The position numbers were made by a program, and so were the translations under genes. A stretch of DNA of 64,000 bases, from the NCBI RefSeq assembly GCF_037892605.1, contig NZ_JBBKTU010000001.1, forward strand, positions 2,604,001 to 2,668,000. The letters are read 5' to 3'. Origin of the DNA: Lacibacter sp. H407 (GTDB lineage: Bacteria; Bacteroidota; Bacteroidia; Chitinophagales; Chitinophagaceae). Below the pieces are notes generated by a model. That model ran no database searches, was not told the DNA's origin, and saw only the letters and a list, made by a program, of their open reading frames with translations. Positions 1-64,000 of the stretch are shown here, one piece after another (position 1 is the stretch's first letter; every line of letters starts with the position of its first letter).

Positions 1-135
1 AATAATTGAGAGATAATTTCTCCAAGTTATAATAACACTGCCGGGATGTGTCTAAAATTAAAACGGAAGAAACAATTTTTTTAAACTGCCGTCGGAGCAA
101 AAACAAGCTGTGAAGACGGTAAAAATTAAAACAAA
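1..135 (+). other. leader upstream of rplL
   Basis: Non-coding in all frames beyond a few codons. By synteny the end of rplJ should lie just before the window, but no rplJ C-terminus can be recognised here, so I do not annotate one. The segment is A/T-rich just before the rplL start and may be the untranslated spacer between rplJ and rplL. Confidence 0.4.
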
Positions 136-510
136 ATGGCAGACATTAAAGTATTAGCTGAATCATTAGTAAGCTTAACAGTTAAAGAAGTACAGGAATT
201 AGCAGATGTTTTGAAAGCAGAATACGGTATTGAGCCAGCTGCTGCTGCGGTAGTAGTTGCTGCAGGTGGTGGCGATGGTGCTGCTGCTGTTGAAGAGAAA
301 ACTGCATTCGATGTAATTCTGAAGAGCGGTGGTGCTTCTAAATTGAACGTTGTTAAGATCGTTAAAGACTTAACTGGTTTAGGTTTGAAAGAAGCGAAAG
401 ACTTAGTTGACGGAGCTCCAAAGCCTGTTAAAGAAGGTGTATCTAAATCAGAAGCTGAAGAAATTGCAGCGAAGTTGAAAGATGCAGGTGCTGATGTTGA
501 GATTGCGTAA
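136..510 (+). CDS. rplL: 50S ribosomal protein L7/L12
   Basis: This is the L7/L12 stalk protein of the large ribosomal subunit. It dimerises on L10 and recruits and stimulates the GTPase factors IF2, EF-Tu, EF-G and RF3. The 124-residue length is normal. An N-terminal dimerisation segment (about 1-35) leads into an Ala/Gly-rich hinge (about 36-53) and then the compact C-terminal domain, with the typical signature FDVILKSGG, then [18 protein letters not shown], and [10 protein letters not shown]. The start is the ATG at 136, giving the usual MADIK-type N-terminus. A strong terminator follows the stop, so rplL is the last gene of its transcript and is not obviously co-transcribed with rpoB, unlike in E. 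coli. Confidence 0.98.
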
Positions 511-534
511 TGCATTCTTCCTACAAATTTCCAA

Positions 535-561
535 CCCCGACCTTTGTGTCGGGGTTTTTTT
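535..561 (+). terminator. rho-independent terminator after rplL
   Basis: A perfect 7-bp stem (CCCCGAC / GTCGGGG) with a 6-nt loop is followed directly by seven T residues. It ends the ribosomal-protein transcript. It overlaps the upstream end of the open frame of the next gene, which shows that the frame's first possible start codons are not used. Confidence 0.93.
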
Positions 562-608
562 ATGAGGCAACGTTTTACAGGCGGTGGCTGTCAAGTAAGT
601 ATTCCATT

Positions 609-616
609 TACTTTTG
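609..616 (+). promoter_or_regulatory. candidate Bacteroidota -7 element (TACTTTTG)
   Basis: This is an exact match to the TAnnTTTG -7 consensus, 24 bases before the proposed TTG start of the surface-protein gene. No clear TTTG is visible at -33, so the call is moderate. Confidence 0.5.
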
Positions 617-639
617 CAGCAACAGGAAAAATCTTTGTA

Positions 640-2679
640 TTGAAAAAGCACTTATCATTCATCGTTAGTCGTTTGGTTGGAGTAATTATTTTCATTGTAA
701 CTGCACATGAATTGCAGGCGCAATGCACTACACTCGGCCAAACACCTTCTACAGCATTTCCTGTTTGCGGCACAAGTGTGTTTACACAAAATAATGTGCC
801 CAGTTGTGTCAATAACCAGGTAATTGTTCCGGGTTGCAATACCAGTCAAAACACCTATTACGATGTTAATCCCTTCTGGTACAGGTTTACTTGTTATACA
901 TCGGGTACGCTTAATTTTTTAATTGATCCTATCAGCGCAAGTGATGACTATGATTGGCAGATATGGGATATCACCGGTATTGATCCTTCCACAGTTTATA
1001 ATAACACAACCCGTTGCATTGCAGCCAACTGGTCGGGTTTAACAGGACAAACGGGAACAAGTGCAACTGCAGCAAATTTATTTGAGTGCGGTTCGTTTAA
1101 TAATACGAATCCTCCTAAATTCAGTCGTCGACCCAACCTTACAGCTGGCCGTACTTACCTGCTCATGATCAGTAATTTTTCCAATTCACAACAAGGGTAT
1201 AAATTATCGTTTGGTGGTGGTACAGCAGTGATCACTGATCCGAAAGAACCATTGATGCAGGAAGTAAAAACGAATTGTGGTGGTGATGAATTGCGGCTGA
1301 AACTGAATAAGAAAATGAAATGTGCAACTATAGCAGCCAATGGAAGTGATATGCTGGCATTCCCGGGAAATATAACGGCTACGAATATGCGCCCCATTGG
1401 ATGCAATAGTAGTTTTGAAACTGATTCAGTAGTGATCACTTTATCTCAACCATTGCCTCCCGGTAATTATACATTACAGTTAAAAAATGGTAGCGATGGA
1501 AATACTATTCTTGATTTGTGCGACAGGGCTATACAAACTACCGATGCGGTAAATTTTGTCGTGCTTCCATTGCAGCCAACTCCATTTGATAGCATTGCAC
1601 CATTAACCTGTTCACCCAGTAGTGTTCGCTTTGTATTTAAGAAGCTGATACGTTGTAATTCAATTGAAGTTTCGGGATCTGATTTTTCAATCAACGGAAC
1701 GTATCCCGTAACAATCACAAACGCAAGAGGAAACTGCAATACCAGTGGATTAACATCTGAGATCATTGTTACATTCTCCCAACCTTTACAACGGGCCGGA
1801 ACATTCACCATCAACTTACAACAGGGACTTGATGGTAATACGCTTTTGGATGAGTGTAATCAACAAACACCTCCATCTCAGTTATCATTTACTATACAGG
1901 ATACAGTGAATGCTGATTTTACTTACAGTATAGGTTATGGTTGTACATCCGATACAGTCCAATACAATCACCCCGGTGGCAACGGCATCAATAGCTGGTT
2001 GTGGAATTTCGACAACAACGGAACAGGTACAAATCAATCAGAAGAAGTGATCTACAATTCGTTTGGAAACAAAGCAACCACGCTCATTGTATCAAATGGG
2101 TTTTGCAGTGACACATCAACAACAACCTTCCGGTTAAATAATTTTCTGTTGGCCAATTTCAATGTCAATCCATTTCTTTGCCCCGATAGTTTATTGCATG
2201 TGCAGCCCATACCAACAACTGAACGCCCTTTGAGTTTTTTGTGGGAGTTTGGAGATGGAAACACAAGCACCGATTCTTTTCCTGCGCCACATTTGTATGC
2301 ATCATCAACAAACCAAACAAAGTACATTATTGCATACACTGTAACAAACGATCTGGGTTGCAGCAGTCGTGTTGAAAAAACAGTTACGCAACTATCAACC
2401 TGTCGCATCGATATTCCTTCTGCCTTTACACCAAATGGTGATGGCATCAACGATTTCTTCGGCCCCTTGAATGCACTTACGGCAGCCGATTTTATGTTCA
2501 GGGTTTATAACCGCTGGGGAGGTCTTGTTTATGAATCAAATGATTGGACAAAGCCTTGGGATGGAACGATCAAAGGTGTACAACAACCCGCTGCTAACTA
2601 TGTATGGACATTGAAATATAGGGATCTGGTGACCGACATGGAAATAAACAGAAAGGGAAGTTTCGTGTTGATTCGGTAG
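640..2679 (+). CDS. secreted PKD-domain protein with type B T9SS sorting domain
   Basis: A large cell-surface or secreted protein exported by the type IX secretion system; no enzymatic function is visible. From the proposed TTG start at 640 (680 aa), a lysine pair and a hydrophobic segment ending near HELQAQ form a signal peptide. The frame remains open upstream, but that part lies within the rplL terminator, so the longer form is rejected. The middle contains paired-cysteine beta-rich repeats (about 195-430) and one or two PKD-like modules (about 440-590; motifs WLWNFD and FLWEFGDG). The last about 90 residues are a classic gliding-motility/CHU_C type B sorting domain: IPSAFTPNGDGIND, then VYNRWGGLVYES, then W-DGT and a terminal FVLIR. 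Adhesion or substrate binding is possible. Its position between rplL and rpoB is unusual. Confidence 0.88.
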   Translation: MKKHLSFIVSRLVGVIIFIVTAHELQAQCTTLGQTPSTAFPVCGTSVFTQNNVPSCVNNQVIVPGCNTSQNTYYDVNPFWYRFTCYTSGTLNFLIDPISASDDYDWQIWDITGIDPSTVYNNTTRCIAANWSGLTGQTGTSATAANLFECGSFNNTNPPKFSRRPNLTAGRTYLLMISNFSNSQQGYKLSFGGGTAVITDPKEPLMQEVKTNCGGDELRLKLNKKMKCATIAANGSDMLAFPGNITATNMRPIGCNSSFETDSVVITLSQPLPPGNYTLQLKNGSDGNTILDLCDRAIQTTDAVNFVVLPLQPTPFDSIAPLTCSPSSVRFVFKKLIRCNSIEVSGSDFSINGTYPVTITNARGNCNTSGLTSEIIVTFSQPLQRAGTFTINLQQGLDGNTLLDECNQQTPPSQLSFTIQDTVNADFTYSIGYGCTSDTVQYNHPGGNGINSWLWNFDNNGTGTNQSEEVIYNSFGNKATTLIVSNGFCSDTSTTTFRLNNFLLANFNVNPFLCPDSLLHVQPIPTTERPLSFLWEFGDGNTSTDSFPAPHLYASSTNQTKYIIAYTVTNDLGCSSRVEKTVTQLSTCRIDIPSAFTPNGDGINDFFGPLNALTAADFMFRVYNRWGGLVYESNDWTKPWDGTIKGVQQPAANYVWTLKYRDLVTDMEINRKGSFVLIR

Positions 2680-2814
2680 AAATTCTTCAAGAAAATCAAC
2701 CGGGTCCAAAAACAAAGGCAAACTAACTTTTCAATCCCAAACCTTCAAATTGTATCATTTTCCTGCCAACTTTTCCCAATCCTGACAAAACGGGGACAAA
2801 AGCCGGCAATCAAA

Positions 2815-2846
2815 TTTTGTTCCAACACACAATATCACTAACTTTG
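2815..2846 (+). promoter_or_regulatory. rpoBC promoter
   Basis: TTTTG at 2815-2819 (-33) and TAACTTTG at 2839-2846 (-7) are separated by 19 nt, a textbook Bacteroidota sigma-A promoter. Transcription from about 2853 would give a leader of roughly 125 nt that includes a CCTAAATTTAGG palindrome at 2851-2862. The rest of the 300-bp gap (2680-2979) shows no reading frame. This promoter lets rpoBC be transcribed independently of rplL. Confidence 0.8.
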
Positions 2847-2979
2847 CCTCCCTAAATTTAGGCTGAATAGCAAGTTGGCGCCCAATTACAGTCATAAATA
2901 ACTGAAAATCAATTTACTTGTCTTTGCATAAAGACGGTGAGCTATTCGTGTGCACAAACTTAAAAACCGGTAAGAACAT

Positions 2980-5900
2980 ATGTCTTCATCAAGAGTTGCA
3001 GCAAACAAGAGAATTAATTTCGGAAAAGTAAAACACCTCGCAGAAATTCCAGACCTGTTAGGTATCCAGATTCAATCTTTTAAAGAGTACTTCCAGTTGG
3101 AAACTACTCCTGACAAACGTAACATTGAAGGGTTATTCCGAGTGTTCAAGGAAAACTTTCCTATCACTGATACACGTAACATTTTCGTACTGGAATTCTT
3201 AGATTATTTTATTGATCCACCCCGTTACTCTATTGATGAGTGTATGGAGCGTGGATTAACATATGCGGTTCCTCTTAAAGCCAAACTTCGTTTGAGCTGT
3301 AATGATGAGGAGCACGTTGATTTCCAAACCATCGTTCAGGATGTGTTTTTAGGAAACATTCCTTACATGACTCCCCGTGGCACATTCGTGATCAACGGTG
3401 CTGAGCGTGTAGTGGTATCGCAATTGCACCGTTCACCCGGTGTATTCTTCGGTCAATCAATTCACCCCAACGGAACGAAGATCTACTCTGCAAGAGTAAT
3501 TCCGTTCAAAGGTGCGTGGATGGAGTTTGCAACAGACATCAATAACGTGATGTATGCTTACATCGATCGTAAGAAAAAATTCCCTGTAACAACATTGTTA
3601 CGTTCGATCGGCTTTGAAACAGACAAGGACATCCTTGAACTGTTTGGTATGGCTGATGAAGTAAAAACAGATAAGAAAGCATTGGAGAAATATGAAGGCA
3701 AGCGTTTGGCTGCACGTGTACTCCGTAGCTGGGTTGAAGACTTCGTAGATGAAGATACAGGTGAAGTAGTGAGTATTGAGCGTAACGAAGTGGTATTGGA
3801 GCGTGATTCGATCCTGGATGCTGAAGCAATTGAAATGATCAGCGAAATGGATGTGAAGAGCGTGTTCATCCAGAAAGAAGAAGTGAGTGGTGATTTTGCG
3901 ATCATCTACAACACATTGAATAAAGACACTTCGAACAGTGAGTTGGAAGCGGTACAGCACATCTATCGCCAATTGCGTGGTGCTGATGCTCCTGATAACG
4001 AAACTGCACGTGGTATCATTGATAAATTATTCTTCAGCGATAAGCGTTATGATCTCGGTGAAGTTGGTCGTTATAAGATCAACCGTAAACTTGGATTGAA
4101 TTTCCCGATCGAGAAGAAGGTATTAACGAAAGATGATATCATCTCCATCATTAAGTATTTGGTGAAATTAACCAATGCGAAAGCTGAGATCGATGATATT
4201 GATCACCTCAGTAACCGTCGTGTACGTACAGTGGGCGAGCAGTTATATGCTCAGTTCGGTGTAGGTCTTGCACGTATGGCCCGTACAATTCGTGAAAGAA
4301 TGAACGTACGTGACAACGAGGTGTTTACTCCGGTTGATCTGATCAATGCAAGAACATTGTCATCTGTGATCAACTCATTCTTTGGTACATCACAGTTATC
4401 ACAGTTCTTAGATCAAACAAACCCTCTGAGTGAGATCACGCACAAGCGTCGTATCTCCGCACTCGGACCAGGTGGTTTGAGTCGTGAAAGAGCAGGTTTC
4501 GAGGTGCGTGACGTACACTATTCTCACTACGGTCGTCTTTGTACCATTGAAACACCGGAAGGACCAAACATTGGTTTGATCTCTACTTTGTGTGTGCATG
4601 CTACTGTAAACGATATGGGCTTTATTGAAACGCCTTATCGTAAAGTTGAGAATGGTAAAGCAGATGTAAAAAATCTTACGTACTTGAGTGCGGAAGAAGA
4701 AGATACAGCGAAAATTGCACAGGTAAATATTGCGATTGACGATAAAGGAAACATCACTGAAGAGAAAGTTCGTTCACGTGAAAGTGGCGACTTCCCGATC
4801 CTCGAAAGAGCAGAGGTGGAATACATGGACGTTGCGCCAAACCAGATCGTTGGTTTGAGTGCATCGTTAATTCCGTTCCTGGAGCATGATGATGCCAACC
4901 GTGCGTTGATGGGATCGAACATGCAACGTCAGGCGGTTCCGCTTGTACGTCCGCAGGCGCCTATTGTTGGTACCGGTTTGGAAGCAATGGCAGCAAGAGA
5001 TTCACGTATTCAGTTGAACTCTGAAGGAAAAGGTGTGGTAGAATATGTTGATGCCAACGAAATTCATGTTCGTTACGAACGTAATGAAGAACAACGTTTG
5101 GTAAGCTTTGAAGAAGATCTCAAAATTTATAAGCTCACCAAGTTTATCAAAACAAACCAAAGCACTTGTATTAATCTGAAACCGGCTGTGAAAAAAGGTC
5201 AGGCAGTAAAAGAAGGCGACTTCCTTACTGAAGGTTATGCAGTGAAAGATGGTGAGTTGGCATTGGGTCGTAACCTGAAAGTGGCGTTCATGCCTTGGAA
5301 AGGTTACAACTTTGAGGATGCCATCGTTATCAATGAGAAAGTTGTGAAAGAAGATCTTTTCACATCTGTACACGTTGAAGAATACGAACTCGAAGTGCGT
5401 GATACAAAGTTGGGTGAAGAAGAATTAACTCCGGATATTCCAAACGTAAGTGAGGAAGCAACCAAAGACCTGGATCAGAACGGTATCATCCGTATTGGTG
5501 CAGCCATTAAAGAAGGCGATATTCTCATTGGTAAGATCACACCAAAAGGTGAAAGCGATCCAACTCCGGAAGAGAAGTTGTTACGTGCCATCTTTGGTGA
5601 TAAAGCAGGTGATGCAAAAGATGCATCTCTGAAAGCTCCAAGCGGAACGGAAGGTGTTGTAATTGATAAGAAATTATTCCAACGAGCCAAGAAAGATAAG
5701 AATGGTAAGATCCGTGAAAAAGCTTTGCTTGAAAAAGTAGAGAAGATCCACGAGAAGAATACTGCTGATCTGCTGGATGTATTGTTGAGCAAATTGTTAT
5801 CACTGTTGCAAACAAAAACGTCTGCAGGTGTTAACAACAACTTTGGTGAATCATTAATTGGAAAAGGTGCGAAGTTCAATCAGAAAAATCTTGCAACCAT

Positions 5901-6792
5901 CGACTATGCAAACGTTAACCCGTTAGGCTGGACAGGTGATGCAACAACTGATGAGTGGATCAACCAATTGTTACACAACTACAACATCAAGTATAACGAA
6001 GAACTCGGCCGTTACAAGCGTGAGAAATTCAACATCTCTATTGGTGATGAATTACCGGCTGGTGTATTGAAACTTGCGAAGGTTTATTTAGCTGTGAAGC
6101 GTAAACTGAAAGTGGGTGATAAAATGGCGGGTCGTCACGGTAACAAAGGTATCGTTGCCAAGATCGTTCGTCAGGAAGATATGCCGTTCCTCGAAGACGG
6201 AACACCTGTTGATATTGTATTGAACCCATTGGGTGTACCTAGTCGTATGAACCTTGGACAGATCTATGAAACTGTACTTGGCTGGGCTGGTGAAAAACTC
6301 GGGGTGAAGTTCGCTACGCCGATCTTCGATGGTGCTACAGTAGAAGAAATTGCAGATCATATTGAGCAGGCAGGTTTACCGAAGTTTGGCCATACATTTT
6401 TGTATGATGGTGAAACAGGTGAGCGCTTCCACCAGAAGGCTACAGTTGGTATCATTTACATGATCAAACTGCACCACATGGTTGATGATAAGATGCACGC
6501 CCGTTCTATCGGACCATACAGCTTGATTACACAACAACCGTTGGGTGGTAAGGCACAGTTCGGTGGTCAGCGTTTCGGTGAAATGGAGGTGTGGGCATTG
6601 GAAGCATACGGTGCATCCAACATCCTGCAGGAATTACTTACACTCAAATCAGATGATATCATGGGTCGTGCAAAAACCTATGAAGCAATCGTAAAAGGTG
6701 ATAACGTACCACGTCCTGGTATTCCTGAATCATTCAATGTATTGGTTCATGAATTAAGAGGCTTGGGACTTGACCTGAAATTTGAAGAGTAA
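2980..6792 (+). CDS. rpoB: DNA-directed RNA polymerase subunit beta
   Basis: This is the catalytic beta subunit of RNA polymerase, which forms one half of the active-site cleft and the rifampicin pocket. Its 1270 residues match Bacteroidota RpoB. Seen in the translation: an N-terminal protrusion ([17 protein letters not shown]), the rifampicin region ([31 protein letters not shown], split here as [13 protein letters not shown] and then [13 protein letters not shown]), the conserved [20 protein letters not shown] block, the active-site segment around HGNKGIV, and a C-terminus with [24 protein letters not shown] that clamps beta prime. The rifampicin-cluster residues I can read look wild-type. 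The gene has its own promoter upstream and is followed by rpoC after 121 bp. Confidence 0.99.
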
Positions 6793-6913
6793 ATCCGGCT
6801 GAGAGCTTTCAGCTGTGAGCTGCAAGCTTCAACATCAAACAAATAGTAACAAAGTTTAAATAATCAGCAACGGGGCTCACAGCCCGCTGCTAAAAGCTAA
6901 AAGCTCAAAACTT

Positions 6914-9900
6914 ATGGCATTCAGAAAAGAAAACCGTCAGAGGCCTACGTTTTCAAAAATCACCATCGGTCTTGCATCTCCTGATACAATTCTGGAACGC
7001 AGCTTTGGTGAGGTGTTAAAGCCGGAAACCATCAACTATCGTACGTACAAACCTGAGCGTGATGGTTTGTTTTGCGAACGCATTTTTGGACCGGTAAAAG
7101 ATTTCGAATGTGCTTGTGGTAAATACAAGCGTATCCGTTACAAGGGTATTGTGTGCGATCGTTGTGGTGTGGAAGTAACGGAAAAGAAAGTACGTCGTGA
7201 GCGTATGGGGCACATCAAATTGGTAGTACCTGTTGTTCATATCTGGTATTTCAAATCATTGCCGAATAAAATTGGTTACCTGTTAGGCGTAAGCTCTAAG
7301 AAATTAGAGACCATCGTTTACTACGAACGCTATGTCGTTATTCAACCGGGCGTAAAAGAAAACATGGTAATGGGTGATCTTCTTACAGAAGAAGAATACC
7401 TCGATCTGCTAGATACATTACCAAAAGATAATCAATACCTGCCTGATGAAGATCCAATGAAATTCATCGCCAAGATGGGTGCTGAAGCTGTGCACGATAT
7501 GTTGCAGCGTATTGATCTGGATCAATTGAGCTACGACTTACGTAATGCAGCTGCAACTGAAACTTCACAACAACGTAAAGCAGATGCGTTAAAGCGTTTG
7601 AGCGTTGTAGAAGCTTTCCGTGATGCAAATCTTCGCATTACAAACCGTCCTGAATGGATGGTTATGCAATACATTCCTGTTATTCCACCCGAACTGCGTC
7701 CGTTAGTTCCATTGGATGGTGGTCGTTTTGCATCTTCTGATCTGAATGATCTCTATCGTCGTGTAATCATCCGTAATAATCGTTTGAAAAGATTGCTGGA
7801 GATCAAAGCTCCTGAAGTAATCCTTCGTAACGAGAAGCGTATGTTACAGGAAGCGATCGATTCATTGTTCGATAACTCACGTAAATCAAATGCAGTGAAA
7901 GCCGAAGGCGGACGTGCATTGAAATCATTGAGTGATGTATTGAAAGGTAAACAAGGTCGTTTCCGTCAGAACTTGCTTGGTAAGCGTGTTGACTATTCCG
8001 GTCGTTCGGTAATTGTGGTAGGTCCTGAAATGAAATTGCATGAGTGCGGTTTACCAAAGGATATGGCGGCTGAACTGTTCAAACCATTTATCATCCGTAA
8101 GCTGATTGAAAGAGGTATCGTAAAAACAGTGAAGTCTGCACGTAAACTCGTGGACAAGAAAGAAGCCATTGTTTGGGATATCCTTGAAAATATATTGAAA
8201 GGTCACCCGATCATGTTAAACCGTGCCCCAACGTTGCACCGTTTATCGATCCAGGCCTTCCAACCGAAATTGATTGAAGGAAAAGCGATCCAGCTTCACC
8301 CGCTCGTATGTTCTGCGTTCAACGCCGATTTCGATGGTGATCAGATGGCGGTTCACGTTCCATTGAGTAATGCAGCTGTATTAGAAGCTCAGTTGTTGAT
8401 GCTTGCATCACACAACATCCTTAACCCGCAGAACGGACAGCCAATTACGCTTCCTTCTCAGGACATGGTACTCGGTTTGTATTACATCTCAAAAGGAAAG
8501 AAAACAACTGATACTGAAATTGTAAAAGGTTCAGGTAAGGCGTTCTATTCTGCTGAAGAGGTGATCATTGCTTACAACGAAAAGCAAATTGACCTGCACG
8601 CATGGATCAAAGTAAAAGCCAATGTGCTGGAGAAAGGACAGTTGGTAAATAAACTCATTGACACAACAGTGGGTCGTGTAATCTTTAATCAGTTTGTACC
8701 GAAAGAAGTTGGTTATGTAAATGCATTATTAACGAAGAAGAACTTGCGTGAGATCATTGGTGATATCATTGAAATTACCAACGTTCCTAAAACAGCGAAG
8801 TTCCTTGATGATATCAAAACACTTGGTTTCCGTACAGCCTTCCAGGGTGGATTGTCGTTCAACATTAACGATTTGCTCGTTCCTGAAATTAAAGAGCAAT
8901 TAGTTGAGAATGCACAAGGTGAAGTTGATGAAGTGTGGGATAGCTACAACATGGGTCTTATCACCAATAACGAGCGTTACAATCAGATCATTGATATCTG
9001 GAGCCGTGTTGATACACGTGTAACAGAAACATTGATCCGTGAAATGGCGGCCGATAAGCAAGGTTTCAACTCCGTGTTTATGATGTTGGATAGTGGAGCC
9101 CGTGGTAGCAAGCAACAGGTAAAACAGTTGGCTGGTATCAGAGGTTTGATGGCGAAGCCACGTAAATCTGGTTCTACCGGAAGTGAGATCATTGAGAATC
9201 CTGTATTGAGCAACTTTAAAGATGGCTTGAGCGTATTGGATTACTTTATCTCTACCCACGGTGCCCGTAAAGGTTTGGCCGATACTGCCTTGAAAACAGC
9301 GGATGCCGGTTACCTTACCCGTCGTTTGGTTGACGTTGCACAAGACGTTGTGATCAAAGATGAGGATTGCGGTACACTGCGTGGTATTGCTACAAGTGCA
9401 TTAAAAGATAACGAAGATATTATTGAACCATTGAGCGATCGTATTGAAGGTCGTACATCATTACACAATGTGTATGATCCGTTAACTGATGCGATCATTG
9501 TAAATGCAGGTGAAGAAATTTCGCATGCACTTGCACGTCAAATCGAAGAAGCGGGTATTGAAACGGTTGAAATACGTTCAGTACTTACTTGCGAAAGCAA
9601 GCGTGGTGTATGTGTGAAGTGTTATGGTAAAAACCTTGCAACAGGTGCAGTAGCACAAAAAGGTGATGCCGTTGGTATCATTGCTGCACAGTCAATTGGT
9701 GAGCCAGGTACACAGCTTACTCTCCGTACCTTCCACGTGGGTGGTGTTGCCGGTTCTGCATCAGTAGAATCTTCATTGCCTGCTAAGTTTGATGGTACCA
9801 TCCAGTTCGATGGTTTACGTACAGTAACTACCACGAATAATGAAGGTGAAAAAGTACAGATGGTTATTGGTCGTACAGGTGAAGTAAGGATCATGGATTT

Positions 9901-11200
9901 GAAAAATGATCGCTTGCTCATCACCAACAATATTCCATATGGTGCTACATTAACTGTGAAAGAAGGACAGCAGGTGAAGAAAGGTGATTCGATCTGTAAG
10001 TGGGATCCGTTCAACAACGTAGTAGTTGCTGAAATTGCAGGTGCTATTAAGTTTGAAAACATTCTTGATGGTATCACATTCCGTGAGCAGGCTGATGAAC
10101 AAACTGGTCACCGTGAGAAAGTGGTAATTGAAACAAAAGATAAAACCAAGATCCCTGCACTGTTAGTGGAAGGGCCGAAGGAAACGAAAACATACAACCT
10201 GCCGGTAGGATCACACATTGTGATGGAAGAAGGTGAAGAAGTAATTGCAGGTCAGGTGTTGGTGAAAATTCCACGTGTACTTGGTAAGCTTCGTGATATT
10301 ACCGGTGGTCTTCCACGTGTAACAGAATTGTTTGAAGCTCGTAACCCGGGTAACCCTGCTATCGTTTCTGAAATTGATGGTGTGGTATCCTTTGGTAACA
10401 TCAAGCGTGGTAACCGTGAGATCATTGTAACAAGTAAAGATGAAGTGGTGAAGAAGTACCTCGTACCTCTTACACGTCAGATCCTTGCACAGGAAGGTGA
10501 TTTCATTAAAGCAGGTGTTCCATTAAGTGATGGAGCTATTGCACCGGCTGATATTCTTACCATCAAAGGACCGTTTGCAGTACAGGAATACGTAGTAAAT
10601 GAGATCCAGGAAGTATATCGTTTACAAGGTGTGAAGATCAACGACAAACATATCGAAACCATCGTTCGTCAAATGATGAAGAAGGTAGAGATCATTGATG
10701 CAGGTGATACGAAGTTCCTTGAAGAAGATTTGGTTGATCGTTTCGAATTCAACGAAGAGAACGACCGCATCTTTGATAAGAAAGTAGTAACAGAGCCAGG
10801 CGATAGCAATAAATTCCGTCCGGGACAAATTGTTACACTGCGTGAGTTCCGTGAAGAAAACAGTATCCTGCGTCGTGCCGATAAAAAGCTGGTAGAAGTG
10901 AGAGATGCTCATTCTGCAACTGCTCAACCGGTATTGCTGGGTATTACCAAAGCTTCATTGGGCGTACAAAGCTGGATCTCTGCTGCATCGTTCCAGGAAA
11001 CAACAAAAGTGTTGAGTACTGCTGCAATTGAAGGTAAAACTGATGAATTACTGGGCTTGAAAGAGAACGTAATTACCGGTCACCCGATCCCTGCAGGTAC
11101 AGGCTTACGTGAATTTGAAAACATGATCGTAGGTAGCAAGGAAGAATATGAATTGCTTCTTACAACCAAAGAAGCCATGAGCTTCGATGACGAAGAGTAA
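6914..11200 (+). CDS. rpoC: DNA-directed RNA polymerase subunit beta'
   Basis: This is the beta-prime subunit of RNA polymerase, carrying the catalytic magnesium site. It has 1428 aa, normal for the phylum. The first zinc-binding cluster is C66, C68, C81, C84 (ECACGKY ... CDRCGVEV). The metal-chelating NADFDGDQM motif falls near residue 470, and the second zinc region reads [16 protein letters not shown]. Bridge-helix and trigger-loop sequences ([39 protein letters not shown], each quoted in part) are intact. The 121-bp rpoB-rpoC spacer has no promoter I trust and contains repeated AGCTGTGAGCTGCAAGCTT-like and AAAGCTAAAAGCTC tracts. The gene is followed by a strong terminator, so rpoBC is a two-gene operon. 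Confidence 0.99.
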
Positions 11201-11221
11201 GCAATAGCCGAATGATAATTC

Positions 11222-11249
11222 AAAGCCCTCCAATTTGGAGGGCTTTTTT
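11222..11249 (+). terminator. rho-independent terminator after rpoC
   Basis: Stem AAAGCCCTCC with GGAGGGCTTT around a short AATT loop, ending in a T-run. It closes the rpoBC operon. A separate non-terminating hairpin (CCAACCTT / AAGGTTGG, 11337-11355) lies in the following gap. Confidence 0.92.
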
Positions 11250-11443
11250 ATTGGTGTCTGATCACCTGCAAGGTGACTGTACATTTTTTATTTTAGCAGG
11301 AAGTGCAGTCATCATCCTGCGTCGGATGAGCAGACTCCAACCTTCTAAAGGTTGGTAACCCTTACTACTCCTGTTAAGGCTTTCTTAAAAACCATTTCGT
11401 TTTTTTACACTCACCCGAAATCCTTTACTTTGCCCACCTGATT

Positions 11444-12055
11444 ATGAAAAGTATTCAAAGCATTTTACTAGTGATCATAGCAGCAGCGGTGGCTGTGCTT
11501 TACGTGTTGCATTTTAGCGGAAAAAAGCCTGTTGAAACAGGAAGAACGTCTGTGAAAAAAGACAGTGCCGATGCAAAAGAACAGCATATACGTGTTGCGT
11601 ATATCGATCTCGATACCATTCAGAAGTATTATGAATTCTTCAAACTGAAGAACGATGATATTGAACGTGAAAAAACACGCTACGATAATCAGATTCAAAG
11701 CGACTTGAATAAACTGGAACGTGACCGTATTGAATTCCTGAAAAAAGGCCAGGCCATTACACAGGTTGAAGCAGAGAAATTTCAACAGGAATATCAAACA
11801 CGTTACCAACAGATTGGTCAACGTCAACAAACTCTGCAAGGGCAGCACCTGGAGAACCAGGCAAAGGCCATTGATGCAATTCAAAAACGCATCAATGAAT
11901 ACCTGAAAGAATATAACAAAGAAGGTAAATATAATTTCATCTTCTCTACACAGGAAGGTAATCCTACGTTGTACTTTAAGGATACCGCTTTCAACATTAC
12001 AAGTGAAGTTGTAAAAGGCCTCAACGACACGTACAAGCAAACCAAGAAGCAATAG
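11444..12055 (+). CDS. OmpH/Skp-family periplasmic chaperone-like protein
   Basis: The sequence resembles the OmpH/Skp family, which holds unfolded outer-membrane proteins in the periplasm. It has 203 aa. An N-terminal hydrophobic segment (about residues 3-24) acts as a signal or membrane anchor. A short domain beginning VAYIDLDTIQKYY is followed by a long Lys/Glu/Gln-rich coiled-coil (about 70-160), and the C-terminus reads YNFIFSTQEGNPTLYF, typical of Bacteroidota OmpH homologues. A TTTACTTTG element lies about 15 bases before the ATG and is a likely -7. It appears to be monocistronic, since the permease downstream starts after 129 bp. The specific clients are not known. Confidence 0.85.
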   Translation: MKSIQSILLVIIAAAVAVLYVLHFSGKKPVETGRTSVKKDSADAKEQHIRVAYIDLDTIQKYYEFFKLKNDDIEREKTRYDNQIQSDLNKLERDRIEFLKKGQAITQVEAEKFQQEYQTRYQQIGQRQQTLQGQHLENQAKAIDAIQKRINEYLKEYNKEGKYNFIFSTQEGNPTLYFKDTAFNITSEVVKGLNDTYKQTKKQ

Positions 12056-12184
12056 CAGTTTCGAATTAATTCATATCTTCCGTTTCACGTGGCATATTTA
12101 TAGTTCGCTTGCCATGTATTTTCGCCATGCGAAAGACAATCGTTTTCATGGCTTATTTTATTCATTTGAAACGAAACCACTGCT

Positions 12185-13618
12185 ATGAGCGCTACACAAC
12201 AGGAATTTAAACCATCCTTAAGTTTACTGGATGCTACTATGATGGTGGCAGGTTCCATGATCGGTTCAGGTATTTTTATTGTAAGTGCCGATATTACACG
12301 TAACGTTGGCAGTGCAGGTTGGTTGTTGGTTGTATGGCTTATTACGGGATTCATGACCTTAACTGCTGCTGTTAGCTATGGTGAGTTAAGTGCCATGTTT
12401 CCAAAAGCAGGCGGCCAATACGTTTACCTCAAAGAAGCATTTAATAAGCTTGCTGGTTTTCTATACGGCTGGAGTTTCTTCACTGTTATTCAAACCGCAA
12501 CCATTGCGGCAGTAGGTGTTGCGTTCTCAAAATTCACCGGATATTTTATTCCTGAATTAGACATTAAAGATGAGAATATATTGTTCCAGTTTGGTGTGTT
12601 TAAGTTATATCCCGCACAGATCGTTTCTATACTTGTAATTGCATTACTTACTTATATCAATACGAGAGGAGTAAAGGGCGGTAAAGCCATACAAACGGTA
12701 TTTACCATTACAAAACTTCTCTCACTTTTTGGGTTGATTGTATTTGGATTATTGCTTGCTGCAAAAGCTGATGTGTGGAATGCCAATTGGAGCAACGCAT
12801 GGGAAATGAATAAACTTTCCGAAGGTGGAATGATCGCTGGTGTGGCAGGCAGTGCAGTGTTAGGTGCCATTGCAGCTTCAATGGCCGGCTCTATTTTTAG
12901 TAGTGATGCATGGAACAGTGTAACGTTTATTGCAGGTGAAATTAAAAATCCAAAACGAAATATTGGCTTAAGTCTTTTCCTGGGAACATTGATCGTTACA
13001 CTTATTTATGTTGCAGCGAATGTGATGTACATAAGTGTACTTCCTTTGAACGGCGGAGAACAAAGCATTGCATTTGCCAAACAAGATCGTGTAGCTGTGG
13101 CTGCAGCAAATGAAATTTTTGGAAGTATCGGCACTTATGTAATTGCAGTGATGATCATGATCTCAACCTTTGGTTGTATCAATGGCCTTGTGTTATCAGG
13201 TGCACGTGTTTATTATACCATGGCGCAGGATGGTCTGTTTTTTAAACAGGCCGGAACATTAAATAAGAACGCAGTACCACAATGGGCATTGTGGGCACAA
13301 TGCGTGTGGGCATCTTTACTTTGTTTAAGCGGACAGTATGGTGATCTGTTAGACATGATCTCTTTCGTAGTGGTGTTATTTTACGTGCTTACCATCATTG
13401 GCATTTTTGTATTGCGAGTAAAGCGTCCGGATATTGAACGCCCTTATAAGGCATTCGCTTATCCAATACTGCCGATTATTTATATTATTCTTGGATTGAC
13501 GTTTTGTTTCTTCCTCATTACAATGAAACCTTTGTACGCAGGAATTGGTTTTGGAATTGTTTTGTTAGGTATTCCTGTTTATTATATTGCAGTTGCAAAT
13601 CAAAAGAAGCCGGTTTAA
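12185..13618 (+). CDS. APC-family amino acid permease
   Basis: An inner-membrane amino-acid/polyamine/organocation transporter of 477 residues. About 12 hydrophobic segments run through the whole protein. The first transmembrane helix carries the glycine-rich signature GSMIGSGIFIV that breaks the helix and lines the substrate site in this family. SAMFPKAGGQYVYLKEAF matches the TM2-TM3 region of LAT/APC-type carriers. The substrate cannot be predicted. The start ATG is at 12185. The stop is followed after a single base by the next gene, so permease and sugar kinase are translationally close, although their roles appear unrelated. Confidence 0.92.
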   Translation: MSATQQEFKPSLSLLDATMMVAGSMIGSGIFIVSADITRNVGSAGWLLVVWLITGFMTLTAAVSYGELSAMFPKAGGQYVYLKEAFNKLAGFLYGWSFFTVIQTATIAAVGVAFSKFTGYFIPELDIKDENILFQFGVFKLYPAQIVSILVIALLTYINTRGVKGGKAIQTVFTITKLLSLFGLIVFGLLLAAKADVWNANWSNAWEMNKLSEGGMIAGVAGSAVLGAIAASMAGSIFSSDAWNSVTFIAGEIKNPKRNIGLSLFLGTLIVTLIYVAANVMYISVLPLNGGEQSIAFAKQDRVAVAAANEIFGSIGTYVIAVMIMISTFGCINGLVLSGARVYYTMAQDGLFFKQAGTLNKNAVPQWALWAQCVWASLLCLSGQYGDLLDMISFVVVLFYVLTIIGIFVLRVKRPDIERPYKAFAYPILPIIYIILGLTFCFFLITMKPLYAGIGFGIVLLGIPVYYIAVANQKKPV

Positions 13619-13619
13619 T

Positions 13620-14615
13620 ATGAGCGTTTCGAAATTCGATCAGTTGTTTCAGCAGTTCTCACAACTAAAAGCAGGTGTGATCGGAGATGTGATGCTTGAT
13701 ACATATATGTGGGGACATGTGGAACGTATTTCGCCGGAAGCACCGGTTCCCATTGTTACGGTTGATAAAAAAGAATATCGTATTGGTGGTGCTTCAAATG
13801 TAGCGTTGAACATTGCATCGCTTGGTGCAAGTGTTTCAATGATCAGTGTTGTTGGAAATGATGAAGAAGGAAAACAGTTGCAGCAATTACTGCAACAGCA
13901 AAATATCAAAACTGATTTTTTACTGAACAGCCCCAAACGAATTACAACCAGCAAAACACGCATTATCAGTCGTAACCAACAGATGATGCGGTTGGATAAT
14001 GAGATAACAACCGATCTGGGTTATGAAGATGAGAACCGCTTGATCCTTGCACTGCAAACATTTATTGCACAGGAAAAACCCGATGTGCTCATTTTTGAAG
14101 ATTATAACAAAGGCGTTTTAACTGAACTGGTAATTCAGAAAGCAATTGATCTTTGCAAGCATCATGGTATTGTTACCACTGTTGACCCCAAGCGTAAAAA
14201 TTTCTTTCAGTATAAAGGCGTGGATGTATTCAAGCCCAACCTCAAAGAAGTAAAAGATGGATTGAATCTGTTAACGGATGATATAAGTGAAGAGGCGTTA
14301 AAACAAATTCATTTTCGTTTAAAGGAACAACTGCAACATCATACATCCTTCATTACACTTTCTGAAAAAGGAGTGTATTATGAAAATGAAACCGAAGCAG
14401 GCATCATTCCTTCACATCGGCGTAATATTGCTGATGTAAGTGGTGCCGGTGATACGGTAATTGCTGTTGCATCATTAGTTTATACCGCTACAAAAGATAT
14501 TCAACTGATGGCTGAGGTTGCAAACATTGCCGGAGGTTTGGTTTGTGAAGAAGTGGGAACTGCTGCGATTCAACAGAAACGACTGTTACAAGAGTGTAAA
14601 TTGTTATTGAAATAA
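13620..14615 (+). CDS. rfaE1: D-glycero-beta-D-manno-heptose-7-phosphate kinase (PfkB family)
   Basis: It phosphorylates D-glycero-D-manno-heptose 7-phosphate at O-1 during ADP-heptose synthesis for lipopolysaccharide. It corresponds to domain I of E. coli HldE; the adenylyltransferase domain is absent, as is usual when the functions are split. The protein is 331 aa from the ATG at 13620; an earlier in-frame codon would overlap the permease. Motifs: an N-terminal GDVMLDTYMWG, VPIVTVDKKEYRIGGASNVA, then TTSKTRIISRNQQMMRLDNE, and the catalytic GAGDT motif near residue 280 with Asp as base. Kinase specificity among PfkB proteins is inferred from the RfaE-like TKTR/RNQQ segment. No other ADP-heptose gene lies in the window. 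Confidence 0.88.
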   Translation: MSVSKFDQLFQQFSQLKAGVIGDVMLDTYMWGHVERISPEAPVPIVTVDKKEYRIGGASNVALNIASLGASVSMISVVGNDEEGKQLQQLLQQQNIKTDFLLNSPKRITTSKTRIISRNQQMMRLDNEITTDLGYEDENRLILALQTFIAQEKPDVLIFEDYNKGVLTELVIQKAIDLCKHHGIVTTVDPKRKNFFQYKGVDVFKPNLKEVKDGLNLLTDDISEEALKQIHFRLKEQLQHHTSFITLSEKGVYYENETEAGIIPSHRRNIADVSGAGDTVIAVASLVYTATKDIQLMAEVANIAGGLVCEEVGTAAIQQKRLLQECKLLLK

Positions 14616-14616
14616 G

Positions 14617-15546
14617 ATGCGTGATTTTTCCATTGCAATTCATGGTGGTGCCGGTACAATTCTAAAAGCTGATATGACGCCCGAGCTTGAGGCTGCTTAT
14701 GTGAGCGGTCTTGCTGAAGCATTAACTGCCGGCTATACATTGTTGGCGAAAGGTGGTACTGCATTAGATGCTGTAGCAGCGGCAGTACGCTCATTGGAGG
14801 AGTGTATTTTATTCAACGCAGGAAGAGGATCTGTTTTTACAAAGACGGGTGGACATGAAATGGACGCAGCTATTATGGATGGAAAGACATTAGGAGCAGG
14901 TGCAGTAGCCGGCGTAAGCAGCGTGAAGAATCCTGTATTGCTTGCCAAACTGATCATGGAAAAAAGTGAGCATGTAATGTTGAGTGGAGATGGTGCATTG
15001 CAGTTTGCCAAACAACATCAATTGCAATTGGAAGAAGAAGATTATTTCTTTTCACAGTTTCGATATGACCAGTGGCAGTTGGTAAAAAATGAGGATACCA
15101 CTTCACTCGATCATAATATTCACATCGAAAAAAAGTTCGGAACCGTTGGTGCGGTTGCATGCGATGCCAATGGAAATCTTGCAGCTGCTACAAGTACAGG
15201 CGGCATGACGAATAAAAATTATAATCGTATTGGCGATACACCCGTAATAGGATCCGGCACGTATGCAAATAATCAAACCTGTGCTATTTCCTGTACCGGA
15301 CATGGTGAACTATTTCTTCGGGCAGTTGCGGCGTACGATGTCAGTTGCCTGATGGAATACAAAGGCATGACTCTGCAGGAAGCAATGGAAAAAGTTACAT
15401 TGGATAAATTGGTAAAGCTGAAAGGCGAAGGCGGAATGATTGGCGTGGATGCAAATGGAAACGCAGCAATGGTGTTCAACAGCGATGGAATGTATCGTGC
15501 CATGCAAAGCAATCGAGGCGAAAAGCAAATCGCTATTTATCGATAA
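14617..15546 (+). CDS. isoaspartyl peptidase / L-asparaginase (Ntn-hydrolase)
   Basis: This is a plant-type asparaginase/isoaspartyl dipeptidase that cleaves beta-aspartyl peptides and asparagine. It has 309 aa. It starts with the family signature IHGGAGTI and has FNAGRGSVFT and MDAAIMDG, as in IaaA/EcAIII. The autoproteolytic nucleophile is the Thr in KFGTVGAVACD (about residue 175), followed by AAATSTGGMTNK and GDTPVIGSGTYA, which build the active site. No signal peptide is seen, so the enzyme is cytoplasmic. The gene begins one base after the kinase stop, suggesting the permease-kinase-peptidase genes are co-transcribed. Confidence 0.93.
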   Translation: MRDFSIAIHGGAGTILKADMTPELEAAYVSGLAEALTAGYTLLAKGGTALDAVAAAVRSLEECILFNAGRGSVFTKTGGHEMDAAIMDGKTLGAGAVAGVSSVKNPVLLAKLIMEKSEHVMLSGDGALQFAKQHQLQLEEEDYFFSQFRYDQWQLVKNEDTTSLDHNIHIEKKFGTVGAVACDANGNLAAATSTGGMTNKNYNRIGDTPVIGSGTYANNQTCAISCTGHGELFLRAVAAYDVSCLMEYKGMTLQEAMEKVTLDKLVKLKGEGGMIGVDANGNAAMVFNSDGMYRAMQSNRGEKQIAIYR

Positions 15547-15612
15547 TGCCATTGGGTCTTTTAACGCTCATATGTCACAGCTGTATAAAAACTCTCTCTT
15601 ATCTTTGTTGCT

Positions 15613-16278
15613 ATGCAAACATATGTTGTAATTGTGGCCGGAGGGGCCGGCAAACGAATGGGTTCTGTGCTTCCGAAACAATTTCTATTATTAAAAAATA
15701 AACCGGTACTCTATTACACCATCAATGCATTCTTGAACGCATTGCCGGAGTGTAAAGTAATTGTTGTGTTACCGGAAGAGCATCTGGAACTGGGCAAAGA
15801 AATCGTTGACGGTTTCTTTGATGCGCAGCGAATACAATTGACCGTTGGTGGCGAAACACGTTTTCACTCTGTACAAAATGGATTAAAGCTGGTGGAAGAA
15901 GAGTCGATCATATTTGTACACGATGGAGTGCGTTGCCTGGTTCAGGAAGAATTAATTCAACGTTGTTATACCACGGCTTTAGAAACAGGAAGTGCTGTGC
16001 CTGCGATTGAATGCAGAGACAGTGTTCGTATGATCACCGAAGAAGGAAATGATCCTGTTGACCGTTCGAAATTGCGATTGGTACAAACGCCGCAAACATT
16101 CCACAGCAAAATTTTGCTGGCCGCTTTTGCGATCGATTACAAACCATGGTTTACAGATGAAGCCAATGTTGTAGAAGCATTTGGTTTAAAGGTAGCGCTG
16201 GTGCAAGGCGATGATACAAATATCAAAATCACGAACCCAATTGATTTAGTGATTGCTGAAAAGATACTTGAAGGTTAA
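15613..16278 (+). CDS. ispD: 2-C-methyl-D-erythritol 4-phosphate cytidylyltransferase
   Basis: The third enzyme of the MEP isoprenoid pathway, transferring CMP from CTP to MEP. It has 221 aa, typical length. The nucleotide-binding P-loop-like start AGGAGKRMGSVLPKQF, the VHDGVRCLV motif and TDEANVVEAFG with following KITNPIDL match IspD. A TATCTTTG -7 element lies at 15600-15607, placing the transcription start about at the ATG (15613), so the mRNA may be leaderless. The gene ends 25 bp before the convergent minus-strand operon, with no clear terminator between the two. Confidence 0.97.
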   Translation: MQTYVVIVAGGAGKRMGSVLPKQFLLLKNKPVLYYTINAFLNALPECKVIVVLPEEHLELGKEIVDGFFDAQRIQLTVGGETRFHSVQNGLKLVEEESIIFVHDGVRCLVQEELIQRCYTTALETGSAVPAIECRDSVRMITEEGNDPVDRSKLRLVQTPQTFHSKILLAAFAIDYKPWFTDEANVVEAFGLKVALVQGDDTNIKITNPIDLVIAEKILEG

Positions 16279-16303
16279 TCACTCATCACTGATCATTCAT
16301 CAC

Positions 16304-17221
16304 TCATTCTTTCAGCCACTTCAATAATTTCGGCAAACGATTCATGCGTAGAGCAGGATAGCGTTCTTCTGCAGCGCCATAGCTGCTGTAAAAAAAAGCA
16401 AGATTGCGAATATCGCTTCCTTCAAAATCAAGCAGTGTTGCTGTTCCTGCATGTTTATGGATAAAACGATCAATGAGATAATGCGAAGCGCCCAATGTTT
16501 TTCCATTCGGGTGATTGCCCACGAGAATATAGTACCAGCGGTTGTGTGAAAACAAAAATACAGCCGACGCCAGGAGTTTGTTCGCAACAGAATAGATGCC
16601 AATCAATTCTGCCTGTTTATTTTTTCTGGCAGCTTCATACACATTTCGAAAGCGGTTCAACTGTTCATCACTAATAGCGGAAACACGCTGCATGGTTTCG
16701 CCTGCTAAAGCAAGTATTTCAGTAAGTGCAATCTTTTCTTTTACGATCAATCCGCTTTGTTCAGCTTTTTTAATATTCCGTTTCAGGTTGGTACGATAGT
16801 CGTTTGCAATTTCTTCATATGATCTGTTCAGCGGCAATATATAATTTACCCGTTCCGTCATTGGGAAATCAGCAATACTGAACATGTTCTGATGATTGAG
16901 ATAGATATCAATGTACTTATAACGCCGGGGAATTTTTTTCAGGAATGCTTCAACAGTTACAGCTGTTGGGATTGTGTTGGCAAACACTCCTAAGCTGGCA
17001 CAGAAATAAGGCTGGTATAAATAATGAACGCCGTATTTGCTATTCCATGGCAACGGCATTACTGCTTCATAGTCATTCAACACCAATGCATCCCAATCGT
17101 CACACATCGCATCGAGGTACCACGCATACGCATAGATCAAACCATTTGCTGCTTCTTCAATACAACGGTTCCATTTCTGTTGATCAATTTCTGCATGCGG
17201 TATGTAATTGATCTGTTGCAT
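16304..17221 (-). CDS. GNAT/FemAB-like acyltransferase
   Basis: 305 aa. The fold appears to be of the FemAB/BioF2-like GNAT superfamily that transfers aminoacyl or acyl groups. The middle section reads YRTNLKRNIKKAEQSGL, a hallmark of FemAB-like proteins, and the C-terminal part has ILVGNHPNGKTLGASHYLIDRFI followed by LLDFEGSDI, quoted here in fragments. Substrate unknown. The start ATG overlaps the stop of the upstream M1 peptidase gene by one base (TGATG), so it is translationally coupled as the last gene of the minus-strand operon that includes a sugar transferase and a Gfo/Idh oxidoreductase. A cell-envelope role is inferred from that setting only. Confidence 0.78.
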   Translation of the reverse strand: MQQINYIPHAEIDQQKWNRCIEEAANGLIYAYAWYLDAMCDDWDALVLNDYEAVMPLPWNSKYGVHYLYQPYFCASLGVFANTIPTAVTVEAFLKKIPRRYKYIDIYLNHQNMFSIADFPMTERVNYILPLNRSYEEIANDYRTNLKRNIKKAEQSGLIVKEKIALTEILALAGETMQRVSAISDEQLNRFRNVYEAARKNKQAELIGIYSVANKLLASAVFLFSHNRWYYILVGNHPNGKTLGASHYLIDRFIHKHAGTATLLDFEGSDIRNLAFFYSSYGAAEERYPALRMNRLPKLLKWLKE

Positions 17222-20046
17222 CAGAAAGGGAAGCGCCTGTCGATTTTCTTCAAACTGAAATTCTGAATATCAATGGTAAAGCTGATATTTTTCAGAAAAC
17301 GTTTTTCAGGAATGGTTGATTCAAAATAATCACGATACACTCTGCTGTACAGCAGCGGTGCATAAATGTTGATCGTATTTTTCAGCAACGAAAGCTGCAA
17401 GCCTGCATTGAACAATACTTTGCTGCCTTCTGCATTCGGTCCCCATGCTTCTGCATAGGTGCCGAGATCCATATATACTTTCAGTGGAACTTTTACAGGT
17501 AAAATATTGAGGATATTGATCTGGTCGGGAATATCGCTTGAAATATTGATCGCCATCAACCAATTGTCTGTTTTGCCTACTTTATTTGCTAATAGATCAG
17601 TACGAACTTTAAAACCTCCATCACGCATCATCATTTGCTGACTGGCAAAACCTTCAAATTCATTTCGCCCCACAAAGTAGTTACTGTATGTATAATCTTC
17701 ATATCCTTTCGGCGCAGATAAGTTCAGGTAGTACGGATCGTTTCTGAATTGTTTGGTAATTGTTTTCTCTCCGAGATAAATAAACTTACCGGCAAATACA
17801 CGGATATCGGCTCCTAACTTTTCATTGTAGTTAAAATAGTAATTGCCTGTAAAGGCAAGTCGTAGAAAATCCTGCGCCTGTTCAGCCATCAACTCACCAC
17901 GATATGGATACAACGCCCTTTTATCCTGTATCACAAAACGTAACTGGTTGAGATAACGGGAAACATTCAACTTTGTAATTTCAACAAAACGATTTCCATT
18001 GGGAAAGGTATCGCTTCTGAAACGAAGGTCATCTTCATCCAAGAAAAATGTTTTCCATTGTATAAAACGCTCTCTTGTGCTACGTGGATTTGATTCTTTT
18101 AATACAAATTTTAAGGAGGGGGCAATTTTTCGTACACCCAATATGTATTTCTGGTTTGCTGTATCTGTAAAATCATTCGTTGAAAATTTCAACGCATTTA
18201 CAGCAAGCGTGATTCGTTGAAATGTTTTCTGCGGATAGAATGTATAGCTCATTCTTGCAAGTCCGTTCAGCTGTTTGCTTTTTGTTGCATATACAGGTGC
18301 TACGATAAATTGAAATTTCGAAGGAGCAAGTGTATAGTTATGAATGGCACCACCAATCATAAAACCATCATACATATTGATGCCGGCAACAGGTGAAACA
18401 ATCACAGTGTTTTTTGTTGCATCATTGGTGCCAACGAAAGGCGAAATAGTAAATTTCTTTTTCTGCTCCGTTACTAATGGCCCTTTTTTGTTGAGCAACG
18501 CAAATGTTGCATCGAGATTTTTCCCACTTACCTGTTCAAGCGTATGTTGCAGATCAGCAGGGTAGGGATGCTTGCCTTTCCATTGCTGAAAATATTGTTG
18601 CATGGCCTTGTCAAATACAGTTTTGCCAAGCTGTTGTTCCAGCAACTGCATAAACTGTGCACCTTTCTCGTAAGCGATCAATGAATAATTCGCTTCTGTT
18701 AATGAATCGGCTGAAGTATTTACTGGCTGATCAAGTTTTAGCCGTTCAAAACTTTGCAAAAACAATGCATCATCAAAATTCAGATCAAATAATTGTTTTT
18801 TATCGGTTGTTGGTTTATAACGGCTCGCTTCTTTCTCAAAACGTTTTCCGTAGTACGAATTAATACCTTCATCAAACCAAGGATAACGTTGTTCATTATT
18901 CGCCAGCATACCTTGAAACCAGTTATGTCCCACTTCATGTTCAATTACACTTTCTAAAGAACGCTCATTCGGCATGCGGGTAATAGCAGTGATGCAGGGA
19001 TATTCCATGCCACCAGAAAAACCCATCGGTGCTTCCACCGCTGCAACTGTATTGTAAGGATATTCACCAATGGTATTGCTTCTGAAATGCACCGCATCCT
19101 TGATCATACGAATGCTGTTTTTCCAAAGTGTTTTGCTTGCAGCAGGAAAAGCAGCATAAGCGTCTATAACCCGACCGTTTGCAAGCTGGATCGTATCGTG
19201 CAACAACATAAACTTCTTATCAGCAAACCATGCAAAGTCATGCACATTGTTTTGGGTATACAAAAGTGTTTTGGTTTCTTCTGTTGTTACAGGAAGTTTA
19301 ACGGGCTTTTTTGCAGTTGTTTTTTTTGCTGTTTGTTTTACAGGTTGCGGATTGTAATTAGCTGCCCGTTCTTTCATCCACTGCTGCTCTTCTTTGTTCT
19401 GCAAATTGCCGGAGCTCAATACCACATAACTTTTTGGCACAGTGATCTTCACTTCATAATTCCCAAACTCACTGTAAAACTCACCCTGATCTAAATACGG
19501 CATGGGATGCCAACCTAATTGATCATACACGGCCGGTTTCGGAAACCATTGTGTGATCTGATACGATTGACCTACATGTCCTCCTCTTGAAAAGTTTTTT
19601 GGCAATTGCACATGAAACGGAGTAGTTAATTCAATTGTTTCACCGGGTGCAAGTGGTTGTGGCAAGATCACTTTAATAATATCAATATGCTGCGGATGAT
19701 CTTCAATATCGGCACGTTGAGCATTCACCCGAAAGTCCAGGCGATTGATATAGCCACGATCTTCTGCATTCGAAAAATAAAAATCAGTACGCCCGTTTTC
19801 CAACAGTTGATCGCTGAAGGCAGTATTATCTGTGCGGTAAGCATTTGGCCACACATGAAACCAGATAAAACGCAAACTGTCGGGAGAACGATTGCTGTAT
19901 TCAATTTTTACAAAACCATCCAATGTATGCTCAACATCGTTGAGTGTTACATCAATTTTGTAATTGACCTGTTGCTGCCAGTACGATGGCTGGGCAACGG
20001 AAACAGAGGTGCTGATTAACAGGAGCAGAAAAATGAAATACTTCAC
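17221..20046 (-). CDS. M1-family zinc metallopeptidase (long form)
   Basis: A secreted M1 aminopeptidase-like enzyme of 941 aa. A signal peptide (residues 1-18, ending SVSVAQ) precedes the beta-rich M1 N-domain, starting YWQQQVNYKIDVTLND. The catalytic domain has GGMEYP in place of GAMEN and the zinc site HEVGH near residue 365 with the downstream Glu in WFDEGINSYY. A long C-terminal half (about 500-941) holds beta-strand-rich sequence with alternating hydrophobic residues, reminiscent of an outer-membrane barrel-like or surface domain; this is inference. It is 42 bp downstream of a shorter M1 paralogue whose N-terminal half is clearly similar (shared YWQQ-VNYTIDV, HWMPYLD and FYSEFG blocks), so the two arose by tandem duplication. 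Confidence 0.9.
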   Translation of the reverse strand: MKYFIFLLLLISTSVSVAQPSYWQQQVNYKIDVTLNDVEHTLDGFVKIEYSNRSPDSLRFIWFHVWPNAYRTDNTAFSDQLLENGRTDFYFSNAEDRGYINRLDFRVNAQRADIEDHPQHIDIIKVILPQPLAPGETIELTTPFHVQLPKNFSRGGHVGQSYQITQWFPKPAVYDQLGWHPMPYLDQGEFYSEFGNYEVKITVPKSYVVLSSGNLQNKEEQQWMKERAANYNPQPVKQTAKKTTAKKPVKLPVTTEETKTLLYTQNNVHDFAWFADKKFMLLHDTIQLANGRVIDAYAAFPAASKTLWKNSIRMIKDAVHFRSNTIGEYPYNTVAAVEAPMGFSGGMEYPCITAITRMPNERSLESVIEHEVGHNWFQGMLANNEQRYPWFDEGINSYYGKRFEKEASRYKPTTDKKQLFDLNFDDALFLQSFERLKLDQPVNTSADSLTEANYSLIAYEKGAQFMQLLEQQLGKTVFDKAMQQYFQQWKGKHPYPADLQHTLEQVSGKNLDATFALLNKKGPLVTEQKKKFTISPFVGTNDATKNTVIVSPVAGINMYDGFMIGGAIHNYTLAPSKFQFIVAPVYATKSKQLNGLARMSYTFYPQKTFQRITLAVNALKFSTNDFTDTANQKYILGVRKIAPSLKFVLKESNPRSTRERFIQWKTFFLDEDDLRFRSDTFPNGNRFVEITKLNVSRYLNQLRFVIQDKRALYPYRGELMAEQAQDFLRLAFTGNYYFNYNEKLGADIRVFAGKFIYLGEKTITKQFRNDPYYLNLSAPKGYEDYTYSNYFVGRNEFEGFASQQMMMRDGGFKVRTDLLANKVGKTDNWLMAINISSDIPDQINILNILPVKVPLKVYMDLGTYAEAWGPNAEGSKVLFNAGLQLSLLKNTINIYAPLLYSRVYRDYFESTIPEKRFLKNISFTIDIQNFSLKKIDRRFPF

Positions 20047-20088
20047 TCAATGGGTTTTATCAAAAATAATATCTTCTTTTGGTTACAC

Positions 20089-21531
20089 CTATAATTTACC
20101 ACGCTCTTTTAAGAGGGAAAACACGCTGTTCAGCTTTCTTTTGCATACTTGCTCCATTACCTGCTGAAAATCCTCCGGATAAGGATGGCGGAATTTCCAA
20201 CGTGAATAATATTCTTTGATACCCGCTTCAAAGTTTGCCTGTCCTGTCTGCTTCTGCAATAAACGTAACCATTCCTGTGTTTTTGCATAAACAGCGAAAA
20301 AGTAGGCATCCGCAGTTTTATACAATTCAGCATTCTGATCAATAGGGTCACGAAAATCATTTTCAAAAACCGGGCTTCGGTTTGTAATAGTATTGCTGAA
20401 CCAATCAGTGAGTCCCTCATCCATCCAGGCATGATCACGTTCGTTGCTTCCAATGATGCCGTAAAACCAGTTGTGTACAATTTCATGTGTGAGTACATAC
20501 GCATCAGGCACATTCAATAAACAGATCATCGGGTATTCCATTCCTCCGCTAAACCGGTTGCCTGAACCTTCAACAACAGAAACAGAACTGTAAGGATATG
20601 GGCCCACATATTCTTTCATGTCAAAAAGTATGTCTGCTATCTGATCGTTTGCTTCATCCCAAAATGAAGAACGGGTTGTTTTGGAGAATGTAAAAATGTC
20701 AACTGTATGCCCGTCATTCAAAAGTGCCTGTGAATAACGGATCATAAAATCTTGAGATGCAAACCATGCAAAGTCGTGGATGTTTTTTTGCTGATAGCGC
20801 AATGTTTTGTAAGATGATTGAAATGCAGGTTTGTATTTTGATCCTGCTTTTTTTCTGTTTTTTATTCCAATGATCTTATAGCTTTCCAACTCTTCTTCTG
20901 TTGTCAGTTCACCTGTTGCAGCTACTACATACGATGATGGAAGTGTGATCGAAACATCAAAGCTGCCAAACTCACTGTAAAATTCACCACGATCCAAATA
21001 GGGCATGGGATGCCATCCTTTCTGATCGTACACTGCCGGTTTCGGATACCATTGCGAAATATAAAAATCGTTTTTAGCGTAGCCAAGCCGGGATTCGTAT
21101 TCGGGAATTTTTACAAAGAACGATGTTTGAATACGAATGGCTTCTCCCGGAAGTAATGGTTGCTTCAATACCAGTTTGATAATATCAATATGTTGTGGAT
21201 GTGCTTCGGTGAAAACTGTATCGTTATCGATTGTAAAATAAACGCTGTCAATGTAGCCGTTGTTTTTTCGATAATAGGTACTGCCGTTTTGTTTGGCATA
21301 GGCTGTGCTCTTATCCTTATACGCATTGGGCCACAAGTGAAACCAGATATAGGTAAGTGTATCGGGAGAATGATTGATGTATTCAATACGTTCAAGACCT
21401 TTCAACGATTTGTTTTGTACATCCAGTGAAACATCAATGGTATAATTCACTTCCTGTTGCCAGTACGTTGTTTCCTGTGCAGATGTGAAAAAAGCAGATA
21501 CCAGTAAGGTGAGGAGAAAACTGATTTTCAT
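20089..21531 (-). CDS. M1-family zinc metallopeptidase (short form)
   Basis: A secreted M1-type peptidase of 480 aa. I chose the ATG at 21531, because it starts the signal peptide (MKISFLLTLLVSAFFTSAQ). Starting upstream would add a charged 15-residue extension that overlaps the preceding gene. GGMEYP and the zinc motif HEIVH (near residue 345), with the third ligand in MDEGLTDWF, are intact. It ends shortly after the peptidase helical domain and lacks the long C-terminal region of its downstream neighbour. Both genes lie in the same minus-strand operon behind the sugar transferase. Substrate unknown; extracytoplasmic protein or peptide turnover is likely. Confidence 0.9.
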   Translation of the reverse strand: MKISFLLTLLVSAFFTSAQETTYWQQEVNYTIDVSLDVQNKSLKGLERIEYINHSPDTLTYIWFHLWPNAYKDKSTAYAKQNGSTYYRKNNGYIDSVYFTIDNDTVFTEAHPQHIDIIKLVLKQPLLPGEAIRIQTSFFVKIPEYESRLGYAKNDFYISQWYPKPAVYDQKGWHPMPYLDRGEFYSEFGSFDVSITLPSSYVVAATGELTTEEELESYKIIGIKNRKKAGSKYKPAFQSSYKTLRYQQKNIHDFAWFASQDFMIRYSQALLNDGHTVDIFTFSKTTRSSFWDEANDQIADILFDMKEYVGPYPYSSVSVVEGSGNRFSGGMEYPMICLLNVPDAYVLTHEIVHNWFYGIIGSNERDHAWMDEGLTDWFSNTITNRSPVFENDFRDPIDQNAELYKTADAYFFAVYAKTQEWLRLLQKQTGQANFEAGIKEYYSRWKFRHPYPEDFQQVMEQVCKRKLNSVFSLLKERGKL

Positions 21532-21559
21532 ACAAGGTTCTTTTAGCTGCTGTTGTGCA

Positions 21560-22975
21560 TCATCTTCCTTTGCCAAGAAAAATCAATCGAATGGTATGGA
21601 TGATGATCTTTATATCAAGTGCCAATGAAATGTTTTCAATATAGATCAAATCGTATTTGCTTCGCTCCACCATCTCATCTACATTTTCGGCATAACCAAA
21701 CTTTACCATGCCCCATGATGTAAGTCCGGGTTTTACTTTCAACAGGTAACGATAGTAAGGCGCTTTCTCAACCACCTGGTCAATATAGAATCGTCGTTCA
21801 GGACGTGGACCTACCAAACTCATTTCACCTTTCAGAATATTCCAGAACTGCGGCAATTCATCGAGCCGCCATTTCCGCATCACTTTTCCCCACGGCGTAA
21901 TGCGTTGATCTGTTTCCGAAGAAAGTGCAGGACCGTTTTGTTCTGCATCTGTTCGCATGGATCTGAACTTGTGGATGTAAAACGGTTTTCCTTTTAACCC
22001 GATCCGTTCCTGCGAATAAAACACCGGACCTTTCGACGATAGTTTTACCCGGATGGCCACAAAGATGAGCAGTGGAAACAACATGATCAATGCAATGATC
22101 GACGCCAGTACATCCATCAGGCGTTTGATGTTTTGTTGCCACTCACTCATCATACCGGTGTGCAGATCAATGAGCATGGCACCAAATACATTGCTGGTTC
22201 GTACCGAGCCGGAAAGAATATCAATGGTGTTGGGCAATAGTTTGATGCTTACATCATGTTCACTGAGAATGATGAGCGATTGCTCCATGGAAGAGCGTTC
22301 TTTTTCTTCGGTAGCAATGATCACCTGTTCAATTTGTTTTTCTCTGATCACATTCGACAGATCCTGCAATGAACCTAACGATGGTAAATATTTGGCAAGA
22401 CCGTTAGACGATGTTCCATCGGGATACAAAAAACCGGAGAAATGAAAACCAAGTGTTTCGCCCGAACCCTTAATGTCGTTGTACAATTTTACTGCACTGT
22501 AGTTTGCACCAATGATGAGTGTGTTGATCTTTACATTGCCGTTTACAAACTGTTGTTTGATGATGGTGAGTATGATCCAGCGAAATAACCAGGTGATCCC
22601 AAACTGCAAGGAAAACAGCAACAACGATTCTTTATAATAAAATGTGTACGATACAATTCGATCGTCGAGTAGCAATGCAAAAAACAACACCAGACAACCG
22701 AGCAGACTGCAAAAAAATGTGCTCGTTAATTCCTGCAGCCGTGATTTGCTGTAGAGATTCCGGTAACTGCCGAATAAGTGATAGAAGATGATCCAGCAAA
22801 GAGGGATCACCAAAATACCAATGAAAAACGTTGGGTCAAGCGTTTGATTCAGCAGGCTGTTTGCCTCGCCCAACAATACCCTGCGTAATAAATAAAACAA
22901 TCCCCATGCAAAGGTGGCCGACAGCCAGTCTGCAAAAACATACCATCCAATATGCAGGCGGGATTTTTGAAACAT
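21560..22975 (-). CDS. polyprenyl-phosphate sugar phosphotransferase (WcaJ/WbaP-like)
   Basis: It transfers a sugar-1-phosphate from a nucleotide sugar to undecaprenyl phosphate, initiating exopolysaccharide or O-antigen repeat assembly at the inner membrane. It has 471 aa from the ATG at 22975, four bases after the upstream stop; the frame stays open further upstream but inside that gene. The N-terminal half has about five transmembrane segments and a CoA-binding-like domain (INTLIIGANYSAVKL). The C-terminal bacterial sugar-transferase domain (about 285-471) has KRLMDVLAS, FYSQERIG, KFRSMRTDAE, WRLDELPQFWNIL and LVGPRPER, then a final KPGLTSWG. No other glycosyltransferase, flippase or polymerase is in the window, so this gene is separate from a full polysaccharide cluster. 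Confidence 0.93.
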   Translation of the reverse strand: MFQKSRLHIGWYVFADWLSATFAWGLFYLLRRVLLGEANSLLNQTLDPTFFIGILVIPLCWIIFYHLFGSYRNLYSKSRLQELTSTFFCSLLGCLVLFFALLLDDRIVSYTFYYKESLLLFSLQFGITWLFRWIILTIIKQQFVNGNVKINTLIIGANYSAVKLYNDIKGSGETLGFHFSGFLYPDGTSSNGLAKYLPSLGSLQDLSNVIREKQIEQVIIATEEKERSSMEQSLIILSEHDVSIKLLPNTIDILSGSVRTSNVFGAMLIDLHTGMMSEWQQNIKRLMDVLASIIALIMLFPLLIFVAIRVKLSSKGPVFYSQERIGLKGKPFYIHKFRSMRTDAEQNGPALSSETDQRITPWGKVMRKWRLDELPQFWNILKGEMSLVGPRPERRFYIDQVVEKAPYYRYLLKVKPGLTSWGMVKFGYAENVDEMVERSKYDLIYIENISLALDIKIIIHTIRLIFLGKGR

Positions 22976-22979
22976 GCCT

Positions 22980-23951
22980 TTATGCAACGGTAGCCCGCTG
23001 AATTTTTTGAAGTATCTGGTGTGCCACATCCATGGCACGTAATCCATCCACTTCACTTACAGGTATAGGTTTATCGAGCAGTATCGCATCACGGAAATGT
23101 TCCAGTTCCATCCGAATGGCATTTACTTCTTTTACCGGAGGGTTGGAGATCGCAATTGTTTTTTTACCGTGATTGGTTTCAATATCAAATGTAAACGCAT
23201 CTGTATCGTCGGAGTTTTTCATACGGATGATCTCTGATTTCTTTTCCAGGAAATCGATACCGATGTAGGCATCCCGTTGAAACAACCGGATCTTCCGCAT
23301 TTTTTTCATGCTGATGCGGCTGCTGGTTAAGTTGGCCACACAACCATTGTCGAATTCAATGCGAACGTTGGCGATATCCGGCGTGTCGGTCATTACAGCA
23401 ACGCCGTTGGCATATACATTCTTTACATCACTTTTTACAAGGCTTAAAATAATATCGATGTCGTGGATCATGAGGTCGAGGATCACACTTACTTCTGTAC
23501 CCCTTGGGTTAAACTGCGATAAGCGATGCACTTCAATAAACATCGGGTTCAGCTGCAAATCCCTTACTGCGAGGAAGGCGGGATTGAAACGCTCCACATG
23601 CCCCACCTGTAATTTCACGTTGGCTTCACGTACCAGCTTTACCAGTTCGTTGGCTTCGTCCATGGTATTGCACATGGGTTTTTCCACAAACACGTGTTTA
23701 CCCATGCGAACGGCCATTTGGCAAAGCTCAAAGTGATAGTTGGTGGGCGCCACAATATCGGCTGCATCGCAGAGCGCCATTAATTCTTCGGCACTGGAAT
23801 AGCGACGGAGCTGATACTTTTCGGCCACTGCTTTGGCAGCCCGGTCGTTGGGGTCGTAAAAGCCAACCAGTTCAACGCCTTCGATTTCTTTCCAGTTATT
23901 GAGATGAAATTTTCCGAGGTGGCCGGTGCCAAACACAGCTATTTTGAGCAT
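22980..23951 (-). CDS. Gfo/Idh/MocA-family oxidoreductase
   Basis: An NAD(P)-dependent sugar or cyclitol oxidoreductase of 323 aa. The N-terminal Rossmann motif is VFGTGHLGKFH, and the family EKP motif appears in VFVEKPMCNT (near residue 95). The C-terminal domain has the ILDLMIHDIDIILSL segment that usually places the catalytic His/Asp. This is the first gene of the minus-strand operon. A TATATTTG -7-like element (23972-23979, minus strand) lies about 20 bases upstream of the ATG. Its adjacency to a sugar phosphotransferase suggests nucleotide-sugar modification (for example 3-oxidation in amino-sugar synthesis), but the substrate is not readable. Confidence 0.9.
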   Translation of the reverse strand: MLKIAVFGTGHLGKFHLNNWKEIEGVELVGFYDPNDRAAKAVAEKYQLRRYSSAEELMALCDAADIVAPTNYHFELCQMAVRMGKHVFVEKPMCNTMDEANELVKLVREANVKLQVGHVERFNPAFLAVRDLQLNPMFIEVHRLSQFNPRGTEVSVILDLMIHDIDIILSLVKSDVKNVYANGVAVMTDTPDIANVRIEFDNGCVANLTSSRISMKKMRKIRLFQRDAYIGIDFLEKKSEIIRMKNSDDTDAFTFDIETNHGKKTIAISNPPVKEVNAIRMELEHFRDAILLDKPIPVSEVDGLRAMDVAHQILQKIQRATVA

Positions 23952-24063
23952 TTAATTCAGTTAAGTAGGGGCAAATATAAACTATGGTTGGGTTGGGGGT
24001 AACTAGTTTGTTGGTTTCCTGAAAAAAGGTCAAAAACATTTTTTACGAAATATGCAAAACCCC

Positions 24064-24071
24064 TATCTTTG
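24064..24071 (+). promoter_or_regulatory. -7 element of the tRNA-Asp promoter
   Basis: TATCTTTG exactly matches the TAnnTTTG consensus and is followed by GCCG. Transcription would start about 50 nt before the mature tRNA. A T-rich stretch near 24040 is at about the -33 position. Confidence 0.65.
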
Positions 24072-24130
24072 CCGTCCCGAAAAATGAATGCTAATTGATT
24101 CTTGATCAGGCATTCATGCATAGGGTAGTT

Positions 24131-24204
24131 GGATCGGTAGTTCAGTTGGTTAGAATGCCGCCCTGTCACGGCGGAGGTCGCGGGTTCGAGTCCCGTCCGG
24201 TCCG
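24131..24204 (+). tRNA. tRNA-Asp (GTC)
   Basis: A complete 74-nt cloverleaf. The acceptor GGATCGG pairs with CCGGTCC (one T-G pair). D-arm includes AGTTCAGTTGGTTAGA, the anticodon stem-loop CCGCCCTGTCACGGCGG has anticodon GTC, and the T-arm is CGGGTTCGAGTCCCG. The discriminator base is G at 24204, and CCA is not encoded. It is the first unit of a tRNA/GIY-YIG/tRNA-remnant arrangement. Confidence 0.98.
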
Positions 24205-24205
24205 C

Positions 24206-24237
24206 AAAAAGCTTCGGTTAATCACCGGAGCTTTTTT
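24206..24237 (+). terminator. terminator after tRNA-Asp
   Basis: AAGCTTCGGT / ACCGGAGCTT stem (one mismatch), loop TAATC, followed by a T-run. It ends four bases before the ATG of the GIY-YIG gene, so that gene sits directly behind the tRNA terminator. Confidence 0.85.
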
Positions 24238-24241
24238 GTTT

Positions 24242-24511
24242 ATGCATTACTATGTATACATACTGGAAAGTGAAAAGGATGGTAGTTATTATAAAGGATT
24301 TTCTACTGATCCCAGCATAAGATTAGTGCGACACAATCGAGGCGAAACAGCAAGTACCCGTCATTTGTTACCTTGGAAATTGGTGTATGTAGAGTTAATG
24401 GCAACAAAATCGGAAGCGTTGGTTCGTGAGAGGAATCTAAAGAAGGCAGCCCGTGAGCGGATTCAAGCGCTACTATTACATTCAAAAAATATTTACAAGG
24501 ATTTTATATAA
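24242..24511 (+). CDS. small GIY-YIG nuclease-domain protein
   Basis: A protein of 89 aa with only the GIY-YIG catalytic domain, as in the short UPF0213/YhbQ-like family. Visible landmarks: an N-terminal HYYVYILES (GIY equivalent), SYYKGFS (YIG equivalent), R27 in RLVRHN, and an ERNLKKAARE segment with the metal-binding Glu nearby. The start is the ATG at 24242, since the frame upstream runs through the tRNA. It ends exactly where a degraded copy of the tRNA-Asp 3' half begins (24512). It has no own promoter that I can see and lies behind a terminator, so expression may depend on read-through. A homing-type or DNA-repair-like activity is inferred from the family only. Confidence 0.88.
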   Translation: MHYYVYILESEKDGSYYKGFSTDPSIRLVRHNRGETASTRHLLPWKLVYVELMATKSEALVRERNLKKAARERIQALLLHSKNIYKDFI

Positions 24512-24576
24512 GGTTGGAATACCGCCCTGTCATCCCCACAATGCTGTGGGGACGGGTTCGAGTCCCGTCCGGTCCG
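24512..24576 (+). pseudogene. degenerate second copy of the tRNA-Asp 3' portion
   Basis: Bases 24512-24532 match the D-loop/anticodon part of tRNA-Asp with two substitutions (GGTTGGAATACCGCCCTGTC). The variable region and the 3' side of the anticodon stem are replaced by a new hairpin (TCCCCACA / TGTGGGGA). From 24553 on, the T-arm, 3' acceptor strand and first downstream bases are identical to the intact tRNA. There is no 5' acceptor strand, so it cannot make a normal tRNA. The copy is in direct orientation, 65 nt long, and its left edge coincides with the GIY-YIG stop codon. Confidence 0.88.
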
Positions 24577-24577
24577 C

Positions 24578-24607
24578 AAAAAGCCACTCAAGTTTGAGTG
24601 GCTTTTT
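24578..24607 (+). terminator. terminator after the tRNA remnant
   Basis: AAGCCACTCAA / TTGAGTGGCTT stem followed by TTTTTT. A second terminator, different in sequence from the one after the intact tRNA. Confidence 0.85.
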
Positions 24608-24931
24608 TGTGTTTTGTTGATATTGAAGCTGGCTTTATACAAGCTTTTCGGTGCTTCGGCTTTTCCTCTTTTTTAGAAGGCATTGAAGTGCCTTAATCTA
24701 CGCTCTACATACGCTCTATATAGCTAGTATGTCCTTTCCGGCATAAATGTGCAAATAGTGATCAAAGAGGTCAAAAGTGGCATAAATGGCATAATGTGGC
24801 AAAAGCGGCCGGTTGATTTCCGATCGCTTTTTTGTGTTTGTAATCTTGTTGTGTCATTGCAATGAACAGGTTTTAAAAAAATGTACCTGTTTGAAACATT
24901 TTCCATTTTTTGAATTTAAACACAACAACCG
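24608..24931 (+). other. intergenic region with terminator-like hairpin
   Basis: No gene is visible in this 324-bp gap. It contains a short direct repeat, TACGCTCTACA/TACGCTCTATA (about 24700-24720), several GTGGCATAAATGGC-like repeats near 24775-24800, and an imperfect stem AAAGCGGCCGG / CCGATCGCTTT with T-run at 24801-24833, likely a terminator. Confidence 0.45.
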
Positions 24932-25687
24932 ATGGCACAACAAAAAGGAATCCTTCCACTGAAGGGTACAATCGGTAACATCAATTTCTACAAAACAAAG
25001 GACGGCTACTTAGCCCGTGAAAAAACGAGTATTACCAAAGAGCGGATTGCGAATGATCCTGCGTTTGCACGTACCCGTGAGAACGGTGCTGAGTTTGGCA
25101 GAGCCGGACAAGCCGGCAAAGTGTTACGCACTGCACTCCGTTCTTTATTATTAAACACAGCGGACAGTCGCATGCTGAGCCGGATGACAAGAGAGATGAT
25201 GAAAGTGATCCAGGCCGATGCGATCAATGAACGTGGCATGCGTAACGTGATAGATGGCGAAGCAGAACTGCTCGAAGGCTTTGAGTTTAATGTGAACAGT
25301 AAGCTGGGTACTTCGTTGTTTGCTCCGTTTACAACGACCATTAATCGTGTAAGCGGTTTGCTGAGTATCAGCATTCCATCATTCGTTCCCGTAAACATGG
25401 TGGCAGCGCCAAGTGGTGCCACGCATTTCAAATTGGTTTCTGCCGGTGTAGAAATTGATTTTGAAAACAAGGCGTATGTGGTGGATGTAAGCAATGGCAG
25501 TTCGTTGCCGTTGGGTGCAACAGGTACCGCAGCGTTGACGCTTGATCACCAAGTAACAGCGAACAGCACAAAGCCTTTGTTTCTTGTATTTGGTATTGAG
25601 TTTTACCAAGAGGTGAACGGTAACCAATACTCGCTAAAGAACGGTGCGTTTAATGCGCTGGCGTTGGTTAAGGTCAGCGGAAGTTAA
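24932..25687 (+). CDS. hypothetical protein, Bacteroidota-type (251 aa)
   Basis: I do not recognise a characterised family. The N-terminus MAQQKGILPLKGTIGNINFY followed by KTKDGYLAREK resembles the start of Bacteroidota hypothetical proteins such as DUF6266, with a basic, Gly-rich opening. No signal peptide or transmembrane segment is present. The first third is Arg/Lys-rich and helical (RTRENGAEFGRAGQAGKVLR), and the C-terminal half is beta-rich and could be one or two Ig-like or virion-like domains. It is followed by two small membrane-protein genes on the same strand and a terminator, which suggests a unit. A phage-derived or surface-structural origin is possible but unproven. Confidence 0.7.
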   Translation: MAQQKGILPLKGTIGNINFYKTKDGYLAREKTSITKERIANDPAFARTRENGAEFGRAGQAGKVLRTALRSLLLNTADSRMLSRMTREMMKVIQADAINERGMRNVIDGEAELLEGFEFNVNSKLGTSLFAPFTTTINRVSGLLSISIPSFVPVNMVAAPSGATHFKLVSAGVEIDFENKAYVVDVSNGSSLPLGATGTAALTLDHQVTANSTKPLFLVFGIEFYQEVNGNQYSLKNGAFNALALVKVSGS

Positions 25688-25734
25688 AGGCAAGACCAAC
25701 AGGCAATGGGCAATTTGCAATTGGCAAAATTGAA

Positions 25735-25787
25735 AGCCGATAGTTGGTAGCCGATAGCCGATAGCCGGTAGTCTTTAGTCGTTAGTG
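25735..25787 (+). repeat. short GATAGCCG-type tandem repeats
   Basis: Degenerate repeats of the unit (T)AGCCGATAG and TAGT(C)GTTAG, similar to intergenic simple repeats at 35700-35780. No coding potential. Confidence 0.6.
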
Positions 25788-25946
25788 AAAACAAGGGGCA
25801 GTCAATTCTTTCTTTGGCGGAGCCATATCCAAAGTTGGATTCAGCAATGATTTATTGCGTTAAAAAATATACTCCTGAACGGATAAGGAATTGTATTGCT
25901 CCTTGTTTTTTTTGAATTCATTTTTTCACAGTACAAATTCAAAACA

Positions 25947-26162
25947 ATGAACAAGATTTTGAAACGTGCGAAACGGCCTACACCCCGTTTTTTTAAACAG
26001 GTACGAAATATTGGTGTAGCGCTGGCGGGTGTGAGTGCTGCGATCCTTGCCGCGCCTGTAGCACTACCTGCTGTGTTGATTAAGGTGGCGGGGTACCTGG
26101 CAGTAGCGGGTGCTGTTGCCGGGAGTGTGAGTCAAACGGCGGTAACGAATGAACGCAAGTAA
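25947..26162 (+). CDS. small membrane protein, hypothetical (71 aa)
   Basis: Very basic N-terminus (MNKILKRAKRPTPRFFKQVR), then a long Ala/Gly/Val-rich hydrophobic stretch from about residue 25 to 60 that could form one long or two short membrane helices, and a short polar tail ending TNERK. The ATG at 25947 was chosen over an upstream in-frame start, because the basic-then-hydrophobic layout begins there. It lies between a 251-aa hypothetical and another small membrane protein; the three seem to form an operon. The size and layout are holin-like, but no lysis gene is nearby, so I do not call it one. Confidence 0.6.
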   Translation: MNKILKRAKRPTPRFFKQVRNIGVALAGVSAAILAAPVALPAVLIKVAGYLAVAGAVAGSVSQTAVTNERK

Positions 26163-26170
26163 TTCCTCCT

Positions 26171-26344
26171 ATGACAACCTCGTACTTTTTGAAAACAGGT
26201 ACTGCCGGAGGAACGATCACGATTCTTTTTGCAAACATTCACTCAGATGATATCTATAAAACGATTGTGTTGGCTGCGATTGGTGCAGCGGTGAGTGTGA
26301 GTGTATCATTTTTGATGAAGAAGGTTTTTGAGAAGAAAAAGTGA
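26171..26344 (+). CDS. small membrane protein, hypothetical (57 aa)
   Basis: A short frame beginning MTTSYFLKTGTAGGTITILF eight bases after the preceding stop. It has a hydrophobic N-terminal segment, a central IVLAAIGAAVSVSVSFLMKK helix, and a basic tail FEKKK. It probably has one or two transmembrane helices. The start is the first ATG after a purine-poor CCTCCT tract; no ribosome-binding site is obvious. A strong terminator follows after 12 bases, closing the three-gene unit. Function unknown. Confidence 0.6.
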   Translation: MTTSYFLKTGTAGGTITILFANIHSDDIYKTIVLAAIGAAVSVSVSFLMKKVFEKKK

Positions 26345-26356
26345 CGCCGGATTGAG

Positions 26357-26386
26357 AGCCCCGATTTTATATCGGGGCTTTTTTTT
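26357..26386 (+). terminator. rho-independent terminator
   Basis: Perfect stem AGCCCCGAT / ATCGGGGCT with loop TTTAT and eight Ts. Ends the 24932-26344 unit. Confidence 0.93.
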
Positions 26387-26418
26387 GTTGATGCAGGCTT
26401 CGCTTGGTATTTCTTTTG

Positions 26419-26545
26419 TCACTTTTTGCTTGTCCAAAAAGTAACCAAAAAAGACCCCGCCAACGGACACCCCTCGTTGGCGGATAGGACCTTGATTAAA
26501 CTTTGGTACTACTGTCGCTTCGGCATTTGTATTAGCATGTGCACT
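26419..26545 (+). repeat. dispersed repeat family C, copy 1
   Basis: Starts ACTTTTTGCTTGTCCAAAAA, then a GACCCCGCCAACGGACAC segment, a hairpin (CCGCCAACG / CGTTGGCGG), and a degenerate tail (CCTTGATTAAAC, ACTGTCGCTT). A second copy in the same orientation lies at 32252-32396 with a 20-nt insertion. No reading frame of its own. Confidence 0.8.
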
Positions 26546-26592
26546 CAGTAGTCAGCTTGAGTAAATACGGTTTGCTTGTTTTGACTGGGTTA

Positions 26593-26808
26593 TTAAGATT
26601 GGAGGAAGTCTTTGATGAGGTCTTCTTCGATGCCGGTGAAGAGGGAGAATTCTTTGATGGTGATGAATTCATCTTTTGATTTGCCGAGGGCATCACGAAT
26701 TTTTTGGATGAGTTTACGGGCGGTGCGGCCACGGCGGCCGGTGATGTTTTCTACATCTCTTGTGTAGAGTACAACACGTGTGGGTAAGCGGTTGGGTACT
26801 GTTTTCAT
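26593..26808 (-). CDS. small conserved HTH-like protein, hypothetical (71 aa)
   Basis: Translated from the ATG at 26808 (MKTVPNRLPTRVVLYTRDVE). The pattern TRDVENITGRRGRTARKLIQ followed by FITIKEFSLFTGI resembles short Bacteroidota proteins with one helix-turn-helix followed by a second helical motif, found near mobile or regulatory loci. The family has no name I can give. It is transcribed away from the downstream signalling genes and shares with them an intergenic region that contains the four-copy GGAGGGT array. DNA binding is inferred; it could be the protein that binds that array. Confidence 0.65.
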   Translation of the reverse strand: MKTVPNRLPTRVVLYTRDVENITGRRGRTARKLIQKIRDALGKSKDEFITIKEFSLFTGIEEDLIKDFLQS

Positions 26809-26962
26809 AGTTTTTATTTTGTAACAACCATCCATGCCGGTTGCATGCTCTACCTCTAAACTAGCTCATGTGAAAAAATAATGCAACAGGGTTTACCTAC
26901 TTGTACACATGTGTGAAAGTGATTATTTTACTTTTGGAATTTGCATGCATCCTTTGTAAAGT

Positions 26963-27042
26963 GGAGGGTATACCCTCTTGCAGCTGGAGGGTTTACCCTC
27001 CTTTTTTTGGAGGGTAAACATATTATTTTTGGAGGGTAAACC
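26963..27042 (+). promoter_or_regulatory. four-copy GGAGGGTAAACC array, 22-23 bp period
   Basis: Copies start at 26963, 26986, 27009 and 27031, i.e. 23, 23 and 22 bp apart. Copy 1 (GGAGGGTATACCCTC) and copy 2 (GGAGGGTTTACCCTCC) are palindromic; copies 3 and 4 are single GGAGGGTAAAC(C) half-sites. The constant spacing near two helical turns suggests a protein bound repeatedly on one face of the DNA. The array ends 56 bases before the ATG of the 27099 gene. Confidence 0.75.
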
Positions 27043-27098
27043 AGATTGTGCAGAAAAAAATAAATGTCGTGCTTCGTGGTTCACCAAATCTATATTTT

Positions 27099-27452
27099 AT
27101 GAACCATTTTATTTCATTGCAAGAAGCCGTTGACATGACTACATTGTATCGCCAGGAGTATGAAAATATTCTGAAGCCTGTTTATCAGAATCAGAATATT
27201 CTGGCACGTTCAGAAGCATTTGACCGGGCAGCTTTTGATACGTTACTAGCAAAGAACGGTTGTGCAGGGTTACGCATTTACTATGGTATGGATGAGCAAT
27301 TGAAAGTACATGCCATTATTGTGCCCATTGATGCGAACGGCAATGATATTTTGCCAGCGCAAAGTTTAACAGAAGAGGAGGGCGAAGATATTGCAGAGCG
27401 TGCTCTTCGCTGTCCGGATATATGCCCGGGCATGTCGCCACTAAATAGCTAA
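27099..27452 (+). CDS. hypothetical protein, start of signalling operon (117 aa)
   Basis: A soluble protein without signal peptide. From the ATG at 27099 it begins MNHFISLQEAVDMTTLYRQE, and the central part is CAGLRIYYGMDEQLKVHAII, then VPIDANGNDIL. The C-terminus holds a Cys-Pro-rich tail (RCPDICPGMSPLNS). I have a sense of many Bacteroidota homologues with the same layout next to a polytopic membrane protein, but no function is known to me. The gene lies 11 bp upstream of the membrane-protein gene. The array upstream is the candidate control site. The longer frame start at 27048 is rejected because it enters the array border and lacks an ATG. Confidence 0.68.
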   Translation: MNHFISLQEAVDMTTLYRQEYENILKPVYQNQNILARSEAFDRAAFDTLLAKNGCAGLRIYYGMDEQLKVHAIIVPIDANGNDILPAQSLTEEEGEDIAERALRCPDICPGMSPLNS

Positions 27453-27462
27453 TGATCGAACT

Positions 27463-28125
27463 ATGGTATTTGAAACACATGTAGTTTTTAGTTTAACGGC
27501 AGGAGCCGGAGCATTGATTGGCTGGGTGAGAATTAAAAAAACTGACCCGGCCTATTTGCCTTTTATCGTTTTACTGACAGCGGGATTTTTGACAGAGCTT
27601 ATAAGTCTTATTGTTCTGGCAAATGGGTACTCGAATGCCGTATATTATAACCTGTTTACATTGGCGGAGGCAATGCTTGTTACGCAATTGTTTTACCGGC
27701 TTGGTTTGTTTCGTACTAAAAAGCGGTACGTTCTGTTGCAATTATTTTATTTGCTTTTTTGGATGTGTGAAGGTTTTTATCATCGAAGCCTGGCGAGTAT
27801 TCATTCTTATTTTATTGTGAGTTATTCGACGATTCTAGTTGTGCTTTCGATTGACTTATTACATGATGTATTATTCCAAACGCCTTATCAGTTATACCGC
27901 AATCCTGTTTTTCTTATTACGATGGGGCTTATTGTTTATTTTACCTACAGCATCATTGTAGAACTATTCTGGTTTTACGGACTTAATCAAAGCAGTGAGT
28001 TCAGAATAGGTATTTACGAGGTGTTTTCCTATATTAACCTTTTTACGAACATCCTTTTTATCCTAGCCACATTATGGATACCATTGAAACGAGAATATAT
28101 ACTGCGTTCATCATCGGCAGTGTAG
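27463..28125 (+). CDS. polytopic membrane protein, hypothetical (220 aa)
   Basis: Six or seven hydrophobic helices span the protein: ETHVVFSLTAGAGALIGWV, then ILTAGFLTELISLIVLA-like segments, and later VFLITMGLIVYFTYSIIVEL. No known catalytic motif. It overlaps the histidine kinase start by 52 bases, a strong sign of translational coupling. The kinase has only one transmembrane helix and no sensor domain, so this protein may supply the membrane sensor of the pair; this is inference from gene order. Confidence 0.72.
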   Translation: MVFETHVVFSLTAGAGALIGWVRIKKTDPAYLPFIVLLTAGFLTELISLIVLANGYSNAVYYNLFTLAEAMLVTQLFYRLGLFRTKKRYVLLQLFYLLFWMCEGFYHRSLASIHSYFIVSYSTILVVLSIDLLHDVLFQTPYQLYRNPVFLITMGLIVYFTYSIIVELFWFYGLNQSSEFRIGIYEVFSYINLFTNILFILATLWIPLKREYILRSSSAV

Positions 28126-28826
28126 TAATCGGTGCATTGTTCCTGTATTTTTTGGTTACGATGTTTCGGAACCATCGCAAACATTTCAGTATTCTGCGAA
28201 AGTACTATTTGAATGAAGTTGAGCTGCTTGAAGATGACCGTGGAAGAATAGCCCGAGATCTGCATGATGACCTAGGACCATTGGTTTCAGTAGCCAATCT
28301 ATTAATCCGTAATTGTAAGGGAGCGGATGAAGAAGACCGGGAGTACCTCGCAAAAGCGGAGCAATCGTTGAACGAGTTAACAGTACGCTTCGGTGAAATT
28401 GCGAAGAACTTAGTACCCGGTGTATTAATAGGAAAGGGTTTGAAACCAGCCATTGATGAGTTTCTAAACAGGTATCGAACAGTGAGCAGCATTGAATTTT
28501 TATTTACGTGTCAACTAAAACAAGAGCCGGTTCATCATTTTGGGTTACATCTTTACCGGTTAGTGCAAGAGCTGGTGCATAATGCGATCAAGCATTCAAA
28601 GGCAAAAAAAGTTGAGCTACGTATTATTGAACGCAAGGGAATGATTCACTTGTTTTATTTTGATGATGGTGTTGGGCTAAGTACCAACATACAGAACGAG
28701 GGGTTGGGTATTCATAACATGCGCAGCCGGGCTACGATGTTGAATGGCGTGATGGAAGTAAATGAGAAAAGCGAACAAGGAACCACATTGTATTTTGCAT
28801 TACCAATAAAACAACATTATGCGTGA
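28074..28826 (+). CDS. sensor histidine kinase (HisKA_3/HATPase_c)
   Basis: A 250-aa NarX/DesK-type kinase. One N-terminal transmembrane helix (about residues 10-30) is followed by the HisKA_3 dimerisation segment with RGRIARDLHDDLG, putting the phosphoacceptor at H64. The HATPase_c domain has LVHNAIKHSKAK (N box) and DDGVGLS (G1), then EGLGIHNMRSRA (G2). No PAS, HAMP or periplasmic sensor domain is seen. It starts inside the preceding membrane-protein gene and ends eight bases into the response-regulator gene, so the three are coupled. Cognate regulator: 28819-29469. Confidence 0.93.
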   Translation: MDTIETRIYTAFIIGSVVIGALFLYFLVTMFRNHRKHFSILRKYYLNEVELLEDDRGRIARDLHDDLGPLVSVANLLIRNCKGADEEDREYLAKAEQSLNELTVRFGEIAKNLVPGVLIGKGLKPAIDEFLNRYRTVSSIEFLFTCQLKQEPVHHFGLHLYRLVQELVHNAIKHSKAKKVELRIIERKGMIHLFYFDDGVGLSTNIQNEGLGIHNMRSRATMLNGVMEVNEKSEQGTTLYFALPIKQHYA

Positions 28827-29469
28827 ACCAATAAAAATTGTGATTGCCGATGACCATTCATTGTTTAGAGAAGGCATTCAGTTAGTATTAAAAAAAGAAA
28901 AAAGTATTGAAATGATTGGCGAAGCGGCTGACGGTGAAGCATTGCTTCGATTAATCGATGAGACAGCACCAGATGTAGTAATTACAGATATTGATATGCC
29001 GGGAAAAAGTGGAATTGAAGTAACAAGAATTGTAAAACAACAACGACCGGAAACCGGCGTGCTTGCGTTGACGATGTTTGGTGAAGATCATTTGCTGGTG
29101 GACATGATGGATGCCGGGGCAAATGGTTACCTGTTAAAGAGCAGCCGGAAAGAAGAATTGCTGCAAGCCATCCAATCAGCCAGCGATGGGGGAACTTATT
29201 TTTGTGAGCAAACCAGTATACAACTGAGTAAAATGATTGCTGCAAGCAAGGCGCCAAAACGTGAAGCGCAACCTGAGTTTAGTGTTATTGAACTTGAAGT
29301 GATGCGGCTTATTTGTGAACAGCAATCGAATAAAGATATTTCGGAGGTAACCCAATTGGCTGTAAAGACTGTAGAAAAAATAAGAACAAAGATATTTGAG
29401 AAAACGGGTTCGTTGAATTTAGCAGGGGTAGTGATCTATGCTATCAGGCATGGTTACTATAAACCGTAA
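28819..29469 (+). CDS. NarL/FixJ-type response regulator
   Basis: 216 aa. The receiver domain (1-120) has the acidic pair D11/D12, phosphoacceptor D57 in ITDIDMPGKSG, and the conserved Lys in YLLKSSRKEE. The C-terminal LuxR-type helix-turn-helix (about 150-216) reads FSVIELEVMRLICEQQSNKD then AVKTVEKIRTKIFEKTG. It overlaps the kinase gene by eight bases. The pair is a complete two-component system; targets are unknown, but nearby arrays (26963-27042; 29894-29932) are candidates. Confidence 0.94.
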   Translation: MREPIKIVIADDHSLFREGIQLVLKKEKSIEMIGEAADGEALLRLIDETAPDVVITDIDMPGKSGIEVTRIVKQQRPETGVLALTMFGEDHLLVDMMDAGANGYLLKSSRKEELLQAIQSASDGGTYFCEQTSIQLSKMIAASKAPKREAQPEFSVIELEVMRLICEQQSNKDISEVTQLAVKTVEKIRTKIFEKTGSLNLAGVVIYAIRHGYYKP

Positions 29470-29524
29470 TGTTTTTTTACGTTATTAATGATGCAGGAAG
29501 CAGTGGTGGTTTGTTTGCATCGAT

Positions 29525-29893
29525 ATGAAGAATACAAAAACCATTACGCTAAGCCGTGAAGAACGGAAAATGCTCCGGGCGATAAAAAGCCGTATGCGCA
29601 AAGCACCTGCTGCAGATTATGCCATCTACAAACTTGGTATTGAAACGGGGATGAACCGTATGAAACTTCATCAAGGTTTTTATTTCTTGTTTGGTATACA
29701 CATTCATGAGTACCTGGTAGAACAACGATTAGCATTGGTTAAAAAACTGCTTCGTAAAACAACCCTTTCAGTAAAAGCCATCTCTATTCAAAGCGGTTTT
29801 AAGAACCGAAAATATTTCTTCCGTTTTTTTAAGCAAAAAACTTCCTTTACACCCATTGGGTACCGCAAGCACTGCAAGCAACGTGCTTCCTGA
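29525..29893 (+). CDS. AraC-type HTH transcriptional regulator (domain only)
   Basis: 122 aa consisting of little more than an AraC C-terminal DNA-binding domain: LRKTTLSVKAISIQSGFKN then KYFFRFFKQKTSFTPIGYRK, the second HTH with the F-R-F-K-TG/T-P-x-x-Y-R family pattern. No ligand-binding domain, so activity may be controlled by level or partner. It lies 56 bp after the response regulator and directly before a pair of 21-bp-spaced direct repeats and the MauE-like gene, so it may regulate the downstream MauE/DUF6520/SusCD genes. Confidence 0.85.
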   Translation: MKNTKTITLSREERKMLRAIKSRMRKAPAADYAIYKLGIETGMNRMKLHQGFYFLFGIHIHEYLVEQRLALVKKLLRKTTLSVKAISIQSGFKNRKYFFRFFKQKTSFTPIGYRKHCKQRAS

Positions 29894-29932
29894 TTGACGA
29901 TAGTACACTTCTTTTTGACAATAGTACACTTG
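29894..29932 (+). promoter_or_regulatory. two direct repeats TTGACRATAGTACACTT at 21-bp period
   Basis: Copy 1 starts at 29894 (TTGACGATAGTACACTTC) and copy 2 at 29915 (TTGACAATAGTACACTTG); they differ in one base over 17. The 21-bp spacing is the same as that of AraC-type half-site pairs. The first copy begins at the stop codon of the AraC-type regulator gene, and both lie upstream of the MauE gene promoter. Confidence 0.78.
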
Positions 29933-29943
29933 CTTTTTTTGCA

Positions 29944-29976
29944 TTTGATTTTTTGATTTCAGAAATTTAGTCTTTG
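29944..29976 (+). promoter_or_regulatory. candidate promoter of the MauE-like gene
   Basis: TTTG at 29944-29947 and TAGTCTTTG at 29968-29976, 20 nt apart. The -7 has one extra base relative to TAnnTTTG, so it is an imperfect match. It lies just after the two direct repeats. Confidence 0.45.
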
Positions 29977-30008
29977 AAACAGTGGTTGGTTCATCTTAAA
30001 CGAATAAG

Positions 30009-30428
30009 ATGAAAAAGTTACCTGTTCTACAAATTATCTCAAGCCTGTTGATCTTGCTGTTTGCGTACACAGCTATCAGTAAGTTACTCGCTTACCCATC
30101 GTTTACCCGAACACTTACGGAATCACCACTGATTCATAATGGAGCAGGCACGATTGCATGGTTGCTACCCGCAGCCGAGTTGATCGTTGTTCTGCTCCTG
30201 TTTTTTCCTGCACTTCGAAAGACGGGTTTGTATGCAACTGCGGGCTTATTGTTCTTGTTTACCGTTTATCTCAGTTATATGGTTTTGTTTGTACCTCATT
30301 TGCCCTGCAGTTGTGGTGGTGTGTTACGAAGTATGAGTTGGCAGCAACACATATTTTTCAATTTATTTTTTCTTGGTTTAAGTGTGTTTGGTATTTACCT
30401 GCATGCCAGGCAGACAAACCATCAATAG
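30009..30428 (+). CDS. MauE/DoxX-like redox-associated membrane protein
   Basis: 139 aa with four predicted transmembrane helices. The loop between helices three and four has the motif HLPCSCGGVL; a CxC pair in this position marks the MauE/DoxX-like group thought to move reducing equivalents across the membrane. The pattern MSWQQHIFFNLFFLGLS after the Cys pair is typical for Bacteroidota MauE-like proteins. It lies 115 bp downstream of the AraC-type gene and 102 bp upstream of a secreted two-cysteine peptide. Redox support for thiol chemistry outside the inner membrane is the likely role. Confidence 0.85.
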   Translation: MKKLPVLQIISSLLILLFAYTAISKLLAYPSFTRTLTESPLIHNGAGTIAWLLPAAELIVVLLLFFPALRKTGLYATAGLLFLFTVYLSYMVLFVPHLPCSCGGVLRSMSWQQHIFFNLFFLGLSVFGIYLHARQTNHQ

Positions 30429-30530
30429 ATTGTTGTTTCGACTACCGGAGTACTACGGTAATGAGGAACAACAAAAAGGCGAAGCCGAAAACCTTGAACA
30501 GAGTAGGCACAATTTTAAAAATTACAGCAT

Positions 30531-30818
30531 ATGAAAAAGTTTTTATTGCCAATGTTTGCGATTTTATTAGCGGTTGGTTTCAGTGCATTTACACAACCTG
30601 AAAAAGTAAGGTACGATGATCCACTGTGGTATTATACCGGAGTTGATGATTCCGAGCATGGTAACCAGGAATTTTATGTACCATTAGAAGGGCAGGGTAC
30701 TCAGGCAGGATGTCCTGGCGAAAGCATCGTTCGATGTGTAATTGCAGCGCCGGTTGATGGCATGACAGGAAAGCCTGATCTGAATAATATTTCAGCGTTT
30801 CCTTCCTTTAAGCCTTAA
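30531..30818 (+). CDS. small secreted DUF6520-like protein
   Basis: 95 aa. The N-terminal signal peptide MKKFLLPMFAILLAVGFSAF is the standard form of DUF6520 proteins of Bacteroidota. After it come about 70 residues with two cysteines spaced CPGESIVRC and a tail ending FPSFKP. No catalytic motif. Function unknown in the family. Position directly downstream of a MauE-like gene and near a TlpA-like gene fits a small exported protein whose two cysteines could be handled by a thiol-redox system; this is inference. Confidence 0.75.
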   Translation: MKKFLLPMFAILLAVGFSAFTQPEKVRYDDPLWYYTGVDDSEHGNQEFYVPLEGQGTQAGCPGESIVRCVIAAPVDGMTGKPDLNNISAFPSFKP

Positions 30819-30822
30819 AGGA

Positions 30823-30853
30823 AAAACACCGCAGATGATGCGGTGTTTTTTTT
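30823..30853. terminator. bidirectional terminator between DUF6520-like gene and susD
   Basis: Stem AAAACACCGCA / TGCGGTGTTTT with A-run on the left and T-run on the right, so it can end transcription from both convergent genes. The susD stop is two bases downstream. Confidence 0.92.
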
Positions 30854-30854
30854 G

Positions 30855-32195
30855 TTATGGGTTTTGAGGGATACCTGTCATTTGAATAACAAGATCCGGA
30901 ATTTTATAGACGTAGCGATTGCTTCCGGGCAGTAATTCAATGATCTGATTATTTATGAGTCGTTTTATAGTGATTGCCGTTGCGGACGATTGGTTTAGCC
31001 TTCTTACATCGCTCCATCGAACACCACGAAGAACCAATTCTTTTCTACGCTCCTGTAAAATAATCGTAAGTGCTTCTTGTGCTGTTGCTGCAGTGAGTGG
31101 TGTAAATGTGCCACTCTTCCATCTTTTTATCAACAATTGATTTAAAGCGTTCATTGCATCGCTTGTATTACCGGCACGTGCCAGCAGTTCTGCTTTCATG
31201 AGATAGAGTTCTGCTGATGTGAAGCCATTAAACAATCGAACTGAGCCGTCGTAACTTCCCTTGAATGCGTAGCTGCCATCTGTATTGCGACGGAAGAATA
31301 CTGTTTTTCTTTTATCGTTTGTGTTGTAAGCGTTGTATAAAACTGAATCCACTTTTGCGTTTGTAATGAGTGTGGTAACGGAGCCGAGGACTGAATGAAA
31401 AATCACTTCGGCATTAAACAGTGATATGGGGTTGGCAAGTGTTTCATTTAGTGTGTTGAAATCAAGTAAACTGTTGTGCGATTGCAGTGCCTGTTCTGTT
31501 ATGGCAGATGCCTCCTGATATTTTTGCATGATGAGATATATCCTTGCCAACAATGTTAAGGCAGCCGCTTTTGAAGGACGTGTTTTCCATTCCTGTGTAA
31601 CCGGTAATAGTTGCACTGCAGTTTTGAGATCATTGATAACCTGATCGTAGGATTGCTGAAGTGCAGCTCTTGTTGTGGGTTTATTAAAATCGGAATCAAG
31701 ACGTAGTGGAATGCCGGGATCGTTTGCAGCCGTTGCAGCATTGTATGGCTTGGTAAACAATTGTAACAGATGATAAAATGCAAATGCACGATAGAACAAT
31801 GCCTGGCCCTCTGCATTGTTAAGATCGGATTGTGAACCGTTGAGGCCTCCCTCTTTTTTTAATGCATCTAATACAACATTTGCTATGTACACATTTGTAT
31901 ACGTAAGTGACCATGCGTTGCGTTCGTTTTCGTTGAAAACATCTTCGGCCCAGATATATGCATTCCGCTCAGCAAGGGGGCGTACCTGCCACTGTGCTGT
32001 TGTGATATAATAATCATCGGAGCCAAGTTCTATTGCTGACGGCCAGGAGCCGTTGAGGGCTGTAGAATTGTCGAGGAGGGCCAATACCTCTTTTGCGGAT
32101 GTTGGTATAGCCAGATCGGATGATGGTTTTTCATCCAGATATTTTTTACAAGAGAGTAAAGTGATACTTACTGCAAAAATTATAATGTATTTCAT
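30855..32195 (-). CDS. RagB/SusD-family nutrient-binding lipoprotein
   Basis: The surface lipoprotein that caps a SusC-type TonB-dependent channel and binds its substrate. 446 aa, slightly short for the family. The lipobox is LLSCKKYLDEKPS, standard for SusD (Cys near residue 16). TPR-like helices follow (ALFYRAFAFYHLLQLF; AALTLLARIYLIMQKY), and the C-terminus has ELYLMKAELLARAGN and RRKELVLRGVRWSDVRRLN. It lies downstream of susC with a 268-bp gap that holds a family C repeat. The substrate is not readable; no glycoside hydrolase, sulfatase or protease is adjacent, which argues against a typical polysaccharide locus. Confidence 0.95.
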   Translation of the reverse strand: MKYIIIFAVSITLLSCKKYLDEKPSSDLAIPTSAKEVLALLDNSTALNGSWPSAIELGSDDYYITTAQWQVRPLAERNAYIWAEDVFNENERNAWSLTYTNVYIANVVLDALKKEGGLNGSQSDLNNAEGQALFYRAFAFYHLLQLFTKPYNAATAANDPGIPLRLDSDFNKPTTRAALQQSYDQVINDLKTAVQLLPVTQEWKTRPSKAAALTLLARIYLIMQKYQEASAITEQALQSHNSLLDFNTLNETLANPISLFNAEVIFHSVLGSVTTLITNAKVDSVLYNAYNTNDKRKTVFFRRNTDGSYAFKGSYDGSVRLFNGFTSAELYLMKAELLARAGNTSDAMNALNQLLIKRWKSGTFTPLTAATAQEALTIILQERRKELVLRGVRWSDVRRLNQSSATAITIKRLINNQIIELLPGSNRYVYKIPDLVIQMTGIPQNP

Positions 32196-32251
32196 GACAA
32201 TGATTTTTGTTTAACAAATTGAGAAAAGCTGCAAGCAGCTGTTTTTCTTTA

Positions 32252-32396
32252 TTACTTTTTGCTTGTCCAAAAAGTAACTCCCGTTGAAGCGGGACAGGCA
32301 AAAAAAGACCCCGCCAACGGACACCCCTCGTTGGCGGATTGTACCTTGATTTAGCATTTGTACTGCTGTCGCTTTAACAATTGAAAGTGCATGTAC
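32252..32396 (+). repeat. dispersed repeat family C, copy 2
   Basis: Same core as copy 1 at 26419-26545, same orientation, but with an extra segment containing the small hairpin CCCGTTGAAGCGGG after GTAAC. It sits in the gap between susC and susD. Confidence 0.8.
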
Positions 32397-32463
32397 ATGA
32401 TTTGTGTAGCCCGTTTGATTAATCGTTGGCATTCTGTTTTTTTGTTTCAACATGCGTAGTGTT

Positions 32464-35400
32464 TTAAAACGATGCTTTGATGCCGAAGGCTACACTGCGA
32501 GGTAAGGGGTAGCCGCCTGCGAAATAATCGGGATCGATATTTAATTTGTTTGCCCTCCAGATGATACCGAGGTTGTTGAAGTAGGTATAGCATTTCATTG
32601 TCTGCATCCATTTCCATTTTTGGCTTACCGGCAGATCATACGACAATGAAATATCCTGCAAGCGAATGTGATCGCCTTTTTCAACCTGTATTTCAGCTGA
32701 ACGATATAAGGCATCACGATTGGAACCAGGATTTGGATAAATAAACGAAGGCACATTTGTTGTTACTTCATCGCCGGGTTTTTGCCAACGTTTTTCATAG
32801 TCGGGATGGGCAGCTGTGCCATTGAGCAACACTGAATAGTTAACTGTACTGCGCATAAAGGAGTAGCCCAATTTGTAAATCATATTGACAGAACAACTGA
32901 ATTGTTTCCATCGAATCGTATTCATACACGAACCGAAGACAACCGGAACGGCTGATCCTTTGTATGCGAGTTCCTGAACCGGCGCATTCACCAGCGAATT
33001 GTAATTGGTACTGACATTGTTATTGAGGAAGCCCTGCGGATCGCCATTTGCCGGATTGAGCCCAGCCCAACGGTAGGCGTAGATACTATACAGGTGGCTA
33101 CCAGTTACCGGACTAATACTAAGACCTTGGTTGATAAAGGTGCCGGCACTTACCGAAGCCACTCTAAAGTTTTTCACTTTTGATTCAACATAATTTGCAA
33201 TGAGTGCAGTTGACCATTGCACAACTCCCACGGTATTTCTGCTGGTTACATTCAGTTCAATGCCCTGACCTTGCATTGATGCAACATTGCCCTTGTATGA
33301 AAATGTAGCATTTGTTTGTACGCCAGTAGTTGGATCAATTGGAGCAAAGCCTATGAGATCGACGCCTTGTTTGCTGAACCATTCAATGCTTCCTTTTATT
33401 CTATCGGCTTTCGATGCGAAATCGATACCGATGTTGATTGTTTTTGTTTGCTCCCAACGTAAAGAAGGATTGGGAATGTTTTGAATGGTTGCATACGGAA
33501 GCTGCGTAAACAATGCTCTTGTGGCATAGCGAATTGTTGTAACGGCTGCCATTGAATTGTCGACATTTCCATTTACACCATAGGTAGCCCTGAGTTTGAG
33601 ATAGGGCAATGCAGCAGCATGATAAAACGATTCTTTGCTAATGATCCATGCAAAGCCCGATGACCATAACGGTACGCCTTTACGGTTTGTGGTAACACCA
33701 AAAATATTGGACGCATCTTTTCTTGCACTGAAGGAGAGAATGTATTTATTATCCCGTGTGTAGGCAGCATTTGCATAGGCAGAAATAAAACGGAATATCT
33801 CTGTTGAAAAGGAACTGTTGTTGGGAATGGGCTGTTGGCTCCTGAGGTTATTGTAGAGCTGAAAATTGTCGGCGAAGTTTACATTGGTAAATGTTTGATT
33901 TTCGGGGTCATAACCAAATACCCGGTATGAAGATGAAGTTGCTTTTGTTTGGCGCACTTCAGCACCTGCAATGGCTACCACTTCGTTACGATTTTTCCAA
34001 TTTAATGACAGGTTGTTTTGGAGCCTTGCTGTATTTGCAATTGTAGCGGAGATGTTTTGATCGAAAATGCTACCTGCCGGAATATTAAACTTCTGTGTTG
34101 ACCTGCTGTAGTAGAGATTGATGAGGTTGCGTGTGAAATATGTGTTTTCGTTAAACAGATTTTGCTGCAGGTTTTCCTGTTTCTGCAGTTGCCATGTTAG
34201 CGTTGTATTAAGGAAGCGGGTCCATTTTATTTCGGATTGAAGGTTGTACCTGTACTCGTTTGCTGTAAGCCGGTTATTGGCTTCCTGTAATTCCTGTAAG
34301 GGGCTGTATTTCCAATTTAAGAGTGTGCCAGCGCCGGCAGTATCAACAAAGGTTGAACGATAGTCTTTCGGTATTGATAAGGCCATTCCATTTTCATCGA
34401 CCAGTTTTGAGTAGGGATACAAACCCGGCGTTGCTACAGGCACCATATTGATGGCAGGATTTGCGGAGAAATTTTTTGCCTGTACTGTTTGCAAACCAAG
34501 TGTAAGTTGAAACCAATGAACAGGTTTCACTGTGAAAAGCGACCGAAGTGTTAAGCGGCTAGTTTGATTGCGGCGGAGGTTTGCGTTGTTGTGATCGTAA
34601 CCCAGTGACAGGATGTAATTAAAATTGGCAGCGCCGCCGGTATAGCTAACGGCATGTTGCGAAGAAACGGCAGGTTGATAAAAATGTTGAAGCAAATCGT
34701 TGCGAACATCGTTTTGCTTAAAGTTATTCAATTGCTGTTGTGCCTGCTGTTGAGTAATGGCACCAAGACGTTGTGCAGCGAGTATTTCCACGACAGGTGA
34801 CACTACTGGATAATTTAACGTGTTTGAAAGGGCTGCATTGTAGTGATTGTTATTGAACAACATTTCTTCAATGCCGATATATGCTTCCGATGATAATTGC
34901 GGAGCATAAAACAAATCGGGTTTTTGAGTGATGGTGGTATTGGTATTGAATTGTAAAACGGGTTTTTGATTAAAGCGGCCTTTTTTTGTTGTAACTACAA
35001 TTACACCGTTGGCTGCTCTTGCTCCCCAAACAGACGCTGCTGCTGCATCTTTGAGGATGGTGATGTTTTCGATATCGTTTGGATTAATGTTTTCGATATC
35101 GGCTTCGTAGGGTACATTGTCGACAATGATCATGGGGGCGGCATTGCCAAGGAATGTACTGCGGCCACGGATGGTGAGTGGCTCGGCGGCTCCCCGCCTG
35201 TTGTCGAAATAAACTGAGCTAACCCCTTCGAGGCGTTCGAGCAGGTTGGTGCTTACACGTCGATTGATGAGTTCGGCATTGATGATTTCAAAGGAACCGG
35301 TGGCTCTTTCTTTTGGTAGTTTCTGAAAGCCACTGCTTACAATTACCTCTGACAGTTCGTTTGGTTTTTTTTGCAGGCGAACGGTAAGCAAGCCCCGTTC

Positions 35401-35649
35401 GTTGTTGGGTGTTTCTTTGCTAAAATAGCCTACAGCAGAAACAAGGATGGTATCGGTTAGCCGAGAGGATGGGAAGTAGAAAGCGCCATCGGCATCGGTT
35501 TGTGTGGTGAGGCCGTTGCTTTTTATTGTAACTGTTGCGCCGAAGACGGGATCGTTCTCCGTGTTGAGCACGGTGCCACGGATGGAGATTGGCTGGCACA
35601 TGGTGAAGAAAGGGCAGATGCATGTGAGGAGGATGATTATTTTTTTCAT
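32464..35649 (-). CDS. SusC/RagA-family TonB-linked outer-membrane transporter
   Basis: 1061 aa. A signal peptide (1-18) is followed by a carboxypeptidase-like regulatory domain (SIRGTVLNTENDPVFGATVT), then the plug domain with TIRGRSTFLGNAAPMIIVDN, ILKDAAAASVWGARAANGVI and VVTTKKG, then the 22-strand barrel. It imports a substrate with its SusD partner using TonB energy. The subgroup with GFQKLPKERATGSFE and RLEGVSSVYFDNRRG resembles SusC homologues that sit beside TlpA-like thioredoxin proteins. A 242-bp region upstream with simple repeats separates it from the redoxin gene. Confidence 0.96.
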   Translation of the reverse strand: MKKIIILLTCICPFFTMCQPISIRGTVLNTENDPVFGATVTIKSNGLTTQTDADGAFYFPSSRLTDTILVSAVGYFSKETPNNERGLLTVRLQKKPNELSEVIVSSGFQKLPKERATGSFEIINAELINRRVSTNLLERLEGVSSVYFDNRRGAAEPLTIRGRSTFLGNAAPMIIVDNVPYEADIENINPNDIENITILKDAAAASVWGARAANGVIVVTTKKGRFNQKPVLQFNTNTTITQKPDLFYAPQLSSEAYIGIEEMLFNNNHYNAALSNTLNYPVVSPVVEILAAQRLGAITQQQAQQQLNNFKQNDVRNDLLQHFYQPAVSSQHAVSYTGGAANFNYILSLGYDHNNANLRRNQTSRLTLRSLFTVKPVHWFQLTLGLQTVQAKNFSANPAINMVPVATPGLYPYSKLVDENGMALSIPKDYRSTFVDTAGAGTLLNWKYSPLQELQEANNRLTANEYRYNLQSEIKWTRFLNTTLTWQLQKQENLQQNLFNENTYFTRNLINLYYSRSTQKFNIPAGSIFDQNISATIANTARLQNNLSLNWKNRNEVVAIAGAEVRQTKATSSSYRVFGYDPENQTFTNVNFADNFQLYNNLRSQQPIPNNSSFSTEIFRFISAYANAAYTRDNKYILSFSARKDASNIFGVTTNRKGVPLWSSGFAWIISKESFYHAAALPYLKLRATYGVNGNVDNSMAAVTTIRYATRALFTQLPYATIQNIPNPSLRWEQTKTINIGIDFASKADRIKGSIEWFSKQGVDLIGFAPIDPTTGVQTNATFSYKGNVASMQGQGIELNVTSRNTVGVVQWSTALIANYVESKVKNFRVASVSAGTFINQGLSISPVTGSHLYSIYAYRWAGLNPANGDPQGFLNNNVSTNYNSLVNAPVQELAYKGSAVPVVFGSCMNTIRWKQFSCSVNMIYKLGYSFMRSTVNYSVLLNGTAAHPDYEKRWQKPGDEVTTNVPSFIYPNPGSNRDALYRSAEIQVEKGDHIRLQDISLSYDLPVSQKWKWMQTMKCYTYFNNLGIIWRANKLNIDPDYFAGGYPLPRSVAFGIKASF

Positions 35650-35891
35650 GATGCAGTTTTTTGTTAGGAGATAGTTGTGAGTGGTGAGTGGTTAGTGGTG
35701 AGGTTCATAGTTCATAGTTGATAGTTGATTGTTGATAGCCAATAGTTGATAGCCAATAGTTGATAGTAGTTAGTAGAAAGACCGGCCCTTAGACAAGGGC
35801 TGGTGGCATGAGAAAAACTAACCTAACTGTAACCGGTTTACACAGGATTTTTGGGTTTTAAGGGAAAGAGCATTTCTTTTGACATGGTGTG
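35650..35891. repeat. intergenic simple repeats between susC and the redoxin gene
   Basis: A run of about ten degenerate units of TTCATAGTTGATAG, TTGATAGCCAATAG and GTGAGTGGT at 35680-35780, then a CCCTTAGACAAGGG hairpin and non-coding sequence. It resembles the simple repeats at 25735-25787. No gene seen. Confidence 0.65.
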
Positions 35892-37142
35892 TTATTTTTT
35901 GGAGAGGACAAATACTTCGATTTCACGTTCTACTTGCACGAGTTCCATTGCGTAGTTGTTTAGTTCTTTTTTGAGCTGATTGATGTTGCGTAATGCTGCG
36001 TATGAAAGTGTGAGACTTACCTTGCCTTCAATGCCTGTTTCATCAATGATAATGGGCATGCCGGTGCCTTCGGTGTAGCTGCTGTTGAGTGTTTCGATAA
36101 GGTATGCAAGTGGTTTGAGCATGCATTCCCAATAGAGTGACCTGTCGGCAATTTTGTTTGCATCGGGGTATTGCGCCAACAGCGATCTTGTTTGCGCTGT
36201 GGACTTGAGGGCATAGCAATTGAGTTTTCTTTTTTCCATGCGGCCGTAATAACCGAGGTAGCGATTGAAATCGGTGGCCATGAGTTCGGTTATTTTTTCG
36301 GGAGTTGTGTTTTCGGGTACGGTAAGTTCGTACGTGAATACGAGGTTGTTTTTTTCTTCTTCTGTTGTTGTGGGATACAGTACTACTGATTTTGGGTTAA
36401 TGTTTTCGATGATGACGTGGTTGGGCGGAAACCTGTATGCGGCTGCATACAATGAAAGCGGAGGCCTGTTGATGAAATAGTATTTTACGTAGCCATTGAG
36501 TTTTTGTTTGCCACTGCTGCCACCTCTGCCAAGCAAGCGACCTGCCCATTGGCTACGATAAAGCAGGGATGCGGAATCGTGATTGTTTGTGTTCATGAAT
36601 AACGGTTGCGTATAATCGAAGGGAGGCGGATCGGATTTGAAGCGGAGGTTTGGTTTATTGCCAGCGAACCATGTTTGGAGAATACTATCGTTTACCAAGC
36701 CACCTGCTGTGATGGCTTCAATTTTACCACCGGGTGCTATCCAAACCTGATGGGGGAGGTAGCGGTAGGGAAAGAACTGACGCAGGAGCCGATCATCGGT
36801 AATAAAGGGAAGCGAAAGGGTTTTGAGTGTTTTGCGTTTATCGATGAATGCCTTTACCTGTTGTTTTGGTTCGGGAGCCACCATGATGATGGTGAGGTTG
36901 TTTTTGTGTTGGCGCCAGAGCCTATCCAATGGCATTGTTTCTTTAATACAAGCCGTACACCAAGTGGCCCAGAAATCGAGGATGATAAAACGGTTGGTGT
37001 TTTGCTGCAGGTGGGGTGCGGCCTGCGCCTGCAAGTAGTTCCAAACGATTGGCGGCAGTGTATCGCCAATGGTGAGCGGTTTGTTTTGTGCGAACATGAG
37101 CGAGGGGCAAAGCAATGCCAGGCAAAGAATGAGTTGTTTCAT
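35892..37142 (-). CDS. secreted TlpA-like thioredoxin-fold protein
   Basis: 416 aa. A signal peptide (MKQLILCLALLCPSLMFAQ) is followed by a TlpA/redoxin domain with the active-site motif FWATWCTACIKE (Cys near residues 60 and 63), giving a membrane-proximal or periplasmic thiol reductase. The rest (about 170-416) is a poorly recognised domain seen in Bacteroidota TlpA-fusion proteins; a plausible role is binding to the substrate or partner. It is the most upstream gene of the minus-strand susC/susD group. With MauE and the two-Cys DUF6520-like peptide nearby it completes a redox set. Confidence 0.88.
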   Translation of the reverse strand: MKQLILCLALLCPSLMFAQNKPLTIGDTLPPIVWNYLQAQAAPHLQQNTNRFIILDFWATWCTACIKETMPLDRLWRQHKNNLTIIMVAPEPKQQVKAFIDKRKTLKTLSLPFITDDRLLRQFFPYRYLPHQVWIAPGGKIEAITAGGLVNDSILQTWFAGNKPNLRFKSDPPPFDYTQPLFMNTNNHDSASLLYRSQWAGRLLGRGGSSGKQKLNGYVKYYFINRPPLSLYAAAYRFPPNHVIIENINPKSVVLYPTTTEEEKNNLVFTYELTVPENTTPEKITELMATDFNRYLGYYGRMEKRKLNCYALKSTAQTRSLLAQYPDANKIADRSLYWECMLKPLAYLIETLNSSYTEGTGMPIIIDETGIEGKVSLTLSYAALRNINQLKKELNNYAMELVQVEREIEVFVLSKK

Positions 37143-37666
37143 TTTTGCGAAATGGTTTAGGTGTTAGCAGCTGCTACCTCGCTAACGAGGGTAAAGTGCA
37201 GCAGCAAACGGGTGATTAAATGACCGGGAAGTTTGTAAGGCAGGAAAGGATGTAAGCAATATGATTCTCTGTCAGCCGTGATCTTGTGGCTTACAGATAA
37301 ACTTTGTTAACAGCAAGTAGATGGCGATATGTAAACTAAGTGCTCTCATTAAACGTAGAGAGTCTGCAATGGGAAGTAAGCCGTAAAATGTGGGCCCTAC
37401 TTTCTTCCACTCACTCGATTTGACAGCCAAGAAAAGTGGAATAACGGTAAGGCCCACATCAAACTTAGGATAAAAAGCTTATCCATAGAAGATATGGGCA
37501 TTTACTTACCGTCTCGTTTTCTTGGCTGTCAAACTTTGAGTAACGAGACTCTTTTATAGTATTTGCCTATGTTCTATTTAATTCGAATGTGAAAATAATA
37601 GAGATCATTGGAATTACAAAATATTTTGAATAATTTTTAGGACAACATGTTTTCTCCCTTTGGGAG
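37143..37666 (+). other. boundary region of the accessory island
   Basis: 524 bp without a reliable gene. It holds the nested palindromic element described separately (37388-37548), a CAGCAGCTGCTACCTCGCT segment near 37170 with a weaker inverted partner, and an A/T-rich leader to the XRE gene. Base composition shifts to A/T-rich from about 37550 on. Confidence 0.5.
37388..37548. repeat. nested palindromic element (hairpin-rich)
   Basis: A 17-bp perfect inverted repeat (TTTGACAGCCAAGAAAA, 37419-37435; complement 37517-37533) encloses ACGGTAAG / CTTACCGT (37444-37451; 37505-37512), GCCC / GGGC and a central GGATAA / TTATCC hairpin (37468-37484). The left side also pairs ATGTGGGCC (37388) with GGCCCACAT (37451-37459), and the right side TCTCGTT with AACGAGA (37512-37548), so alternative folds exist. 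MITE-like or structured-RNA-like; no transposase nearby. Confidence 0.8.
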
Positions 37667-38230
37667 ATGGCAAAGGCAAAAAGAAAAATTACATCTAAGC
37701 AATTAAAGGCTCGACTAACAAGGTTGATGAAAATTGCTGGGCTAGAAGTTTCTGGATTTGCAGAGTTTACAAATATATCCGAAAGCCATGTTTATGCGCT
37801 TCTAAATGGAACTAGAGAGATAACCGAAGATATTAGCGAAAAAATCTCAGACAAGTTTGGAATCCAACCGCAACAGCTTTTAAGTAGTAGATTCAAATTA
37901 ACAGAAGAGTTGCGAGGTGTTCCTTTATTAAAGAAATTCTATTCGGACGAAAAGCAAACCCAAAGCTATTTCATTCAAACTAAAAGTGACAGGAAGGCTT
38001 CTTTTTATATTGAGACCGAATTATTGAACAATGGCTTTTTTGACAAGCCTGTATACGTTAGTGATGTGAGGAGTGCGTGTCACAAAAAGAAAAAGCACTA
38101 TACAAGCAAGCAGATATCACAGATTTTGAATTACATGGCCGATCGGAAAATCCTAAAAAGAAAAAAGAAACCAATAATATTAGTCAATGGTAAAACTGGT
38201 AAAAGAATGGTCGATGTCTTTTACAAATAA
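37667..38230 (+). CDS. XRE-family HTH protein with C-terminal winged-helix-like domain
   Basis: 187 aa. A highly basic start leads into an XRE/Cro helix-turn-helix (VSGFAEFTNISESHVYALLN then GTREITEDISEKISDKFGI), about residues 25-70. A linker follows, then a C-terminal helical region with YTSKQISQILNYMADRKILK that looks like a winged helix. A DNA-binding regulator is the likely role, perhaps of the defence-like genes downstream. The start ATG is at 37667. It is A/T-rich relative to upstream genes and follows the palindromic boundary element directly. Confidence 0.82.
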   Translation: MAKAKRKITSKQLKARLTRLMKIAGLEVSGFAEFTNISESHVYALLNGTREITEDISEKISDKFGIQPQQLLSSRFKLTEELRGVPLLKKFYSDEKQTQSYFIQTKSDRKASFYIETELLNNGFFDKPVYVSDVRSACHKKKKHYTSKQISQILNYMADRKILKRKKKPIILVNGKTGKRMVDVFYK

Positions 38231-38306
38231 TAGGTAGTCCGAGAAAAGGGCGTTTTCACGCTTGTATATCTAAATTCTTTTTTGCATATTGGCAAAAAAC
38301 TAATTT

Positions 38307-38669
38307 ATGAGAACACTGATAATCCCACTGTTCCTGTTATTTGCAGCGGCCAACAGCTATTCTCAAACAACTATTCCTCTTGAAGATGTGAGTAAACACA
38401 TAGGTGATAGTGTTACTGTTTGCGGTAAAGTGAGCGGTGCCCGGTTTTTAGAACAAGCCAAGGGAACGCCCACATTTTTAAATATCGGGCAGGTTTTCCC
38501 CAACAATACCTTAACGATCGTGATCTGGAGCGATGTTAGGAAGCAATTTGAAACGACGCCGGAAGTGTTGTTTAAGGATAAAGAGGTATGCGTTACCGGT
38601 AGGATTGAATTATTTCGGGAAAGGCCGCAGATTGTTTTAAGGAGGAAGGAGGATGTGAGAATTTATTAA
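38307..38669 (+). CDS. secreted OB-fold-like protein
   Basis: 120 aa. A signal peptide (about 1-20, ending NSYSQ) is followed by a small beta-barrel-like domain: IPLEDVSKHIGDSVTVCGKV, then TFLNIGQVFPNNTLTIVIWS and VCVTGRIELFRERPQIVL. The pattern of a glycine at turns and a conserved C-V-T-G-R-I strand fits the bacterial OB-fold (tOB/BOF-like) families that bind nucleic acid or ligand. Composition is closer to the host than that of its neighbours, so it may be native. Function unknown. Confidence 0.7.
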   Translation: MRTLIIPLFLLFAAANSYSQTTIPLEDVSKHIGDSVTVCGKVSGARFLEQAKGTPTFLNIGQVFPNNTLTIVIWSDVRKQFETTPEVLFKDKEVCVTGRIELFRERPQIVLRRKEDVRIY

Positions 38670-38756
38670 TAGGGTTGTATCGAATAGATAAATTAATAAC
38701 TCTCGTTTGTTACTGAACTATATTAAAGTTTTCAATTTAGTATTTTTATCTAAATC

Positions 38757-39641
38757 ATGATTGTTGTAAATACTCAATATGTCGATTTTTCGACTTCGAA
38801 CCAGCATCAGGAAATTTCCGCTGGCTTTAAAGGGCACTTTTATATAGTTAGCTCTTTAGATCAAATAGGTATTAGAGAAGATGAAGAAATAGTTATAGCT
38901 ATACCCGTAAAAAATGATTTAACTTTTTCAGCTTCCGGATTTGTTGCAAAAGTTGGTGCTGTTGATAGAATCCCTCCTAGTGCAAGACCATCAGACGGCC
39001 AGTTGCAACCTAAAGAAAAGTACAGACATAGTTATCAAATTGCAATTACAAATGACTTAACACAGAATAATTTACTAAGTGATTTAGAGTATAGTATAAA
39101 AGCTGTATACCGATTTAATAAACCGATAATCCATTTTCAACAACAGTTTAGAGATTTATCAAAAGAAGACTATGAAACGATCATTAAAGGTTGGGTATAT
39201 GCATCACGTACCGCATTTGGGAAACTTGTCAATTCTATACCTCGACAAAATAAATTAGAGTTCATGTTACAAGCAATGGACTTTTTTGCAACTGTTGATT
39301 TTGCTAAGGTGTCCCTTCATGATGGATTATCGTTTCTCTATGAATATATTAATAGGCGAATATTGAGTCGAGGGAGACTAATAGTTGAAACAAATGAACT
39401 TATAAAAAGTGAGTTGAAGGAAATAGTTCCATATACAGAAGTTGGATTTTACAATTCACAAAAAGAAATAGCGGACAACATTTTAACTCAGGCAACTTTG
39501 TTCGAAAAACTATTTTCACTCGAAGGGAAAAGTAATATTAACAGAATTATTCAGAAAAGCATTAGTGAAGATTCTAATATGGAGCAAAGATTTTTACAAC
39601 TATTTAAAACAGAGACCTGGCCAATAGATTTATCCTTATGA
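38757..39641 (+). CDS. hypothetical protein coupled to a nuclease gene (294 aa)
   Basis: No family recognised. The N-terminal half looks beta-rich (MIVVNTQYVDFSTSNQHQEI; EEIVIAIPVKNDLTFSASGF) and the C-terminal half is helical (DYETIIKGWVYASRTAFGKL ... DGLSFLYEYINRRILSRG). No signal peptide or membrane segment. The stop overlaps the start of the next gene by four bases (ATGA), so it and the PD-(D/E)XK-like gene form one unit. A role as the partner or recognition subunit of a two-gene defence system is inferred from context. Confidence 0.65.
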   Translation: MIVVNTQYVDFSTSNQHQEISAGFKGHFYIVSSLDQIGIREDEEIVIAIPVKNDLTFSASGFVAKVGAVDRIPPSARPSDGQLQPKEKYRHSYQIAITNDLTQNNLLSDLEYSIKAVYRFNKPIIHFQQQFRDLSKEDYETIIKGWVYASRTAFGKLVNSIPRQNKLEFMLQAMDFFATVDFAKVSLHDGLSFLYEYINRRILSRGRLIVETNELIKSELKEIVPYTEVGFYNSQKEIADNILTQATLFEKLFSLEGKSNINRIIQKSISEDSNMEQRFLQLFKTETWPIDLSL

Positions 39642-40321
39642 GCAATTTTATAAAAGTAATCAAAGAGTATTCATCGTTACTGAAAGAATGTTCAGTATGG
39701 CATAACTCAAGAGATATATTGGCGCCAATTTTTACGGAAACTAATGAAAAAGTAGCAAGCGATTGCTATATCTATGAATTTTATTGTTATATAAGTTTAA
39801 TAGTCGATTTAAAAGGCAATTATGAAATACAGTTTAAAGAGGGGAAGGGTGCATACAAATACAAGTTTCCTCAGGCCGCCGCAAATAAGGCCGGGAAACC
39901 TAAGTTTATTGCCTTAAAGCATGGCGAAATAGAATTTCAAATTTGTGCTGGGACTAAAATAGATGGAACAATAGATTCGGAAGAGAATCATCCAGACATA
40001 TCCTTTCAAAAGCCTGAAGCTTCTGACAATCCTACCCACGACGATCTAATTGTAATAATGGATGCAAAATTTAAGGAAAACGGAGATATTCTTCCAAAAG
40101 CTGAAGTATATAAGTTTGGAATTATCGTAGATTTATTCGAATTAAAAGGTGATATAAAAAAAATGATAGAATTTTCACGGTTTAAAGGGCTTGAATCTAA
40201 CTGCCTAATAACAAATGGGAAGGCCTATTCTGACATTACAAATACATCTTTTTTAAAAAAGTATGCAATTAAGGAAGTTGAAAATTTTTTCCCGGGTAAA
40301 AATTTTAGGATTATCGGGTAA
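39638..40321 (+). CDS. putative PD-(D/E)XK-type nuclease (227 aa)
   Basis: The catalytic pattern of restriction-like nucleases can be laid on the sequence: E47 (YIYEFYCY helix), D120 in HPDISFQ, and D142-A-K144 in IVIMDAKFK. The strand-turn-strand layout is right and the spacing is in range; the identification is nevertheless by motif only. 227 aa, no membrane segment. It is the downstream member of the pair with the 294-aa protein. A 291-bp gap with the AATAACTAGTTATT palindrome separates it from the QueC cassette. Restriction-type activity would fit the setting. Confidence 0.62.
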   Translation: MSNFIKVIKEYSSLLKECSVWHNSRDILAPIFTETNEKVASDCYIYEFYCYISLIVDLKGNYEIQFKEGKGAYKYKFPQAAANKAGKPKFIALKHGEIEFQICAGTKIDGTIDSEENHPDISFQKPEASDNPTHDDLIVIMDAKFKENGDILPKAEVYKFGIIVDLFELKGDIKKMIEFSRFKGLESNCLITNGKAYSDITNTSFLKKYAIKEVENFFPGKNFRIIG

Positions 40322-40612
40322 TAAAAAGTAATGTTCTACGAATACTCCAAAATATTATCATCGTGTAAAATTGATTCATAAACTCCGGCATACAACTAAG
40401 CTTATAAAGCATTTAAATGATGACTAACAAGATGTATGATGAAGTTGAATTAGTGGCTAGGCTATCATGTAAACATCTAACTGGCATAAATAACTTATAA
40501 GCCATAATAACTAGTTATTGAGTGCATATGCAGTTTGAAAATATCAAATAAAACACTAGACAAAATAGTAATATTATATATATTTATAACTCAAAATCTA
40601 AGTTTTAATATT
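40322..40612 (+). promoter_or_regulatory. leader of the QueC cassette with 14-bp palindrome
   Basis: A perfect palindrome AATAACTAGTTATT at 40506-40519 lies about 95 bases before the ATG at 40613 and could be an operator. Short TTG/GTG-started frames in the region lack support. No exact promoter consensus was found, but the segment is very A/T-rich. Confidence 0.45.
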
Positions 40613-40981
40613 ATGGGAAGTACAGGTTCAGGCAATTTTTCAGATTACTCTTCAAATAAAACACCTCAAAAAAATCAAGGATCTAAAAGTACAGAAGATG
40701 ATTGTACCAAAGCTTATTCGTTAACATTGGAGGACGTAGAGCGAAGTGAATATTTTCTTGCAAATAATTCTTTGCCAACTGAAGGAACTTCAGTTACTAT
40801 AAGGCACAATATTAGACTACAAGCAGTTGAAACAGAGACAAATCAATCAATAGGATACTTGCCAACATCCTTTAATTTCCTATTAAAGTGTCTTAGTTCA
40901 GGTATTGTTTATCAAGGTGAAGTTATTAGCTCAATTGAAAGACCTGTCTCTGTAGTTAAAATTGATATTGCACCTATATGA
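40613..40981 (+). CDS. small Met-Gly-starting protein with HIRAN-like domain
   Basis: 122 aa from the ATG at 40613 (MGSTGSGNFSDYSSNKTPQK). The residue after Met is Gly, so methionine aminopeptidase would leave an N-terminal Gly. Residues 2-35 are a Gly/Ser/Asn-rich, probably disordered tail. Residues about 40-122 form a compact domain with ALTLEDVER-like start (YSLTLEDVERSEYF) and a central IGYLPTSFNFLLKCLSSGIV that resembles a HIRAN-like fold. It overlaps the next gene by four bases (ATGA). In Qat and type IV CBASS loci a QueC-like enzyme stands beside a small protein of related style; here the position beside QueC suggests that it is the substrate of that enzyme. This last step is inference. 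Confidence 0.75.
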   Translation: MGSTGSGNFSDYSSNKTPQKNQGSKSTEDDCTKAYSLTLEDVERSEYFLANNSLPTEGTSVTIRHNIRLQAVETETNQSIGYLPTSFNFLLKCLSSGIVYQGEVISSIERPVSVVKIDIAPI

Positions 40982-42300
40982 GCAATAACAATATTTGCAT
41001 TATTGGTGATATTCTCATAGATTATACAGTTTCCTTTAATGATCAGGATAAAATGAGATTTGGAGGAATTTTTCATGCGGCTAGGGGTGCTTGGGCTAGC
41101 AATATGGATTATACTTTATGTTACTTTTCACCGAATTATATAGACGAAAAAATTGAATTCTTTATTAAGGAACATAATGGAAAAGGTATTAAAGTTGGTG
41201 AAGTCAATGGAGCGCCTAATGTTATATTAATCAAAGATTTAAAAGAAATTGGAGATCAGGGCTATGAATTATTACTTCGGGATGAGAGAAATTACAGGTA
41301 TGAAATTGAAAAATTGCAAGATGAATTAATAAGTGCGAATCATTCAGATATATTGATATTTACTGGGGGATATGATTTAAGAGTAATTCTCAAAGAGGTT
41401 AGCACGACAATATCTAGAGTTCACATTGATATTTCAAATGATATTGACGATTTTGACACTCTTCTATTGCTAAATAAAAAATTTGACACAGTATTTATTT
41501 CCACTTCTTCAAATGTTTTCAAAAAAACCTATAATAACAAGATTGAAGATTTAGTTGAAAAATGTAAACCTTTCTGTAAAAATTTAGTCTTTAAGCAGAA
41601 CCGAGGCGGGACGACTTGTTTTAATTTTGAAAAACCTGAAGTATTAAAAATATCATCCCAAACAAAACCAATAGTGCACTCCGTAGGCGTTGGCGACAAT
41701 TTTGATTTAGCTTACATAAATAAGGTTCATTCAAATAGCCAAATTGATTCACTTAACTATGCATCCTGGTTCGCAATGGAGTATGCTTCTACAACTTATC
41801 CCGATGACTTTAAACTTGCAATTGAAAGAATTGAACAAATACCAATTATTGATTTAAAAAACAATCCTGGTGTATACTTACCATGGGACGATCGACAAGA
41901 AATAAATATATATATAGCTGCCCCGGATTTTGATTATGTTGACACAAGCTTTATTGATAAGCTTGCAACCGCCTTAGAATATCACAACTTTAGAGCTAGG
42001 CGACCAGTTCGTGAGAATGGACAATTAAATTCGAATTCATCTAATAAGGATAAGTTAAACATTTTTAAGAAGGATATGCTCCTCCTAGATCATTGCAATA
42101 TACTAATAGCAGTTTTGCTATTCGATGATCCAGGAACACTTATAGAAATAGGGTTAGCTGCTGGCGCTAAAATACCTGTAATTGTTTATGACCCCTTCAA
42201 AATAGCAGCAAATTGTGTATTGACATCGTTACCTCGACTAGTAACTAATGATCTCGATATGGTAATATCTGAGGTTTTTATCATTTCAAAGAATAAATAG
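40978..42300 (+). CDS. PfkB-family kinase / nucleoside deoxyribosyltransferase fusion
   Basis: 440 aa with two enzymatic domains. Residues about 1-300 form a PfkB/ribokinase fold with IIGDILIDYTVSF at the start and the catalytic VGVGDNFD (Asp near 240) at the end. The region about 310-440 is a nucleoside 2-deoxyribosyltransferase-like domain: IYIAAPDFDYVD, then LLLDHCNILIAVLLFDDPGT, with the catalytic Glu in LIEIGLAAG (near 388). Together this suggests chemistry on a nucleoside or nucleobase, such as phosphorylation of a nucleoside and/or exchange of its base. The gene starts within the stop of the small protein and ends one base before the QueC-like gene. Confidence 0.82.
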   Translation: MSNNNICIIGDILIDYTVSFNDQDKMRFGGIFHAARGAWASNMDYTLCYFSPNYIDEKIEFFIKEHNGKGIKVGEVNGAPNVILIKDLKEIGDQGYELLLRDERNYRYEIEKLQDELISANHSDILIFTGGYDLRVILKEVSTTISRVHIDISNDIDDFDTLLLLNKKFDTVFISTSSNVFKKTYNNKIEDLVEKCKPFCKNLVFKQNRGGTTCFNFEKPEVLKISSQTKPIVHSVGVGDNFDLAYINKVHSNSQIDSLNYASWFAMEYASTTYPDDFKLAIERIEQIPIIDLKNNPGVYLPWDDRQEINIYIAAPDFDYVDTSFIDKLATALEYHNFRARRPVRENGQLNSNSSNKDKLNIFKKDMLLLDHCNILIAVLLFDDPGTLIEIGLAAGAKIPVIVYDPFKIAANCVLTSLPRLVTNDLDMVISEVFIISKNK

Positions 42301-42301
42301 T

Positions 42302-42922
42302 ATGGCAGGGATTTTACTTGCATCAGGGGGACTTGATTCTACTACATTAGCTTACTGGCTATTGGATAAAAAAATCGAATTTCATGTTTTGTTTATTGAC
42401 TACGGGCAACATTTTGCAAAAACTGAGTTTGAGACGTTAAAGGCGGTACTGCCAAAAGAAAATCTATCAAGCATTGAGATTGTCAATGTTTCTAGTGTTT
42501 ATGCAGGTAGTACATCCAAGATGATTATTGCACCAGATTTATGGAATGATGAAATCAATGCTGATGATCTTTATTTACCATATCGTAATATATTTATTTT
42601 GACAATTGGTGCTATAGCTGCTCAAAAAAAGAATTACGATACTGTTTATTCAGCCTTTATCAATAGTAATCATGCTAAGGAGATTGACTGTTCAAATGAT
42701 TTTTTTAACCAGTTAGAATCAATTCTTAAAGATTTTGGCGCTATTAAAATTGAAATGCCTTTCAGGTATATGTCTAAATATCAAGTTGCTAAATTAGGCA
42801 TTGAATTAGGAGCGCCTATTGGGAAAACATTTTCTTGCCAGGCTTCCCCCTCAATACCTTGTGGGGCGTGTCCAAATTGCGTAGATAGGCTCGAAGCATT
42901 TCGGCTATTGTCTAATAGTTAA
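42302..42922 (+). CDS. QueC-like 7-cyano-7-deazaguanine synthase homologue
   Basis: 206 aa. The PP-loop SGGLDS (residues 8-13), FIDYGQHFAKTE, the YLPYRNIFILTIG segment and the zinc-binding C179, C187, C190, C193 (SCQASPSIPCGACPNC) show an intact QueC fold. Host QueC makes preQ0 from 7-carboxy-7-deazaguanine and ammonia with ATP. The setting (no queD, queE or queF nearby) suggests a specialised paralogue as in Qat (QatC) and type IV CBASS. In those systems, as I recall, the QueC-like protein attaches a deazaguanine to a protein N-terminus instead; here this is a hypothesis. Confidence 0.88.
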   Translation: MAGILLASGGLDSTTLAYWLLDKKIEFHVLFIDYGQHFAKTEFETLKAVLPKENLSSIEIVNVSSVYAGSTSKMIIAPDLWNDEINADDLYLPYRNIFILTIGAIAAQKKNYDTVYSAFINSNHAKEIDCSNDFFNQLESILKDFGAIKIEMPFRYMSKYQVAKLGIELGAPIGKTFSCQASPSIPCGACPNCVDRLEAFRLLSNS

Positions 42923-42942
42923 AATTGTATTTAATTTGCTTT

Positions 42943-43581
42943 ATGTCAAGCTTACTTAAAGACGCTAGAATTCTTGCTAATTATGTCAACTCATTGAACT
43001 ACAGCGAGTTTGAATATTCGCCAACGATACCATATAATCATATTGGGGCTTTATACACTGATATTATTTTACAAGCTGGTTTAAATTACAATACTGTAGT
43101 AAGGCCAAGGGTAGCCAAAGTTTACAATTTATTCCCTGAGGCAAACACCGTATCTGGATTTTTAGATGTAATAAACAAATTTGGATTAAAATATGTCATA
43201 AGTTGGCGTGATGAAAAAAAAGCTGATCGGATACTTTCATTAATTAACTTCTCAATTACGAATGATATTGAAACTGAAAATGACTTTAAAAAATTTCTTT
43301 TAGCTGAGGGTAATCGTTTGAAAGTGCTCGATTTGAGCGGTATCGGGCCGAAAACTATCGATTATGCCTTAAAACTATTATGTGTAGACACAGTTGCTGT
43401 GGACAGGCATATCTTCACATTCGTATCAAATGCCGGCATTAAACGTAATGAATATACTGAAGTAAAAAAGGTCGTCGAATTTGCAGCTGACTTGCTAGAT
43501 TCATCAAGAATAAAACTTGATAATTTTATTTGGAAAAACATGAGTCGCAATCTGAGTAAACAAATCACTCTTTCGTTATAA
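42943..43581 (+). CDS. HhH-GPD DNA-glycosylase-like protein
   Basis: 212 aa from the ATG at 42943, six codons after a TTG start that also opens the frame. The central signature is LSGIGPKTIDYALKLLCVDT, then VAVDRHIFTF, an endonuclease III/OGG-like helix-hairpin-helix. K137 aligns with the catalytic Lys of EndoIII (bifunctional lyase), and D154 with the catalytic Asp. No 4Fe-4S cysteine cluster at the C-terminus, so it is OGG-like rather than EndoIII-like. It is the last gene of the cassette, 20 bases after queC. In type IV CBASS a similar glycosylase is found with QueC. Confidence 0.8.
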   Translation: MSSLLKDARILANYVNSLNYSEFEYSPTIPYNHIGALYTDIILQAGLNYNTVVRPRVAKVYNLFPEANTVSGFLDVINKFGLKYVISWRDEKKADRILSLINFSITNDIETENDFKKFLLAEGNRLKVLDLSGIGPKTIDYALKLLCVDTVAVDRHIFTFVSNAGIKRNEYTEVKKVVEFAADLLDSSRIKLDNFIWKNMSRNLSKQITLSL

Positions 43582-43770
43582 TTCAGATAAGAAAATTTTT
43601 ATTCTGAATTAGCTTGGATGATTAGGATTTTTCTAATTAAGAATGTTTATTCTATTTTGTTTAGTAAGAGTAGGTTTCGTTAGAAGTTTTCGCACTTTGA
43701 TTACGTCTAGAGTCTTCTTAAATTTCTTGCTGATGCTTTAATTTACCCCACTGGTGACCCAGATCTTTAA

Positions 43771-43800
43771 TTTGCTATTTCTTCGGGAACAGTAAATTTG
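43771..43800 (+). promoter_or_regulatory. promoter of the TPR/MazG/DUF2075 operon
   Basis: TTTG at 43771-43774 (-33) and TAAATTTG at 43793-43800 (-7), 18 nt apart, a consensus match. Transcription would start about 43806, a few bases before the ATG at 43810, so the message is nearly leaderless. This shows that a TTG-started extension at 43798 is not used. Confidence 0.8.
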
Positions 43801-43809
43801 CCAAATAAA

Positions 43810-45807
43810 ATGGCTTTAATGCATATACTACTAAAGATCGATGATTTTTTAGATCAGCTTTTCCCCTTTTACAAGCTTTCAGGTAATAATCTAGACGTTT
43901 TAAAGAACGAGATTACCCAGTATTATTCTGTAGGGATATTCCAGCCGAACGTTCGCATTGAAGGCGAATTCATTCTGGTTGACATTGATACACCGGGTAT
44001 ACGAAAGCATGAGGCCGAATACCAAAAGGTAGTTCAACTGTGCGAAAAAGGATTATTCAATGAAGCGCTACCTCTTCTACAGAAGATCATTCATGAAAAC
44101 CCGACCAATTCAGAATATCATCGAATTTACGGGCAAATACTATCGGAACAAGGGCATCAGGAAGATGCAATTAATGCATTAATTGATGCATTGCGATGGG
44201 ATCCAAAAAACGGTTATGCGCTGTTAATGATGGGAAATATTTACGGCCGTTATAAAGATGATGTAGCTACTGCTATGACATTTTATAACCAAGTGCTTAC
44301 GCATAGCCCAAGCGATTATATTGCAATGAATAATATCGGAGCTTTTTTATTACAACTGCATAAATATGAAGAAGCAGCAGGATATTTTGAAAAGGCGTTT
44401 GCCATTAATGATCAATACCCCAATACTACATATGGGCTGGCTTATGCGTACCATGAGATTGGAAGCCCGTTGATTGCTTTTGATTTTGCGATTAAGAGTT
44501 TGAAAAGCTGCAAGAGCAGCAGTGACCAACTTTACCGTAACAGTTACAGCCTGGCAGCAACTATAGCAGAAGCCTATTGCGATGCAGAAAAGGGGAACCA
44601 TATTTTTGAAGGCTATAAAGCAGCGCTTGAGAAAAAAGCAGGTTTACCTATACGTGCAGAAGCAGACGCAACTATTGCAACAGCAGCAAAGATTGAATTT
44701 GCAGAGAACTATAACCGGGATTTTCATTTTATCAAATACAAACCCGTATATGAGGCCGTAGCTCATTTGATGATGCATGAGTTAGTGCACCTGGATTTTA
44801 TGACGGATGCCCGTGCAGTAAATAGCAATATGCTATTTACTGCAGGCATGGATATGCGTTTGCAGTTTAAACGGGATTATGCAAAAGACATGCGACGGTT
44901 GGCAGGTACAGGCATGAGTGAGGAAAGCATTGCCGGATTTATGGATGCTTTGTATGACGGTATTTGTAACCAGATTTTTAATGCACCTACAGACCTGTTT
45001 ATTGAAGATTATTTGTACAGCAAATATGAAGCGTTGCGGCCCTACCAATTTTTATCGCTGCACAGGTTAATAGAAGAAGGAAAGAATGCTGTGATTGATA
45101 AACGAGTGGTTCAGTATAGCCCGACGGCTATTCTTTCTGCATCGAAGGTTTTAAATATGCTGAATGCGATACAGTTTAAAGATTTGTTTGGAGCAGACTT
45201 GCTGAAAGCATTTGGCGCAACTTTAAAAGAACAAAAACAAGCAGAGGCTTTGTGGGAAGAGTATCTAGACTATAGGGCAGATAAAGAGCCGGGAGAGGAA
45301 TATGAAATTATACAGCACTGGGGCGAAGATCTGGGATTGGAAAAGTATTTTCAATTAATAGATGAGCAGGATTTTCGTAAGCGTCCGAAAAATGTTGATA
45401 GTTTCCTTGAATCGTTAGACAAAGACCCGTTGGGGCTTGATCAGGATACAAACCTGAAAGAACGGGAAATGAATCAGTTTCAAGTGAACGAAGAAAGCAA
45501 AGGAACCAACCCTGCCGTAATGATGTATATGGTTGATGCATTGGGCTATTTTGAACAGATGGGTAAAGACAAGATTAAAGCGATTGCTTTTGATATAGCC
45601 ATGCTGGGAACACAAGGTATTAGCCCCGAGGAAGGGAATGTATATCGTGTGCCTACTATAGAGGGAAAAGAATTTTCAGGTTACCATCTTTTAGCGTATT
45701 ATTATGTGAGCTGGAAACTCGCTGTGCCAGAGATGTTGGGGCAACTGGGTTTGCCCTTTGATGATGAGTACAAGCTGGCTGAGCAAATGTTCCAGTCAAA
45801 GAAATAG
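43810..45807 (+). CDS. TPR-repeat protein with HExxH metallopeptidase motif
   Basis: 665 aa. An N-terminal region of about 60 residues is followed by tetratricopeptide repeats (about residues 75-220: AEYQKVVQLCEKGLFNEAL; YEEAAGYFEKAFAINDQYPN). A zinc-metallopeptidase motif HELVHLDF sits at H323, in a helical region. The rest (about 340-665) is helical and unrecognised. No signal peptide, so it acts in the cytoplasm. It is the first gene of an operon with a MazG-like enzyme (two bases downstream) and two nuclease genes. A protease regulated by TPR contacts, perhaps activated on infection, is one interpretation. Confidence 0.78.
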   Translation: MALMHILLKIDDFLDQLFPFYKLSGNNLDVLKNEITQYYSVGIFQPNVRIEGEFILVDIDTPGIRKHEAEYQKVVQLCEKGLFNEALPLLQKIIHENPTNSEYHRIYGQILSEQGHQEDAINALIDALRWDPKNGYALLMMGNIYGRYKDDVATAMTFYNQVLTHSPSDYIAMNNIGAFLLQLHKYEEAAGYFEKAFAINDQYPNTTYGLAYAYHEIGSPLIAFDFAIKSLKSCKSSSDQLYRNSYSLAATIAEAYCDAEKGNHIFEGYKAALEKKAGLPIRAEADATIATAAKIEFAENYNRDFHFIKYKPVYEAVAHLMMHELVHLDFMTDARAVNSNMLFTAGMDMRLQFKRDYAKDMRRLAGTGMSEESIAGFMDALYDGICNQIFNAPTDLFIEDYLYSKYEALRPYQFLSLHRLIEEGKNAVIDKRVVQYSPTAILSASKVLNMLNAIQFKDLFGADLLKAFGATLKEQKQAEALWEEYLDYRADKEPGEEYEIIQHWGEDLGLEKYFQLIDEQDFRKRPKNVDSFLESLDKDPLGLDQDTNLKEREMNQFQVNEESKGTNPAVMMYMVDALGYFEQMGKDKIKAIAFDIAMLGTQGISPEEGNVYRVPTIEGKEFSGYHLLAYYYVSWKLAVPEMLGQLGLPFDDEYKLAEQMFQSKK

Positions 45808-45809
45808 TT

Positions 45810-46139
45810 ATGAGCGAACTGCAATTACTTACTGAGAAGATTCTTGCTTTTAGAAATGACCGTGATTGGGAACAGTTTCATAATGCCAAAGATTTAGCAT
45901 TAGCACTGAATGTTGAGGCTGGTGAATTACTGGAATTGTTTTTATGGAAGGTAGCAGAACAGGCAAATGCGGAGAAGGTTAAAGACGAACTGGCAGATGT
46001 ACTTGTGTATGCATTGTTACTTGCGGATAAATATCAATTGGATGTGAAGCAAATTATTCTGGATAAACTGGAGAAGAATAATGAGAAGTATCCTGTTGAG
46101 AAGGCGAAGGGAAATGCAAAAAAGTATAACGAGCTGTGA
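45810..46139 (+). CDS. MazG-like nucleotide pyrophosphohydrolase
   Basis: 109 aa of the RS21-C6/MazG-like all-alpha NTP pyrophosphatase superfamily, which hydrolyses (d)NTPs to NMP and pyrophosphate. The metal-binding pattern is E36-x-x-E39 in VEAGELLELFLW and E60-x-x-D63 in KDELADVLVY. The length is that of a stand-alone single-domain enzyme. It starts two bases after the TPR gene and shares one base with the next start (TGATG). A MazG-like gene next to a DUF2075 gene is an arrangement I recall from several defence-type islands. Confidence 0.9.
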   Translation: MSELQLLTEKILAFRNDRDWEQFHNAKDLALALNVEAGELLELFLWKVAEQANAEKVKDELADVLVYALLLADKYQLDVKQIILDKLEKNNEKYPVEKAKGNAKKYNEL

Positions 46140-47227
46140 TGGAGCTTGAAGCATTGCTAAAATATAAATCCCTTTATAAAATAACCGGTACCCCCGAAAA
46201 TTTTCTGACTGCCTTGCGATTTATGCAATGGGGCTTTAATGCCAAGAATTATGACTCCTGGAAAAAAATACAAACAGGTGATATCGTATGTTTTCATTCC
46301 AAAGCAGAGGATTCGAAATTTATCAAGAAGGGAGTATCATGTGTAATTGGATTTGGAATTGTTGGAAATATAAAATTTGAAACAAAGGATTTACTGTGGA
46401 TAGAGGAGTTTGAAAGCCAGCAATTGATATATCCTTATCATTTCAATTTTTCAGAAATAGCATTCTTTACGGATGTGGCTGTTGATGATACATGGGATTC
46501 TCAAACATTAAATAAAAGGGAACGAACAGCTAACCTTATTAATAAGTTGTTACAGAATGGAATTCCTTTAAAAGAGTTGCCAGGATTTAACCCGATGGGT
46601 TCGTTTTCAATTTTAAAATCAGTCAATTCCGCTCTTCTACTTCAAAAGCCAAAGCAGTTTTCTGTTTTTGACAACGAAAATGATGAGATTCAAACTAATT
46701 CACCACTTGAAAAAGTTGATCGTGCAGAAGAAATGTTTAGGAAGGCAACTTCGCTCTCTATTAGTGATGAGGTGCAACAAAAAATTATCAATAAAAAAAG
46801 TGTTACTACTACAAAAGACCTGACTTTACTTGAACGGGCTGAAAAAGAACATTTTGAAACATTGCAAAGAACTTTGCTGTTTTTTAAGGATAAAGGCTTC
46901 GAAACATACTCAAACAAACATGTTGACTTATTTGCAATAAAAAAAGATGAGTCTTTTTTGGTAGAAGTAAAAAGCATGGAGAATAAAAATTTCAGAAGCC
47001 AAATGCGAAAAGCAATCGCACAGCTTTTTGAATATAATTATTTTGAAATTCAGAATTTCCAAAACGAAAGAAGTATACCAGAACTACATAATACAAATCT
47101 GCTTGTGACTTCAAGGAAACCCACACAAAACGAATACATAAATTTTATAAATTCACTTAAAATTGAAATGGCCTATCGTGACAATGATGAAATTGTTGGT
47201 ATAGGCACCAGAAATAACTTTATTTAG
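46139..47227 (+). CDS. EVE/PUA-like domain plus PD-(D/E)XK nuclease
   Basis: 362 aa from the ATG at 46139, coupled to the MazG-like stop. The N-terminal about 130 residues have TGTPENFLTALRFMQWGFNA, KIQTGDIVCFHSKAE and VIGFGIVGNIKF, as in EVE-like domains that recognise modified bases. The C-terminal domain has D263 in HVDLFAIKKDE and E276-V-K278 in FLVEVKSMEN, a PD-(D/E)XK (DUF3883-like) nuclease. This is the layout of a modification-dependent restriction endonuclease. Cleavage of DNA with modified bases is therefore the likely task; specificity is unknown. Confidence 0.76.
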   Translation: MELEALLKYKSLYKITGTPENFLTALRFMQWGFNAKNYDSWKKIQTGDIVCFHSKAEDSKFIKKGVSCVIGFGIVGNIKFETKDLLWIEEFESQQLIYPYHFNFSEIAFFTDVAVDDTWDSQTLNKRERTANLINKLLQNGIPLKELPGFNPMGSFSILKSVNSALLLQKPKQFSVFDNENDEIQTNSPLEKVDRAEEMFRKATSLSISDEVQQKIINKKSVTTTKDLTLLERAEKEHFETLQRTLLFFKDKGFETYSNKHVDLFAIKKDESFLVEVKSMENKNFRSQMRKAIAQLFEYNYFEIQNFQNERSIPELHNTNLLVTSRKPTQNEYINFINSLKIEMAYRDNDEIVGIGTRNNFI

Positions 47228-47259
47228 ACAAGCTGTAACCCAATAACATACCGCCAACC

Positions 47260-49122
47260 ATGATTGTATACCAAGCAACCAAAGCTGAGTTTTCTGACGA
47301 TGTATTAGATGATCGGATTGATTTAAAAATACTGGAGTTTTTCAAAAAAACCTTAGGCCAAAGTACTTCAAAGCAGGAAATAACGGCTTGGAAGAATTCC
47401 ATGGTCTACATGGATAAAGTGCTAAATGACTCTGAATTGCCCGATGACTGCGGCGTGGCGATTGAATACCAGCTTCCCCAATCTGCCAAACGAATTGATT
47501 TTATTTTAACGGGACTCGGAAATAACAACGAAGAGTATGCAATCCTTGTTGAGTTAAAGCAATGGAGTGAGGCAACACTTTCGGATAAGGATGGTGTTAT
47601 CAATTCGTTTGTAGGCGGCAATATCCGTGAACTCACCCACCCAGCTTACCAAGCATGGTCGTATGCAAGCCTACTTCAGAATTTTAACCAGACCATTGAG
47701 GATGAAAAAATTCAATTACAACCTTGCGCTTACTTACACAATTACGTGGCAGATGATGTAATTACAAATGCCTGTTATCAAGATTATATTGACAAAGCAC
47801 CTGTTTTTCTTAGAGGTGATGCAGTGAAGCTACGCAACTTCATTAAGCAGTTTGTAAAACATGGTGACAAAACCAATATTCTTTTCCGTATAGACCAGGG
47901 AAAAATAAGACCATCAAAAATGCTGGCTGACAGTATGGTTTCCATGTTAAAGGGTAATTCTGAATTTGTGATGATCGATGATCAGAAAATTGTGTATGAA
48001 ACAGGCATTTCGTTATCAGTTAAGGCAAGTGAAAAGAAAAAGAAAGTATTGATTGTAAAGGGTGGGCCCGGTACAGGAAAAAGTGTTGTTGCAATTAATC
48101 TTCTTGTTGAGTTAACGAAGCGTGGGTTGCTTTCACAATATGTTTCAAAAAACGCTGCGCCACGTTCTGTATATGAAAACCGTCTGACGGGCAGCTTTAA
48201 GAAAACGGTGATCTCTAATATGTTTAGTGGGTCAGGTGCTTTCATTAGTACCGGGGCTAATACGTTTGATACGTTGATTGTTGATGAAGCACACCGATTG
48301 AATCAGAAATCAGGCTTGTATGCCAACTTAGGAGAAAACCAGATCAAGGAAATCATTGACGCCGCTAAGTGTTCCATTTTCTTTTTGGATGAAGACCAAC
48401 GGGTTACCTTAAACGATATTGGTTCGTTCAAAGAAATTTATAAATGGGCAAGCAGAGTTGAAGCTGAAATTGTAGAGATGGAGCTTTCCTCTCAATTTCG
48501 TTGCAATGGATCGGATGGATACCTGGCATTTCTTGATCATATCCTTGATATAAGAGAGACTGCAAATACATCACTTGATGGGATTGATTATGACTTTAAA
48601 GTTTTCTCTGACCCAAATCAGATGCGTGAAGCTATTGAAGAGAAAAATAAGATCAATAATAAGTCGAGAATGGTGGCCGGCTATTGTTGGGAATGGAACA
48701 GTAAAAAGAATTCCAGCTTGTATGATGTGGTGCTTCCCGAATTTGATTTTAAAATGCAATGGAACTTAACGACGGACGGAAGCCTTTGGATTATTAGCCC
48801 GGAATCGATTAATCAAATTGGTTGTATCCACACTTGCCAGGGACTTGAAGTTGACTATATAGGCGTAGTGATCGGTCCCGATTTGATTTACCAAGATGGC
48901 AAAATTAAAACGCAACCTGCCGCCAGAGCGAAAGGTGATAAATCTGTTTTTGGATATAAGAAGTACATGGAGCGACATCCTGAAGAAGCGAAAGCAACAC
49001 TTCGCTCTTTGATTAAAAATACATACCGGACTTTGATGACAAGAGGGATGAAAGGGTGTTATGTGTATTGTGTAGATAAGGGGTTGGAGGGGTATTTGAA
49101 GGAAAGTATCAGTTCACTTTAA
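47260..49122 (+). CDS. DUF2075 protein: nuclease-like domain plus SF1-type ATPase
   Basis: 620 aa. The N-terminal part has a PD-(D/E)XK pattern: D80 in KRIDFIL and E98-x-K100 in ILVELKQW. The DUF2075 ATPase has the Walker A GGPGTGKSVV (G268-V277), DEAH-type Walker B VDEAHR (343-346), and ELSSQFRCNGSDGYL with the C-terminal IHTCQGLEVDYIGVVIG that is typical of SF1 helicases. It may translocate on nucleic acid and cut it. It lies 32 bp behind the EVE-like nuclease gene and is the last of this operon, followed by a convergent gene. Confidence 0.88.
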   Translation: MIVYQATKAEFSDDVLDDRIDLKILEFFKKTLGQSTSKQEITAWKNSMVYMDKVLNDSELPDDCGVAIEYQLPQSAKRIDFILTGLGNNNEEYAILVELKQWSEATLSDKDGVINSFVGGNIRELTHPAYQAWSYASLLQNFNQTIEDEKIQLQPCAYLHNYVADDVITNACYQDYIDKAPVFLRGDAVKLRNFIKQFVKHGDKTNILFRIDQGKIRPSKMLADSMVSMLKGNSEFVMIDDQKIVYETGISLSVKASEKKKKVLIVKGGPGTGKSVVAINLLVELTKRGLLSQYVSKNAAPRSVYENRLTGSFKKTVISNMFSGSGAFISTGANTFDTLIVDEAHRLNQKSGLYANLGENQIKEIIDAAKCSIFFLDEDQRVTLNDIGSFKEIYKWASRVEAEIVEMELSSQFRCNGSDGYLAFLDHILDIRETANTSLDGIDYDFKVFSDPNQMREAIEEKNKINNKSRMVAGYCWEWNSKKNSSLYDVVLPEFDFKMQWNLTTDGSLWIISPESINQIGCIHTCQGLEVDYIGVVIGPDLIYQDGKIKTQPAARAKGDKSVFGYKKYMERHPEEAKATLRSLIKNTYRTLMTRGMKGCYVYCVDKGLEGYLKESISSL

Positions 49123-49123
49123 A

Positions 49124-49438
49124 TCAGCGCTTCGGGATGATGTGGCCGGAGGTTTGTTGATTGTCTTTTTGATCGAGATAGCGATCAATGGCATCCTGCA
49201 TATCACGCAAGGCCATGGATGCTTCCTGGTAGTTGGTGGTAGTAATATCTACTTTGGTAACTTTCCATGGTTGCCGTTTCAGCTCCAGCCTTTTTTCCAT
49301 TAAAATATAGCGATCGTTTTTGCCTTTGATCTTGAAACGCTCTACCTGCGGGCTGCTGTAATAATGTTCCACTTCCATGCGGAACCGGCCTTTGGTTTTT
49401 GTATCAACGGATATATGAAAGGTTACGTTGATGTTCAC
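49124..49438 (-). CDS. hypothetical protein downstream of SRAP gene (104 aa)
   Basis: No family recognised. The first half is beta-rich and polar (MNINVTFHISVDTKTKGRFR), with a region resembling a small beta-sheet and a helical tail (YQEASMALRDMQDAIDRYLD). No signal peptide. The start overlaps the stop of the SRAP gene by four bases, so it is coupled to it. Perhaps it is an accessory protein of the SRAP enzyme. Confidence 0.65.
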   Translation of the reverse strand: MNINVTFHISVDTKTKGRFRMEVEHYYSSPQVERFKIKGKNDRYILMEKRLELKRQPWKVTKVDITTTNYQEASMALRDMQDAIDRYLDQKDNQQTSGHIIPKR

Positions 49439-50211
49439 AGGGCTGGTAGGTCTTCGTAGTGAAATTCTTTTGTGGGATCAGGCGCATGCAGAAAGTTTTT
49501 GGCAACGGGCCATGCTATAATTTTTGAAGGATCGTATTGGTGTGTTGCTATTTTAGTAATGCGTTCTTCCGGTAAATCTTTTTGTATCCACTCATATGCC
49601 AGTTCGGGTGGCAGGATGACAGGCATGCGTTTTTTTGTGTTATGAATTTCAAGCATGGGACCGATGGCGTCTGTTGTAAGTACAGCAAAGGTTGCTGCCT
49701 TTTGATCCATTTCTAGATTATGCCATACACGGGAAACACCTGCCATAAAGAAGTAGTCTTGACTGTTATCGATGGTAATGTAATAGGGTATCTTTTCTGT
49801 TTCTTTTAATGGTTGTCCACGTTTGCCGATTTTGGGTATATGTCGCCATTCGAAGAAACCTGATGAGAGTGCCAACATTCGACCATGCAATGCGCCTTCC
49901 CGATACATGGACTCTTTTCCTTTTTCGTTGATGAGAATATTTTCTCCTTTGGCATTGAGCCAAGTAAAGTTTTTACGTGCTGCGATCAATTCATCGGCAT
50001 CATGAATGGATTCGGGGATGTATTCCCAATGCATGAGCTGAATGTCGATATCGGTGCCGTTGTGGACGGGGACAATGACGGGCCAGTCACGGTAATCGAA
50101 GCCACTCTGTGCAGGACGATTTAGAAAAAGAAGATTCTTGATTTCTTTTTCGATGGCCATGAGGCGGATGTATTCTGAGCGGGTGACCCGGCAGCCGTTG
50201 TAGTAACACAT
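49435..50211 (-). CDS. SRAP-domain protein (HMCES/YedK family), copy 1
   Basis: It crosslinks to abasic sites in single-stranded DNA through the N-terminal Cys and thereby shields them. 258 aa. Cys2 follows the initiator Met (MCYYNGCRVTRSEYI), a requirement for the chemistry. The conserved Glu lies in SGFFEWRH and the His in HNTKKRMPVIL. A second, partial copy of its first 16 codons plus upstream flank is found at 53088-53168, and a full paralogue at 58953-59714. Expressed on the minus strand, it forms a pair with a 104-aa protein. Confidence 0.93.
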   Translation of the reverse strand: MCYYNGCRVTRSEYIRLMAIEKEIKNLLFLNRPAQSGFDYRDWPVIVPVHNGTDIDIQLMHWEYIPESIHDADELIAARKNFTWLNAKGENILINEKGKESMYREGALHGRMLALSSGFFEWRHIPKIGKRGQPLKETEKIPYYITIDNSQDYFFMAGVSRVWHNLEMDQKAATFAVLTTDAIGPMLEIHNTKKRMPVILPPELAYEWIQKDLPEERITKIATHQYDPSKIIAWPVAKNFLHAPDPTKEFHYEDLPAL

Positions 50212-50415
50212 GCTATAAAGTTAAACTACAAATTGCACGAATTAGCTCGAAGGGATTGCAAAAAAATACTTTTAACTGATTGCTTGGGAGGCAACTTTGC
50301 TACAGAATATTGCATTTAAAAATGAGGTGCCTTACTTGTGCGAGGCCCGAGGCGAATGAAGAATAAATTGGATGAGCGGTTGGAGAAAGAGTCATAATTG
50401 TTATATTGGATATCT

Positions 50416-52365
50416 ATGGAAAGAAGTGATTTAAAAAGGGTGGTTTTTTATTCAAAAATTGATATGAGTGCTGGATATAATCTGAAAAATGCTGAACGAT
50501 TACTTAACGAGCTAGATGGATCTACAGTTATAGATATAAACGACCTTTTAGAGATTTACCATATTAGATTATATTTCGACAATGAGTTATATCTAAATGA
50601 TTGGGACAACCAAACAAAAGAAGGGTATAAAGCACAAGTTGAAATCGTATATAAGCAAACGCAAACTTTATTCAGATCATTTTCTGATGAAAGTCTTCTA
50701 GAAGTAGTTGGCAATGTAGACTACAATTACCGGGAATCATTTTGGCGGCTTTTCTCCTTATTTCAGGTATTTAAGAATGTTAAAGGTGAAACTGTAAGTT
50801 TGATCCTGGAAGGAGATACCCACCATATTTTCGACATACTTACCAACCAGCCACTCGTTAAATATTATGATAAAGAAATACGGGCCTTTTTACTTGAATA
50901 TGGAGATTCAGCCGAGTTGTTACTTGCGAACTTTGAAGAAGAAAAGAGACATAAAGAGTTGAATTATCATTTTCCGAAGAGTTTGACGATTGCTGATAAG
51001 GAACGAATCATTGAAAGTTATATTGAACAGAATGAGCCGAATTTAAACTATATCCGGCTTATTGAACATTCAAAGGATTCGGAATATATAAAGCTTTCTA
51101 CCAAGGTTCGGCTGAAAGCTAAAAAGAAGGCTGAGCAATTAAATAACAGGATTTTTGAGACGGGCTACGCATGGCAGGAAAAAGTGAGCGTTAGTTTTAA
51201 TGAAGACCAAACGGAGCCAGCGACTCTTCGTAATCACGATCATACATTGGAAGCATCTTATAGTGTTGCATTTCTTGATAGTAAGACAACTTCGAGTTCA
51301 CTATTTCTTTTATTTAAAACTCTTTTTACGTATACAGATATACACGGACTCATTACTCTGGTAAATAAGGATTCAGAAATGGATGTGATGGAGAAAATAA
51401 CCATGCAATCCAAAAATGAATATAATACCGGAATAATATTTAGAAGAAAAGAAGGGCTTTCTCAACTTCAGCTTGTTGCATTTGAGCATTACCTGAAACA
51501 GAAAGGCAAAACTATTGAAACACTTATTGAGTCTTATATCAAACAAGTGATAAATGATTTTTTTGGGATGGAACATGTGCTATTCAAATTTCCTTCTGAA
51601 AACACCACATACCTGGAGCGAATACGGATTGTTGCTCCGGAAATGGAATCATTGTTAAAGCAGTTTCAAACTTTTTCTGATGATGGTGAAATTGATTTTG
51701 ACTTGATTGAGTTAAATTCAAAGCCATTGGCATTTTCAGAAATTAAGAGTTTGTTGGCAGTAAAGTATGGCTATATTAAGAATGACAAAGCAAAAGGCTT
51801 GAAGTTTCAATTTTTTTCAGATCAAAGCCCCCTGTTTTATGTTGAGCCATTCCGGGACAAACATGACAACCTGTTTAATTTACTTTCTGAGGAAGATGTA
51901 ACGTTGGACCACTTTAAGAACTATCAAATTGATTCTATTAAGGAGTTAATGAAGGATAACTTTTTGATTGTTGACGGTAAAGGGTATGTTAAAATAAATG
52001 AGCCCATATTGTTGTCTGTAATAGGGGATATTCATAGAAATACGGTTGTAAGCTATTGGCATTATTCACCAGATGAACGGAAGGTTTTGAATAGGATGGC
52101 AGCAGATGGTTTCATTAGATTTGAGGACACATTATTTACTAAGGGCGAACTTAATTATTTTAATTATTATCTCAATAAGAAGGAATATACCAACGGGCTG
52201 GATATACGAAACAAGTATTTGCATGGAACAAATAAAAGTGATGAGAAAATGCACGAGTATGAATATCGTATATTATTGAAGTTAATCGTGTTGGTACTTC
52301 TAAAAATTACTGATGATCTAATGCTTGCGAAGCGTGTAACGAATGAATATTTTCAAGAAGAATGA
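50416..52365 (+). CDS. large hypothetical protein with C-terminal HEPN-type motif
   Basis: 649 aa, no known family over most of its length. The ATG at 50416 is preferred to TTG at 50398 because it is the first ATG of the frame; both give nearly the same protein. The protein is Leu/Lys/Glu-rich and helical. Near the C-terminus the sequence GLDIRNKYLHG (R598-N-x-x-x-H603) is the RNase motif of HEPN domains, set in helical sequence followed by LLKLIVLVLLKITDDL. An RNase that acts on infection is a fair hypothesis; the middle region could be its sensor. It lies alone between convergent/divergent units; the upstream 200 bp include an AACTTTG element at 50296-50302. Confidence 0.68.
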   Translation: MERSDLKRVVFYSKIDMSAGYNLKNAERLLNELDGSTVIDINDLLEIYHIRLYFDNELYLNDWDNQTKEGYKAQVEIVYKQTQTLFRSFSDESLLEVVGNVDYNYRESFWRLFSLFQVFKNVKGETVSLILEGDTHHIFDILTNQPLVKYYDKEIRAFLLEYGDSAELLLANFEEEKRHKELNYHFPKSLTIADKERIIESYIEQNEPNLNYIRLIEHSKDSEYIKLSTKVRLKAKKKAEQLNNRIFETGYAWQEKVSVSFNEDQTEPATLRNHDHTLEASYSVAFLDSKTTSSSLFLLFKTLFTYTDIHGLITLVNKDSEMDVMEKITMQSKNEYNTGIIFRRKEGLSQLQLVAFEHYLKQKGKTIETLIESYIKQVINDFFGMEHVLFKFPSENTTYLERIRIVAPEMESLLKQFQTFSDDGEIDFDLIELNSKPLAFSEIKSLLAVKYGYIKNDKAKGLKFQFFSDQSPLFYVEPFRDKHDNLFNLLSEEDVTLDHFKNYQIDSIKELMKDNFLIVDGKGYVKINEPILLSVIGDIHRNTVVSYWHYSPDERKVLNRMAADGFIRFEDTLFTKGELNYFNYYLNKKEYTNGLDIRNKYLHGTNKSDEKMHEYEYRILLKLIVLVLLKITDDLMLAKRVTNEYFQEE

Positions 52366-52517
52366 GCACCTGCTGTTTTAGTTGGGTAATTTGAAAATGA
52401 GGATTTTGATTTCCGTGAAGGAGCAAGGCCAGAGCGAACAAGAAGGGGCTGGATTTCGAAAATATTGATTATAAATCCCCATGATAAACATTTTAAACTT
52501 AATTAAATATATTTCAA

Positions 52518-53078
52518 ATGAGAAATGTGATCGGTATTTTATTTTTCATCTTTATAACAGCTTGTAGTAAAAAGCAGCCTGAATGTAATAGTGAACTGAT
52601 AAAGCAAATGGTTCTTGATATATACAAAGAAGATCTGCAGAAATATCTTGCGAGCAAGGAAGGCAAGATCAAAAAGGCATCACAAAATCTCCTTCCAATT
52701 AACACGGATTCTATCGTTTCATCTTTTTTACGAAATGGTGAACTACGAATTGAGAATGTAATGACCACGGAGAAAAAGGAGGACGTTTTTGCATGTGAAT
52801 GCAGAGGTGATTTGAGTTACACACTATCAGTTGATTTTGTGCGTGCGTTTAACGAGAAAGTTGTACTGGCGGGTAAGGAAGACCTTAGAATTGATCCTTC
52901 ACTTTTAAAGATCGATTTTGAAACAAACGTAATTTATAAAGTACAGTTAACAGATGATAAAGAGAAGATAGGAGTGGAGGCATTAAAAACAGAAGATTTG
53001 CGATATGCAGGTGAGAACTTTATTGTTTGGTATGTTGCCAATGAACTTGTGGGGAGGAAGGTAAAAGAGGGGAAGTAG
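52518..53078 (+). CDS. lipoprotein, hypothetical (186 aa)
   Basis: A type II signal peptide with a lipobox (FFIFITAC, Cys at residue 16) shows a membrane-anchored lipoprotein. The mature part has a pair of CxC-spaced cysteines (FACECRGD) and mixed alpha/beta sequence ending NELVGRKVKEGK. No family recognised. No clear operon partner: the gap upstream is 152 bp. Downstream lie the SRAP fragment and family A repeats. Confidence 0.68.
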   Translation: MRNVIGILFFIFITACSKKQPECNSELIKQMVLDIYKEDLQKYLASKEGKIKKASQNLLPINTDSIVSSFLRNGELRIENVMTTEKKEDVFACECRGDLSYTLSVDFVRAFNEKVVLAGKEDLRIDPSLLKIDFETNVIYKVQLTDDKEKIGVEALKTEDLRYAGENFIVWYVANELVGRKVKEGK

Positions 53079-53087
53079 AGACTAAAA

Positions 53088-53168
53088 GGCGGATATATTC
53101 TGAGCGGGTGACCCGGCAGCCGTTGTAGTAGCACATACGCTAAAGTTAAGCCACGAATTGCACGAATT
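53088..53168 (-). pseudogene. fragment of the SRAP gene start (copy of 50163-50245)
   Basis: On the minus strand 53135 down to 53088 encodes the same N-terminus as the 49435-50211 gene (MCYYNGCRVTRSEYIR) and then stops being similar. Upstream of the ATG (53136-53168) the similarity continues (AAAGTTAA, ACGAATTGCACGAATTA). So this is a duplicated 5' piece of the SRAP gene with its leader, left after rearrangement. Confidence 0.85.
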
Positions 53169-53373
53169 AACACGAAGTGATTTGGCCACAGATGGACGCA
53201 AATAAACGCAGATAATGGAGCCACGAACCTGCCTGGCGGCAGACAAGTTAAACGAATTAACAAGAAGTGGGTTGGCCACAGATGAACACGGACCACTGAT
53301 GATGTGATGGAATGATGGCCATGATTAAGGCGACGTTTGACTTGTTGAGTGGTTGGCGACCAGCAACGGCGTA
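53145..53373 (+). repeat. dispersed repeat family A, copy 1 and flanks
   Basis: Consists of CCACGAATTGCACGAATTAA- and CCACAGATGGACGCA-like units, then GACCACTGATGATGTGATGG, then the core CGTTTGACTTGTTGAGTGG (53334-53373), which has an internal hairpin GGTTGGCGACC. The 361-bp gap 53079-53439 holds no other gene apart from the SRAP fragment. Confidence 0.82.
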
Positions 53374-53439
53374 ATTTTGAAATTGTATGGGGTTACGCAT
53401 ATTTTTGTGTTGCAGGCCAGCTTTAATGAGATAACATTT

Positions 53440-54630
53440 ATGATAAAAACTATTTTACTATTCTGCTGCTTTTTTTTTACAACGTTCACTTTTGGACAAA
53501 CAGAATCCGACTATTACCAAGCGCCTAAAGACATGACATTTTCCTCAAAGATTTTGGGTGAAAAACGAAATGTCAGCATTATTCTACCAAAAAGCTTTCA
53601 TAAAGAAAAAGCAACGAAGTTTCCTTTAATTGTTGTTTTTGATAGACAGAACAAACGCATCTTCCGTCAAACATTTGAAGAAATCAACTATTTGGTTTCT
53701 TTTGATGAAATGCCTGAAGCTGTAATAATTGGCATATCCACTGAGAATAACCAAAAGCGTCTATGGGAGACTTCGCTCAAATCATCTATGGAAAACGCTA
53801 CAGGGGAGAACTTTATTCGTTTTCTTTATGAAGAACTCATTCCTTGGGCAGAAGCTGACTTTAACTGCGGCAGCAATAGGATTTTCATCGGACATTCCAG
53901 GTTTGGCTATTTTTCTTCGTACCTGCTTACGAATAAGCTTACCGACCTAACCGGCGTTATCTCACTTAGTCCATTTTTTAAAGAGCCTAACGTTAACCTG
54001 ATTGATACTTTAAAGAAACGCTTATCAACTACCACATTAAATCATAAGGTCTACTACAGGTTTATTACAGGCGATTCAATTACTGATACAAACGATTACT
54101 CCCTCATGAAGTCTTTTTTGAGTAAAGCAAAGCCTATTAAAAACTTTAACTGGAAAGGAACAGCATTTTATAATGCTAAACATAATGTTATTCCCGGACT
54201 TGGTGTTATGCCTTCTCTTTTGGAAGTTTTTGATTACTGGTCGGATGAAATGACGAAGGTTCATCAAAGCGAACAACCTTTTACGACTGAAGTGTATACA
54301 AACTTCACGAATCAAATGAAGATTCACTATGGAGATGGCATTGGGCTGGGATTGGCAATCTTAAACGGAATCGGTTATAAGTTTTATAATACTCAGAAGT
54401 ATGAACACGCCAGAGCCGCCTGGCAGATTTTGCTACAGGAATACCCGATGTTTACTTATGCCTATATCAGCATTGCAAAATCTCATTCGAAAGAAGGGAA
54501 TAAAATTGCAGCTGTAGAATTTTATTCGAAAGCCAAACAACAACTAACAGACAATTCGTTTTATAGTGAGGAGCAAAGAGTTGAACTAATGACTGAAATT
54601 GAGGCAGAAATAAAAGCACTCCAGAACTAA
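53440..54630 (+). CDS. secreted alpha/beta-hydrolase-fold esterase with TPR tail
   Basis: 396 aa from the ATG at 53440 (MIKTILLFCCFFFTTFTFGQ); an upstream extension would run into the family A repeat. After the signal peptide the esterase-like domain (Fes/IroE type) has VIIGISTENNQKRLW and the nucleophile elbow IGHSRFGYF (Ser near 153). The C-terminal part (about 320-396) has a TPR-like pair (YEHARAAWQILLQEYP; KIAAVEFYSKAKQQL). An ester-hydrolysing enzyme of the envelope or outside is likely; substrate unknown. Confidence 0.85.
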   Translation: MIKTILLFCCFFFTTFTFGQTESDYYQAPKDMTFSSKILGEKRNVSIILPKSFHKEKATKFPLIVVFDRQNKRIFRQTFEEINYLVSFDEMPEAVIIGISTENNQKRLWETSLKSSMENATGENFIRFLYEELIPWAEADFNCGSNRIFIGHSRFGYFSSYLLTNKLTDLTGVISLSPFFKEPNVNLIDTLKKRLSTTTLNHKVYYRFITGDSITDTNDYSLMKSFLSKAKPIKNFNWKGTAFYNAKHNVIPGLGVMPSLLEVFDYWSDEMTKVHQSEQPFTTEVYTNFTNQMKIHYGDGIGLGLAILNGIGYKFYNTQKYEHARAAWQILLQEYPMFTYAYISIAKSHSKEGNKIAAVEFYSKAKQQLTDNSFYSEEQRVELMTEIEAEIKALQN

Positions 54631-54772
54631 GCTGACACACAATATTGAGCTATGTACAATTTGGGATTGGCATCAACAATATAATTTATATCGAGTTTCG
54701 ATTACAGGCAGATGGATTGCTATTTCATAACCTGCATAAGCTACTGACGTTGTGCGAAATCAACTAAACACT

Positions 54773-55228
54773 ATGTGGAAACTTCTTGTTTTGATCTCAT
54801 TTCTTTTATCTGGTTGCATAATACCGGCCGAAGTATTCTTCCGAAATTTTTCAAATCAAACAGTCAGACTTCATGCAACGCTTGCAGACCGTCGCCTATT
54901 TAAAAAACTTCCAAACAAGGTAAGCTTTTACGATACTTCGACTACGAAACGCCAGTTTTACGGTGACTGGCGTACCAATGCTTTTGTGACGTGGGTGGAC
55001 ACTACAAATTTTTATATTGATATTCCTGCTTCAACTGTTGTCAATATCGCAGATGTGTCAAACGGTCTGGCTTTAGGCTCCAATCAACCGGACGTGTTGT
55101 TACTTGCAATTACCGACAACAAAATAGATACACTTACAACCGGAGACTATTCATCCTTGGCGGGCAAATTTAAATCGAACAGATATCATCCATTGGGAAC
55201 TGCTATTTATTACTATGATTTTCGTTGA
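54773..55228 (+). CDS. lipoprotein, hypothetical (151 aa)
   Basis: A lipobox (LISFLLSGC, Cys near 15 from the ATG at 54773) marks an outer- or inner-membrane lipoprotein. The mature protein is beta-rich (EVFFRNFSNQTVRLHATLAD; DTTNFYIDIPASTVVNI) with an overall acidic/aromatic character. No known family. An earlier start at 54752 is not ATG and is not needed for a signal peptide. It is followed by a long repeat-rich region. Confidence 0.68.
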   Translation: MWKLLVLISFLLSGCIIPAEVFFRNFSNQTVRLHATLADRRLFKKLPNKVSFYDTSTTKRQFYGDWRTNAFVTWVDTTNFYIDIPASTVVNIADVSNGLALGSNQPDVLLLAITDNKIDTLTTGDYSSLAGKFKSNRYHPLGTAIYYYDFR

Positions 55229-55483
55229 TGAGGGCATGATCAGGGTTTTCGTTTGACTTGCTGATTGGTCGGCGAGCAACAACGGTGTAAGACCGCTGAT
55301 GATGTGATGGTATGAGGGCATGATTAACGTCCACAGATGGACACTAATGAACGCAGATGAGGGCCACGAAATACATAAATGGACACGAATGAACACAGAC
55401 CACTGATGATGTGATTGGGATGATGGCCATGATGAGAGGTTGACGTTTGACTTGTTGATTGGTTGGCGACCAACAACGGCGTA
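55229..55483 (+). repeat. dispersed repeat family A, copies 2 and 3
   Basis: Core copies at 55250-55289 and 55444-55483 (CGTTTGACTTG..., hairpin GGTTGGCGACC) in direct orientation, each with the flanking unit CTGATGATGTGATGG and short CCACAGATGGACACTAATG-like units between them. Copy 2 has four differences from copy 3 in the core. No gene is visible in the 383-bp gap 55229-55611. Confidence 0.85.
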
Positions 55484-55488
55484 GAAAT

Positions 55489-55580
55489 CCCGGGGCCACT
55501 ACGTGAAACCCCGGGCGTACAGAATTCGCTGTTCTAAAAAATAGCATCTAGCGTCTAGTCCGTTTCAGGAGAAACGGACT
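55489..55580. repeat. two hairpins after family A copy 3
   Basis: CCCGGGG (55489-55495) with CCCCGGG (55509-55515), and a perfect AGTCCGTTTC / GAAACGGACT (55557-55580) with loop AGGA. The second lacks a T-run, so it is not a clear terminator. Confidence 0.6.
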
Positions 55581-55611
55581 GAGAAATGAATGAGTTTTTC
55601 TGATGCTTTAG

Positions 55612-56241
55612 TTAAAAAACCTCTTTTGGTTTTGGATAGAATGTTTTTAGATGATTTAATGCTTTTAGAAGCCTGTTTGCGAGATCCTCTTCAGCATATG
55701 GGTCAATGTGTAAAGGAATAAAATTTACTTTCCTGTTTTGTCCATTATGAGATCGTTCATTTACACAGTTTGTACTAAAATAAAGATATAAATATATATC
55801 TCCTGTGTTTGTTTGATTTGTCGTGTTTTGAGGTAAACCAGACATGCCTATAGAAGACACATAATTAATTGGAGCTGAATATATATAAATGCCAAATACC
55901 GTTTTTGTTTCTGTTGTCTCTGGATAGATTTTTGAATAAACAGAGTGAGTATACTTAATTGTAAGTATACTGTCTTTGATCTCTACAAAATCTGGCGAAT
56001 ATTCTGTTCTAGAAACAACAGAAATACCATATTCATCACGGCTTTTTGTTATGATATATTTTTTTGATTTAAGTTTATTCAGCTTTTCTATAATCCAATT
56101 TTGAGTTTCTGCTTTTGATTGTGCAGTACAAGAATTATTTCCATTTGTTAAGCTTAATAATAATATTACAAAAGATAAAAAAGTGGTTTTTTTTTGTCTA
56201 CTTTTTACAGTAAAAATCTGGAATGATTTATTTGGTGGCAT
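55612..56241 (-). CDS. hypothetical secreted protein (209 aa)
   Basis: A hydrophobic segment (about residues 20-35, FLSFVILLLSLTNG) followed by NSCTAQ forms a signal or anchor. The mature part is Lys/Thr/Ser-rich and mostly beta: YGISVVSRTEYSPDFVEIKD then ILTIKYTHSVYSKIYPETTE. No known family. It lies tail-first beside a second secreted protein gene on the same strand (27-bp gap), so the two probably share a transcript. Low GC, unlike the host housekeeping genes. Confidence 0.65.
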   Translation of the reverse strand: MPPNKSFQIFTVKSRQKKTTFLSFVILLLSLTNGNNSCTAQSKAETQNWIIEKLNKLKSKKYIITKSRDEYGISVVSRTEYSPDFVEIKDSILTIKYTHSVYSKIYPETTETKTVFGIYIYSAPINYVSSIGMSGLPQNTTNQTNTGDIYLYLYFSTNCVNERSHNGQNRKVNFIPLHIDPYAEEDLANRLLKALNHLKTFYPKPKEVF

Positions 56242-56268
56242 ATTAAATCCTTTAAATATGTCGATATT

Positions 56269-56715
56269 TTAATTATTAACCCATGAAAACTTTAATCCCC
56301 AAGTATCGTTGCCATCTCCTTTTGGAAATTCCGCAATATGCCTAGGTACCAGGAATTCATATTGATCTTCTAAATAGTTCCCATTTTTTACTATTGTATT
56401 CCATTTGATTCTGGCAGCGAATCCGCACATGCAGCAATGTTTTGGGAAGCTGTTTCTTTCGGTGAATGGTTCATGACTCACATAAATGACTCCGGTTAAA
56501 ATATCTTTACCGCTTTCATTTTCAAGACGGGCTATCACTTTATATTTTTTCCAAAACATGCCGTCACACTTAAAGCTTTCATCTAGAAGACTAAAACGGT
56601 AAGACAACTTGATCCCTTTCTCGTCGTAGAGCATTTCCTTATTGCGGGTTTGTGATTGAAGCGTGCATACAATGAGCAGTAACGATAATAAAGAAATAAA
56701 TTGTTTCATTTTCAA
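56269..56715 (-). CDS. hypothetical secreted protein (148 aa)
   Basis: An N-terminal signal peptide (MKMKQFISLLSLLLIVCTLQ, with a Cys that could be a lipobox) precedes a beta-rich domain with cysteines (KHCCMCGFAARIKW near residue 90) that may form disulfides or a metal site. Start: ATG at 56715; the ATG two codons on (56709) is an alternative. No known family. Upstream gene of the pair with 55612-56241. Confidence 0.65.
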   Translation of the reverse strand: MKMKQFISLLSLLLIVCTLQSQTRNKEMLYDEKGIKLSYRFSLLDESFKCDGMFWKKYKVIARLENESGKDILTGVIYVSHEPFTERNSFPKHCCMCGFAARIKWNTIVKNGNYLEDQYEFLVPRHIAEFPKGDGNDTWGLKFSWVNN

Positions 56716-57136
56716 CGTTTTTAATAAGTACCTTTTATTAACTAAAATTATAATTTGAAGGTAAAAACTGCATTTTGAATTAGGAAAGCATTTTATTATT
56801 GTAAATTCTTGATCTTTTAATTCTATTAAAATTAAAGACTAATCATATCGGAGTTTCATTGGTTTTTTGACAAGTAATCTAAATTTAATATAAATATTTT
56901 AGTTATCCAACGACAATGAAAGATACCCCGTCAAACCGAGTTTTGGCCTTTGCTGCTCTCTTTCGCAGATACGTCTCCGCATGGGACGTTTCGTGATACA
57001 GCGTTGAATTGTAATTATATTACATCTCTTTCAGTAGACATTGCTGCGAAATAAGATAAGAACCATGGCCTAAGAAACAAATTAAGTAAACTAATAAAAG
57101 ATAACATCTATTCAACCCTTTGCAATTCTGAAATTC
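56716..57136 (+). other. intergenic region with partial family B repeat
   Basis: 421 bp without a full gene. The segment 56963-57020 is a truncated family B element (CGCAGATACGTCTCC, GACGTTTCGTGATACAGCG). The rest is A/T-rich and holds no clear promoter consensus. Confidence 0.6.
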
Positions 57137-57670
57137 TTGTTATGCCTGCTGTTCAGTTCCAGCTTTTTGCTTTCCTGTACGAAAGAGCAGTCGGGAAGCA
57201 ATAACAACGATGCGTATTATGTAACCTGCACAATTGATGGGAATGCTATGAAATTTAATGGCCACTTATTTTGTCACTATGAATGGTCGGGCGGCTACAA
57301 ATCGGTAACGATCAACGGTGCAACGGATCTATCGTCAACTGCGGCTTATGTTGGGTTTGTGATAACCAATATCCCAAGTCGGGATTCAATTAATGCGGGC
57401 ACCTATACCGATGCCTCAACCAATTTCGAGATGCTTGCTGCGTATTCGCCAAACATCAGCTCAAACTTCGATTATCATGCGGGAACAACTTTATTTCATG
57501 AAGCAAAGTCAGCAGGTGTAACAATTACCAATCGTTTTACGCTTAACATTACTTCTATCAATAATCAAACTGCGAAAGGTACTTTTAGCGGCGACTTCTA
57601 TTATGACGGAGATCCAACGGGTGCAAAGAAAACGATTACGAACGGTGCGTTTTATGTGCCGGTGAAATAG
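57137..57670 (+). CDS. lipoprotein, hypothetical (177 aa), non-ATG start
   Basis: A lipobox (FLLSCTKEQSG) and a hydrophobic lead identify a lipoprotein. No ATG is available: an in-frame stop (57095) lies just upstream, and only ATT/TTG/CTG codons remain between it and the lipobox. TTG at 57137 is the working start; a slightly earlier CTG (57128) or ATT would supply a Lys in the signal peptide. The mature part is beta-rich (SVTINGATDLSSTAAYVGFV) with a C-terminal GTFSGDFYYDGDPTGAKK, similar in style to Bacteroidota DUF-type lipoproteins of about 170 aa. The rightmost bases adjoin a family B repeat. Confidence 0.62.
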   Translation: MLCLLFSSSFLLSCTKEQSGSNNNDAYYVTCTIDGNAMKFNGHLFCHYEWSGGYKSVTINGATDLSSTAAYVGFVITNIPSRDSINAGTYTDASTNFEMLAAYSPNISSNFDYHAGTTLFHEAKSAGVTITNRFTLNITSINNQTAKGTFSGDFYYDGDPTGAKKTITNGAFYVPVK

Positions 57671-57680
57671 GACAGCTTTT

Positions 57681-57890
57681 TTCGCAGAAACGTTTCCCGC
57701 AGGGGAGTTTTCGTTATACAGCGTTGAAGTGTACTTACACTAAACTGTTGATTGGTCGGCGACCAACAACGGCGTAGGGGACGTTTCGTCGTACAACGTT
57801 GAAGTGTACTTACGCCAAGTCCCGTCCAGGAGAAGTTGCTACGAAATAATATAACGGCCAGTCCCTTCCAGGAGACTCGCCTGAGAAAGA
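57681..57890 (+). repeat. family B repeats, with family A core nested between
   Basis: 57681-57740 is family B (CGCAGAAACGTTTCCCGC ... AGCGTTGAAGTGTACTTAC). At 57745-57776 a family A core (CTGTTGATTGGTCGGCGACC...) follows, and at 57777-57870 family B continues as GACGTTTCGTCGTACAACG ... CGCCAAGTCCC. This is a chimeric or nested arrangement. The 457-bp gap 57671-58127 holds no gene; TACTTTGG near 57978 may be the -7 of the next gene. Confidence 0.82.
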
Positions 57891-58127
57891 AGAAAACTGC
57901 AGTCAACAAGAGTTTTGCAAAATACGGGCGGACGGATAATTCCCATCAACATTTGTAATTCTAATCAACTTTTGTACTTTGGCCGTCGCAATAAAAAGGT
58001 AGGCCAAGTAAGCGACAGGAATTCTAATTCCCATACTTCGCAAAGCCAAGAAAGCTGTAGGCCATTTTACAAGGATTTTATTGATAAATAAAAAATCGAA
58101 TTATCTTTCATTATAAAACAAGAGAAA

Positions 58128-58628
58128 ATGCGAAAGGAATATTTGACTCTGGTGCTGTTCACTCTGATCGTAGGGTGCAGGGAAACAAGCAACTCTCTTT
58201 CGGAAGCAGAAAAAAAAGAAATAAAGGCTAAAATTATTGAAAGCTATAAGAAACATATAGAAGACCTGAAACGACTAGATTATAATGCATTAATGCCATA
58301 TTATGTAAATAATGAAGATCAAGCAGTGTTTGTAGATGGCAAATATTGGGGAGGTTACGAAATCATTGAAAAAGTATGGAGAGACTTTTGTGAAAATACC
58401 GACACAATCATTTACTGGAATCTCAGCAATTCACATGTTTATCCGTTCTCAAAAGAGGCAGCTTCTTTTCTCGTTGAATTTGACAACCTACGAATACATA
58501 AAAATGGTGATACAGTAATGGGACCAGGCTCCTTTGCATTAGGGATGCAGAAAATAAATGGCAACTGGAAAATAACCACTGTACATGCAACTCATAATTA
58601 TACAAAAGCGCCTTGGTTAAGAAAGTGA
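58128..58628 (+). CDS. SnoaL/NTF2-like lipoprotein (166 aa)
   Basis: Signal peptide with lipobox (LFTLIVGC, Cys at residue 17), then an NTF2-like/DUF4440-type domain: KAKIIESYKKHIEDLKRLDY, NALMPYYVNNEDQAVFVDGK, and GNWKITTVHATHNYTKA at the end, with a W-K-I-x-x-x-H strand typical of the fold. A role in binding a small molecule is a family-level guess. ATG at 58128 follows a long A/T-rich leader. The downstream gap has a family B repeat and then the second SRAP gene. Confidence 0.78.
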   Translation: MRKEYLTLVLFTLIVGCRETSNSLSEAEKKEIKAKIIESYKKHIEDLKRLDYNALMPYYVNNEDQAVFVDGKYWGGYEIIEKVWRDFCENTDTIIYWNLSNSHVYPFSKEAASFLVEFDNLRIHKNGDTVMGPGSFALGMQKINGNWKITTVHATHNYTKAPWLRK

Positions 58629-58724
58629 CATTTTTAAAACAGCACACAACATGAACTGTGCAAAAAAAGCCAAACGATTTCTATTGCACTTGTTGGATTG
58701 CTAAGGAAAAAATCACGCAGCCCT

Positions 58725-58820
58725 TCCTTCGCAGAAACGTCTCCCACAGAAGACGTTTCGTCATACAGTGTTGAAGTGTAAATACGCCAGGTCCTTTTCA
58801 GGAGATGTGGCTTCGAAGTA
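58725..58820 (+). repeat. family B repeat, copy before SRAP 2
   Basis: TCGCAGAAACGTCTCCCAC, AAGACGTTTCGTCATACAG, GTTGAAGTGTAAATACGCC, then AGGTCCTTTTCAGGAGATGT and TGGCTTCGAAG. A near-full-length copy (about 95 bp), 85% or so identical by eye to the copy at 59735-59832 on the other side of the SRAP gene, same orientation. Confidence 0.82.
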
Positions 58821-58952
58821 GTCCTTGCAAAAATATAGTTCAGTTCAGTTACGCACATGCACAGGTGGGCAGATCTGCGCAAGAAACCTACGAACAGCCT
58901 GCAACAACATCAAATCCATGCAAACAATTAACTTTAATGCAAATGCATGGGT

Positions 58953-59714
58953 ATGTGTAATTTTTATGGAACAATTGTAAAGAGGGTAGAGTACATCAAA
59001 CTGCTGCAAATTGAAAAACAGCTCGGCACTGCAGCAGCGATGAATGAACTGCAAATCATGAAAGACAGGTTCAGGTATTCCAACTCGGTGATCCTGCGAA
59101 AAGCAACCACTGATGATGTGGAAGCGGCTGCTGCTCATTGGGAGTTTATACCGCCATGGATAAAGTCGATCGATGAGCTGAAAGAAAAACGAAAGCAGGG
59201 GATACCCTGGCTCAATTCAAAAGGAGAAACGTTGCTGGAGAGTAAAATGTTCAGAGAAGCGGCACTCAAACGCAGATGCCTGGTGTTGGCCACACACTTC
59301 TACGAATGGCGACACTACCAACCGGAAGACGCAAAGAAAGAAACAGCCTACCCCTATGCCATTGAAGTAAACAATACTGATTATTTCTACATGGCAGGCA
59401 TCTGGCAACCATGGACTGATAAAACAACCGACGAAACGATGGATACGTTTGCCATTATTACCACAAGGGCCAACGAATTAATGGAAGTAGTGCACAACAA
59501 AAAAAAGCGCATGCCTACGATATTGCCCGAAGCATTGGCGTACGAATGGGCGTTGGGTAATTTATCGGAAGCACGGATAACGGAGTTGGCTTGCTATCAA
59601 TATCCGTCGGAAGATATGAATGCCCATACGATTGCAAAAGATTTTAAAACGGCTGCTGATCCGTTGGCTGAAGTTGAGTATGAAGAATTACCTGCATTGG
59701 ATCTGGCGTTATGA
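58953..59714 (+). CDS. SRAP-domain protein (HMCES/YedK family), copy 2
   Basis: 253 aa. The ATG at 58953 is chosen over the in-frame ATG at 58947, because only this start puts Cys at position 2 (MCNFYGT), the nucleophile that binds abasic sites. The Glu is in THFYEWRHY and the His in VHNKKKRMPTIL. Clearly paralogous with the 49435-50211 gene (about the same layout, AYEW and HNxKKRMP blocks), but with different neighbours. It is flanked on both sides by direct copies of family B repeats, which suggests movement or recombination of the gene with these repeats. Confidence 0.93.
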   Translation: MCNFYGTIVKRVEYIKLLQIEKQLGTAAAMNELQIMKDRFRYSNSVILRKATTDDVEAAAAHWEFIPPWIKSIDELKEKRKQGIPWLNSKGETLLESKMFREAALKRRCLVLATHFYEWRHYQPEDAKKETAYPYAIEVNNTDYFYMAGIWQPWTDKTTDETMDTFAIITTRANELMEVVHNKKKRMPTILPEALAYEWALGNLSEARITELACYQYPSEDMNAHTIAKDFKTAADPLAEVEYEELPALDLAL

Positions 59715-59734
59715 TTGCGTAAGATGTTTCCCGT

Positions 59735-59832
59735 TCCTTATGCAGAAACGTCTCCCGCAGGGTAGGTTTCGTCATACATCGTTGAAGTGTACTTACGCCA
59801 GGTCCCTTTCAGGAGACGTGGCTTCGAAATAA
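59735..59832 (+). repeat. family B repeat, copy after SRAP 2
   Basis: TTATGCAGAAACGTCTCCCG, AGGTTTCGTCATACATCG, TTGAAGTGTACTTACGCCAG, CCTTTCAGGAGACGTGGCTT, CGAAATAAGG. The right edge falls exactly on the first codon of the GNAT remnant. Confidence 0.82.
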
Positions 59833-59955
59833 GGATTTTATTTATTTACACCTACTGCGGAAAATTTATATAAGCAATTAGGTTGGTAACAATTGGAACG
59901 ACTTGCTTTGGGTGGAAGAGATATTGTGGCGATGAAAAAAGGAATTATAAGTTGA
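59833..59955 (+). pseudogene. GNAT acetyltransferase C-terminal remnant
   Basis: One frame reads GFYLFTPTAENLYKQLGW, a TAA stop (59887-59889), then QLERLALGGRDIVAMKKGII and a stop at 59953-59955. This is the usual end of a GNAT acetyltransferase (the TAENLYKQLGWE block), with the expected GAA after GW replaced by TAA. There is no N-terminal part; the sequence before it is the family B repeat. Confidence 0.8.
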
Positions 59956-60088
59956 GTATTTGCAATTAAGTAACCTGGCAACTACTAAGGCACGTATCTT
60001 CACGAGGAACAAATCCATTGATTTTCGTTCTTAAACATTTACAGTGCATAGAAATAAGCGAAAGCTTTTAGAAAATCATAATTAAAGC
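59956..60088 (+). other. intergenic region after the GNAT remnant
   Basis: 133 bp of non-coding sequence that completes the 374-bp gap 59715-60088. It has no repeat and no promoter I can name. Confidence 0.4.
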
Positions 60089-60997
60089 ATGACGAGAAAA
60101 ATAGTAGTAGCTGGCGGCACGGGCAATTTAGGTGGTAAAATTATTGATGCGTTGTTAGAAAAAGATGCAGAAGTTGTTGCCATTGTTCGGTTAACAACAG
60201 ATGATAAAAAGGTACGTGAATTGGAAGCCAAGGGCGTTCAGGTATTTCGGGTAGACACAACTGAGAAATCAGAGATTTCAAAACATTGCATAGGCGCCCA
60301 TTGTGTGGTATCAGCTTTAGCTGGTCTGCGGGAAACAATTATTGATGCGCAGAAAATCCTGTTAGATGCGGCAGTGGAGGCAAAGGTTCCCCGGTTTATT
60401 CCAAGTGATTATTCAAATGATTTTACGAATCTGGTGGTTGGGCAAAATCGAAACTTTGATTTGCGTCGTGAGTTTCATGAATATCTTGATCGAGCTCCGA
60501 TAAAAGCGACAACTGTTTTTAACGGACCGTTTATGGATTTGCTCACAACAGACATGCCGTTGATTCTTTTTAAAAAACAGCGCATTCTTTGTTGGGGTAA
60601 TCCTGATCAAATCATTGAATTTACCCATACCAATAATGTTGCCTCATTTACTGCTGAGGCTGCGTTGGATGCTGACACTCCGAGATATTTACGAATTGCC
60701 GGTGATCGTTTATCCTGCAACGACTTTGTGCAATTGCTGACAACGCTTACAGGAAAAAAATATAAACTATTCAGACCGGGAGGAATCGGTTTTTTGAATG
60801 TGGTGATCAACATTACAAAGTTTTTTTCACCTTCAAAAAATGAACTTTACCCGGCCTGGCAGGGGATGCAATATATGCGTGATATGATGGAGGGTAGAAT
60901 ACAATTTCAAGCATATGATAACAATCGATATCCAAACTTGCAATGGCTCTCTGTGAGAGATTTTTTGAAGACGAACATGCAAGTGTTAAATACTTAA
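60089..60997 (+). CDS. NmrA-like NAD(P)-binding reductase (atypical SDR)
   Basis: 302 aa. The Rossmann start VVAGGTGNLGGKIIDALLEK (GxxGxxG) marks an NAD(P)-binding atypical SDR of the NmrA/isoflavone-reductase group, with VVSALAGLRETIID and PRFIPSDYSNDFT as the usual middle motifs. No membrane segment. NADPH-dependent reduction of a small molecule or a redox-sensing role is possible. Transcribed alone; its upstream gap contains the GNAT remnant. Confidence 0.88.
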   Translation: MTRKIVVAGGTGNLGGKIIDALLEKDAEVVAIVRLTTDDKKVRELEAKGVQVFRVDTTEKSEISKHCIGAHCVVSALAGLRETIIDAQKILLDAAVEAKVPRFIPSDYSNDFTNLVVGQNRNFDLRREFHEYLDRAPIKATTVFNGPFMDLLTTDMPLILFKKQRILCWGNPDQIIEFTHTNNVASFTAEAALDADTPRYLRIAGDRLSCNDFVQLLTTLTGKKYKLFRPGGIGFLNVVINITKFFSPSKNELYPAWQGMQYMRDMMEGRIQFQAYDNNRYPNLQWLSVRDFLKTNMQVLNT

Positions 60998-61217
60998 GTG
61001 AATCATTTGATCGATTCGGCTTGCATTGAAAATACCAGCTATATCGCTGCCTTTTTGCGTGTCTTTTTCATTTGTATGTTAATGGCTGACAACAAACTAT
61101 CGCTTTTCCATTTCTTCTTTCTTGTACATGCATCATCTTAATGAACGTTAGTGATTTATGCTAAAAAATGATAAGTTTTCGCCGATCTGCTGATCTGTTT
61201 GTACTTTCGCTTCCGGA

Positions 61218-61670
61218 ATGTCACAAACAAGCAGTTACATAAAATTGCGCAAGCAGCGTAAAACACCCATCAAAACAGTTATTAATTACTGCCTGATTGC
61301 TTTGTTGGCTTTTAGTTTTTCCTGGCAGCAGTTTTCAGCTTTTATAACTATCCAAGGCCCCAGAACTGCCAGTGCTTCCGGTTTTCACGCTCAACATTCA
61401 ACGGCAACTGCTCCTCAATTTTCTTCTCATTTTCCATTTGAATCGGCTCCTATCGGACAAGAGATGGAAATGGAAGTGCTGGAAGAAGATGAAACCAAAA
61501 ACAGTCATGATGAATATTGTACAGCGTTTGTTCAAACCTATTCATCCGATGAAATTCTTTATACGTCTTCACTAAAAAGTCGCTTTTTGCAACTGGCAAC
61601 TTCTATTCATAACCGCTCAACGGTTCCTTTTTTCATTCTCCACCATTCGTGGAAGAGTTACCTGTCTTAA
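61218..61670 (+). CDS. hypothetical membrane-anchored protein upstream of efflux genes (150 aa)
   Basis: One transmembrane helix (about residues 22-40: YCLIALLAFSFSWQQFSAF) after a basic N-terminus, then a Ser/Thr/Ala-rich and Glu-rich section (EMEMEVLEEDETKNSHDEY) likely exposed outside. No family recognised. The position directly before the RND operon suggests a small membrane or periplasmic accessory protein; unproven. A TACTTTCG element lies about 8 bases before the ATG. Confidence 0.55.
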   Translation: MSQTSSYIKLRKQRKTPIKTVINYCLIALLAFSFSWQQFSAFITIQGPRTASASGFHAQHSTATAPQFSSHFPFESAPIGQEMEMEVLEEDETKNSHDEYCTAFVQTYSSDEILYTSSLKSRFLQLATSIHNRSTVPFFILHHSWKSYLS

Positions 61671-61693
61671 TTTTTTCTTTTTCGATTCTTGCC

Positions 61694-61717
61694 TTTATAT
61701 GGTTCGTACCATATAAA
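61694..61717. promoter_or_regulatory. 10-bp-arm palindrome, candidate TetR-type operator
   Basis: TTTATATGGT, spacer TCGT, ACCATATAAA: a perfect inverted repeat of 10-bp arms about 80 bases before the RND adaptor start. Size and symmetry are as for TetR-family operators of efflux genes; no regulator gene is in the window, and no T-run follows, so a terminator is less likely. Confidence 0.6.
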
Positions 61718-61797
61718 CATCTTTCTATTACTACGTTCATTCAGTAGCGGAATGAATACTGTGGTTATGCATTCACCCATCTTAAATCGAAATTTTA

Positions 61798-62883
61798 ATG
61801 AAGAAGATATTCGCTCTCTCCATTGTGGCAGCGGTAGTTGGTTTTTCTTCCTGTGCACATCAGGAAGAAGAAAAAGAAACAGAAGCAACGTTTGTAGTGA
61901 CCAGTCCGATACAAATGGACACGGTTCTTTACAAAGAGTATGTAGGTCAGGTTCAATCCTCCAGTCATATTGAATTACGATCGCAGGAACGTGGTTTCCT
62001 TGAAAAAATATTTGTTGATGAAGGACAGTTTGTAAAAAAAGGGCAACTGCTGTTCAAGATCATGCCACTCATTTACCAGGCAGAAGTTGCAAAAGCAAAA
62101 GCAGAAATGGAGTTTGCCGAAATTGAATACAAGAACACCAAAAGCCTTACCGATAACAATGTTGTATCGCCTAACGAACTGGCTCTTGCAAAAGCCAAGC
62201 TGGATAAAGCAAAAGCAGAGCTGGCATTAGCGCAGGCTCATTTAGGCTTTACTGAAATACGTGCGCCTTTTGATGGAATCATGGATCGTTTTCAGAAACG
62301 TTTGGGCAGTCTTATCGACGAAGGTGAATTACTCACTACTCTTTCGAACAACAGCAAAATGTGGGTGTACTTTAATGTTCCGGAAGCTGAGTATCTCGAC
62401 TATATCCAAAAAGCAAAATCGCAACAAACACAACATGTGCTGTTGCAAATGGCCAACAAAGAATTGTTCAGCTTACCCGGCATTGTAGAAACCATTGAAG
62501 CCGATTTCAATAATGAAACAGGCAACATCGCTTTCAGAGCAACATTCCCGAACCCAAAAGGGATTCTTCGACATGGTGAAACAGGAAATGTTTTGATGCC
62601 TGTTACACTTAAAAACGTCCTCATCATTCCGCAAAAGGCAACTTTCGATGTGCTCGATAAAAAGTTTGTCTATATCGTTGATAAAAACAATGTGCTGAAG
62701 GCAAAACAAATCACCATTGCTCAGGAAATGCCACACTTGTACATCGTTGCAACAGGACTTAGCGCCAGCGATAAAATTCTTGCAGAAGGTTTAGGTAAGG
62801 TGAAGAACAACGAAAAGATCACGTATGAGTTTGTTTCGTTCAGGAAAGAAATGGCGGAGTTAAATAATTTACATGCCGAGTAA
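61798..62883 (+). CDS. RND efflux periplasmic adaptor (membrane fusion lipoprotein)
   Basis: 361 aa. Lipobox signal peptide (VVGFSSCAHQ, Cys near 19). The barrel-sandwich hybrid (RSQERGFLEKIFVDEGQFVK then GQLLFKIMPL), the alpha-hairpin (KAKAEMEFAEIEYKNTKSLT), and beta-barrel (FDGIMDRFQKRLGSLIDEGE) are in the order of AcrA/MexA-type adaptors. It bridges the inner-membrane pump and outer-membrane channel. It starts 26 bases before the pump gene, separated by a gap of 26 bp. A channel (TolC-like) gene presumably follows outside the window. Confidence 0.95.
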   Translation: MKKIFALSIVAAVVGFSSCAHQEEEKETEATFVVTSPIQMDTVLYKEYVGQVQSSSHIELRSQERGFLEKIFVDEGQFVKKGQLLFKIMPLIYQAEVAKAKAEMEFAEIEYKNTKSLTDNNVVSPNELALAKAKLDKAKAELALAQAHLGFTEIRAPFDGIMDRFQKRLGSLIDEGELLTTLSNNSKMWVYFNVPEAEYLDYIQKAKSQQTQHVLLQMANKELFSLPGIVETIEADFNNETGNIAFRATFPNPKGILRHGETGNVLMPVTLKNVLIIPQKATFDVLDKKFVYIVDKNNVLKAKQITIAQEMPHLYIVATGLSASDKILAEGLGKVKNNEKITYEFVSFRKEMAELNNLHAE

Positions 62884-62909
62884 GGCAGGAACCAAAAAAC
62901 AAATATCGA

Positions 62910-64000
62910 ATGTTTAATAAGTTTATAAAAAGACCGGTTCTTGCTATTGCGCTATCTATCGTAATTGTTTTCATGGGACTGTTGGCTATTAAAACATCAT
63001 CGGTTGCACAGTTTCCTGAAATAGCTCCACCCCGGGTAAATATCTTCATTGAGTTTCCCGGTTCTAATGCAGATGTATTGGTGAAATCAACACTTACCAT
63101 TCTGGAGCGTGCTATTAATGGTGTACAGGGTATGCAATACATTTTGAGTGATGCTACCAGTGCAGGCGAAGCAACGATTGAAGTGATTTTTGAACCGGGC
63201 ACCGATCCAACGCTCGCCGCTGTGCGAGTGAAATCAAGAGTTGATCAGGTAATGACCAACCTGCCTCCTTTGGTTCAACGGGAAGGGGTGATCATCTCTC
63301 CGTTACAACCAAGTATGTTGATGTATTTGAATCTTTACAGCGAGAAAAACGATGTTGATGAAAAGTTTTTATTCAACTATGCCAACACATTTATTTTGCC
63401 GGAGCTTCAACGGATCAAGGGAATGGGACTTGCTCAGGCAATTGGCAGTCGTTCGTTTGCAATACGTGTTTGGTTAAACCCTGAACGAATGAGAGCCTAC
63501 AGCATTTCTGCTGATGAAGTGTTGAAAGCAATTGATGAGCAAAGTGTATTGGCAAGGCCGGGCAGGGTTGGCTTGAGCTCAGGAAAAACTGCACAATCGC
63601 AGGAATATGTTTTTACTTACAAAGGATGGTACAATACACCTGAGCAATACCAGGATATTATTATCAAGGCAAATGCCAATGGTGAACTACTGAAGCTGAA
63701 AGATATTGCTGAAGTTGAAGTAGGAAGTGAATTTGTTGATATCTACTCAAACAAAGATGGCCATCCTTCTGCATCGCTTGTACTGAAACAAAATCCCGGC
63801 AGTAATGCCAGTATCGTGATCGATGAAGTAAAAGCAAAACTGCAGGAGTTGAAAAAAGATTTTCCTCCGGGTATTGATTACGAGATCAACTACGATGTAT
63901 CAAAATTTGTGGATGCATCCATTGAGAAAGTATTACACACATTGGTAGAAGCATTTATTCTTGTGGCCATTGTTGTGTTTATTTTTCTTGGTGATTGGCG
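62910..64000 (+). CDS. RND-family efflux permease, hydrophobe/amphiphile type, partial
   Basis: The first 363 codons of an AcrB-type inner-membrane pump, cut by the window end; a complete protein would be about 1050 aa. Start ATG at 62910. The N-terminal TM1 (FIKRPVLAIALSIVIVFMGL), the AQFPEIAPPRVNIFIEFPGS block and AVRVKSRVDQVMTNLPPLV are typical for the HAE1 family. It exports drugs, dyes or bile-type compounds by proton antiport with the adaptor upstream. Confidence 0.95.
   Translation, partial: MFNKFIKRPVLAIALSIVIVFMGLLAIKTSSVAQFPEIAPPRVNIFIEFPGSNADVLVKSTLTILERAINGVQGMQYILSDATSAGEATIEVIFEPGTDPTLAAVRVKSRVDQVMTNLPPLVQREGVIISPLQPSMLMYLNLYSEKNDVDEKFLFNYANTFILPELQRIKGMGLAQAIGSRSFAIRVWLNPERMRAYSISADEVLKAIDEQSVLARPGRVGLSSGKTAQSQEYVFTYKGWYNTPEQYQDIIIKANANGELLKLKDIAEVEVGSEFVDIYSNKDGHPSASLVLKQNPGSNASIVIDEVKAKLQELKKDFPPGIDYEINYDVSKFVDASIEKVLHTLVEAFILVAIVVFIFLGDW

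Follow-up and report, generated by a model that had tools for sequence, protein, structure and literature searches.

A recurrent four-gene cassette with a QueC-like enzyme in Lacibacter sp. H407, a candidate defence-associated protein-tagging system

What is the function of four adjacent genes that encode a small protein with a glycine-rich start, a kinase-deoxyribosyltransferase fusion, a QueC-like enzyme and an OGG-like protein? They lie in a 64,000-nucleotide stretch of the Lacibacter sp. H407 genome (hereafter the window), where a preliminary description suggested that they may form an independent and not yet named defence or modification system with deazaguanine-type chemistry.

A recurrent unit in a variable slot

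Four open reading frames on the forward strand were confirmed, in the order first described: the small Gly-tail protein (40613..40981, 122 aa), a fusion of a putative PfkB-type kinase with a nucleoside 2-deoxyribosyltransferase (NDT) domain (40978..42300, 440 aa), the QueC-like PP-loop enzyme (42302..42922, 206 aa) and an OGG-like protein of predicted HhH-GPD DNA-glycosylase fold (42943..43581, 212 aa from ATG). The first two overlap by 4 bp, and the following gaps are of 1 bp and 20 bp. TTG at 42925 is another possible start of the HhH-GPD gene. The quartet is indeed A/T-rich relative to its host, with a GC content of 0.331 versus 0.407 for the window outside 38657-43786.

These limits mark a variable slot (38657..43786) between stretches conserved in a genome of the same genus (L153). 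The bordering segment 38277-38656 aligns to L153 at 79% and its counterpart on the other side, 43787-49097, at 87%; between the two, L153 carries 11.6 kb of different cargo. Two forward-strand companion genes precede the quartet in the slot. The protein of 294 aa encoded at 38757..39641, in A/T-rich sequence outside the conserved core, has no family assignment at curated level; that of 227 aa at 39638..40321 has no family match at E<=1, and by eye shows a D-x-K stretch like that of PDDEXK nucleases. Neither has a homologous cluster among the compared loci.

The quartet recurs more often than expected by chance and spans several bacterial phyla. Of 85 rows, made up of the window and 84 loci gathered through PfkB-NDT alone as query, 74 have all four genes. 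Its homologues are not merely scattered queuosine-pathway or repair genes. The quartet is also rare, since PfkB-NDT occurs in 2/395 genomes of the window's phylum, the window's own included. At sequence level the gene order, the catalytic residues and the N-terminal tail of the small protein are conserved. The HhH gene was not found in six Bacillota rows, and is thus not required everywhere; in four of these six, PfkB-NDT and QueC form one frame, which suggests coupled chemistry.

The surroundings are rich in defence genes. At E<=1e-15, 123 PADLOC families were matched by 116 flank proteins versus 8 by 116 matched control proteins, a comparison of family numbers rather than protein numbers in which overlapping models inflate the flank count (15 from one CBASS cyclase) and the control regions also contain defence names (6). 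In some loci a module of an AAA ATPase and a PIN-like protein is adjacent. Among viral contigs, a single PfkB-NDT query gave no match and an alignment query retrieved 17 loci. GenBank phages had no match with PfkB-NDT or small-protein queries, nor did E. coli genomes with the Kosakonia cassette DNA as query.

A glycine-tailed protein and three predicted enzymes

The small protein, which starts MGSTGSGNFSDY, is the predicted acceptor of an N-terminal modification. Its tail (approximately residues 1-28, 40613..40696) is predicted to be disordered, with AlphaFold2 block pLDDT values of 45-53 for residues 1-30 versus 94-97 for the globular domain (residues 29-122, 40697..40978). The relatives share the initial motif MGS[TS]GSGxF[ST]DY, and Gly2 is present in 81/81 of those aligned, their starts having been picked as MG[ST]. 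The mean frequency of the commonest residue is 0.83 over the conserved motif (residues 1-12), 0.48 over residues 13-28 and 0.54 over residues 29-122. From alignment and model, the tail is thus the most conserved part of the protein, though predicted to be disordered. Synonymous codons vary freely and all four Gly codons occur at Gly2, so that it is the protein sequence of the tail that is conserved. Conserved as protein while predicted disordered, the tail is built like the N-termini reported for CBASS CD-NTases and QatB (PMC13279940). An in-frame TTG extension to 40535 is possible, and conservation favours the ATG at 40613 as start.

The globular domain is predicted to carry a HIRAN-like fold. 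In VIA-align the model scored Z 11.3 to 3k2y (protein lp_0118, no function given) and Z 8.7-9.3 to HLTF HIRAN and Rad5 crystal structures at 7-10% identity, with Z 9.3 to 4xzg over 82 residues (rmsd 1.8). Foldseek also placed 3k2y and the HLTF HIRAN and Rad5 structures first, none of them at E<=1e-3. Unlike HLTF and Rad5, the small protein is stand-alone, carries the Gly tail and has no helicase part. A PDB sequence search with its profile returned an S-layer protein at E 0.012, a weak match that we judged to be due to chance, and the fold comparison was used instead.

The active sites of the three other proteins had been called intact, and the residues named for them are present and invariant among relatives. 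In PfkB-NDT, the kinase residues G237, G239 and D240 and the catalytic-type E390 of the NDT domain are kept in 80/80 members. The NDT domain (residues 311-404, 41908..42189) matches PF05014 at E 1e-13 (51.9 bits versus a cut-off of 28.8), and its nearest solved structure is 6evs (E 7.8e-10); PF05014 is found in 80/80 members. For the kinase half, PF00294 (PfkB) matches 14/80 members at E<=0.01 (best 5.7e-6), the window's own not among them.

The fourth gene product is a putative glycosylase. Its model reached Z 15.1 to MagIII (1pu6) over 190 residues (rmsd 3.0) and Z 13.0 to MjOgg, which points to the HhH-GPD fold, and K137 and D154, the catalytic Lys/Asp pair, occur in 74/74 members. At E<=0.01 the PADLOC OGG model (PDLC00910) recognises 58/74 members (best 4.8e-10), but not the one in the window. 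One of six OGG matches in the phylum is a solitary OGG (L103). HhH relatives on actinobacterial plasmids (3 of six records) have no QueC or PfkB-NDT annotated beside them, in records whose annotation is incomplete.

The QueC-like enzyme shares with canonical QueC the PP-loop, the four Cys and PF06508, which spans residues 4-201 of 206 at E 1.6e-33. Residues S8, G10, D12 and S13 of SGGxDS and Cys 179/187/190/193 are found in 81/81 proteins of the class. Against the PDB, its profile matched Cap9 best (1.9e-17), E. coli QueC being almost equal (4.4e-17). It differs from canonical QueC in scoring 92.7 bits with TIGR00364, below the cut-off of 150.3, and in having EIDC in place of YPDC, so that the base-stacking Tyr is replaced by Glu (E127) in 81/81 proteins. 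In a tree of 38 rows, 22 of them from the quartet class, canonical QueC and the QueC-like class form separate clades (98/97 and 98/95), and the class groups with a branch B (94/84) and not with Cap9; because the branches are long, deep placement is unsure. In branch B (L100, L104, L105) the order small protein, PfkB-NDT, QueC is retained, and an OGG-model match adjoins these genes. We also considered whether the gene could be the host's own queuosine QueC. This was rejected: PF06508 at E<=1e-8 was found in 0/38 host relatives, so the gene is not the queuosine gene of the lineage, and the motif differs.

Relation to known systems and nature of the proposed tag

Type IV CBASS (CD-NTase, Cap9 QueC-like, Cap10 TGT-like and OGG) has in common with the quartet a QueC-like enzyme, an OGG-like HhH protein and a partner with a Gly-type N-terminus; the sharing of QueC-like and OGG-like partners suggested earlier is supported by the PADLOC OGG matches and by a profile close to Cap9 and E. 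coli QueC alike, but the tree does not group the QueC-like enzyme with Cap9. However, the quartet core has neither CD-NTase nor TGT, its acceptor would be a 122-aa HIRAN-fold protein, its second gene is PfkB-NDT in place of the Cap10 TGT, and its QueC-like enzyme carries EIDC rather than YADC/YLDC. A scan of 10 window proteins (37667-49122) detected no CD-NTase, and the sole PF01702 match in the host genome (G000:C1:48765-49844) lies outside the window.

In Qat (qatABCD), too, a QueC-family enzyme has as its neighbour a protein whose N-terminal tail is disordered and bears a Gly motif (MGTS in QatB; PMC13279940). The window enzyme, of 206 aa, lacks the long N- and C-terminal extensions of QatC, the small protein has a HIRAN-like domain where that of QatB is helical, and the same 10 proteins include no KAP ATPase (QatA) or TatD nuclease (QatD). 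The quartet belongs to neither type IV CBASS nor Qat.

Another counterpart is Cluster 4 of PF06508, in which, as in the quartet, PfkB-NDT shares an operon with a QueC-like enzyme; PfkB-NDT occurs in approximately 89% of the Cluster 4 neighbourhoods (PMC13329287). The Cluster 4 signature given there, CH(x)5CxxCxGCxK with YGQ(x)6E, is not matched by the window enzyme, which has C-Q-x6-C-x2-C-x2-C with YGQ(x)5E; the Cluster 4 Cys motif does fit L100 of branch B. A related QueC/PfkB-NDT pair was published in 2026, and the claim of a not yet named system holds only in part. That main text has no occurrence of "glycosylase" or "N-terminal glycine" and no mention of a Gly-tail protein. In the literature searched, mostly main texts of open-access journal papers, we found no description of the quartet. 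A recurrent unit set among defence genes, with a core free of CD-NTase and Qat genes, is upheld; deazaguanine as its base, in the form first stated, is not.

Two observations weigh against deazaguanine: the stacking Tyr of YPDC is an invariant Glu, and 10/46 host genomes lack QueD, a credible QueE and canonical QueC altogether, the other 36, the window's host included, having a QueD-family protein. As approximately a fifth of the hosts are seemingly unable to make CDG, host-made CDG is unlikely as a general substrate, and the tag may be other than deazaguanine. This predicts another tag, the chemistry of which can be tested.

Candidate protein tagging and the alternatives

The quartet is probably a mobile defence-associated protein-tagging system, akin to the tagging in type IV CBASS and Qat. 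The chemical steps, DNA binding and antiphage effect that we infer for it would run as follows. Methionine removal would bare Gly2 of the disordered MGSTGSG tail. The QueC-like enzyme would spend ATP on activating a carboxylated, nucleobase-like substrate, which it would then join to Gly2 through an amide bond, as Cap9 does on the CD-NTase of type IV CBASS. PfkB-NDT, which stands where CBASS has the TGT-like Cap10, could make, exchange or phosphorylate the base before or after conjugation, and the OGG-like protein could read the conjugated base or take it off. The HIRAN domain probably senses DNA ends or single-stranded DNA from phage replication and would link the tag to an immune output, for which some loci would use the adjacent AAA ATPase and PIN-like module. 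In a bolder form, which we regard as rather doubtful, the product would be a new protein-nucleotide conjugate: a non-deazaguanine base is put on Gly2, NDT and kinase add deoxyribose and phosphate or exchange it into a nucleotide, and the glycosylase reads or cuts the nucleotide- or DNA-like handle of the HIRAN protein. With CD-NTases, QatB and TIR proteins as further partners, such N-terminal base tags written by QueC would be a general on-switch for several unrelated immune proteins.

Purine or nucleoside salvage would make the recycling of a modified purine the task of PfkB-NDT and the QueC-like enzyme, with the small and HhH proteins as accessories, and the authors of Cluster 4 read their pairing in this way (PMC13329287). 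The NDT domain is genuine, as its PF05014 and 6evs matches indicate. We nevertheless hold salvage to be unlikely, since the constant first gene encodes a protein with a conserved Gly tail, the OGG-like glycosylase has no evident role in it, and the quartet is rare and found among defence genes.

NDT-like effectors occur in retron systems, and PfkB-NDT could itself be one, the NDT-type N-glycosidase depleting nucleotides or NAD+ upon HIRAN sensing and licensing by the QueC tag. A weak match to the CMP N-glycosidase 4jen (E 8.2e-5) and the invariant Glu390 agree with this. However, the one-frame fusions in Bacillota suggest coupled chemistry and a conserved kinase half would be unusual for an effector, which makes this reading quite improbable. 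DNA modification, with QueC, NDT and kinase making an unusual deoxynucleotide and HIRAN and HhH proteins acting on DNA with or without it as a restriction glycosylase, seems very unlikely even though HIRAN-like and HhH-GPD folds bind DNA elsewhere, NDT plus kinase could yield a deoxynucleotide and base-excising restriction enzymes exist (PMC10273834), for the core has no polymerase, DpdA/TGT-type inserter or methylase, the known deazaguanine route is missing in the 10 hosts above, and the conserved disordered Gly tail is left unexplained.

If protein tagging is correct, the still young study of nucleobase-protein conjugation in immunity would gain a widespread system, together with a probable acceptor protein and its tail motif, and the QueC/PfkB-NDT pairing published as purine salvage would have an alternative reading. 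CD-NTase, QatB, HIRAN and TIR, partner folds that are unrelated to one another, would then all be linked to the same type of writer enzyme. In two type-IV-CBASS-like loci (L101, L102), QueC and OGG are paired with SMODS proteins whose possible starts are MGGGGGGGG and, by eye, MASSKD. On a Rhizobium plasmid, a kinase, a TIR-TGT-like fusion, OGG and QueC are found with a ThsB-like TIR protein starting MGGGSSGS.

A recurrent four-gene cassette

The small Gly-tail protein (40613-40981), the PfkB-NDT protein (40978-42300), the QueC-like protein (42302-42922) and the HhH-GPD protein (42943-43581) lie where the preliminary description had placed them, all on the forward strand and spaced by a 4-bp overlap, a 1-bp gap and a 20-bp gap. 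Every active-site residue it named is found in the window proteins, and the A/T-rich composition it reported was confirmed, the GC content being 0.331 in the quartet and 0.407 in the window once the variable slot (38657-43786) is left out.

The order of the four genes was then searched in other genomes. Scanning the genome_contigs collection with alignment A1, built from five PfkB-NDT proteins, gave 88 relatives, the best 80 of which were surveyed together with the window and four earlier loci, using profiles from the five first quartets to detect the genes. In these 85 rows, of which two (L009 and L012) appear to be one genome and a few others are near copies, the whole quartet was present on one strand within 4 kb in 74. 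Complete quartets occur in Bacteroidota, Pseudomonadota, Planctomycetota, Acidobacteriota, Myxococcota, Cloacimonadota and candidate division TM6, as assigned from record titles and tree labels. The cassette is real and widespread. It is apparently also mobile. The same four records of the plasmid collection were matched by PfkB-NDT and by the small protein, and all four genes were found on 14 of the 17 putative viral contigs (possibly phages, proviruses or misassigned pieces) matched by alignment A9. The cassette is rare: in the host's phylum PfkB-NDT was found in 2 of 395 genomes, the window's own counted. An Agrobacterium plasmid carries an HhH gene beside which a QueC-like match covers just the final 35 residues (NZ_CP092894.1, 138471-139218), and this looks like a cassette remnant, and on a Streptomyces sp. 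S501 plasmid (L090, 5743-6519) a relative of the HhH gene adjoins a type I-E CRISPR-Cas operon.

Of the 11 rows without a complete quartet, five are loci that are cut or truncated (L023, L063, L079, L085, L086). In the other six, all Bacillota (L059, L067, L076, L078, L080, L087), the profile search did not detect HhH, the contig of L059 stopping soon after the cassette genes. PfkB-NDT and QueC form a single reading frame of 655-660 aa in L059, L076, L078 and L080, and a 151-157 aa protein (cluster 9) lies upstream of the small gene in all of these six rows but L059.

A putative tagging system

In type IV CBASS, Cap9 joins a deazaguanine-type substrate, CDG, onto the N-terminal Gly of the CD-NTase, and Qat defence requires Gly2 and the tail of QatB (PMC13279940). 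Judging from its anatomy, the cassette most likely works by similar tagging, with a putative antiphage effect. It belongs to neither system: defining genes of both were looked for among 10 window proteins and not encountered. The preliminary description had raised the possibility of an independent system. The passages of PMC13329287, PMC13279940 and PMC11996544 consulted contain no description of a Gly-tail HIRAN protein, or of a glycosylase with PfkB-NDT.

The small protein would be the tagged partner's counterpart here. Gly2 is present in 81/81 aligned members, and Ser3, Gly5, Gly7, Asp11 and Tyr12 each in more than 90%; because starts were selected as MG[ST], conservation of Met1, Gly2 and Ser3 is partly by construction, that of the other positions not. 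Of the 17 putative viral contigs, 15 have the MGS start; in L163 the motif follows a GTG codon, and in the last one the contig end truncates the gene. Residues 1-12 are the best-conserved stretch, with a mean commonest-residue frequency of 0.83, compared to 0.48 for residues 13-28 and 0.54 for residues 29-122. Codons vary synonymously in the gene, all four Gly codons occurring at position 2, and selection therefore acts on the protein. In the AlphaFold2 model, block pLDDT is only 45-53 for residues 1-30, the conserved stretch included, followed by a confident domain at 94-97 whose predicted fold is HIRAN-like: VIA-align gave Z 11.3 (rmsd 2.1, 87 residues) with 3k2y (lp_0118, function not given) and Z 8.7-9.3 with HLTF HIRAN and Rad5 crystal structures. 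The same structures rank first in Foldseek, none at E<=1e-3.

The QueC-like protein matches PF06508 (E 1.6e-33) and scores under the NCBI cut-off for canonical QueC; a profile of 81 members matches Cap9 and E. coli QueC with nearly the same E-value (1.9e-17 and 4.4e-17, respectively). All 81 members keep the four Cys, the serines of the PP-loop and each of Lys126, Glu127, Asp129 and Cys130. In the HhH protein, K137 and D154 are invariant (74/74); the PADLOC OGG model matches 58/74 members, and the structural model (mean pLDDT 94.5) is nearest to MagIII (Z 15.1) and then to M. jannaschii Ogg (Z 13.0). PF05014 is found in 80/80 PfkB-NDT members and a PfkB match in 14/80.

The preliminary description had suggested deazaguanine chemistry. 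The Tyr that corresponds to that of YPDC is described as stacking on the base in Cap9, and the Asp as reading the Watson-Crick edge (PMC13279940); in the alignment, the QueC-like protein keeps this Asp and has Glu127 in place of the Tyr. We surveyed the route to CDG in 46 host genomes, one being that of the window and 45 coming from further loci. QueD (PF01242) is present in 36 and absent from 10, and these 10 hosts have neither a credible QueE (at best an 85-aa frame at 6e-7; the model is of the B. subtilis type and its cut-off is passed by only 7/46 genomes) nor a full-length PF06508 protein beyond the cassette's own. Draft genomes may miss genes, yet the three absences coincide in the same 10 hosts. 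Together with the Tyr-to-Glu change, this argues against host-made CDG as the general substrate of the QueC-like enzyme, while CDG is possible in the other 36 hosts. In the window's host we found two PTPS proteins, one QueE-like protein under the cut-off and a Tgt, but no canonical QueC. Its 38 relatives likewise have none, 0/38 matching PF06508 at E<=1e-8, so that the cassette gene does not look like the queuosine gene of this lineage.

Defence neighborhoods

The preliminary description had proposed to test whether the quartet falls in defence islands, and its surroundings proved rich in defence genes. At 34 loci, 116 flanking proteins (randomly thinned to equal numbers from the 136 nearest) matched 123 PADLOC families at E<=1e-15, a count inflated by many overlapping models, 15 of them from one CBASS cyclase beside L013, compared to 8 for 116 of 131 proteins from 34 regions elsewhere on the same contigs. 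The first 25 of the 123 flank matches alone carry 13 different names, including AriA, KwaB, AbiEii, AbiLi, HerA, CBASS cyclase and methylases of types I and III; the 8 control matches carry six, ThsB among them. In six Bacteroidota rows, five of them distinct (L009/L012, L010, L013, L014, L030), an AAA ATPase and PIN-like pair ends 9-32 bp upstream of the small-gene frame and is a possible effector module.

Between the same conserved stretches, the slot of a same-genus genome (L153) is filled by different cargo of 11.6 kb; at 2202-11658 we noted by eye a KAP-like NTPase of 1128 aa, a protein of 445 aa and two protease-like proteins. Right of the slot (43787-50211), the window encodes a TPR protein, a MazG-like protein, a 363-aa protein with weak nuclease-type matches, a Schlafen-type helicase (PADLOC matches PDC-S41/Nhi/AbiO) and SRAP, and aligns to the same-genus genome as far as about 49097.

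Related QueC and OGG systems

The OGG model had six matches in the 395 genomes of the host's phylum, all inspected. One (L103) is OGG alone. Two (L101, L102) are type-IV-CBASS-like, in the order QueC, a gene at the expected TGT position, SMODS CD-NTase, a further gene and OGG; the TGT-position gene of L101 was not recognized in the Pfam scan, which covered this locus. At L101 2819-4500, the QueC frame stops short of the C-terminal Cys region and overlaps with the frame that follows, reflecting either a broken gene or a sequence error.

The remaining three (L100, L104, L105) form a second branch of the quartet. Their small proteins begin, from the first possible start codon, MSGSGGG, MGGGGGGSS and MSGGGGGG; two match the small-protein profile (8.4e-5, 2.1e-4) and the third falls short of 1e-3. 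PF06508 Cluster 4, whose QueC proteins adjoining PfkB-NDT were interpreted as purine salvage (PMC13329287), may correspond to this branch, since L100 QueC bears its published signature CH(x)5CxxCxGCxK; L104 and L105 QueC depart from it. In a tree of 38 QueC rows, 22 of the window's class, single clades are formed by this class, by the second branch and by canonical QueC. The window's class clusters with the second branch (94/84), the deep order being unsure because of long branches.

On the Rhizobium sp. BT03 plasmid pRspBT03d (L093, 2685-7047), an operon encodes a PfkB kinase, a TIR protein with a TGT-like portion (TGT E 8.5e-4, under the cut-off), an Ogg-HhH, a QueC-like protein and, with 155 aa and the start MGGGSSGS, a ThsB-like TIR protein. 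This operon may be another defence system that uses QueC tagging, here with a TIR partner.
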